Of a DNA stretch of 35,958 bases, positions 1 through 35,958 are shown piece by piece. Both the position numbers and the translations under genes were made by a program. The notes under the pieces are model-generated. The model was not told the DNA's origin. It saw nothing but the letters and a program-made list of their open reading frames with translations, and searched no databases. The stretch lies in contig JAKSKY010000015.1 in NCBI GenBank assembly GCA_024401515.1, positions 1 through 35,958 of the forward strand, written 5' to 3'. Source of the stretch: Paludibacteraceae bacterium (GTDB lineage Bacteria; Bacteroidota; Bacteroidia; Bacteroidales; Paludibacteraceae). How positions within the stretch are numbered: position 1 is the first letter of the stretch; each line of letters begins with the position of its first letter.

Positions 1-719
1 TGATCACAGCAGCCGACGCTGACTGGACCATCACCAACCCTACACTCGCATACGGCGAGGCTACCGTAGGCGGAACCGAGAAGGCAGAGATCAAGAATCC
101 AGCTGAGAATGCTACCATTGCTTACGAGTTGGACGGTGTTCCTGCGAAGGAGGGAGACTTGATCCCTGCAGGTAACCACACCATCAAGGTGGTTTACACC
201 GATCCTGCCACCGAGACTAGCGTAGACACCACATTCACTTGTGAGGTGACTAAGAGACCTCTTACTGTGGAGGGTGCGAAGTCTGAGCCTAAGGTTTACG
301 ACGGCAACACGGATGCCACATTGGCCGAGGTGGGAACACTTAACGGCGTGCTTGCCGGTGACGAGGTGACTATCGACGAGGAGAATACCACAGCCACCTT
401 CGATACCCCTGCCGTAGGAACTGGTAAGGATGTGAACATCGCTTACGAGCTAGCTGGTAAGGATGCTGACAACTATGAGGTGGATAGCAAGTCCGCTACC
501 ATCAACGACGGTGTGATCACAGCAGCCGACGCTGACTGGACCATCACCAACCCTACACTCGCATACGGCGAGGCTACCGTAGGCGGAACCGAGAAGGCAG
601 AGATCAAGAATCCAGCTGAGAATGCTACCATTGCTTACGAGTTGGACGGTGTTCCTGCGAAGGAGGGAGACTTGATCCCTGCAGGTAACCACACCATCAA
701 GGTGGTTTACACCGATCCT
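1..719 (+). repeat. Direct repeat of at least 206 bp, 513-bp period, inside the YDG/MBG gene
   Basis: Bases 1-206 and 514-719 read as identical by eye, with period 513 bp (171 codons), so the frame is preserved. Identity stops at 207/720, where one copy continues with Ala-Thr-Glu codons and the other with Thr-Thr-Gly. The copy at 1 is cut by the window edge, so the repeat is probably longer and more copies may lie upstream. Confidence 0.9.
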
Positions 720-2039
720 ACTACTGGATTTACCGCAGAGACAACCTTTGATTGTGCGGTAAGCAAGAAGCCTCTTGCTGTTGAGGGTGCAACCTCTACA
801 CCAAAGGAGTATGATGGTAATACCAATGCAACACTTTCCAACAATGGAACGCTTGTTGGTGTTGAGAAGGGTGATGATGTTGTGATTGCCAAGGCTCAAC
901 CAGTGTTTGAGACACCAAGCGTAGGTACTGGCAAGAATGTGGCCATCACATATACTTTGGGTGGAAAGGATTTGGAGAACTACGAGTTCGTAGGCAACCC
1001 TGTTGTCATCAACGATGGTGTCATCACCAAGTTGAATCAAACTGCACCAGTTGTTTCCAACACGCTCACACCAGGTGTTGAGGGTGGTAAGATCAATGGA
1101 TTGACTGATGAGATGGAGATCTCTACAGACGGTATCAACTGGACCCCAGTCACCAACGCGGACGCTACCTTCCCAGAGGATGACTACTGGGTACGTTACG
1201 CGGAGACAGAGACAACCAATGCATCAAATGGCACAAAGGTTCATGTGAAGTCTGGTTTGGTCAATATGGTGAAGGCAGAGAACTTCGTCGTGGATGTGAA
1301 TGGCTATTGTCCAGAGAGCGAGGGTGATGTGATGTTCCAAGTCATTGAGGGTAATCCTTCCGAATACCGTGCCATCATTGTAGGTGTATCGGATAAAAGC
1401 CTTGATGCGGAGTATTACAAGCAACTCAACGAGGATGGCAAGTTCTCCGTTTACATTCCAATGTGTGACGCAGGCAACTACACCGTCCAAGTTCAATTCA
1501 GAAATTCCGAGGGTTGTGTCTCTCCAGTATATAACTTTGAGGTCAGTGTAAATCTCTCTAGAAGATATATCTACAACTTGTGGGATGATGTGGTTTCCAT
1601 CATCAACAAGAACACCCCAGAACTTGATTCCAAGGATTTTGAGAAGCGTTTCAAGGAGTTCCAATGGTATCGCAATGATGAGAAGATTGAGGGCGCGACT
1701 ATGCCATACTACAACGAGAAGGGTGGTTTGAACGGTGTTTACTACGCATCTGTTGTGACCGCAGACGATCGTCAATTGCGCACTTGTTCACAAGAGTGGC
1801 ACTTCGTGTATGGTTTGACTCTCAATGTTTATCCCAACCCAGTCGTGGATATGGCACAGGTTACCTTGTCTCAAGACAATGGCGAAAAGCACAATATCGT
1901 AGTGACCAATATGATGGGGGTTGATGTATTCCAAGGCACCTTCACAGGCGACAATACTTCCGTTAATTTCTCATCCTTCCAAAACGGATGGTATGTGATC
2001 ACGGTGGACAACTCACAAGTAAAAATCATCAAGGAATAA
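1..2039 (+). CDS. T9SS-secreted repeat protein with YDG/MBG-like modules, 5'-truncated
   Basis: The reading frame is open from the first bases of the window (positions 1-2 complete a split codon), so the true start lies upstream and this is the C-terminal ~679 residues. It shows alternating modules. One type has the KPLxVEGA...KxYDGNTxATL signature of YDG domains (about 250-515 and 765-1030). The other has AYGEATVGGTEKAEI, resembling the bacterial Ig-like MBG family (about 1-235 and 514-750). A non-repetitive region follows. The last ~70 residues (from LNVYPNPVVD to KIIKE) are a type-A T9SS sorting domain (Por_Secre_tail), so the protein is expected to be exported across the outer membrane and anchored or released. 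Such modules are common in adhesin-like surface proteins. The ligand is unknown. An intrinsic terminator follows, then the OmpA-family gene 70 bp downstream. Confidence 0.85.
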   Translation, partial: ITAADADWTITNPTLAYGEATVGGTEKAEIKNPAENATIAYELDGVPAKEGDLIPAGNHTIKVVYTDPATETSVDTTFTCEVTKRPLTVEGAKSEPKVYDGNTDATLAEVGTLNGVLAGDEVTIDEENTTATFDTPAVGTGKDVNIAYELAGKDADNYEVDSKSATINDGVITAADADWTITNPTLAYGEATVGGTEKAEIKNPAENATIAYELDGVPAKEGDLIPAGNHTIKVVYTDPTTGFTAETTFDCAVSKKPLAVEGATSTPKEYDGNTNATLSNNGTLVGVEKGDDVVIAKAQPVFETPSVGTGKNVAITYTLGGKDLENYEFVGNPVVINDGVITKLNQTAPVVSNTLTPGVEGGKINGLTDEMEISTDGINWTPVTNADATFPEDDYWVRYAETETTNASNGTKVHVKSGLVNMVKAENFVVDVNGYCPESEGDVMFQVIEGNPSEYRAIIVGVSDKSLDAEYYKQLNEDGKFSVYIPMCDAGNYTVQVQFRNSEGCVSPVYNFEVSVNLSRRYIYNLWDDVVSIINKNTPELDSKDFEKRFKEFQWYRNDEKIEGATMPYYNEKGGLNGVYYASVVTADDRQLRTCSQEWHFVYGLTLNVYPNPVVDMAQVTLSQDNGEKHNIVVTNMMGVDVFQGTFTGDNTSVNFSSFQNGWYVITVDNSQVKIIKE

Positions 2040-2053
2040 TTTAATCAAATCAT

Positions 2054-2085
2054 AAACTGGGGCAGCGCTCCTGCCCCAGTTTCAT
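2054..2085 (+). terminator. Intrinsic terminator after the T9SS repeat protein
   Basis: The 12-bp perfect stem aaactggggcag / ctgccccagttt has a 5-nt loop (cgctc) and starts 15 bp after the stop codon. The T-run after it is short, so termination may be partial, with some read-through into the OmpA-family gene. Confidence 0.7.
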
Positions 2086-2109
2086 CTGACGCAATTTCAA
2101 TTACACAAA

Positions 2110-3522
2110 ATGAAAAAGGCAATATTCGCTTGCATCTTTATTTTGAGTGCTTTACAAATGCAGGCACAAATCAAATACGAGAGGTATTTGCACAATTTGG
2201 ATGTCGCTGTGGGTGGCGGACTCCATTCCGTTCAATTCGACCCAACTTTAAGTGGTGATCAAGATCCGCGTTTCGGTGGAACCGTCAATCTCCACTACCG
2301 TTATGCGCCATTTGAGCGTGTCAGTTTCGCGACTGGTATTGATTTCACCAGTTACAGAGCCGTTTCAGATTATGATGAGTTGGAGCAGACTCAAAAGAGA
2401 GTTGACCCAGAGAATGGTTACGAGTACACCTACGATATGATGTTTAAGAATTGGAGAGAGGTACAGAACAGTATCAATTTGGAGGTGCCTATCGCCGTGA
2501 TCTACCGTCACCCATTGAATGACCTTTGGGGATTGTACATCGGTGGAGGTTTGAAGATGGATGTGCCATTCTACAAGAAATATAAAACTCGCAACGCCAA
2601 GACCGATGGCTATTTGGACAGAACTGGTTATTTCGAGGAGACCAATGTCGAGTATGGTGATATGGCACAACACGACTTCTACAAGACCGATGAGTACAAG
2701 GGATCTGCCAAGATGAAGGGCATTGGACTCTCTGGCTTCTTGGATTTCGGCGCCACTCGTCCTTTGAAGGATAATATGTCCATCTATTTCGGCGCCTATT
2801 ACAACCATAGTTTCATCAATACAAGAAAGAATACGGATGATCAATTGTATGACGCTTCACAAGACAACTACCGAGGCGTTGTCTCTTCCGATCTTGTCAG
2901 CAAGGCGCATTTGATGGCTGTTGGGTTGAAGGTGGGACTCTCATTCGGTTATCCAAAGGTGGACAGCAGTGCGATCATCGCAGAGAGAGAGGCTGCCGAA
3001 AGGGCACGCTTGGCCGAGGAAAAGAGAATCAACGACAGTATCGCCGCCGCTCAAGCCGAATTGGAGCGACTCGCTCGTGAGGAGCAAGAGCGTTTGGCAA
3101 GAGAAGAGGAGGCTAGAAAAGCCGAAGAGATGGCCAAAGCGGAAGAGGTGGTTGCTTGGTTGAACAAGAACATCCGTGTCAACTTCGCATTGGGTAAGGC
3201 AGATGTGGTCTCTACGCCAGAGGTGGAGGAGAACATTGACTTCATCATCCGATTCCTACGCAACAATCCAGACCGTATCTTGGTGGTGGTCGGACACACT
3301 TGTGACCTAGGTAAGCCAGAGATGAATGTTGATTTGAGTAAGCGCCGCGCCGAGGCGATGAAGGATGTCTTGGTACAAAGAGGATGTAGTCCTAGCAATA
3401 TCGAGACCGTCGGCAAGGGTCCTTACGAACCATTGGTTCCTAACACTTGCGAGGCGAACCGTAAGAAGAACCGTCGTATCGAGATTCAAATCGGCAAGTA
3501 CCAAGCCAAGGATATTGAATAA
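2110..3522 (+). CDS. OmpA-family outer-membrane protein (beta-barrel plus peptidoglycan-binding domain)
   Basis: This 470-residue protein has a signal peptide ([20 protein letters not shown]). Residues ~22-280 are aromatic-rich and beta-strand-like and probably form an outer-membrane barrel. Residues ~285-345 are an Ala/Glu/Arg-rich helical or coiled-coil linker. The C-terminal OmpA domain (~345-470) carries [18 protein letters not shown] and the NRRIEIQI end that are typical of diaminopimelate/peptidoglycan binding. It should tether the outer membrane to the cell wall. It lies directly after a T9SS substrate and ends in front of a very strong terminator. OmpA-type proteins often accompany T9SS cargo genes in Bacteroidota, but a specific partnership here is inference. 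Confidence 0.9.
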
Positions 3523-3543
3523 TATTCCATAGAGATTTATACG

Positions 3544-3579
3544 AAGAGGCCTCAACTCACCCGTTGAGGCCTCTTTTTT
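3544..3579 (+). terminator. Strong intrinsic terminator after the OmpA-family gene
   Basis: The 13-bp perfect stem aagaggcctcaac / gttgaggcctctt has a 6-nt loop and runs into a T tract (3574-3579). It separates the OmpA-family unit from metH. Confidence 0.95.
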
Positions 3580-3614
3580 GCTCGTACAATACCAATACTC
3601 TTCTCACAATACGC

Positions 3615-3622
3615 TATCTTTG
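3615..3622 (+). promoter_or_regulatory. Bacteroidota-type -7 box for metH
   Basis: TATCTTTG matches TAnnTTTG exactly and lies 19 bp before the metH ATG, downstream of the strong terminator. I see no good -33 TTTG at 19-21 bp spacing, so only half of the promoter is supported. Confidence 0.6.
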
Positions 3623-3641
3623 TAGCATAAATCCGAAAAGA

Positions 3642-6410
3642 ATGGCAGAGACAATCAAAGAGGCATTAGCCAAGAGAATACTCATCCTCGACGGAGGTAT
3701 GGGTACCATGATTCAAAGATTCAAACTCAAAGAGGAGGATTACCGCGGCGAATTCGCCAAGAATGCTCCCGTACCACAAAAGGGCAATAACGATTTGCTT
3801 TGCGTCACACAACCTGATGTGATCCGAAGCATCCACAGACAATATCTTGAGGCAGGCGCCGATATCATTGAGACCTGTTCTTTCAACTCACAACAAATTT
3901 CCCTCTCCGACTATGAGATGCAAGGAAATGTGAGATTATTCAACCTCTCCGCCGCCAAACTCGCCAGAGAGGTGGCAGACGAATACACAAAGAAGAATCC
4001 GAGCAAACCAAGATTTGTGGCGGGTTCCGTAGGTCCAACCAACAAGACCTGTTCCATCTCACCAGATGTGAACGACCCCTCCATGCGTAACATCACCTAC
4101 ACGGAGATGCAAGCCTTCTACGAAGAGCAGATGGAGGCCCTTATCGAGGGAGGCGTGGATGCCCTATTGATCGAGACCATCTTCGATACCTTGAACGCCA
4201 AGGCGGCCATCAGCGCGGCGCAAAACTGCATTGAACGCAGTGGCAAGGAGGTCTATATCATGCTCTCCGCCACCGTGGCCGATATCAGTGGCCGTACCCT
4301 TTCCGGACAAACCATCCAAGCATTCCTGAACTCCGTGGCACATGCCCACCCGCTCTCTGTCGGACTTAACTGTTCTTTCGGCGCAAAGGATTTGAAGAAA
4401 TACTTGAAGGAGATGGGCGAGAATGCCCCTTGCTACCTCAGCGCCTATCCGAACGCGGGTCTTCCCAACCAGTTCGGAGAATACGACGAAACGCCAGAGA
4501 TGATGGCGGCTCAGGTAAAGGAATACTTCGACGAGTGTCTAGTGGACATCATCGGTGGATGCTGCGGTACCACACCAGACCACATCGCGGCCTACCAGGA
4601 GTTGGTAAAGAACGCCAAGAGCAGAAGAGTTATTCCTGCCGCCAACCATCATTTGAAACTTTCAGGACTTGAGCCTTTGGAGATAAAATCCATTAACAGC
4701 AGCCTAGGCGAGGAACAGCCACGCTCCCTCTTCCTCAACATCGGAGAGCGTTGTAATGTGGCGGGTTCCAAGAAATTCCTCCGCCTCATCAACGAAAAGA
4801 ACTATGAGGAGGCAATGAACATCGCCCGCAAGCAAGTGGAGGATGGAGCCCAAGTGGTGGATGTCAACATGGACGATGCCATGCTGGATGCGAAGGCGGA
4901 AATGGTCACCTTCCTAAACTTAATCGCATCAGACCCGGATGTATCCCGTGTGCCAATTATGATCGACTCATCCAAATGGGAGGTCATCGAGGCGGGACTT
5001 CACTGCGTGCAAGGAAAGTGTATCGTCAACTCCATCTCCCTTAAAGAGGGCGAGGCGGTATTCTTGGAGAAGGCGAAGAAAATCATGAAATACGGCGCCG
5101 CGACAGTTGTCATGGCCTTCGACGAGAAGGGACAGGCAGACACCTTTGAGCGTAAGAAAGAGATTTGCGGAAGAGCCTACCAACTATTGATGGGCATTGG
5201 CTTCCCGCCAGAGGATATCATCTTCGACCCGAACATCTTGGCAGTCGCCACCGGTATCGAGGAGCACAACAATTACGGTTTGGACTTCATCAATGCGACA
5301 GAGTGGATTCGACAGAATCTTCCATACGCCAAGATCAGTGGTGGAGTCAGCAACCTCTCCTTCTCTTTCAGAGGCAACAATCCAATCCGTGAGGCCATCC
5401 ACTCAGTATTCCTCTACCACGCTTACAAGAAGGGTATGGATATGGGTATTGTCAATGCTGGTATGCTGCAAGTTTACCAAGACATTCCTACCGACCTACT
5501 CGAATTGGTGGAGGATGTGGTGCTCAACCGTCGCCCAGACGCCACCGAGCGACTCATCGAGAAAGCGGATGCCATCAAGGCTTCCCAAAGCAACGAGAAA
5601 CAAGAGACCCATATCGAGTGGAGAGACTATCCACTTGAAAAGCGTATTGAATATAGCCTCGTAAAGGGAATCAGCGATTTTCTTGAGGCCGATATGAACG
5701 AGGCTCTAACCACCTACCCTACCGCCATAGAGATCATCGAAAAACCTTTGATGAATGGCATGAACGAGGTGGGCAAACTCTTCGGAGAGGGCAAGATGTT
5801 CTTGCCACAGGTAGTGAAGACCGCACGAACGATGAAGAAGGCGGTATCAATCCTACAACCGCACATCGAGGCACAGAACGCAGGCAGCAGCAACAAATCA
5901 GGCAAGGTGTTGATCGCCACTGTAAAGGGCGACGTGCATGACATCGGAAAGAATATCGTGGCCGTGGTGTTGGCCTGCAACAACTTCGACGTCATCGATT
6001 TGGGTGTAATGGTTCCAACCGAGGAGATCATCGAGACCGCCATCAAGGAGAAGGTGGATGTGGTCTGCCTCAGTGGATTGATCACCCCATCCCTTGAAGA
6101 GATGTGCAAAGTGGCGGAAGCAATGGAAAAAGCAGGATTAAAGATGCCGCTTCTCGTTGGTGGCGCCACCACTTCAGACATACATACAGCAGTGAAAATC
6201 GCTCCAAATTACAGCGGAACGGTAATGCGTATGCGAGATGCCTCCCAAAACACCTATGCGATCTCCCGCCTATTGAGCAAAGAGACGCAAAGCGAATTCG
6301 TCGCCAACATCAAGGCAGAGCAAGAGAAGTGCCGCCAAGAGCAAGAGAAGAAGCAAAGCGACCTACTCGACATCGAGGAGGCAAAGAAGCGGAAATTGAA
6401 TCTATTCTAA
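3642..6410 (+). CDS. metH: Cobalamin-dependent methionine synthase, three-module form
   Basis: The enzyme transfers a methyl group from 5-methyltetrahydrofolate via cobalamin to homocysteine. The frame is open from 3564, but that stretch contains the -7 box, so the ATG at 3642 (MAETIKEAL) is chosen, giving 922 residues. The homocysteine domain (~1-330) has Cys244 and the GGCCGTT pair Cys307/Cys308 that bind zinc. The folate (pterin) domain starts at [14 protein letters not shown] (~365). The cobalamin cap and Rossmann domains (~640-895) contain GDVHDIGKN, with His766 as the lower-axial cobalt ligand. The protein ends at KKRKLNLF, where E. coli MetH (1227 residues) continues with the ~330-residue AdoMet/flavodoxin reactivation domain, so reductive reactivation must come from a separate protein. 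No cobalamin riboswitch fits between terminator and start. Confidence 0.97.
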
Positions 6411-6426
6411 GGAACGAGCAAACACA

Positions 6427-6530
6427 GCGTAAGGCGCAAGCCCTATGCGGAGGATAGCAAATAAATAGGATAGGGCTGGCGCTCTATCCTGGGACATGCG
6501 TTTTGGCCGGATAGGGCTGGCGCCCTATCC
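6427..6530. repeat. Cluster of three small palindromic stem-loops between convergent genes
   Basis: Three related elements lie between the ends of metH and the GT2 gene. The first (6427-6448) is degenerate: gcgtaaggc / gccctatgc. The second (6467-6490) is aggatagggc, loop tggc, gctctatcct, with one G-T pair. The third (6509-6530) is ggatagggc, loop tggc, gccctatcc, a perfect stem. A fourth copy lies at 22979-23002. They behave like a dispersed REP-like intergenic repeat and may also act as bidirectional terminators, although no long T-run follows. Confidence 0.75.
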
Positions 6531-6543
6531 TACATTAGATCTC

Positions 6544-7578
6544 CTATTTATAAAAATTCTTCGTAAACGCCTTCACCTCCCCATGTCCTAAAACGCAACG
6601 GGAGAACCAAGCATGGATGAAGCCTATTCCATAGCCCCACAATTGGGTGAATGCGGCAGGAACGGACAATAACCCAATCTTCAAGCTGCCGTTTTGACGG
6701 GTGGAATCCGCCATCACCAACAAAGAGTAAAGGATCAACGGCGCAAGGCAAGTGAGCGGCCCAACCACGGAGAATTGTCCACCAAGAAGAGACACAAGAA
6801 GCGTCACTACCGCACCCAAGATGCACAAGAAAGAACCTACCGTGAAAACAGCCGGTAAAAGATGCACCAATTTCAGTGACTCAGGATATTTTTTATATAA
6901 GTTGATACGGGCCATTCCACTATTATAGACCTGTTTGAAGAACTTCTTCAAATCGGTCCTACGTTTGTGCCATACCCAAGACTCGGGGAAAAGACGGCAC
7001 TTGTAACCACCCTTGAAGATTCGGATGCTGAAATCGATGTCCTCGCCGAAACGCATGGAAGAGAAACCCTCCAAAGCACGAAAAACCTCCGCCTTGACGC
7101 CTAAGTTAAAACTGCGGGGATAAAATTTATCCATCTTCTTCTTTCCGCCACGGATACCACCTGTCGTAAAGAAGGAGGTCATGGAGTAGCTGATCGCCTT
7201 CTGCAAATCGGTAAATGACTCATGGGCACGGTCAGGGCCACCAAAGGCATCCGCGTATTCACGGGTCAACTCATCCGCTGTATTTTTCAGATAATCAGTA
7301 GGCAAAATCACATCGGAGTCCAAGATCAGAAGATAATCTCCCTCGGCACGCCCCGCCGCATAGTTACGGGTTTGACCAGGACCACTATTCTCCTTGAAGA
7401 AATATTGGATCTTCAATTTGTCGGCGAAAGAGGCGCAAACCTCCTCACATTTCACTGAAGAGCCATCCTCCACAATCACCACCTCAAAATCTGTAAAGGA
7501 TTGCGTCGTCAGACTCTCCAACAACTCCTTCACCTCATTGGGTCGATTGTATACAGGGACTAATATAGAAAACAACAT
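6544..7578 (-). CDS. Family 2 glycosyltransferase with C-terminal membrane segments
   Basis: This 344-residue protein begins with the GT2 fold signature SILVPVYNRPNEV. It has VIVEDGSS (~35-41) for nucleotide binding, LILDSDV with the metal-binding Asp87/Asp89, a GED-type acid region (FGED, 177-180) and WHKRR (203-207). Two hydrophobic stretches (about 240-262 and 268-300) suggest membrane anchoring with the catalytic domain on the cytoplasmic side. It is the last gene of a three-gene leftward operon, 9 bp after a VanZ-like gene. It probably adds a sugar to a lipid-linked or surface glycan. Donor and acceptor cannot be read from the sequence. Confidence 0.9.
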   Translation of the reverse strand: MLFSILVPVYNRPNEVKELLESLTTQSFTDFEVVIVEDGSSVKCEEVCASFADKLKIQYFFKENSGPGQTRNYAAGRAEGDYLLILDSDVILPTDYLKNTADELTREYADAFGGPDRAHESFTDLQKAISYSMTSFFTTGGIRGGKKKMDKFYPRSFNLGVKAEVFRALEGFSSMRFGEDIDFSIRIFKGGYKCRLFPESWVWHKRRTDLKKFFKQVYNSGMARINLYKKYPESLKLVHLLPAVFTVGSFLCILGAVVTLLVSLLGGQFSVVGPLTCLAPLILYSLLVMADSTRQNGSLKIGLLSVPAAFTQLWGYGIGFIHAWFSRCVLGHGEVKAFTKNFYK

Positions 7579-7587
7579 ATCGTCTAA

Positions 7588-7995
7588 TTATTTAACACAG
7601 AAACCCTGATTCTCCGGCTTCACATATTTAGGCAACAACCACTTCGCCAAGAAATAGGCAGCCAAGGCGCCCAAGGCGTCGGACAACCAATCGAACCAAT
7701 CTCCTGTACGGGGCGGAAAGAAATTCTCCTGTAACAATTCAATCAAACCACCATAAACGACGGGATATAAAACTCCCCAAAGGCGCATCTTCGCATCTTG
7801 GAAAGTATATCTTTGACGATACAATTCAAAGCATACCACTCCCGCCAATGCGAAGTACATCAAGAAGTGGACCAACTTGTCCAAACCCTCAAACTGGATT
7901 TGAGGCATATCAGGCACGGAGCGTATAATACTCACATACAAAATGGCAAGCGACAAAACAATCGACATACCATAAACTCTAAAAAAACGCATCAT
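7588..7995 (-). CDS. VanZ-like small membrane protein (copy 1)
   Basis: This 135-residue protein has about four hydrophobic helices. It carries the VanZ-family core: DKLVHFLMYFALAG, then YGGLIELLQENFFPPRTGDWFDWLSDALGA. The family is named after the teicoplanin-resistance protein VanZ, but most members are of unknown function and there is no van cluster here. Its ATG overlaps the stop of the upstream paralogue by 4 bp (ATGA), which indicates translational coupling. The GT2 gene follows after 9 bp. Confidence 0.85.
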   Translation of the reverse strand: MMRFFRVYGMSIVLSLAILYVSIIRSVPDMPQIQFEGLDKLVHFLMYFALAGVVCFELYRQRYTFQDAKMRLWGVLYPVVYGGLIELLQENFFPPRTGDWFDWLSDALGALAAYFLAKWLLPKYVKPENQGFCVK

Positions 7996-8465
7996 TTATT
8001 ACGAATATTTTTTAAAAATTTCAAAATCAGATCCACTAGTCGAGGGGCACAAAGCGCCGCCACCCCAAACCCGATGGCGCAACCCAACGCATCCGCCAAC
8101 CAATCGGTCCACTCCGCGGATCGAGGCGGAAAGAAATTTTGCTGAATCAGTTCTATCAAGCCGCCATAAAGAATAGGGATCAGCAAAGCCATCACCCACA
8201 TTCTTTTCGTCCGAAAGGAGGAAGTCAATTTAGCGAGAAGCGTCTCCAAAGCCAAAGAGAACGAGAGGGCGCCGAAAACAATCAAATGCGCCATATAATC
8301 CCGCAAATCACGATAACTCATCACCCAATCGTCTCCGTCATAGAAAATTTCACACTGCGTCTCCTCATCAATCACGGAAGGGACGACAGGTGCGGTGCAA
8401 TAGTAGAAAATCAATGCGGCAATGCCGAGGGAAAAAAGATATCTACTCACCAAAAACGACTTCAT
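7992..8465 (-). CDS. VanZ-like small membrane protein (copy 2)
   Basis: The chosen start MKSFLVSRYLF (8465) gives 157 residues. The frame stays open to 8564, but that would run through the divergent promoter and the trpS start. The C-terminal part, YGGLIELIQQNFFPPRSAEWTDWLADALG, closely matches the neighbouring copy, so the two genes are tandem paralogues. This copy has a longer extracytoplasmic loop (about residues 30-55, with CEIFYDGDDW). It is the first gene of the operon, and its probable -7 box is the left-facing half of the palindrome at 8501-8516. Confidence 0.83.
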   Translation of the reverse strand: MKSFLVSRYLFSLGIAALIFYYCTAPVVPSVIDEETQCEIFYDGDDWVMSYRDLRDYMAHLIVFGALSFSLALETLLAKLTSSFRTKRMWVMALLIPILYGGLIELIQQNFFPPRSAEWTDWLADALGCAIGFGVAALCAPRLVDLILKFLKNIRNK

Positions 8466-8500
8466 ATAACGCTTGAATAAATAAAATCGCAAAAATTTAT

Positions 8501-8516
8501 TACCTTTGCAAAGGTA
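8501..8516. promoter_or_regulatory. Palindromic divergent promoter: back-to-back -7 boxes
   Basis: The sequence tacctttgcaaaggta is its own reverse complement. Read rightward it gives TACCTTTG (8501-8508), 33 bp before the trpS ATG. Read leftward it gives TACCTTTG (8516-8509), 43 bp before the VanZ-like ATG at 8465. Both match the Bacteroidota -7 consensus TAnnTTTG. No convincing -33 boxes at standard spacing were found. Confidence 0.7.
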
Positions 8517-8541
8517 TAAAAATATTAGAAAAGAAAATACA

Positions 8542-9531
8542 ATGAAAACTGTAGTCAGCGGCATCCGTTCTACCGGTAACCTTCACCTAGGTAACTATTA
8601 CGGTGCATTGAAGAACTTCATACGCATGCAAGAGAACAACAACTGTTTCTTCTTCATCGCAGATTATCACTCTCTCACCACTCATCCAGATCCGAACATC
8701 CTCTATCCAAACGTAAAAAGCGTTTTGACTGAGTATTTGGCTTGTGGTTTGGATCCTGAAAAATCAGCCATCTTTATCCAAAGCGACGTTCCTGAAGTGG
8801 TGGAGTTGTACCTTATGCTCAACATGCACGCCTACTTGGGCGAGTTGACCAAGACCGTATCCTTCAAGGACAAGGCAAGAAAGAATCCTGAGAATGTCAA
8901 TGCGGGATTGCTTACCTACCCTACTTTGATGGCGGCCGATATCCTCATCCACAATGCGGACCAAGTGCCTGTCGGGAAGGATCAATTGCAACACTTGGAG
9001 ATGACAAGAAACTTCGCTAAGCGTTTCAACAACTTCTACAAAGTGGAATATTTCAAGGAGCCTATCGCCTACAGCGACGGTACCGAACCTATCAAGATTC
9101 CTGGATTGGACGGAAGCGGTAAGATGGGTAAGAGCGAAGGAAACTGCATATATTTGGCAGACGACGCCAAGACCATCGAGAAGAAGGTGAAGAAAGCGTT
9201 GACCGACCAAGGTCCAACTGAGATGAACTCAGTGAAACCTGACTGCATCGAGAACCTATTCACTATCATGAAGGTGGTATCCTCTCCTGACACCGTAGCC
9301 TTCTTCGAGGAGAAATGGAACACTTGCGAGATCCGTTACGGAGATTTGAAGAAGCAATTGGCAGCCGACATCATCGCGGCAACTGAGCCAATCCGTGAGC
9401 AAATCGCCTACATCGACGCTCATCCGGAGATTCTTCACAACGCCATTAGCCGCGGCCGCGACATCGCCCGCGAGAGCGCTCAGAAGACCATCCGTGACGT
9501 TAGGGAAATCATGGGATTCAGAAGTTTCTAA
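8542..9531 (+). CDS. trpS: Tryptophanyl-tRNA synthetase
   Basis: This class I aminoacyl-tRNA synthetase charges tRNA-Trp in the cytoplasm. The start at 8542 (MKTVVSGIRSTGNLHLGNYYG) gives 329 residues, the usual length. The frame extends upstream only through the promoter. The HIGH-type motif is HLGN (15-18) and the KMSKS-type motif is KMGKS (194-198) within GLDGSGKMGKSEGN. The gene is transcribed alone from the divergent promoter and closed by a terminator. Confidence 0.97.
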   Translation: MKTVVSGIRSTGNLHLGNYYGALKNFIRMQENNNCFFFIADYHSLTTHPDPNILYPNVKSVLTEYLACGLDPEKSAIFIQSDVPEVVELYLMLNMHAYLGELTKTVSFKDKARKNPENVNAGLLTYPTLMAADILIHNADQVPVGKDQLQHLEMTRNFAKRFNNFYKVEYFKEPIAYSDGTEPIKIPGLDGSGKMGKSEGNCIYLADDAKTIEKKVKKALTDQGPTEMNSVKPDCIENLFTIMKVVSSPDTVAFFEEKWNTCEIRYGDLKKQLAADIIAATEPIREQIAYIDAHPEILHNAISRGRDIARESAQKTIRDVREIMGFRSF

Positions 9532-9548
9532 AAAGAATAAGAAACAAG

Positions 9549-9583
9549 AAAGCCAAGTATTCTAATGAATACCTGGCTTTTTT
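9549..9583. terminator. Probably bidirectional terminator between trpS and the GT4 gene
   Basis: The stem aaagccaagtattc / gaatacctggcttt (14 bp with one G-T pair, loop taat) is followed by TTTCTTT on the plus strand and by TTTCTTGTTT on the minus strand. It can therefore end trpS and also transcription arriving from the glycan locus. The rest of the gap up to 9735 shows no gene or clear signal. Confidence 0.85.
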
Positions 9584-9735
9584 CTTTATATACCATCACA
9601 CAGCGGCTTGTCAACCATTTTAATCATCGGCATCACAAAAAGGGAAACCTCAAGTGACATCCAATGACAAGGGACAGACATCTTCCTCCGAATGATCTCC
9701 TGACAAAATTCACAAACGAAACTACCGCATCCCTG

Positions 9736-10932
9736 TCATGTGGGATTTTGCAAAGATTCACACAAAGTCTTCCACTTACCCAATGTGATCCGTAAATCAT
9801 ATCTAACCAAATTATCCTTTGCATGGGTTGCCACAGAAGCCCTAAGCGAATCGTTAGACATCAATTTTTTCAAGGTTTCAACCATTCCGTTCATCGACTG
9901 AACGATAAAACCTGTTTCACCATCATCTATAAAATCAAGCAATGTAGGGAAATGTTCCGACTTCAGTCCAACCACAACCACACCATTCTGCTGTGCCTCC
10001 AATATGGTCATTGGGAAGCCTTCGAACCTCGAGGTCATCATGAACAAAGAAGCGCTTCTATAATAAGAAATAGGGTTTTGCCTACCCTCGAAACGTATAT
10101 TGTTAAGTTTGTAATCCTTTGCGATCTTTTCGTAAACGATTCTATCCGGTCCATCTCCGACAACCACGAGCTTCCAGCCGGACACCTCCGCCTCCCCTTC
10201 CAACATCTTCCAGACTTTCAGAGCCGACGTGAGGCGTTTCGACGTCTCATCCAATCTTGACACAATTAAGACTATTTTCTCTTTCGTAGCCGCATCAGTC
10301 GAGGAATTCAAAGAAACTGGATTCGCCACATTAGTAATCGAATCGAGCGGGAAACCCGAATATTCTCCAAATCTCTCTTCCAACTTCTTGGATAAACAAA
10401 CCACTTTATCAACGCCCAATGTCATAGTGACATATTTTCTTCCGACAATCTTCCTCAGAAAAGACATAGGCACAATACGTAAAAGCATTTGTGAGAAGAT
10501 GACCTTGACAGAATCCAATGACACACCGCATAGCCACATTTTCTTACAAAAAAAAGAGAGATCCTGTTTTACCAGTTCATATCCCGGACAACTATGATAG
10601 ATGAAAACGTGTTTTATTTTCGGGCAGGATTTCTCCCTGATATTCACAAGAGCCGGGAACACGGATTTTGCCGTCTGCTTCGACATTACATTATTCAAAA
10701 TAACGTCGATATCATAATCGCTTATAACATTCGCCAACTCAGGTTCGCAATTATCCAAATTCACACGCGTCATATTCAATGATGCCGCATTCTCACAGTC
10801 CCCTCGAAAGAAAACACTATGACAATTCCAACCGAATTCTTTCCTAAAAGCCTCGGAAAGAATAGATACTACGGTTTCCACTCCGCCAGACATCGGCAAA
10901 GGAGGATTGTCTAACAAAAAGAGGACATTCAT
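9736..10932 (-). CDS. Family 4 glycosyltransferase (GT-B fold)
   Basis: This 398-residue protein starts with MNVLFLLDNPPLPMSGGVETVV, the glycine-rich N-terminal loop of GT4 retaining transferases. The second Rossmann half has KIVLIVSRLD (~230), VVVGDGPDR and the donor-binding EX7E-type segment FEGFPMTILEAQQNG. No signal peptide or membrane segment is evident, so it should act on the cytoplasmic face of the membrane during assembly of a lipid-linked glycan. It lies 17 bp downstream of the YfhO-like gene in the same direction, so the two are probably one operon. The sugar is unknown. Confidence 0.9.
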   Translation of the reverse strand: MNVLFLLDNPPLPMSGGVETVVSILSEAFRKEFGWNCHSVFFRGDCENAASLNMTRVNLDNCEPELANVISDYDIDVILNNVMSKQTAKSVFPALVNIREKSCPKIKHVFIYHSCPGYELVKQDLSFFCKKMWLCGVSLDSVKVIFSQMLLRIVPMSFLRKIVGRKYVTMTLGVDKVVCLSKKLEERFGEYSGFPLDSITNVANPVSLNSSTDAATKEKIVLIVSRLDETSKRLTSALKVWKMLEGEAEVSGWKLVVVGDGPDRIVYEKIAKDYKLNNIRFEGRQNPISYYRSASLFMMTSRFEGFPMTILEAQQNGVVVVGLKSEHFPTLLDFIDDGETGFIVQSMNGMVETLKKLMSNDSLRASVATHAKDNLVRYDLRITLGKWKTLCESLQNPT

Positions 10933-10949
10933 AATCCAACCAGTTAGAA

Positions 10950-13520
10950 TTATTTATAACGGAGAGAATTAGGAGTCTGATTGTTATTATCCGAAGCAAC
11001 TACAATTCCTTTCTGCGTCTCTCTTCGTCTAAAGCACAAGACGATAGATCCCAATATAAATAGATACATCACAATCGTACAAATGGTAGCGATGACATCA
11101 CCTTTTACAATACTATCCGGATCGAATTCAAAACGGATAGTATGTTCACCGGCTGGGATATTCAACGCCCTCAACATATAATCCACTCTAAAATGCTCCT
11201 TATACTCGCCATCAATATAGGCTTTCCATCCATAAGGATAATAAATTTCAGAGAAGACTGCCAATCCATCTTGAGAAGAGTTTGACTTATAATCTATATA
11301 TTCAGGAGTATACTTGGTCAACTCAATGGAAGACAATGAATCCTTATAGAAAGTTTTTCCATTCACATACGTTTCGAACTGCTTGTCTAGCACAGCCACA
11401 TCACGCAAATTCTCCGTCGCCAAAGCATCACACTCCTCATTGGCATTCTGTACGCACTTAACGTTTGAAACGAACCAAGCATTTCCCATCGCATGCGGAT
11501 TCTGAATGGCAACCTCCTCCTTGGTTTGCAAAGGAACAACAAAATACTTGGCGTTGAGCATATTCAAGACAGGGAACAAAGAATCGCCGTCACATAGTTC
11601 CAATCTGCCACCTGTAGATGAGAGTGCGGAGAACAAAGGAGAGAACTCCGGCGCAATATGCTGATCGATCAAATCCTGATAACGGCGAAGCTTAGCGGCA
11701 CTATATCCTCCAATAGACTTGAAGTAGTAAGAAGTACGAGCCTCGTTAAAGGTATTCGACGCAAGATTCAACACTCTAAAATGGGTAGAATCCCGCAACA
11801 TCTGCTCTTCATAAGGTTTCTTCTTGAAATAAGATTTGAGACTCTTCTCAGGAGAGAATGCGGAGTCATTCATATATCTTTTATCCACATACCACAAATC
11901 CGCCAAAACCAAGACGCCCAAAAGAGCCGCGAAATATTCTAGCTTAATTTTCTTTGCAGTGACGAAAAGCCACGTCAACGCTCCAGACAAAAGAACAAAG
12001 CCCAAGGAGCGCCAACAATCATAGTAAAAGAGGGATCCCCTTTGTTCCACAATAGCGGAAGAGAGCCAATCAGGATATTGTGAAATGGTCCTCTCGTCCA
12101 TCGGAGAGGAGAAATCGAAGAAGATTACGCCCGTAACAAGCAATAAGAGGCATAAACCGCCTGTTATTAGCGTCGCATTACGGATAGAGTTCTTCAAAGA
12201 ATCCACATTCATAGATCCATCAGTAACCCTTTTCAGCGCAAGGAATCCTAGCAAAGGCATCGTAATCTCAGCAATAATCAAGATGGAAGAGACTGCTCTA
12301 AACTTATTATACATAGGTATAACAGAGAAGAACAACTTCGTTAGAGGCATAAAATTGTGTCCCCACGAGAGCATGATTGACAAAATCGTAACGCCAAGCA
12401 ACGCCCATTTATATGGACCTTCGACAATAAGCAGTCCCAAGATAAACAAGAAACAAACAACAGCTCCCATATAAACCGGTCCGGAAGTGAATGGTTGATC
12501 ACCCCAATAGGTTGGCGCATTCTGACAAAATTGCTTTGCGGTCTTAGTATCCACGCCGTTCTTCTTCATGGTCTGATACAAATCCGAATCCTCTCCGACA
12601 TTATAGTTTGACGAACCACCCATATAGTTAGGGACAAGGAAAGTAAAGGTTTCACCTATTCCATAACTCCAAGCTGTGGCGTAGTCCAAGTCCAAACCTT
12701 TCGTCTTGTTCTTAGCATCCGACTCCTTCGTCAAATCTGAATGTCCGCCACGCATGGTCTCGGAAGTATATTCCATATTGGCGAATGTCAGAGAAGACTC
12801 CGTACCGACACCTATAAGGAAAGCACCGACAAACAATGCGGTCGAAATACCAAACTCTTTCCACAACTTACTTTTATAATGTTTCCACAACTCGGCCAAA
12901 AAACAGAAACCAATGATGAAACAATAATAATAAGCCATTTGAGGGTGAGGAACAAAACCCACAGAAACGAAAAACATAGTCAAACAGACGCCTAACTTTT
13001 TCCGCCCATTAAAAATCAAGTAAAAACCTGCGATGACAATTGAGAACAAAGCCAATGTCACTGTCTTGGAATTGTGGCTCGCACCGATAATAATAAAAAA
13101 GTAGGAAGAAAAAGCGATAGCGATCGCACCGACCGCAGACAACCATACATTCACATTAAACGCCAACAACAATACAAAGAATCCCAAAGCGTACAAAAAC
13201 ACCATCACAAACGCATTGGAATAATTCGCACCATAATGGGTCAACCAATTCACAGGATACTTTAACTCACGAGAGAAAGTGTTTCCTCCACCTATCTGAT
13301 AGTTCGGCATACCGGAAAACATCGACCCTGTCCACCATGACGAATTTCCTGTTTCCGCATTGTACTGTTCCACTTCATGATACGATCCTCTCCAAGAAAG
13401 ATTATCGTTTGCGATAATTGTTTTCCCATCAAATGTAGGCGACATATAAACAGCTGCAATCAGAGCGAATAAAGCCACACAAAGCAAGTACGGCCATGTT
13501 TTTTTCAATAAAGAATTCAT
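10950..13520 (-). CDS. YfhO-family polytopic membrane protein (probable GT-C type glycan enzyme)
   Basis: The chosen start MNSLLKKTWPYLLCVALF (13520) gives 856 residues, because the hydrophobic N-terminus begins there. The protein has about a dozen transmembrane segments and several extracytoplasmic stretches, including LSWRGSYHEVEQYNAETGNSSWW after the first helix and a C-terminal soluble region with YPYGWKAYIDGEY. It ends in a last helix and a basic tail. YfhO proteins (Pfam YfhO) are linked in Gram-positive bacteria to glycosylation of teichoic acids using lipid-linked sugars. In Bacteroidota the role is not established. Its place between a LicD-type gene and a GT4 supports a role in surface glycan modification. 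A 209-bp gap (13521-13729) precedes it, with no exact -7 box found. Confidence 0.85.
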   Translation of the reverse strand: MNSLLKKTWPYLLCVALFALIAAVYMSPTFDGKTIIANDNLSWRGSYHEVEQYNAETGNSSWWTGSMFSGMPNYQIGGGNTFSRELKYPVNWLTHYGANYSNAFVMVFLYALGFFVLLLAFNVNVWLSAVGAIAIAFSSYFFIIIGASHNSKTVTLALFSIVIAGFYLIFNGRKKLGVCLTMFFVSVGFVPHPQMAYYYCFIIGFCFLAELWKHYKSKLWKEFGISTALFVGAFLIGVGTESSLTFANMEYTSETMRGGHSDLTKESDAKNKTKGLDLDYATAWSYGIGETFTFLVPNYMGGSSNYNVGEDSDLYQTMKKNGVDTKTAKQFCQNAPTYWGDQPFTSGPVYMGAVVCFLFILGLLIVEGPYKWALLGVTILSIMLSWGHNFMPLTKLFFSVIPMYNKFRAVSSILIIAEITMPLLGFLALKRVTDGSMNVDSLKNSIRNATLITGGLCLLLLVTGVIFFDFSSPMDERTISQYPDWLSSAIVEQRGSLFYYDCWRSLGFVLLSGALTWLFVTAKKIKLEYFAALLGVLVLADLWYVDKRYMNDSAFSPEKSLKSYFKKKPYEEQMLRDSTHFRVLNLASNTFNEARTSYYFKSIGGYSAAKLRRYQDLIDQHIAPEFSPLFSALSSTGGRLELCDGDSLFPVLNMLNAKYFVVPLQTKEEVAIQNPHAMGNAWFVSNVKCVQNANEECDALATENLRDVAVLDKQFETYVNGKTFYKDSLSSIELTKYTPEYIDYKSNSSQDGLAVFSEIYYPYGWKAYIDGEYKEHFRVDYMLRALNIPAGEHTIRFEFDPDSIVKGDVIATICTIVMYLFILGSIVLCFRRRETQKGIVVASDNNNQTPNSLRYK

Positions 13521-13729
13521 ATAATTTAATTTCTGTGCAAAAGAACCAACCACGTCCAAAGAAAAGAAGCGTCCAGTTCTTCTACTATTATTGTCTTTTA
13601 TCTATTTATTCCACTTAAACACCTTTGTCAATATTCTTCTACGGCACACCCATCATAACACCCTTGTCTTTTTCTTTTCGACATCACTTGTGGGCATGGG
13701 GAACTGGCGTAAAAGAAACTTCCTTTGCA

Positions 13730-14566
13730 CTACAATTGAACATCTTTTTTATTCAACAACGCATATATCGCACTTGGTTTCCTTCGCTCAGTTGATGGTA
13801 ATTCCCAATAATTTCCATAGACTCTTTTCAAAAAAGAATCAGGGTCGGAAGGTGCGAAAAACTTACAATTCTCAAACTCCAGCTCCTTTAATGGGAACGT
13901 TTCATCCTTAGGATAGACGCCTCCATATACAGAGACCTCCCCGCTAGCACCGTAATACGATTTATCACCAAACGCACAGATCAACGACAATAATGATTTA
14001 TGGAAATAATAAGACAAGGGATACAAAAAATAGCACACGATATTTTTCATATTCACCTGTCTTGGATTATGTAAGAATCCATATGCGAAATATATACGGC
14101 GCAATAGATATTTCAGCACACCTTTGGGAGCATTCGGGAACGACTGGGCCTTGAAGAGATCAACGAATACACCTTTATTGTATTTCAACTTGAAGGAATC
14201 ATGTTCTTGGATAACCAAGGATTGATTATCTCTCAATCTAATAAAATCACGGCACAGCATAGAATCAGGATCCGTTTCACCCGTCTGCACAAAAATCCAA
14301 TCAGGCAACAATTTGGCGCAGGACAAGCGGAATTTTTCGAAATCATCCTCATGGATAAAAACATCGAGGTCATCATCCCAAGGGACAAAGCCTTTATGTC
14401 TCACAGCCCCCAACAACGTCCCATACGCTATCCAATAACGAATTCCATTTTCACGGCACACCTTATCCAGTTCCCTTAACATATCCAACATACGCAACTG
14501 CACAGACCTCAAAACCGTACCCGTACCGTTGTATTGAGAGAAATCCTCCATACTATAACTTATCAT
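13730..14566 (-). CDS. LicD-family transferase (copy 1)
   Basis: This 278-residue protein has the LicD signature YGTLLGAVRHKG (48-59) followed by FVPWDDDLDVF, with the acidic cluster DDDLD (64-68) expected to bind metal. LicD enzymes belong to the nucleotidyltransferase fold. The well-studied members move phosphocholine from CDP-choline onto surface sugars. No choline uptake or kinase genes (licA/licB/licC) are nearby; instead a phosphonate operon is directly upstream, so a CMP-phosphonate donor is a reasonable inference. ATG codons at 14566 and 14551 are both possible starts. It seems to have its own promoter (14699-14728), giving a leader of about 130 nt. Confidence 0.88.
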   Translation of the reverse strand: MISYSMEDFSQYNGTGTVLRSVQLRMLDMLRELDKVCRENGIRYWIAYGTLLGAVRHKGFVPWDDDLDVFIHEDDFEKFRLSCAKLLPDWIFVQTGETDPDSMLCRDFIRLRDNQSLVIQEHDSFKLKYNKGVFVDLFKAQSFPNAPKGVLKYLLRRIYFAYGFLHNPRQVNMKNIVCYFLYPLSYYFHKSLLSLICAFGDKSYYGASGEVSVYGGVYPKDETFPLKELEFENCKFFAPSDPDSFLKRVYGNYWELPSTERRKPSAIYALLNKKDVQL

Positions 14567-14698
14567 AAATAAAATTAGCGAAGCGGGGATAAAAGCTCTT
14601 TTAAGCGAAAGCCACTTCTATATTATAGGATTATTAGCAACTATGCGGCCTCGAGTTTCCTGTAATTGGTTACACGTGAGAAACAAACAACCCAAAGA

Positions 14699-14728
14699 CA
14701 AAGGTATGAAATTTCTATACATTAACAA
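14699..14728 (-). promoter_or_regulatory. Candidate promoter for LicD copy 1
   Basis: On the minus strand the -7 box TACCTTTG (14706-14699) matches TAnnTTTG exactly. A TTG (14728-14726), part of a -33-type element, sits upstream with 19-bp spacing, which is within the Bacteroidota range. Confidence 0.6.
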
Positions 14729-14800
14729 GCGGTAATAAGCAAAAAAGATAGCCGTCTCCCATCAAGGAGAGGGGCTCAAGATGGCGAAAAATCGCACTCA

Positions 14801-14851
14801 CACAAACAAAAGATTCACTCGGAATATCAATTAGAGTCCCAAGTGAATCTT
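14801..14851 (-). terminator. Candidate terminator of the phosphonate operon
   Basis: The perfect 10-bp inverted repeat aagattcact (14810-14819) / agtgaatctt (14842-14851) encloses a 22-nt loop. Read leftward, the stem is followed by TTTTGTTTG. The long loop lowers confidence, but it starts 16 bp after the aepY stop codon. Confidence 0.55.
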
Positions 14852-14866
14852 AGTTTGAAATAACTA

Positions 14867-15991
14867 TTATTGCAAAGTTTTTAAATATTCAACGAAGTTG
14901 ATTTTATTTTGCAAAGCGGTAGTTGTTGGTCTTCCTAAATCTTCACGGGCGCCGATTGAGCATTTTACTTCAATAAGCATTAATTCCTCACAATCCTTCG
15001 CAGTTTTCAGCGCCTGATCCAACGCTTCGAAAGAATCAACACAAACAGCCTTTCCGTATCCGCAAGCATTCGCAATAGCGACCAAATCTATTTTCCCCGC
15101 CACAGTCGGTTGACCACCCACCGTCTCATGTGCGGAATTGTTTATGACAATATGGACAAGATTCTTAGGCGCATTCGCTCCTATCACAGCCATGGCACCC
15201 ATATGCATCAACACAGCGCCGTCACCATCAACGCACCATATTTTCGTGTTTGGCTTATTGATAGCAACTCCCAAGGCGATAGAAGAACTATGTCCCATAG
15301 AACCGACCGTCAGAAAATCATATTTGTGGCTTTGATGTTTCGCCTCACGAATCTCAAAAAGTTCGCGGCTCGCTTTACCTGTTGTGGAGACAATCGGATC
15401 TTCGCCAGAGACCTCCACGACATGGCTGATAATCTCCTCCCGTAACATTGTATGCTGGTTTTTATATTCCACAGTGCCATCATAAGAGAGGGAGCCCTTT
15501 CTCACGACAAACGCAACATTCTTTCCCATAGAAAGCAACTTTCTAAAGTCATCCATCGCATTTCGAACCTCCTCATCGGAAGTCTCTTTGCCAATAAAGA
15601 AAGAAGCGATTCCCATATCATCAAGCAATTTCACCGTCACCTCACCTTGATAAATATGTTGAGGTTCATCATGGACACCCGGTTCACCTCTCCATCCGAC
15701 CACGAAAACCATCGGAATGGCATAAACCTTATCGTTCAAAAGGGAAGCGACTGGATTGATGATATTACCCTCTCCCGAATTCTGCATATAAACAACAGGA
15801 ACCTTACCTGTCGCAAGATGATAGCCAGCAGCAAGCGCCGTACAATTACCTTCATTCGCCGCTATGACATGATGTTTCGGATCGATTCCATACTTATTCA
15901 TCAAGAAATTGCACAAAGCCTTCAACTGTGAATCTGGGACACCGGCATAAAAGTCAGAGCCAATTATCTCCAATAAATTTTCTACCTTCAT
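14867..15991 (-). CDS. aepY: Phosphonopyruvate decarboxylase
   Basis: This thiamine-diphosphate enzyme makes phosphonoacetaldehyde and CO2 from phosphonopyruvate. The decarboxylation pulls the unfavourable PEP mutase reaction forward. Its 374 residues match the family. The N-terminal Pyr domain has the catalytic Glu47 in AANEGNC. The C-terminal PP domain has VDGDGAVLMH (254-263) and INNSAHETVGGQPT (283-296), the GDG...NN motif that binds ThDP and magnesium. It is the last gene of the three-gene phosphonate operon, and its ATG overlaps the stop of the dehydrogenase gene by 4 bp. Sulfopyruvate decarboxylase is the nearest alternative, but the neighbouring PEP mutase settles the assignment. Confidence 0.95.
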   Translation of the reverse strand: MKVENLLEIIGSDFYAGVPDSQLKALCNFLMNKYGIDPKHHVIAANEGNCTALAAGYHLATGKVPVVYMQNSGEGNIINPVASLLNDKVYAIPMVFVVGWRGEPGVHDEPQHIYQGEVTVKLLDDMGIASFFIGKETSDEEVRNAMDDFRKLLSMGKNVAFVVRKGSLSYDGTVEYKNQHTMLREEIISHVVEVSGEDPIVSTTGKASRELFEIREAKHQSHKYDFLTVGSMGHSSSIALGVAINKPNTKIWCVDGDGAVLMHMGAMAVIGANAPKNLVHIVINNSAHETVGGQPTVAGKIDLVAIANACGYGKAVCVDSFEALDQALKTAKDCEELMLIEVKCSIGAREDLGRPTTTALQNKINFVEYLKTLQ

Positions 15992-17115
15992 TTTTCGTCA
16001 AATATTTTACGGTAAAGAACATTGATCGTTTGTTCGTCAAGTCTTACGGGGTTATTTTTCAATCTTACGAGGTTGACAGATCTTGCCAACAATTCAAAAT
16101 CACTTTCGTCATCGACCACAGGAGTCCGCAAATTCAAGTCTGACACTATTCTCTGGAATCTTTCAACTGCGGATATAGCATCTACACATCCCATTGCGGA
16201 TGCAAGGTCAAGGAACATCTTATCCAAATAATCCTTCCCCCTTGAATCCATCGACAAAGATGTGTTTTCGACCATAAAACGCCATAAAACGGAGACACAT
16301 AAAGCGGCTGCATGTCCATGTGAAATGTCATATAGTTTTGTCATCTTATAACACATGGCGTGCCCCGCTGTCGTTTGGGTTATATTGATTGCCTGTCCCG
16401 CCAGATTCGCCGCTTTCAGCATAGCCGAATTCCCGGGCTCAGCATTTTCAAGATATGAATCAATATATTCCAATATTAAGCCAATAGCGGCCTTTGAATA
16501 TTCCTTGCTTTCATCCGTAGAATTCACTGACCAGAACGATTCCACCGAATGGCAGAAAGCGTCGAGCATTGTCGCCTTACGCTGGTATTCAGGCAAATAT
16601 GCTAGCATAGAAGCATCGAACAAAACAGCCTGCGGAATACAACTATAGTCGGTGACGGACTGTTTCTCCCCTTTGTAATAGATGACCGCATATCTTGTCG
16701 CTTCACTTCCCGTACCCGCTGTCGTAGGAGCGGCAAGGAAAGGAATATCATTGGGCACAATAGGCTCTTGAAGATAGTTGGCACCTTCAGGCATGTTTGA
16801 GTATAGTTTAACACACTTGGCGACATCCATCGCAGAACCGCCACCTATGGCAAAGATGGAATCGCAATTACCCTTTCTGAAAGCATCCACACCTTTGACA
16901 ACAGACTCATAATCCGGATTAGGCTGGAACTCTGAAAAATATATAGGTTGTATTTTCCCTTGAGCATTCAATTCGTCAAGGACCCCTTTCAGCCTAAATT
17001 TTTGAAACGAAGATCCACAGATAATAAAAATCTTTTTCAAGCCATTTCTCTGGATATAATCCACTAATGACTCATAATTATTATCGGACGATAGAATGAC
17101 TTGCCGTAATTTCAT
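15988..17115 (-). CDS. Group III metal-dependent alcohol dehydrogenase, probable phosphonoacetaldehyde reductase
   Basis: This 375-residue protein has the NAD(P)-binding GGGSAMD (91-97), [12 protein letters not shown] (129-140) and the four metal ligands of iron-type dehydrogenases: Asp185 and His189 in DAFCHS, His252 in TAGHAMCY and His266 in SHGHAAAL. Members of this family (PhpC, FomC and DhpG types) reduce phosphonoacetaldehyde to 2-hydroxyethylphosphonate. It overlaps pepM upstream and aepY downstream by 4 bp each, so all three are translated as one unit and its substrate is very probably the product of AepY. It occupies the place of the 2-aminoethylphosphonate aminotransferase found in many surface-phosphonate loci. 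The exact substrate is inferred from context, not from a diagnostic residue. Confidence 0.88.
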
Positions 17116-18410
17116 TTAGTGCCAGGAATTAATTCCAATATTTCTTTCACACCCATACACATATCATTCGCCTCCAAAGATCGGTGATGGGCAAGGATCG
17201 ACTTCGCAGTATTTACCATTGCAGGATATGCGCTACGCAACATATGGTTCGCATAGATGACAACATTAACGCCCCAACTTGCCAATTCCTCCTCCGTAAT
17301 TTGGTTATATGTCGTAGGAACCACGAAAAGAGGCACAGAGGCATGTCTCTCCCTAAACTTCAAGCAAAACTCCTTGATATCCTCTCCAGTCTTATTCTTG
17401 GAATGAATCATAATTCCGTCAGCGCCAGCCTCCACATAAGCAAAACAACGTTGTAGGGCATCCTCAATTGTTTTGCCTGCAATAAGACTCTCACAACGAG
17501 CCACTACCATAAAGTCGTTGGCGATTTGCGCCCTTTTCCCCGCTTTAATCTTTTCCGAGAAAGATTCAATAGAATCCTGATTCTGAGACACTTCCGTTCC
17601 AAAAAGAGAATTTTTCTTCAATCCTATTTTATCCTCAATGATCACAGCGGAAACGCCTAATCTTTCCAAAGTTCTTACAGTAAAAACAAAATGCTCAATT
17701 TTTCCACCCGTGTCTCCATCGAAAATCACAGGTTTAGTCGTACACTCCAATGCATCGTTAAGACCATGAAGACGAGTTGTTAAATCAACAGCTTCAATAT
17801 CCGGTTTACCCTTGCTGGTGGAATCTGTGAGTGAACTTGCCCACATACCATCAAACTCCTCCGTCTTATTATTGACCTTAATCTTGGTTTTTTCGATTAT
17901 CAAACCAGTCAAGCCCGAATGGCTCTCCATGATACGGACAATAGGTTTAGCCGCGATCAAGCGACGTAACATTTTTTGTCGAATCTCAGGCGTAGTACCT
18001 ATCTCACGCACTTCAGCATTCAACGCCGTTGAGGAAATGCCTGGAGTATAGGGTATATCTATCACCTTTCCGCCCCATTTCGAGATACAATCAATCACAC
18101 GCTGTCTCGTTTCCTTTTGGACACCATGCAACCAATCGTCTCCATGAAGCACATAATCGGGTTTTAATTTTTCAAGATTTGGGACATAATCTAAGGTAGT
18201 TTGAGGAACAACCTTGGCTACTCCCTTTATGTTAGACACTATCTCCGCGCGTTGCTCATAGGTCAAATAAGGCAATCTTTTATAACTTGCTATTGCTTCG
18301 TCCGTAAGAACACCAACAGTCACTTCACCAAGTTTCATCGCCTCATGAATGATATTTAAATGCCCATGGTGAATTAAATCGGCACTCATACCACAATAAA
18401 CGGTAGCCAT
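17112..18410 (-). CDS. pepM: PEP phosphomutase with fused N-terminal cytidylyltransferase-type domain
   Basis: PEP mutase converts phosphoenolpyruvate to phosphonopyruvate, the entry step of C-P bond formation. The C-terminal ~280 residues carry DGDTGG (231-236), which binds magnesium, and the diagnostic EDKX5NS motif ([10 protein letters not shown], 259-268), which separates true mutases from isocitrate-lyase-like relatives. Residues 1-~135 form a separate nucleotidyltransferase domain: [14 protein letters not shown] with the HxGH motif (14-17) and PGISST (123-128), as in glycerol-3-phosphate cytidylyltransferases. The total of 432 residues compares with roughly 290-300 for single-domain mutases. 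The fusion is an expected variant in polysaccharide-type loci. The NT domain probably activates the final phosphonate with CTP, which is inference. The downstream dehydrogenase gene overlaps by 4 bp. The 122-bp upstream gap shows no exact -7 box. Confidence 0.95.
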
Positions 18411-18532
18411 ATGATAAACAATTAAATTTAACTTTCTATTGTCAACAAATGCGTAAAATTACACAAATTATCTCAATCGCCCAAATTTGGCGAAGAGCCA
18501 TGTCCGCCGCACATATCTAGCGTACACCTACA

Positions 18533-19555
18533 TCATAACACATTGAAATGAGGATCAACATAGCGCCTGATCTTCTCTCGCATTGACTCGACCGTCTCCC
18601 ACTCCGTATTCGTCTCCGAACTGTAACGGAAACCGAAAGGCACCACCTTGGCTTGGTGATGTTTGATGTAATCCTCTTTTTTCCAACAATAGGAGACAGA
18701 TGGAAGTATCGCGTAACAATCGCCCAAATCAATGGTATCCATCGCCTCCGCCTCAATGATCATCTCCTCATGAAGCTTCTCTCCAGGCCGGATTCCCACT
18801 TCCTCCTGTTTCAAATTAGGAGCGATGGCGGTAGCCACATCACAGATCTTATAGGAAGGTATTTTAGGAACAAATATCTCACCACCCAAATGGTGGCCTA
18901 GGGCAAACATCACGAGGGCAACACCCTCCTCCAATGTGATATTGAATCGAGTCATTCTCATATCGGTAATCGGCAATGAGGTGGCTCCTTGTTCACACAT
19001 GCTCATAAAAAGAGGGATCACAGAGCCCCTGGAACCCATCACATTACCATATCTCACAACGGAGAAACGGATATCTTTGCTGCCCCTGATATTATTGGCA
19101 GCGGTAAAAAGTTTATCGGAAGTCAGTTTAGTCGCTCCATAAAGGCTGATCGGTGCGCAAGCCTTATCAGTCGAAAGGGCAATCACATCCTTCACATGCT
19201 GGATCATGGCGGCGTCTATCACATTCATAGCGCCATGCACATTCGTCTTAATACACTCCTCCGGATTGTATTCGGCGGTATCCACCTGTTTCATAGCGGC
19301 GGCATGGATAATCACATCCACCCCCTCACAGGCGCGGATAAGACGTTCCTTGTCACGGACATCACCTACAATATATCGCAACTGAGGGTATTTACTCTCC
19401 GGCCAAGCCTGCTTCATATCGAATTGCTTCAACTCTCCACGGGAAAAGACGATAAGCCTCTTCACGTTGGGATAGTCACGGAGAATCACCTCCACGAACT
19501 TCCTTCCAAATGAACCAGTGCCACCAGTAATTAAAACGACCTTACCATTAAGCAT
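18533..19555 (-). CDS. pseB: UDP-N-acetylglucosamine 4,6-dehydratase (inverting), PseB-like
   Basis: This 340-residue short-chain dehydrogenase/reductase has the TGGTGSFG NAD(P)-binding loop (10-17), STDKA with Thr129/Asp130/Lys131 and the catalytic YGATK (Tyr139, Lys143). The Tyr favours PseB over the WbjB/CapE type, which lacks it at this place. PseB makes the 4-keto-6-deoxy-L-arabino sugar that starts pseudaminic acid synthesis or feeds other 6-deoxy-amino sugars. No PseC, PseH, PseG, PseI or PseF is in the window, so the end sugar is open. It lies in the leftward glycan locus, 122 bp before pepM and 148 bp after LicD copy 2. A candidate promoter is at 19615-19648. Confidence 0.88.
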   Translation of the reverse strand: MLNGKVVLITGGTGSFGRKFVEVILRDYPNVKRLIVFSRGELKQFDMKQAWPESKYPQLRYIVGDVRDKERLIRACEGVDVIIHAAAMKQVDTAEYNPEECIKTNVHGAMNVIDAAMIQHVKDVIALSTDKACAPISLYGATKLTSDKLFTAANNIRGSKDIRFSVVRYGNVMGSRGSVIPLFMSMCEQGATSLPITDMRMTRFNITLEEGVALVMFALGHHLGGEIFVPKIPSYKICDVATAIAPNLKQEEVGIRPGEKLHEEMIIEAEAMDTIDLGDCYAILPSVSYCWKKEDYIKHHQAKVVPFGFRYSSETNTEWETVESMREKIRRYVDPHFNVL

Positions 19556-19614
19556 ATCGATGTAGTATTATATTTTCTTTTTCGTCACTTCCAAATTCCA
19601 TGGAATATGCCATG

Positions 19615-19648
19615 CAAAATTATACTAAATTTAGGAGAAAATGACAAA
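19615..19648 (-). promoter_or_regulatory. Candidate promoter for the PseB-like gene
   Basis: On the minus strand TAATTTTG (19622-19615) matches TAnnTTTG. TTTG (19648-19645) lies upstream at 22-bp spacing, slightly longer than usual. The leader would be about 55 nt. Confidence 0.5.
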
Positions 19649-19669
19649 TATTAGCAAACAAATGGGTTA

Positions 19670-19687
19670 CGGGAAGGTTGTTTCCCG
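19670..19687 (-). terminator. Weak hairpin after LicD copy 2
   Basis: The 6-bp perfect stem cgggaa / ttcccg has a 6-nt loop and lies 16 bp after the LicD stop codon. It has no T-run directly after it, so at best it is a weak or factor-assisted terminator. Confidence 0.3.
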
Positions 19688-19703
19688 CTTCAACCACAAA
19701 TGA

Positions 19704-20546
19704 TTAGCCATTCAATTCCTTTCGAGCCTCCTCGATGCTTTTCCTTTGCTCCAAATCGACGTAGTAGTGATCATGCACACTGACGCGCTGTTCCACCGGA
19801 GGCAGCTGCATATAATCCCCATAGCACATGGTCAAATAGGCGTCATACGAAGCCAATATGGAGATATTACCATCTTCAAATGGTTGCTCCACAATGTGGT
19901 CAAACCACTCCTTGGGGAACAAAGAGCGTTCGAAAGGCAATAATGAACGATAGTACAAAAGAGATGCTCCTTCAACTTTCTTCAGCCGCGCCTCTAATTC
20001 ATCCATTTTTCGGATCGCGCGCTTTCGCATCAATTGCCAATACTTATTTCTTCTCCAACGCTTAAAATCATGGAAACTGTGGATGTCGCTCCATCTATAA
20101 TCCTGGCAAGCATACCTATAATGGTCGAAAGCCTTGCTGTACTTCTTCTTCAACTTACGGCACTGCTCATTATCAGAAGCCTCGTCCAAAGGGAATATGT
20201 CGATGAATACACCCATCATATATGGATAGAGCCGCTCCTCCCAAAGGCTGCTATCCCTACGACAAAATTTGGCGAAAGGAAGATAATAGCCAGCATCATG
20301 ACGATCGATGATTTCATAACCGCCAAGCGACGCATCCTTCCGTAAGGAGAGGAACTTTTCATACGCCTCACGTTTCATATAAACATCCACATCATCATCC
20401 CACGGAATACAACCATGGTGGCGAACGGCTCCCAACATTGTTCCATACGCCGCCACATATTGAATATCATGGCTTTTACAAAACTGAGCAAACGCCCGGA
20501 AGGTTTGTTTCAGTATCTCCTTATATTTTTCCTGATTATACTCCAT
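19704..20546 (-). CDS. LicD-family transferase (copy 2)
   Basis: This 280-residue protein has YGTMLGAVRHHG (34-45), then CIPWDDDVDVYMK with the acidic cluster DDDVD (50-54). The fold and catalytic motif match copy 1 at 13730-14566, but outside the motif block the sequences differ greatly, so this is a distant paralogue with perhaps a different acceptor. The C-terminal half is rich in Lys/Arg and Tyr/Trp. It should transfer a phospho- or phosphono-alcohol from a CMP-linked donor to a glycan at the cytoplasmic face. Together with copy 1 it brackets the phosphonate genes and pseB. A -7 box lies 30 bp upstream. Confidence 0.87.
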   Translation of the reverse strand: MEYNQEKYKEILKQTFRAFAQFCKSHDIQYVAAYGTMLGAVRHHGCIPWDDDVDVYMKREAYEKFLSLRKDASLGGYEIIDRHDAGYYLPFAKFCRRDSSLWEERLYPYMMGVFIDIFPLDEASDNEQCRKLKKKYSKAFDHYRYACQDYRWSDIHSFHDFKRWRRNKYWQLMRKRAIRKMDELEARLKKVEGASLLYYRSLLPFERSLFPKEWFDHIVEQPFEDGNISILASYDAYLTMCYGDYMQLPPVEQRVSVHDHYYVDLEQRKSIEEARKELNG

Positions 20547-20575
20547 CCACTAATGCGGCTAATAATTTTCCATTA

Positions 20576-20583
20576 CAAACATA
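20576..20583 (-). promoter_or_regulatory. Candidate -7 box for LicD copy 2
   Basis: The minus strand reads TATGTTTG (20583-20576), an exact TAnnTTTG match 30 bp before the ATG. TTTG candidates upstream are at 23-bp spacing, which is not ideal. Confidence 0.5.
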
Positions 20584-20616
20584 CTAAAAAAATGACACAA
20601 TAAGGGCAAATGGCAC

Positions 20617-22953
20617 CTACTCGGTCACATAAGCGTAAAATTTCCGCTCCAAACGATTGCCATCCTCATCCACCACCGTGATGGTATGTTCTCCCTCCGT
20701 TGTACAGATACCCTTTTGATGGGAATCGACGGTTTGTCCGATATATGTATCATCCAAATGCCAATAGAGGGTCATACCCATCTGTCGATGCGCCACCTCA
20801 AAGATGATTTCTCCACGCTCACCATTAATCTCCTTCGGAATATACAACTTTCTAAGATCCTTCGGATAGATAAAATCCATCGCCTGCTCCATCTCATCCT
20901 CGCAGGCAGGCGCGACCGGCGGCAATGCCCTATAATCCGCCCCCTTATGTCTATAGTAGGCCTCCATGGAGGGCGGGAGGATAAACCAACTTTTGTGCAC
21001 CATGTTCATCGGAGATTCACAATTGGAGGAGACACGGAACTGTTCGTCTTGGGAGAGATGGACAATCTTATGATAAGGGCAAGACTCGCTCTTAGCACAA
21101 GGTGCGTAAAGCATTACCGTATCGACGTTCGGACAATTCGCCCCCTTTAAGAATCCACTCTCATGGCAAACGGTCATCGGCGAAAACCCTTGAACCGGAC
21201 GTCTGAACCAAGAGGTGTTCGGTAACATATTAAAGACGGAGAACATCACCGGCGCCGCATATTTGGCACCTGTCAACTCTGGGCGGCCCTCGCCATCGGC
21301 ATTACCCACCCAGATACCCACGACATATTCAGGAGTCGCCCCCACAGCCCAAGCATCCCGGTTACCAAAGCTAGTACCCGTTTTCCAAGCCACTTTCCTG
21401 GAAGAGGAGAATACCCGCCAATCGGTCACATCAGGACGATTCAACTCCTTGATGGCATCAAAAGTATGCCATATGGAACCCGCATGGAACAGTATCGGTT
21501 CATGAGAAAATTTGAGCGATTCCTTTTGTCGGAAAAGCCTAGGCGCATGAATATCCCCTTCATTGTACATTTGGTCCTGTTGGTAATGGACCAAAGTACG
21601 CGCCATAGAGGCATAAACGCCTGAGACATCCCACAAGGTAGCCTCCGCACCTCCCAATATGAGTGTTAGTCCATAATGGTTGGGGGTATAATCCAATGTA
21701 GTGATGCCCGCCCTTTTCAGGTAATCCTGGAAGGTCGGGATGCCATATTTCTTCAACATCAAGACCGCAGGGATATTCAAAGAACGAGCAAGCGCCGTAT
21801 GGGCGGGGACCGCTCCGTCGAACGTTCGGCTATAATTCTGCGGTTTGTAGCCGGCTATCTGGATCGGCACATCAGGCAACAACATCGAAGGGGTCAATTG
21901 CCCATCCTCCATCATCGCGCAGTAAAGGAATGGCTTCAAAATGCTACCCGTACTTCTTCGCGAGATGATCACATCCACCTGATTATCATCTTTGTTGTCG
22001 AAACCCGCATTACCGCAATAGGACAAAACATTACCCGTCTCAGTATCCATCACCAACAAGGCGATGTTCTGCACTCCATTTTGAGCATACTCTCGCTGGA
22101 AACCAGCAAGGAGATGTTCCATATCACGCTGCAATGCCGCATCCAAGGTCACCTTCGTCACCTTTCCATGCGCCTCCTTATTAAGACGATCCACCAAATG
22201 GGGAGCCATCATCTGCAACGAGAAGGTCTTATCCGGCAAAGGTTCATCCAAGGCCAACCGATAGGTCTCCTCATCAAAATCACCCTCCTCATACATCTTA
22301 CGCAACAATCGATTACGTTTTTCCAGCAACCTTTCACGGTTCTTTCCCGGGTGAATCATAGCGGGAGCATTGGGCAAGACCGCCAGCAACGCCGCCTCCG
22401 CCCACGAAAGATCCGCGCCATCACGCATGTAATATCGCCAGGCGGCCGTCTGCATACCCACCGTGTTTCCACCGTAAGGCGCATTGGAGACGTAGAGGGA
22501 GAGAATCTCCTCCTTGGAATAATGGAGTTCCAACCAGACCGCGCCAACCGCCTCGACCAATTTCTCCCACAAAACACGCCTCTTCTGGCCACGGCTCATA
22601 CGAATCACCTGCATGGAGAGGGTACTACCACCACTGACCACATGGCCCGCCGAGACATTTTGCCTTAAAGCCCTAAATATGGAAACTGGATTAACACCCG
22701 GATGATGATAAAAGTGTCTATCCTCAAAACACAAGGTAGCTTTCTTCAACTTCTCAGGCACTGTATCCAAAGGGGGGAAACGCCACTGCCCATCATGGGC
22801 CAAACGGGCGCCCACCATCTCCCCCTTCTCGGTCATCACCACGGTGGAGTAATCGACGGGGAAAAGATCCACCCGCACCAAAAGGGCGATTAAAAGCAAT
22901 AAAAAAGGGATAAAACATATCCACGCCTTTTTGCTACGCAAATATTGCTTCAT
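20617..22953 (-). CDS. pbpC: Penicillin-binding protein 1C (bifunctional glycosyltransferase/transpeptidase)
   Basis: This class A PBP has 778 residues, as usual for PBP1C. It has a short cytoplasmic tail and one membrane anchor (~11-28). The GT51 domain has the catalytic Glu77 in FEDRHFYHHPGVN and GGSTLSMQV (108-116). The transpeptidase domain has the active-site Ser337 in TGSILKPF (SxxK), RSLN (SxN) and WKTGTS (KTG). A C-terminal BiPBP_C-type beta domain carries several Cys residues. It polymerises and may cross-link peptidoglycan in the periplasm. In many bacteria pbpC sits beside an alpha-2-macroglobulin gene, which is absent here. It lies 78 bp after typA; the gap contains a stem-loop repeat and no clear -7 box. 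Confidence 0.95.
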   Translation of the reverse strand: MKQYLRSKKAWICFIPFLLLLIALLVRVDLFPVDYSTVVMTEKGEMVGARLAHDGQWRFPPLDTVPEKLKKATLCFEDRHFYHHPGVNPVSIFRALRQNVSAGHVVSGGSTLSMQVIRMSRGQKRRVLWEKLVEAVGAVWLELHYSKEEILSLYVSNAPYGGNTVGMQTAAWRYYMRDGADLSWAEAALLAVLPNAPAMIHPGKNRERLLEKRNRLLRKMYEEGDFDEETYRLALDEPLPDKTFSLQMMAPHLVDRLNKEAHGKVTKVTLDAALQRDMEHLLAGFQREYAQNGVQNIALLVMDTETGNVLSYCGNAGFDNKDDNQVDVIISRRSTGSILKPFLYCAMMEDGQLTPSMLLPDVPIQIAGYKPQNYSRTFDGAVPAHTALARSLNIPAVLMLKKYGIPTFQDYLKRAGITTLDYTPNHYGLTLILGGAEATLWDVSGVYASMARTLVHYQQDQMYNEGDIHAPRLFRQKESLKFSHEPILFHAGSIWHTFDAIKELNRPDVTDWRVFSSSRKVAWKTGTSFGNRDAWAVGATPEYVVGIWVGNADGEGRPELTGAKYAAPVMFSVFNMLPNTSWFRRPVQGFSPMTVCHESGFLKGANCPNVDTVMLYAPCAKSESCPYHKIVHLSQDEQFRVSSNCESPMNMVHKSWFILPPSMEAYYRHKGADYRALPPVAPACEDEMEQAMDFIYPKDLRKLYIPKEINGERGEIIFEVAHRQMGMTLYWHLDDTYIGQTVDSHQKGICTTEGEHTITVVDEDGNRLERKFYAYVTE

Positions 22954-22978
22954 CCCTGTATGATTGTATTTAAAACAT

Positions 22979-23002
22979 AGGATAAGGCTTGCGCCCTATC
23001 CT
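22979..23002. repeat. Fourth copy of the intergenic stem-loop element
   Basis: The arms aggataaggc / gccctatcct with loop ttgc match the elements at 6467-6490 and 6509-6530, with one mismatch in the stem. It lies between typA and pbpC, which are co-directional, so it is not restricted to convergent gene ends. It may act as a typA terminator or mRNA-stabilising hairpin. Confidence 0.75.
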
Positions 23003-23031
23003 GATATAACTAAACCTTTGCCTCAGAGCAA

Positions 23032-24834
23032 TTATACTCTGTTTGCGCGTTTTCTCTCAGTCTCGTCCAAGATGATCTTACGAAGACGCATGCTCTTAGG
23101 AGTAACCTCTACGTACTCATCCTCCTTGATGTACTCAAGTGCCTCCTCCAAAGAGAAGATGATTGGCGGAATGATTCTCGCCTTATCGTCGGAACTCTTG
23201 GAACGCATATTGGTCAACTGCTTAGACTTCGTCACATTGATCACGATATCGTTATCCTTACAGTGCTCTCCAACGACCTGACCCGCATAAACCTCGTCTT
23301 GTGGGCTGATGAAGAAACGGCCTCTATCTTGCAACTTATCCAATGCGTAAGCGAATACGGTACCAGCCTCCATAGCGATCAACGAACCATTGGTTCTACG
23401 CTCGATGTCACCCTTGTATGGTTGATACTCCAAGAAACGGTGTGCCATAACACCCTCACCGGCAGTAGCGGTCAAGACATTGGTACGCAAACCGATGATA
23501 CCACGGGAAGGAATCACGAACTCCAAGTGTACACGGTCGCCCTTGCGCTCCATGGAGACCATATCTCCCTTTCTAACGGAAACCATCTCGATCACCTTAC
23601 CGGAAACCTCATCCGGCAAATCGATGGTCAATTGCTCAACTGGCTCGCACTTCACACCGTCGATCTCCTTGAAGATAACCTGTGGTTGACCCACTTGCAA
23701 CTCATAACCCTCACGACGCATGGTCTCGATCAAGACAGACAAGTGAAGCACACCACGTCCATATACGAACCACTTATCAGAATCTGGATCCTTCACGACA
23801 CGCAAAGCCAAGTTGCGGTCCAACTCCTTCTCCAAACGATCGTTGATATGTCTTGAGGTAACGAACTTACCCTCCTTACCGAAGAATGGTGAATCATTGA
23901 TAGAGAAGACCATACTCATCGTAGGCTCATCGATGGCGATTGGAGGCAATGGCTCTGGATTCTCCAAGTCACAAACAGTGTCACCGATATCGAATCCGTC
24001 GATACCGACCAAGGCGCAGATCTCTCCGCATTGTGCCTCACGGACAGTGGCTTGTCCGAATCCCTCGAATACGCGCAACTCCTTGATTCTAACCTTCTTC
24101 ACAGAACCATCTCTCTTCACAAGAGAAAGGTCTTGAGACTCCTTCAATGAGCCACGGTGGATACGACCGATGGCAATACGGCCTACATAAGAAGAGAAAT
24201 CCAAAGAGGTCACCAACATTTGAGGGGTACCCTCATTCACTCTTGGTTCTGGGATATGCTCGATGATAGCATCCAATACTGGGGTAATATCATTCTCGCG
24301 AGGCTTCTTCCAGTCGTCTGACATCCAGTTGTTCTTTGCGGAACCGTAGATGGTTGGGAAATCCAACTGCTCCTCGGTGGCATCCAAGTTGAACATCAAA
24401 TCGAAAACGGCCTCTTGCACCTCCTCAGGGCGGCAGTTTGGCTTATCCACCTTGTTGATGACAACAATTGGCTTCAAACCCAATTGGATAGCCTTTTGCA
24501 ACACGAAACGGGTTTGTGGCATAGGGCCCTCGAAAGCGTCCACCAACAACAATACACCGTCGGCCATGTTGAGCACACGCTCCACCTCACCACCGAAGTC
24601 GGAGTGTCCTGGGGTATCAATGATATTGATCTTATAATCCTTGTAACGGATAGAGACATTCTTAGAAACGATGGTTATACCTCGTTCACGCTCCAAATCA
24701 TTGTTGTCAAGGATCAAATCCTGAGGCTTCTCGTGGTCACTAAAAAGGTTACCAGCCAACAACATCTTGTCCACCAACGTTGTCTTTCCGTGGTCGACGT
24801 GAGCGATAATCGCAACGTTTCTAATCTTTTGCAT
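23032..24834 (-). CDS. typA: Ribosome-associated translational GTPase TypA/BipA
   Basis: This 600-residue protein has the family's normal length. The G domain has AHVDHGKTTLVDKM (G1), RERGITI (G2), DTPGHSDFGGEVER (G3) and NKVDKP (G4). Domain II, the EF-G-like domains III and V, and the TypA-specific C-terminal domain follow. It binds the 70S ribosome and assists 50S assembly and stress or low-temperature growth. It is transcribed leftward, 74 bp downstream of menA. The gap has no exact -7 box and only a weak GGGG/CCCC hairpin, so read-through from menA is possible. Confidence 0.97.
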   Translation of the reverse strand: MQKIRNVAIIAHVDHGKTTLVDKMLLAGNLFSDHEKPQDLILDNNDLERERGITIVSKNVSIRYKDYKINIIDTPGHSDFGGEVERVLNMADGVLLLVDAFEGPMPQTRFVLQKAIQLGLKPIVVINKVDKPNCRPEEVQEAVFDLMFNLDATEEQLDFPTIYGSAKNNWMSDDWKKPRENDITPVLDAIIEHIPEPRVNEGTPQMLVTSLDFSSYVGRIAIGRIHRGSLKESQDLSLVKRDGSVKKVRIKELRVFEGFGQATVREAQCGEICALVGIDGFDIGDTVCDLENPEPLPPIAIDEPTMSMVFSINDSPFFGKEGKFVTSRHINDRLEKELDRNLALRVVKDPDSDKWFVYGRGVLHLSVLIETMRREGYELQVGQPQVIFKEIDGVKCEPVEQLTIDLPDEVSGKVIEMVSVRKGDMVSMERKGDRVHLEFVIPSRGIIGLRTNVLTATAGEGVMAHRFLEYQPYKGDIERRTNGSLIAMEAGTVFAYALDKLQDRGRFFISPQDEVYAGQVVGEHCKDNDIVINVTKSKQLTNMRSKSSDDKARIIPPIIFSLEEALEYIKEDEYVEVTPKSMRLRKIILDETERKRANRV

Positions 24835-24908
24835 CTTAATTTATTCTTAATGGGGAAACATATACACCCCGATTTATTATTTCAGAGGAGCCGTAAATCC
24901 CCCCAATT

Positions 24909-25871
24909 TCAAGTCGCGAATTTACAAAAAAATTCATTAAAAACATGTTCTCCAACATAAAAGTATTTTACGCAACCGATATCCAATATCAAAAGCAATG
25001 ACAATGCGAAAACCAACATGTTTCGAGAGGTCTCCCCTATCAAACCATTCAACTGTATAGGTTGTTCAATCTTACGGATCTTTAACCAGGTAAGGAAATG
25101 CAAGGCGCTATAAGGCAACAACATCAGCCATCCGAAAAGATTCGCCTCAATCAAGAGGCACAAAACAGCGGATAAAAGCACAGCCGTTAATCCAGAAGCT
25201 AAATAGAGATAGAGGCCAAACTTTTTGCCAAGCAACACCACCAAAGTACGCTTGCCTGACTTCGCATCGTTCTCCACGTCTCGGTAATTATTCAAGACCA
25301 ATAGAACATTGACCGCACAACCCGTGGCAACACCCGCCAAGGTCAACGTGTTCGGCCACGAAAGGATCTGCACATAAGCGGTAAAACCGACCGCCACCAA
25401 ACCAAAGAAGGCGACTACCGCCACATCGCCCAAGCCATTGTAAGCCAACGGGAAGGGACCCGACGTATAGAGATAGGCGAATAGCACGCAGAAAAGACCG
25501 ACGAAAACCAATTGCCACCCCACATACAACATCAGCACAGAACCGCAGAGGCAACCAAAGGCCACCACCGACAAAATGCCTTTCTTCATCGCGTTAGGGG
25601 TGATCCATCCCTGGGCAGTCGCACGCAAAGGGCCCAAACGGCCTTCCCCGTCACTACCCTTCAAGAAATCATATAGGTCATTGATCAAGTTCGCGGCAAT
25701 CTGCATCGCGATGGCGAACAACAAGCAGGCCAGCGCAGGCACCAACTGAAACTTTTCATAATAGTACGCCAGTGCGCAACCCACCATCACCGGAGCCACC
25801 GCCGCAGCCAATGTCTTCGGACGAGCCGCCAAGCACCAAGCCTTCACTGAATTTTGTTTTACCTCTTCCAT
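24909..25871 (-). CDS. menA: 1,4-dihydroxy-2-naphthoate polyprenyltransferase
   Basis: MenA attaches the polyprenyl tail to 1,4-dihydroxy-2-naphthoate in the inner membrane, giving demethylmenaquinone. The start MEEVKQNSVKAW (25871) gives 320 residues. The frame remains open to 25898 but is less likely used. About eight to nine hydrophobic helices are visible. The two Asp-rich UbiA-family motifs are NLINDLYDF (61-69; Asp65, Asp68) and NNYRDVENDAKSGKRTL (~195-211), which bind magnesium-diphosphate. No other men genes are nearby. It shows that the organism makes menaquinone. A near-consensus TATCTTCG lies at 25894-25887 but is close to the ATG, so I do not call it a promoter. Confidence 0.95.
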   Translation of the reverse strand: MEEVKQNSVKAWCLAARPKTLAAAVAPVMVGCALAYYYEKFQLVPALACLLFAIAMQIAANLINDLYDFLKGSDGEGRLGPLRATAQGWITPNAMKKGILSVVAFGCLCGSVLMLYVGWQLVFVGLFCVLFAYLYTSGPFPLAYNGLGDVAVVAFFGLVAVGFTAYVQILSWPNTLTLAGVATGCAVNVLLVLNNYRDVENDAKSGKRTLVVLLGKKFGLYLYLASGLTAVLLSAVLCLLIEANLFGWLMLLPYSALHFLTWLKIRKIEQPIQLNGLIGETSRNMLVFALSLLLILDIGCVKYFYVGEHVFNEFFCKFAT

Positions 25872-25900
25872 GTTTGAAATTTTACGCGAAGATACCAAAA

Positions 25901-25936
25901 TTTATAGAAAGGGGGAACATCGTTTGACGCTCCCCC
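25901..25936 (-). terminator. Terminator after the type-B T9SS repeat protein
   Basis: An 11-bp stem (gggggagcgtc / gatgttccccc with two G-T pairs, loop aaac) begins about 12 bp after the stop codon and is followed leftward by TTTCTATAAATTTT. It separates the secreted-protein operon from menA. Confidence 0.75.
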
Positions 25937-25947
25937 CTCTGTCTTCA

Positions 25948-28900
25948 CTATTTCCTTATCAATGAAAAATGGCCCTTAAAGGTTCTTTTTATTTCACCGA
26001 CATAGATCACATACCAATAGTCTGTACTTGGGAGCGGAAGTCCATTGTAGGTTCCATCCCAACCTTCGAACTCATTATCTATCTCTACCAATAGTTTTCC
26101 AAAACGATCGTAGATGCTGACGGTATAGTAGTTGTAATAATTCAAATTCTCAACCACCCATAGATCATTCACACCGTCACCGTTCGGTGTCATCAACTCC
26201 GCAGGTTTGATCTGCACAGCCAAAGAGACTACCGAGTCTGATTGACAGCCCTTCGAATCCATCACCTTCACCAACATCGGTGCTGGCGAGAACTTAGTAG
26301 AATAGGTATTTTCCAACTGCCATGGCTCTGTTCGCCAAAAATACTGGTAACCTGGGGTTCCTCCGCTCACCTCCATCGTCAGCCTTTTAAATTCGTTATC
26401 GTAGTAAACCGTATCGATGCGTGGATTCGCCAGAACCGTGACATCCACCGTGAACGAATCCTCGCACACCTCGTCCGTCACGATCACCTTGTAGCTGATA
26501 TCCTCCACGCCCTTCATCCGTGGCGTACTCTCAGCATCGGAACTCAGATAGGTGGCTGGCTTCCAACTATAGTGCAACGTCTCGCAGCAGTTCGGTTTGA
26601 ACACGGCCGTTTCTCCCTCACAGATCTCGACGGACACCTGTTCCTCCAGTCCGAACTTCGCACGGGTATCTATCCTTAGCATGTGGATGGTATCATCCTT
26701 CAAGGTAGTCTCATCGGTATAGTAGCCGTCTCCTATATAGCTGTTGCCCCTCCACTCCACGTAATGGTCCGGACATGGATCCACGAACAACGTGTCGTAG
26801 GTAAAGACATGCAGACTCAAATGCAACAGACTATCGCAACCATAGATGGTCTGCATCATGAGTTCATGCGTATAGTCGCCCACATCCTTGTGAGTCAGGT
26901 TGAAGCCATGACGGGTGAAGTGTTCGTTCACCTTCACCGTATCAATTAGATAAGTGTCTTTAGTTTCGTGTACCACCAACTGCAACGTAACGATACTATC
27001 ACAGCCATGGATGCTCTTCAATTCATCCACATACGTACCAGCCACCGTATATGGTTTGCCTCCAAAGATATACTCTTCTCCGTCGCAGATTGTATCGTGT
27101 ACAGTTATATGGAACGTATCATGAACAGTCAAATACAACGTCACAATACTATCGCAACCATAAATGGTTTTTAGTTCGTCAACATAGCTACCTGCCTTTG
27201 TATAAGGTTTACCTCCGAAGATATATTCATCTCCGTTACAGATTGTATCATAGACTGAGACGTGGAAAGTATCATGAACAGTCAAATGCAACGTCACGAT
27301 ACTATCACAACCATGGATGGTCTTCAGTTCATCTACATACGTACCTGCTTCTGTATAGCTATGGATTCCAAAGCGATAAGTTTCTCCATTACAAATTGTA
27401 TCCTTTACCGTCACATGGAAGGTGTCATTCACCGTAAGATGCAATGTCACAATACTATCACAGCCATGGATCGTCTTCAACTCATCCACATAGGTACCAG
27501 CCACCGTATATGGTTTGCCTCCAAAGATATACTCTTCTCCGTCGCAGATTGTATCGTGTACAGTTATATGGAACGTATCATGAACAGTCAAATACAACGT
27601 CACAATACTATCGCAACCATAAATGGTTTTTAGTTCGTCAACATAGCTACCTGCCTTTGTATAAGGTTTACCTCCGAAGATATATTCATCTCCGTTACAG
27701 ATTGTATCATAGACTGAGACGTGGAAAGTATCATGAACAGTCAAATGCAACGTCACGATACTATCACAACCATGGATGGTCTTCAGTTCATCTACATACG
27801 TACCTGCTTCTGTATAGCTATGGATTCCAAAGCGATAAGTTTCTCCATTACAAATTGTATCCTTTACCGTCACATGGAAGGTGTCATTCACCGTAAGATG
27901 CAATGTCACAATACTATCACAGCCATGGATCGTCTTCAACTCATCCACATAGGTACCAGCCACCGTATATGGTTTGCCTCCAAAGATATACTCTTCTCCG
28001 TCGCAGATTGTATCATATACAGTTATATGGAACGTATCATGCACAGTCAAATACAACGTCACAATGCTATCGCAACCATGGATGGTCTTTAGTTCGTCAA
28101 CATAGCTACCTGCCTTTGTATAAGGTTTGCCTCCGAAGATATATTCATCTCCGTTGCAGATTGTATCATAGACTGAAACGTGGGAAGTATCATGAACAGT
28201 CAAATGCAACGTCACAATACTATCGCAACCATGAATGGTCTTTAGTTCATCTACATACGTACCTGCTTCTGTATAGCTATGGATTCCAAAGCGATAAGTT
28301 TCTCCATTACAAATTGTATCCTTTACCGTCACATGGAAGGTGTCATTCACCGTAAGATGCAATGTCACAATACTATCACAGCCATGGATCGTCTTCAACT
28401 CATCCACATAGGTACCAGCCACCGTATATGGTTTGCCTCCAAAGATATACTCTTCTCCGTCGCAGATTGTATCGTGTACAGTTATATGGAAGGTATCATG
28501 CACAGTCAAATACAACGTCACAATGCTATCACAACCATAAATGGTTTTTAGTTCGTCAACATAGCTACCTGCCTTCGTGTAAGGTTTGCCTCCGAAGATA
28601 TATTCATCTCCGTTGCAAATAGTGTCATAAACAGATACATGGAAGGTATCGTTCACCGTCAAATGCAACGTCACAATACTATCGCAACCATGAATGGTCT
28701 TCAGTTCGTCTACATATTTGCCCGACTTTTTATAAGTCTTTCCGCCAAAGATGTATTGTTCTCCGTTACAGATGGTATCATAGACTGAGACGTGGAAGGT
28801 GTCCAACACAACCAATTCCAAGGTCACTATACTGTCTCGTCCTGTGACAGACTTCAACTCATCCACGTAGGTATCCGCTTCAGTCAATTTCTTTCCTCCA

Positions 28901-30321
28901 AACAGATACTCTTCTCCCCTACAGATGGAGTCTACGATGGTCGTGTCCAACGGTCCTAAGACATTCAGTGTCAGGCGCACCAAACTATCGCAGCCAGCAG
29001 CTGTCTTGAGCGACAACTCATGCACATCGCTCGTGGTTTGGGAAGGCAGGTTGAATCCGTACTTTTTGTAGGGTTCTCCCATGCCAACAGAATCCATGAT
29101 GCCAACCTGATAGGTGGTGTCGACAGTCAGTGCCAACACTGTGGTATGTTTGCATCCGTTGCTACCCGTTGTCTCCACGCTATAGTAGTTCAGTCCGCAA
29201 GAGAGTCCGGCAGGAAGATCGAAGCCATGGCGTCCATACTCCTCCGTCTGGCAGATACGATCGCGCACAGTATCGCGGGTCAGTGGTAGGACATTCAAGG
29301 CAAGTGTCACCGTACTGTCGCATCCGAAGGCGGTGTTCAGATAGGCAGTGTCTTTGTAGACTCCCGCTGCCGTTGCCTTGATGGCGAAGCCGTTTTTATT
29401 GTAGTATTCCCCTTGGCAGACCTTGTCGGTCAGATTCGTCTTCTTATTGGGCATCACCACCAGTTGGAGGGTTGTGGTGACATCACACTCACCATTCTCA
29501 CCTTTCAGTGTCTTTTTGTAGGTTCCGCTTCTTGTCGCCGAGAAACCGAACTTCTCGTAGGTATATCCTTCACAGATGGTATCCTTGATAACGGTTGGTG
29601 TAGAGGTGTTGACAACGATGGTCTTCTCCGCCTTTGCCTGACAGCCATAGTTGTTGGTGGCAGTCACCTCGTAGGTAAAGGTTTTCTTTGCCTCCTCCAC
29701 AAGGACACGACTGGTGGAGCCGGTGTTCCACTCGTAGGAGATGGTCTCGTCAAACTCTTCGTCAGAAAAATTACGAACCTGATAAACGCCCAAACTGTTT
29801 CTAGTTGATTGAGGGGATAGAATCTCCGAGACAAACATTATCCAATGAAGACCTGCGCTATGCTCTGTACTTGATGGCATAATATAAGAATCAAATTCTA
29901 AACTTTCCAAATTCAACAACGAACTATTAGCTAATATTTTAATGACTTGCCCTGCTGCAGGAAGATACCAGCCATTTTTAAAATCGACCGCATAGGCTGC
30001 AGGATATTCATTTGCATCGCCTACAGATCTAATCAACTTAGTATTTCTATATCCAGCTGTATCACGCAGAGCATCCATAACAGTCAAACAATTTGGGACT
30101 GGCGTGTCTGTGTTTTCTCTTGCTGAATAACGAACTCTAACTCCACCTACCGGTTTGGGATCTACTACCCATCCGCTCTTTCCATCATCTCCTATATAAA
30201 AAACAACACCTGACGTGCCATCCTCAAATACAATAGTCTCACCTATATAGTGGCTCGCAAATGTAGTCAGAACACAGAAATTCAGAAGGGATAGTAACAA
30301 TATCGTTTTTAATCTTTTCAT
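25948..30321 (-). CDS. Large secreted tandem-repeat protein with type-B T9SS (gliding-associated) sorting domain
   Basis: This 1457-residue protein has a signal peptide (MKRLKTILLLSLLNFCVLTTFA). Residues ~25-200 resemble the DUF1566/Lcl-type module (FEDGTSGVVFYIGDDGKSGWVV, then NGWYLPAAGQV). Residues ~200-455 hold four or five diverged Cys-containing units. Thirteen ~51-residue units of the form DTICxGxEYxFGGKxYxxxGxYVDELKTIHGCDSIVTLxLTV follow. A distinct C-terminal region (ICEGETAVFKPNCCETLHYSW, PKD-like) leads to the terminal ~85 residues LMTPNGDGVNDLWVVENL...FKGHFSLIRK, the CHU_C / gliding-motility-associated type-B sorting domain. Each unit carries two Cys, perhaps one disulfide. It should be exported by T9SS as a long stalk or adhesin-like fibre. 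The PorP/SprF partner often found next to type-B genes is not present. The start is 2 bp after the stop of the upstream gene. Confidence 0.88.
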   Translation of the reverse strand: MKRLKTILLLSLLNFCVLTTFASHYIGETIVFEDGTSGVVFYIGDDGKSGWVVDPKPVGGVRVRYSARENTDTPVPNCLTVMDALRDTAGYRNTKLIRSVGDANEYPAAYAVDFKNGWYLPAAGQVIKILANSSLLNLESLEFDSYIMPSSTEHSAGLHWIMFVSEILSPQSTRNSLGVYQVRNFSDEEFDETISYEWNTGSTSRVLVEEAKKTFTYEVTATNNYGCQAKAEKTIVVNTSTPTVIKDTICEGYTYEKFGFSATRSGTYKKTLKGENGECDVTTTLQLVVMPNKKTNLTDKVCQGEYYNKNGFAIKATAAGVYKDTAYLNTAFGCDSTVTLALNVLPLTRDTVRDRICQTEEYGRHGFDLPAGLSCGLNYYSVETTGSNGCKHTTVLALTVDTTYQVGIMDSVGMGEPYKKYGFNLPSQTTSDVHELSLKTAAGCDSLVRLTLNVLGPLDTTIVDSICRGEEYLFGGKKLTEADTYVDELKSVTGRDSIVTLELVVLDTFHVSVYDTICNGEQYIFGGKTYKKSGKYVDELKTIHGCDSIVTLHLTVNDTFHVSVYDTICNGDEYIFGGKPYTKAGSYVDELKTIYGCDSIVTLYLTVHDTFHITVHDTICDGEEYIFGGKPYTVAGTYVDELKTIHGCDSIVTLHLTVNDTFHVTVKDTICNGETYRFGIHSYTEAGTYVDELKTIHGCDSIVTLHLTVHDTSHVSVYDTICNGDEYIFGGKPYTKAGSYVDELKTIHGCDSIVTLYLTVHDTFHITVYDTICDGEEYIFGGKPYTVAGTYVDELKTIHGCDSIVTLHLTVNDTFHVTVKDTICNGETYRFGIHSYTEAGTYVDELKTIHGCDSIVTLHLTVHDTFHVSVYDTICNGDEYIFGGKPYTKAGSYVDELKTIYGCDSIVTLYLTVHDTFHITVHDTICDGEEYIFGGKPYTVAGTYVDELKTIHGCDSIVTLHLTVNDTFHVTVKDTICNGETYRFGIHSYTEAGTYVDELKTIHGCDSIVTLHLTVHDTFHVSVYDTICNGDEYIFGGKPYTKAGSYVDELKTIYGCDSIVTLYLTVHDTFHITVHDTICDGEEYIFGGKPYTVAGTYVDELKSIHGCDSIVTLQLVVHETKDTYLIDTVKVNEHFTRHGFNLTHKDVGDYTHELMMQTIYGCDSLLHLSLHVFTYDTLFVDPCPDHYVEWRGNSYIGDGYYTDETTLKDDTIHMLRIDTRAKFGLEEQVSVEICEGETAVFKPNCCETLHYSWKPATYLSSDAESTPRMKGVEDISYKVIVTDEVCEDSFTVDVTVLANPRIDTVYYDNEFKRLTMEVSGGTPGYQYFWRTEPWQLENTYSTKFSPAPMLVKVMDSKGCQSDSVVSLAVQIKPAELMTPNGDGVNDLWVVENLNYYNYYTVSIYDRFGKLLVEIDNEFEGWDGTYNGLPLPSTDYWYVIYVGEIKRTFKGHFSLIRK
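26962..28944 (-). repeat. Coding tandem array: 153-bp units in a 459-bp higher-order A-B-C pattern
   Basis: About 13 units of 51 codons. The first two (right end) are diverged. The next eleven follow the order A-B-C-A-B-C-A-B-C-A-B. A has NGDEYIFGGKPYTKAGSYV, B has DGEEYIFGGKPYTVAGTYV and C has NGETYRFGIHSYTEAGTYV. At DNA level 27035-27555 and 27494-28014 read as identical (521 bp, offset 459), so the trimer, not the monomer, was the recent unit of duplication. Confidence 0.92.
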
Positions 30322-30323
30322 TG

Positions 30324-32666
30324 TTAGAATTTTTTCAAGAGACGCATAAGAAAAACATAAGGGAATGGGAATTCATGTTCAAAAATCTCATTATTAAACG
30401 CGGCAAACCATGTCAAACATGTAACTACTGAATTGCGCGTAAAATATTCAGAACTAGTCAGATACCTAGCTTCTAAATCAATATTACTTCCGCCTACTAT
30501 CGCCATAGATTCTTCTATATCCGTAATAGTGGAATACAACAAATACATTTCCCCATAAGAGGGAATATACCATTCAGAATCATAATCGAAGTCTTTTAAG
30601 AAAAAAGCGTATCGCCGCCTCGTTTCTTTTAGAATTAGCGTATTCTCTTTACCATTCAGCTGCAGGTCTAACCAATTTATCTCATTCTCATTCGTCAGTA
30701 CCCCTAAATAAAAATCGTTAGTATAACGAATGTCTATATTTGAATTTAGGTTTTTTGAATAAACAAATTCTTTATCAGACAAACTCGCCACTGTCCCATG
30801 TTCACCCGTCTCATCCAGGAAAACCACTACACCATCCGCTGTTTTGCCACTTGCAGAGAAATCAGCCGGATGCAAAATCGTTCCGTCGGTACAATGGATA
30901 TCTCCTATTCGGATATGGTCGGGCTCTTCCTTTTGTTCATAATCCAGACCTCCCTTGGCTGTCAGTTTTATTTCCTTGCCTTCACAAAGAACAGAGTCGC
31001 CATCCAAGGCTATGCGTACCTTCACCTCGGGTGCCACTACAAGACTCAACACCACCAAACTATCACAACCGTTGACAGTCTGCAAGTTTTTATTTCGAAC
31101 TATCTTTCCCTCCTCGCTAAGCGTTCCCAAATTAAAACCATACTTCGAGTATTTTGTGCCTATACAAACCGTATCGAAATAAACCTTTTTGTAATTCTCG
31201 TGTACATTTAACTTGACACTTTGCGTTTTGGAGTTACATCCATTACCCGCAGTCAACGAAATTGTTTTTGAACCACTATCCTCGAAATCGAGACTCAATG
31301 TAGACGAATATGAAACATGTTCAACACCACCTTCCTTCCACTTCCACTGATAAGTAGAAAGATCCTCACCACCCTTAGCAATGAACACAGCAGGCTCTCC
31401 TTCACAAACATTCAAAGGTCCCTCTATCGTAGGAAAAACGGGTGGTTGACTCACAGTCAGACGTAACGTATAATATTGAGGATAACTCTCTCTACATGTT
31501 GTACACGGCAACGTGTCATAATAAGTTCCGACTGCAGGTTTAATGTATCTAAAACCATACTCTTCATAACTTTCACCTTCACAAATACCTTTTGAAATTT
31601 GAATATACGGTTTTTTACTATCCAACTTAATTCGTATCTTCTTCCCCACCTTAAAGGCACAAGTGGCAGGGTCGTAATAATTCATGATTACCTCCCTAGC
31701 TGCATCCGTAGGCAAAACAATTCCATCCACTTCATAAGAATCACCTGTCGTCACTGTCACCTCGTAATCTTCTGCTTTGATATTAGAAAGGGAGGTTATC
31801 ACTCCAACCAGCACGAACTCAGAGCCAGTAGCAGAACGGACAATACACGAAACAGAACTGTTCGTGGTATTCTTTGGAACTGTAGTGCTACGCTCCGTGG
31901 AACCGTTGCTCCACTTGTAAGAAGCAAAACCTTCTGGAGCGGAGAATGTCACTTTATCACTCTGACACCTTTCCACATAGAGTGTTTTCTCTATGCATTC
32001 TGCCGTAAAATAGGCGTATGCGAAATGCTCAAAAGCACCACAGTCGTAGGTGGAAATGCGTATTTGGACTTCTTGCCCCACTTTGGAAGATAAATCCACT
32101 CCCATGCTCGACCAATCACACCAAATAATACTGCTTCCCAGCTTTCCCTTTTGAGCAGATGTGTGAAAACCAGCGGCATTGGCGCTGGCATAGACGTCGT
32201 AACTAGAATTGTCATTGATCAATCTGCCACTCACATCCAACACCTGAAGGTTGAAGCGTGGCTGTTCGTCCTTGGCGTGACCCGGATTCTCCATCACCAC
32301 CGCATAGCGTAACTTCAAAATAGGATTATCCGCATCCACCCTGAAATGGTAGACCAACACGTCTGTTTCAGCCTCAGCCAAATCATTGCCCAAGCGAACC
32401 ACACTCGTAGCCCCCTCTGGAAGCAACTTCAACTTGTTGTCTGTATAGGGATCTGTTCCTTGCGTGGAGATAACCGTGTGGCGACCCTCCACAACACCTT
32501 TGTTCTGCATCGGTTCCCAAGTGCGACCGGTATATGCCTCTACATACGAAGCACCTAAATTGGACAAGTTGGGACAACCATTATAGGCCGTATAGGCATG
32601 GGCAGAGGTAACTGCGAATAATATTGTCAACAGGACAGTCACTGTCCTCAAAAGCAACGAAAACAT
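30324..32666 (-). CDS. Large secreted protein of unknown function with Ig/PKD-like modules and no visible sorting domain
   Basis: The start MFSLLLRTVTVLLTILFAVTSAHA (32666) gives 780 residues and a clean signal peptide. The frame is open upstream to 32750, but that part contains the -7 box. An N-terminal beta-rich domain (~25-240) is followed by SYKWSNGSTERST-type Ig-like modules. Cys-containing units follow, such as GICEGESYEEYGFRY and VCIGTKYSKYGFNLGTL, related to the early units of the downstream protein. A C-terminal DUF1566-like module has ADGVVVFLDETGEHGTVASL and EWYIPSYGEMYLLYS. It ends MRLLKKF with no type-A or type-B sorting domain that I can see, so secretion beyond the periplasm is uncertain. 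The downstream gene begins 2 bp later, so the two form an operon. No catalytic motif was recognised. Confidence 0.8.
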   Translation of the reverse strand: MFSLLLRTVTVLLTILFAVTSAHAYTAYNGCPNLSNLGASYVEAYTGRTWEPMQNKGVVEGRHTVISTQGTDPYTDNKLKLLPEGATSVVRLGNDLAEAETDVLVYHFRVDADNPILKLRYAVVMENPGHAKDEQPRFNLQVLDVSGRLINDNSSYDVYASANAAGFHTSAQKGKLGSSIIWCDWSSMGVDLSSKVGQEVQIRISTYDCGAFEHFAYAYFTAECIEKTLYVERCQSDKVTFSAPEGFASYKWSNGSTERSTTVPKNTTNSSVSCIVRSATGSEFVLVGVITSLSNIKAEDYEVTVTTGDSYEVDGIVLPTDAAREVIMNYYDPATCAFKVGKKIRIKLDSKKPYIQISKGICEGESYEEYGFRYIKPAVGTYYDTLPCTTCRESYPQYYTLRLTVSQPPVFPTIEGPLNVCEGEPAVFIAKGGEDLSTYQWKWKEGGVEHVSYSSTLSLDFEDSGSKTISLTAGNGCNSKTQSVKLNVHENYKKVYFDTVCIGTKYSKYGFNLGTLSEEGKIVRNKNLQTVNGCDSLVVLSLVVAPEVKVRIALDGDSVLCEGKEIKLTAKGGLDYEQKEEPDHIRIGDIHCTDGTILHPADFSASGKTADGVVVFLDETGEHGTVASLSDKEFVYSKNLNSNIDIRYTNDFYLGVLTNENEINWLDLQLNGKENTLILKETRRRYAFFLKDFDYDSEWYIPSYGEMYLLYSTITDIEESMAIVGGSNIDLEARYLTSSEYFTRNSVVTCLTWFAAFNNEIFEHEFPFPYVFLMRLLKKF

Positions 32667-32688
32667 ACTGATTCTTATAAATTTGTTG

Positions 32689-32696
32689 CAAATATA
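32689..32696 (-). promoter_or_regulatory. Candidate -7 box for the two-gene secreted-protein operon
   Basis: The minus strand reads TATATTTG (32696-32689), an exact TAnnTTTG match 22 bp before the chosen ATG and downstream of the GH9 terminator. The nearest TTTG upstream is at 26-bp spacing, so the -33 box is unsupported. Confidence 0.55.
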
Positions 32697-32730
32697 TATG
32701 TTTTTTGACATATTTCTTGCATCAAACAAC

Positions 32731-32764
32731 AAAAAGGCGAGGATGATCACCTCACCCTCGCCTT
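32731..32764 (-). terminator. Intrinsic terminator after the GH9 gene
   Basis: A 9-bp perfect G+C-rich stem (minus-strand aaggcgagg / cctcgcctt) with a 13-nt loop runs leftward into TTTTTGTTG. It lies about 22 bp after the GH9 stop codon and before the next promoter. Confidence 0.88.
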
Positions 32765-32786
32765 CCGCAAATATTAAACTAAAAAA

Positions 32787-35741
32787 TTATTTCTTCACGA
32801 TTCTCTCCGTGTATACAGCCTCACCGTTCGTGATGCGGACCATATAAACGCCACTTGCCAAATGGCTCAAGTTAAGGCTCTTCTCGGAAGCGGAAATTTG
32901 CGCACGCTCCACAACGTTGCCCAACAAAGTGATTACCTCAACAGTCGCCTCACCGCTCACAGTAAGATCGATGGTCAAGATATCCGTCACAGGATTAGGA
33001 TAGATGCCAGCTACCACGCTGCTCTTCACCAACTCAGTCTCAGCTGAGTTACCCTTCTTCGCCTTCACAACGGCGCGGGCGCAACCTGTACCTGCGGTCA
33101 CATTCCAATCCGCTACACCCATGAATCCGGACTTGTCCTTATCCACACCCAAGAAGGTAAGAGGCTCGCCTTGATGAGGGAAAGATGAATAGTTGGACAT
33201 ACCCTCAAAATAACCGATCGCGAAGGCGTCGCAGTTGAACAACAAAGAGTAATTACCAGCCTTAGGAATCACAATTGGATCTGAGAAGGTAACCTTTACA
33301 GACTTCATACCTGAAGTTACATTAATAGATTCAGAGGTATATTTACCGGTCGCGTCACCACTCAATTCAGCAGTCACCACGTTCGTACCAGCATTATAAG
33401 GGGTTCCCGTTACGATAAGTGTCACGCCAGTGATCATACACTCCTTTTCAGCAGTAAATCTCACAGGCATTTTACCCCAGTTGACACTGGTTCCGGAAAG
33501 ATCCTTTTCGGATGGTCCGACAACGATATCCATCGCACCCGCATCTTGCACATAGAATACCTTATCCGCCGAAATCTTTGTCTTATAAGTCGATCCCGTA
33601 GCCAATGGCGTTCCGCCTTCAGCCACATCGTACCACTCGTAATCGCCAGCGCTGGTCACCTTCAAGGTAACATTTCCGTCGATATCGGAAACAGCATCCT
33701 CCGCCTCAGGCAACATAGATGTTACCTTGAACTTATACTCTTGCGTTCCACAATTCTCGGCGGAAACGGCGCAGATATACTCTCCTGGTTTAGTCACCTC
33801 ATACTTACCACTCTTGGCGTCAGCGATATCCTTACCATCCTTCGTCCACTCATACTTGGAAGCGGCTTCGTAAGTGAAGTCAGCCATATAAGTGGCAGGA
33901 TTGCACAACTCAATCTCTGAAGACATTTCAAATTCAGGCAACAATGCCACAATATTCACAGAAGCGGAAGTGGTCCAGTCACCTGCCGAGTCGATCTCGC
34001 AAGTATACTCGCCCGCCTCAGTGGCCTTATATTTGGAAGCTGAAGTGGAAGACTCCACCTTCTTGCCATCCTTGTACCATGTAAAGGTCTTCTTGCCATC
34101 GGCAGCCACCTTACTATCCAACTCGATGGATGATTTGCCACAGATGGATTGAGTCTCACCCAAATCTGGGGTAGGATGTCCGAACTTATTGGTGTTGACA
34201 GGAGCGATCACTGAGTTGACGTAACCCAAAGCACCCACCAAACCGGCTTGGTAGTCAATACCACCCTCGGAAGACTCGTAATTGCTCAACGACTCAGTAT
34301 AAGCACCAGTCTGAGCGGTAGTGAGATCGCCACCCACCAAGAATCCTAATTGAATGAACTTGTAGCTGGCGTTAGGAACAGGGATAGCGCCCATGACATT
34401 CCCGTCGTAACGGAAGAAGTTACGATGGTGAGGAATCACCGGATAATTCTTACCAAAACCGACAATCAACGAACGGTTAGAAGGGTTTTTTCCCATAACA
34501 AACTCAATCGTAGTCAAAGCATAAGGGTCAATCGCCTTCTCGCCCGTCAATTTCCAATAAAGCGCATGGGAGAAGGCCATGTTACATGGGAAACGCATGG
34601 TACCCCATCCACCACCTTTGGCATTCAACATATACCCGGAAGCAGGCTTATACATCGTGTTGGCATAAAATTCCATCACCTTTTTAGCCTTTGCGCCATA
34701 ACTACTCTCATCACCCAAAGAGGCGATCAAATAGGCAGCCAAATCTTCCGTGTTGGCGTAGCACAATGCGTAATTGTAATTATAATCTTTTTCCGCGTCC
34801 ATCCATCCACAATTCTCCTCAGCAGCCTTCAAATAGGTCTTATCTCCCGTTGCGCGATACAACTCCGCAAAGAAAGTAACCATATCGACCTTGCAATTTT
34901 TTTGCACAGTTGGATAAAACGGAGAAGTAGTGTTACCCTTTGTGGATGTGGTCACAAACTCATAAGCCACCTTCGCCTTCTCCAAACATTTGTCAGCATA
35001 TTCAGGATCAAACTTCCTGTACAAACGGGACATGGCAGCCAAGGTAGCGCCCGCGAAGGAGGCCATAGAGGTTACATTGCCGGAAGCCTTTAAGAACGAA
35101 CGAGGACCGTCGCTCTCTCCACCATTGTTTTTGGGCATGGCTGACTTCACGGTAGAGGTACACCAGACTTTATGGTCAGCGTCTCCATCTCCCTTTTGGT
35201 AATAGAAGGTTTTGCTGTCGCGAACAGCTTTCAGGATGTAGTCAGTAGCATACTTCACCTCATCCAAGATATCAGGGATACCATTGGGCGCACCCTTCTT
35301 GCCCTCCCAAGTGTAATCATCGGAATTCACATATCCATTGTAATCGAATGAATAGTAGTCGTCATAACCCTCAGGGAATTCGGAATAACCCAAAATCAAC
35401 ATATAGGCTGAATAGTAGAACGTCTGACCGAAAAGAACGAAATCTCCACAGTCAAACCAACCGCCGGTCAGATCATAAGATCCATCAGCATCCTTCAAAT
35501 AGGATTTACCCTTCACGAATTTGCTTTGATCAAATCCTTGGCCATTCTGGACGCCGTTAGGTTCATGGGTCGCCACCAACCAGTTGACACCGTTACCCAT
35601 ACGTTGCGCGCCATAGAATCTCGCAGTCATCCACAACGCCTTCTGGTAATCATCCGCCTTGAACGAATAATCAATGGAATAACCTACGCCGCTACACAAA
35701 GTGCAAAGCGCAGCCACTAAGAGTAGTCTTAACTTTACCAT
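32787..35741 (-). CDS. T9SS-secreted GH9 family endoglucanase (cellulase)
   Basis: This 984-residue protein has a signal peptide (MVKLRLLLVAALCTLCSG). The GH9 (alpha/alpha)6 catalytic domain (~24-510) has GGWFDCGD with the base Asp97 and Asp100, the substrate-binding PHHRN and the acid Glu492 in EGGIDYQAGLVGAL. There is no N-terminal Ig (CelD_N) domain. After it come two or three Ig-like modules (~530-690, with WYKDGK and EWTKDGK) and a beta-rich region (~710-890, ADWNVTAG). The final ~70 residues (IYPNPVTDILTID...YTERIVKK) are a type-A T9SS sorting domain, so the enzyme should be on the cell surface or released. It should cleave internal beta-1,4-glucan bonds in cellulose or mixed-linkage glucans. 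It has its own promoter and terminator. No SusC/SusD pair is in the window. Confidence 0.95.
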   Translation of the reverse strand: MVKLRLLLVAALCTLCSGVGYSIDYSFKADDYQKALWMTARFYGAQRMGNGVNWLVATHEPNGVQNGQGFDQSKFVKGKSYLKDADGSYDLTGGWFDCGDFVLFGQTFYYSAYMLILGYSEFPEGYDDYYSFDYNGYVNSDDYTWEGKKGAPNGIPDILDEVKYATDYILKAVRDSKTFYYQKGDGDADHKVWCTSTVKSAMPKNNGGESDGPRSFLKASGNVTSMASFAGATLAAMSRLYRKFDPEYADKCLEKAKVAYEFVTTSTKGNTTSPFYPTVQKNCKVDMVTFFAELYRATGDKTYLKAAEENCGWMDAEKDYNYNYALCYANTEDLAAYLIASLGDESSYGAKAKKVMEFYANTMYKPASGYMLNAKGGGWGTMRFPCNMAFSHALYWKLTGEKAIDPYALTTIEFVMGKNPSNRSLIVGFGKNYPVIPHHRNFFRYDGNVMGAIPVPNASYKFIQLGFLVGGDLTTAQTGAYTESLSNYESSEGGIDYQAGLVGALGYVNSVIAPVNTNKFGHPTPDLGETQSICGKSSIELDSKVAADGKKTFTWYKDGKKVESSTSASKYKATEAGEYTCEIDSAGDWTTSASVNIVALLPEFEMSSEIELCNPATYMADFTYEAASKYEWTKDGKDIADAKSGKYEVTKPGEYICAVSAENCGTQEYKFKVTSMLPEAEDAVSDIDGNVTLKVTSAGDYEWYDVAEGGTPLATGSTYKTKISADKVFYVQDAGAMDIVVGPSEKDLSGTSVNWGKMPVRFTAEKECMITGVTLIVTGTPYNAGTNVVTAELSGDATGKYTSESINVTSGMKSVKVTFSDPIVIPKAGNYSLLFNCDAFAIGYFEGMSNYSSFPHQGEPLTFLGVDKDKSGFMGVADWNVTAGTGCARAVVKAKKGNSAETELVKSSVVAGIYPNPVTDILTIDLTVSGEATVEVITLLGNVVERAQISASEKSLNLSHLASGVYMVRITNGEAVYTERIVKK

Positions 35742-35849
35742 ATTAGTCGAATTTTATAATACAATCAAACACAATATACAATATATGCTCCCACGCATCT
35801 ATTACATAAATACTAATCTCCTTCAAAGTGCGTTATACACTATAGCATG

Positions 35850-35880
35850 CAAAAATAGAGAAAAATTCTAAACAGACAAT
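35850..35880 (-). promoter_or_regulatory. Candidate promoter for the GH9 gene
   Basis: The minus-strand -7 box TATTTTTG (35857-35850) matches TAnnTTTG, with an ATTG -33-type element (35880-35877) at 19-bp spacing. The implied leader is about 105 nt. A second identical TATTTTTG lies further upstream (35932-35925). Confidence 0.6.
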
Positions 35881-35903
35881 ACCCCTTTTAAAGAAAGGGT
35901 ATT
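35878..35903. other. Inverted repeat overlapping the GH9 -33 region
   Basis: The arms AATACCC(C)TTT / AAAGGGTATT form a near-perfect 10-bp hairpin with one bulged C. It abuts or overlaps the -33 element of the GH9 promoter, a position suited to an operator. It could also belong to the end of a gene outside the window. Confidence 0.45.
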
Positions 35904-35958
35904 CGTACATTCAAATGCCAAGTGCAAAAATATCATAATAAATTAAAGAACACTTTTG

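Follow-up and report, generated by a model that had tools for sequence, protein, structure and literature searches.

A candidate module for decorating glycans with 2-hydroxyethylphosphonate in a Paludibacteraceae bacterium

Gene content of the locus

The window analysed here is a stretch of 35,958 nucleotides from a Paludibacteraceae bacterium (GCA_024401515.1, contig JAKSKY010000015.1), and its features of interest are collected in Table 1. The genes for the phosphoenolpyruvate (PEP) mutase PepM, the dehydrogenase FeADH and the decarboxylase Ppd form one run in which FeADH overlaps both neighbours by 4 bases, as a preliminary description of this DNA had read it. The two LicD-family genes and the pseB gene said there to flank the run are present on the minus strand and exceed the PF04991 and TIGR03589 cut-offs, and the LicD proteins also show a WDDD-D motif in alignments. 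PseB lies 122 bases from PepM, and LicDb lies 300 bases from Ppd. Of the two further neighbours named in that description, GT4 is confirmed by PF00534, while the YfhO gene is present with a PF09586 score under the Pfam cut-off. The gene content of the locus and its matches are real, far beyond chance.

Table 1. Genes and sequence features of the locus (positions in the window).
Feature	Position	Strand	Match
LicDa, second LicD-family gene	19704-20546	-	PF04991 142.5 bits, cut-off 22.6
PseB-type UDP-GlcNAc 4,6-dehydratase	18533-19555	-	TIGR03589 518 bits, cut-off 408; 2gn4 E 3e-104
PepM, PEP mutase fused at its N-terminus to a cytidylyltransferase domain of Fom1 type	17112-18410	-	TIGR02320 416 bits, cut-off 320
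FeADH, Fe-type alcohol dehydrogenase, predicted phosphonoacetaldehyde reductase yielding HEP	15988-17115	-	PF00465/PF25137
Ppd (AepY), phosphonopyruvate decarboxylase	14867-15991	-	TIGR03297 456 bits, cut-off 312.5
LicDb, LicD-family transferase, predicted donor CMP-HEP, glycan acceptor	13730-14566	-	PF04991 118.6 bits, cut-off 22.6
YfhO-like membrane protein, candidate membrane glycosyltransferase of the glycan; TTG start as listed	10950-13559	-	PF09586 22.8 bits, below cut-off 28.5
GT4 glycosyltransferase	9736-10932	-	PF00534 91.7 bits
Bacteroidota-type promoter-like site (TTTG...TAnnTTTG), upstream of LicDa	20576-20610	-	consensus match
Bacteroidota-type promoter-like site, in front of PseB and the HEP cassette	19615-19648	-	consensus match
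Terminator-like hairpin of 14 pairs, 3' of GT4; may end the unit	9549-9580	-	consensus match only

The site search used TTTG...TAnnTTTG, which we take to be the Bacteroidota promoter consensus. It gave four matches in the window, with 1.17 expected and 3 of 100 shuffles reaching four. Terminator-like sites in the region numbered 16, with 12.2 expected.

PseB may supply a precursor sugar to the local glycan. A pseudaminate locus was considered and rejected, as the home genome (88% complete) gave no PseI match and no PseC over cut-off (best 238 of 423.5 bits).

Predicted synthesis of CMP-HEP

PepM consists of a cytidylyltransferase (CyTase) domain at residues 1-138 and a mutase domain at residues 148-431. 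The mutase carries the motif EDK-x5-NS at residue 259 and scores over the TIGR02320 cut-off, and Ppd likewise exceeds that of TIGR03297; at the level of sequence, both assignments are established. The N-terminal domain matches PF01467 (58.6 bits, cut-off 21) with an intact HxGH motif that reads HHGH. The closest solved structure to it is 5x3d (E 7e-58), an entry listed as phosphoenolpyruvate phosphomutase, which we take to be the Fom1 CyTase of Streptomyces; the two domains are 63.7% identical (86/135). PepM is thus a Fom1-type fusion, with an N-terminal PF01467 domain near Fom1 and HxGH intact. This domain is the strongest evidence at the locus and was absent from the preliminary description.

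FeADH passes no curated NCBIfam cut-off. Its score against TIGR03405 (PsrA, phosphonate Fe-ADH) is 127 of 424 bits, and five homologues scanned from other FeADH-type loci reach 135-185 bits. D185, H189, H252 and H266 are presumably the metal ligands. D185, H252 and H266 are invariant in 60 of 60 sequences, and position 189, H in the window, is H in 23 and Q in 37 of the 60.

The route would start with the rearrangement of PEP to phosphonopyruvate by PepM. Ppd would decarboxylate phosphonopyruvate to phosphonoacetaldehyde, which FeADH would reduce to 2-hydroxyethylphosphonate (HEP). The CyTase domain of PepM is strongly predicted to make CMP-HEP from HEP and CTP. As a Fom1-like CyTase, an FeADH and a decarboxylase occur together, the full route from PEP to CMP-HEP is predicted, and CMP-HEP synthesis by the locus is very likely. 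The HEP route and its CMP activation had both been proposed before; both are supported, CMP activation now directly by the sequence of the fused Fom1-type domain.

Comparison of HEP-type and AEP-type loci

The survey comprised 80 related loci, seeded from the window alone: 59 with FeADH, 12 with an AEP transaminase (AEPT) and 9 of class 'none', which were excluded from the HEP/AEP comparisons. Its profiles were built from fixed seeds, while the LicD profile and match list came from earlier iterative profiles; Pfam gives the same number of adjacent LicD genes, 17. The identity table was compiled without the sequences of the divergent clade members L011, L028 and L048.

The HxGH motif of the CyTase is intact in all 59 FeADH loci (L028 being scored at its FeADH-linked PepM copy). 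The AEPT loci differ: HPGL replaces HxGH in 8 of the 12, and a PntC-like gene lies nearby in 11. At 17 HEP-type CyTase columns, which were picked on the same loci that they score and whose HEP and AEP types are partly clades, the window has 17 of 17, Fom1 13 and the AEPT loci 0-9. None of the 12 AEPT loci has T72 or T101. Two members of class 'none', L019 and L030, carry 17 of 17, and the other seven 1 to 9. An intact Fom1-type CyTase versus HPGL is suggested as a candidate sequence rule for separating HEP-makers from AEP-makers.

The window lacks the combination that defines an AEP-type Pnt locus, an AEP transaminase with a PF12804 PntC. No AEP transaminase over cut-off was found in the home genome (88% complete; best 40 bits of 361), and none of the 20 scanned window proteins matches PF12804. 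FeADH is fused to Ppd in 18 of the 80 loci, with one fusion confirmed by Pfam. We strongly infer that HEP, not AEP, is the phosphonate of the locus.

On the same strand and at most 300 bases away, the 59 FeADH cassettes have 77 neighbouring genes, among them 17 LicD and 10 Glyphos_transf (TagF); the 12 AEPT cassettes have 14, with no LicD or TagF and with 11 NTP_transf_3. Counted by neighbour, LicD or TagF makes up 27/77 versus 0/14 (Fisher p 0.008); such p values are guides only, as the neighbours are related and only first neighbours are compared. Counted by locus, LicD adjacency is not significant (17/59 versus 0/12, Fisher p 0.057). In 42 of the 59 FeADH loci no LicD is directly adjacent, and some contigs end early.

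LicD and TagF-like transferases

With CMP-HEP as donor, LicDb would attach HEP to a hydroxyl on the glycan that the adjoining GT4, YfhO and sugar-nucleotide enzymes make. The best fold match of its predicted structure is FKRP. FKRP, which uses CDP-ribitol, and the Lic pathway, in which LicC/LicD handle phosphocholine, share with this scheme a CDP-activated donor and a glycan acceptor; the donor head group here is a C-P phosphonate, so the linkage left on the glycan would be a phosphonate monoester. The 'HEP phosphodiesters' proposed earlier do not agree with this general chemistry of CMP-HEP transfer.

In a family sample with eight loci of each type, LicD adjoins seven of the FeADH type and one of the HPGL type (Fisher p 0.010). 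In those seven it directly follows the cassette, with a gap of 300 bases in the window and at most 63 in the others. The expectation of a LicD transferase beside the HEP cassette is thus borne out in many genomes, and similar modules in other bacteria suggest LicD as the attaching enzyme. The idea of paired LicD enzymes did not survive as a conserved trait: LicDb, the downstream gene, is the only one of the two that accompanies the cassette elsewhere, and the upstream LicDa and pseB have no counterpart at the pbpC-yfhO site of the congener G027. TagF-like partners at other FeADH loci belong to a CDP-glycerol polymer transferase family. One of them adjoins the cassette in Arenibacter hampyeongensis (L042:13573-14763), from a cultivable environmental genus. 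Among the eight HPGL-type family loci, three (G190, G246, G284) also have a TagF-like gene one place past AEPT, so TagF-like genes are not special to HEP.

The pbpC-yfhO site was compared across nine genomes of the genus. LicD stands beside a CyTase donor module in four of them, the module being HEP in two and of two other kinds in the other two; G128 has a divergent LicD-like gene and no recognised donor module. PepM of G027 is 90% identical to that of the window and LicDb 35%; LicD has not been inherited together with PepM.

The LicD proteins might instead use CDP donors made elsewhere, with another transferase attaching HEP. The home genome does hold a LicD-CyTase fusion (G000:C100), and congeners place the same LicD subgroup beside CyTase-Gfo/Idh or AsnS-CyTase modules, so LicDb could derive from the setting of another donor; the LicD-like gene of G128 fits as well. 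The position of LicD directly 3' of the cassette argues against this, as does an N-terminal LicD signature, defined post hoc from sequences already inspected, that 11 of 63 LicDs carry; all 11 sit next to a donor module, of the HEP kind for 8 and another CyTase module for 3. We consider this alternative unlikely.

Somewhat less likely again is a transfer of HEP from CMP-HEP to lipid, in which LicD would act like the diacylglycerol cholinephosphotransferase Mf1 and yield a phosphonolipid. At E <= 0.001 both LicDs match a single NCBIfam model, NF045866, but its scores (83 and 90 bits) are far under the cut-off of 225. The adjoining GT4, PseB and YfhO-like genes, the polymer transferase family of the TagF-like partners and the FKRP fold of LicDb also speak against a lipid acceptor.

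From linkage and fold, we infer that the acceptor of HEP is a glycan, and on the same grounds LicDb likely moves HEP to it. The locus as a whole is probably a module for glycan decoration, which would convert PEP to CMP-HEP and then place HEP on a glycan through LicDb.

Discussion

In the fosfomycin pathway, Fom2 is the Ppd and FomC the alcohol dehydrogenase, and Fom3 methylates CMP-HEP. The locus shares with it the same four predicted reactions to CMP-HEP, the same domain fusion and a CyTase of 63.7% identity. As the Fom1-type fusion, the dehydrogenase and Ppd are the opening steps of fosfomycin synthesis, the cassette might make a soluble phosphonate natural product of that kind, with the glycan genes as bystanders. 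The window differs in having a transferase and glycan genes, and no later fosfomycin enzyme, radical SAM protein or other tailoring enzyme was found among the 20 window proteins scanned (the 1457-residue protein at 25948-30321 lay outside the scan). A fosfomycin-like small molecule was rejected as first choice on this account; with LicD or TagF at the cassette edge in many genomes, we regard a soluble product as improbable. A role of Fom1 in fosfomycin synthesis is described in excerpts of PMC6697681.

The glycan module favoured here resembles the Pnt (phosphonyl tailoring) pathway, as outlined in excerpts of Rice et al. 2019 (PMC6697681), in nucleotidyl activation, LicD-like neighbours and a proposed surface target. 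It differs from that outline in HEP rather than AEP, a fused PF01467 CyTase rather than a PF12804 PntC, and FeADH rather than AEPT. 'Alcohol dehydrogenase' and 'HXGH' have no occurrences in the main text of that paper, whose abstract calls the steps past phosphonate synthesis enigmatic. AEP, which according to an excerpt of the same paper is a known phosphonate of Bacteroides fragilis, was rejected as the product for lack of an AEP transaminase over cut-off in the 88% complete home genome, and a dehydrogenase unrelated to phosphonate is very hard to reconcile with its overlaps on both sides, the Ppd-FeADH fusions elsewhere and the different make-up of AEPT loci.

We suggest, with confidence that falls just short of even, that HEP decoration is a distinct and widespread class of surface phosphonylation apart from AEP. 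Its own activator would be a Fom1-type CyTase that is intact and fused to PepM. In the AEP loci of Bacteroidota the second His of HxGH would have been lost from the CyTase, with a PntC-like enzyme as its substitute. The unrelated LicD/FKRP-like and TagF-like families would both have been recruited as phosphonyltransferases, and in this genus the HEP cassette would be one of several swappable donor modules beside LicD at a fixed site.

The phosphonoglycans of Glycomyces and Stackebrandtia reportedly bear HEP on exopolysaccharide (Yu et al. 2014, J Bacteriol). Those are actinomycete systems, whereas the locus here is from a gut-type member of the Bacteroidota and has an adjacent LicD. A marine polysaccharide bears HEP esters as well, according to an excerpt of PMC9381506. 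HEP on polysaccharide is therefore not new in itself.

For CMP-phosphonates, the loci point to candidate transferases from two enzyme families that are unrelated, and they put the HEP trait in bacteria of the gut and rumen, across several phyla. There, HEP on the cell surface may have an effect on phages, on grazers or, as a conjecture, on host recognition.

Matches on mobile elements comprised 21 plasmid records (E limit 1e-60), all below 60% identity and one covering at least 80% of the query, and two unannotated faecal phage records (E limit 1e-30), both below 60% identity with at least 80% query coverage.

Proposed pathway and donor

The putative pathway begins with PepM, which would convert PEP to phosphonopyruvate, followed by Ppd, the phosphonopyruvate decarboxylase that would yield phosphonoacetaldehyde; both assignments draw on curated families scoring over their cut-offs. 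The Fe-type alcohol dehydrogenase FeADH would then form 2-hydroxyethylphosphonate (HEP), as context and a gene fusion suggest. A cytidylyltransferase (CyTase) domain, identified by its identity to Fom1, would convert HEP to CMP-HEP. LicDb, the downstream LicD-family protein, would transfer HEP from CMP-HEP to a candidate glycan to give the monoester glycan-O-P(O)(O-)-CH2CH2OH, a role consistent with linkage, the swap site and fold. PseB may supply a sugar of the acceptor glycan. No PseI match was found in the window's genome, where the top PseC-like gene lies below cut-off.

The CyTase occupies residues 1-138 of PepM, which is thus a fusion protein. Its top solved relative is 5x3d (E 7e-58; 86 of 135 residues identical), which we take to be the Fom1 CyTase. 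Passages of Rice et al. (2019, PMC6697681) describe the formation of CMP-HEP from HEP and CTP by Fom1. The preliminary description had proposed CMP-HEP as the activated donor without noticing this domain, and at the level of prediction the proposal is borne out. Because the CyTase resembles Fom1 and Fom1 makes CMP-HEP, the predicted donor now has a basis in sequence beyond the LicD analogy alone.

Coordinates of features in the window, in fetched loci (L numbers) and in genomes of the window's family (G numbers; G000 is the window's own)
Feature	Source	Position	Strand	Remark
Terminator-like hairpin before pbpC	window	23002-22979	minus	consensus match only
PbpC, LicDa, PseB, PepM, FeADH, Ppd, LicDb, YfhO, GT4	window	between hairpins 23002-22979 and 9580-9549	minus	locus order
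LicDa	window	19704-20546	minus	upstream LicD
PepM	window	17112-18410	minus	overlaps FeADH in one operon
FeADH	window	15988-17115	minus	
LicDb	window	13730-14566	minus	downstream LicD
Terminator-like hairpin after GT4 gene	window	9580-9549	minus	consensus match only
Two consecutive ORFs	window	27444-28355	plus	each exactly 150 residues, within a minus-strand gene of 1457 residues
HEP-type and AEP-like (HPGI) PepM	L028, Treponema contig	2008-3273 and 7323-8624		together on one contig
NTP_transf_3 + Fe-ADH in one protein	L082	12444-14267		adjoins PepM and Ppd
Asparagine-synthase + CTP-transferase domains	L173 (G091)	4331-5785		Pfam; directly before LicD
AsnS-CyTase-like	L198 (G233)	7708-9183		by similar start and position only; directly before LicD
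Solitary CyTase domain, 151 residues	L198 (G233)	11280-11735		no mutase part; near AsnS-CyTase-like gene and LicD
CyTase-Gfo/Idh fusion + SDR	L170 (G074)	14891-16941		near LicD
CyTase-Gfo/Idh-type + SDR	L180 (G139)	6872-8955		near LicD; by similarity and position
LicD-like/CyTase fusion, 384 residues	L175 (G000:C100)	6320-7474		further protein of the window's own genome

HEP-type and AEP-type loci

Of 129 loci encoding relatives of the PepM fusion, we compared the best 80. Separate FeADH genes occur in 41, a Ppd-FeADH fusion in 18, an AEP transaminase (AEPT) in 12, and neither within reach in 9. The fused form is a single protein of about 720 residues in Gastranaerophilales and relatives (L055-L081); the one fusion checked, from L063, carries TPP-enzyme and Fe-ADH domains by Pfam. 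The transaminase of B. fragilis obtains 522 bits on TIGR03301 (cut-off 361). The window's own genome has no AEPT over cut-off, its best match reaching 40 bits versus 361.

Among these best 80 of 129 loci, the CyTase motif HxGH is unbroken by script in 58 of the 59 FeADH loci. The remaining locus, L028, carries pepM twice; its FeADH-adjacent copy reads HHGH, which brings the count to 59/59. At the same position the 12 AEPT loci read HPGL (8) or HQGH (4, the Bacillota loci). Eleven of these 12 encode a PntC-like nucleotidyltransferase no more than 6 kb away, a short contig being the one miss; among FeADH loci 2/59 do, one scoring 34 bits and the other fused to FeADH itself. The CyTase domain of the PepM fusions in AEP loci of Bacteroidota (L034, L038, L046, L050 and others) reads HPGL, having lost the second His; with a separate PntC-like gene close by, it is perhaps vestigial.

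Seventeen type-specific columns, at least 90% constant among FeADH loci and rare among AEPT loci, were picked on the same best 80 of 129 loci and then scored: the window matches 17, Fom1 13 and the AEPT loci 0 to 9. The FeADH and AEPT classes are partly clades, yet the four class labels require 12 changes on the tree.

A sample of 300 genomes was also drawn from the window's family, not picked by best matches; it shares at least one genome with the 80-locus set (G027, the source of L009). PepM matches (E ≤ 0.001) occur in 105, mostly to the CyTase part only. The full-length fusion is present in 16 genomes and a fragment in one more, G233, whose solitary CyTase looks like a leftover of a replaced HEP cassette (PepM, FeADH and Ppd). 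Flanks were examined for 15 of the 16, the window being the sixteenth, and some contigs are short. The FeADH type accounts for 8 of the 16, all with HxGH; in one (G154) another gene separates Ppd and FeADH. The HPGL type accounts for 8, with FeADH in none, AEPT in five and a PntC-like gene in seven. LicD adjoins 7/8 FeADH-type loci (exception G050) versus 1/8 of the HPGL type (G163; Fisher p 0.010). TagF-like genes stand one gene past AEPT in three of the eight HPGL-type loci (L191, L192 and L195, from G190, G246 and G284), which counts against TagF being tied to HEP only; CMP-AEP may also be served by TagF-like proteins.

A swap site with varying donor modules beside LicD

A pbpC orthologue above 70% identity is found in 9 of 16 genomes of the genus, and the region past it was examined in eight besides the window. 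G027 carries an HEP cassette, LicD, GT4, GT2, an amine-oxidase-like flavoprotein and YfhO, with no counterpart of LicDa at this pbpC-yfhO site. G074 has a CyTase-Gfo/Idh fusion with SDR, LicD, further genes and YfhO; G091 has an asparagine-synthase-CyTase fusion, LicD, GT4, GT2 and YfhO. In G128 the LicD-like gene is divergent, scoring 25.6 bits against a cut-off of 22.6, and no donor module was recognised. Other sugar genes, among them NeuB in G139, and no LicD were found in the stretch examined past pbpC in G139, G159 (contig ends before yfhO), G135 and G113. LicD is thus paired with a CTP-using donor module, of three kinds, in four of the nine genomes including the window. The CyTase-Gfo/Idh and SDR module perhaps makes a CDP-polyol, and the AsnS-CyTase-type protein before LicD could possibly provide an unknown CDP-activated donor.

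A rough N-terminal LicD signature, ED[FL]..YN...LR..Q, composed after the sequences were inspected, occurs in 11 of the 63 LicDs of fetched loci. The script places nine beside a donor module; the remaining two come from L128 and L120, short excerpts from the window and G074, respectively, where donor modules were seen. Since 18 of the 25 HEP-adjacent LicDs lack the signature, the LicDs at HEP cassettes are of several kinds.

Earlier work

Yu et al. (2014) reportedly described actinomycete phosphonoglycans containing HEP. Nucleotidyl activation of phosphonates for surface tailoring, with LicD-like neighbours, is proposed in passages of Rice et al. (2019, PMC6697681) whose subject is AEP. Parts of Lockwood et al. 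(2022, PMC9381506) mention HEP esters on a marine polysaccharide and pepM/aepY/phpC with choline-phosphotransferase-like neighbours. Among the matches listed, from a search that reached few subscription papers, no paper dealt with HEP loci from gut or rumen Bacteroidota, with an HEP/AEP sequence rule or with a CMP-HEP transferase.

Spread and composition of the locus

On the tree, 14 sequences form a clade (support 100/100) that holds the window's PepM together with those of Salinivirgaceae, Treponema and other Spirochaetota, and Fibrobacter. In the ten members compared, of 13 besides the window, PepM is 89-92% identical to the window's in protein and 73-80% in DNA, which makes an exchange between phyla likely, though not a recent one. 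For the same ten, Ppd is 77-87% identical (nine compared) and FeADH, encoded in the same overlapping operon, just 54-74%.

PepM/FeADH and FeADH/Ppd overlap by four bases. One Bacteroidota-type promoter-like site lies immediately upstream of each of LicDa and PseB; the entire window has four versus 1.17 expected, and 3 of 100 shuffles gave at least four. G+C is 38-45% at 10.5-21 kb, 44-51% in the left flank and 40-51% in the right, so that this dip speaks only weakly for acquisition. The sequence of the window makes up a complete contig of a 2.7-Mb draft genome (completeness 88%). Outside the locus, the paired 150-residue ORFs suggest that the 1457-residue gene contains a repeat unit some 459 bases long.
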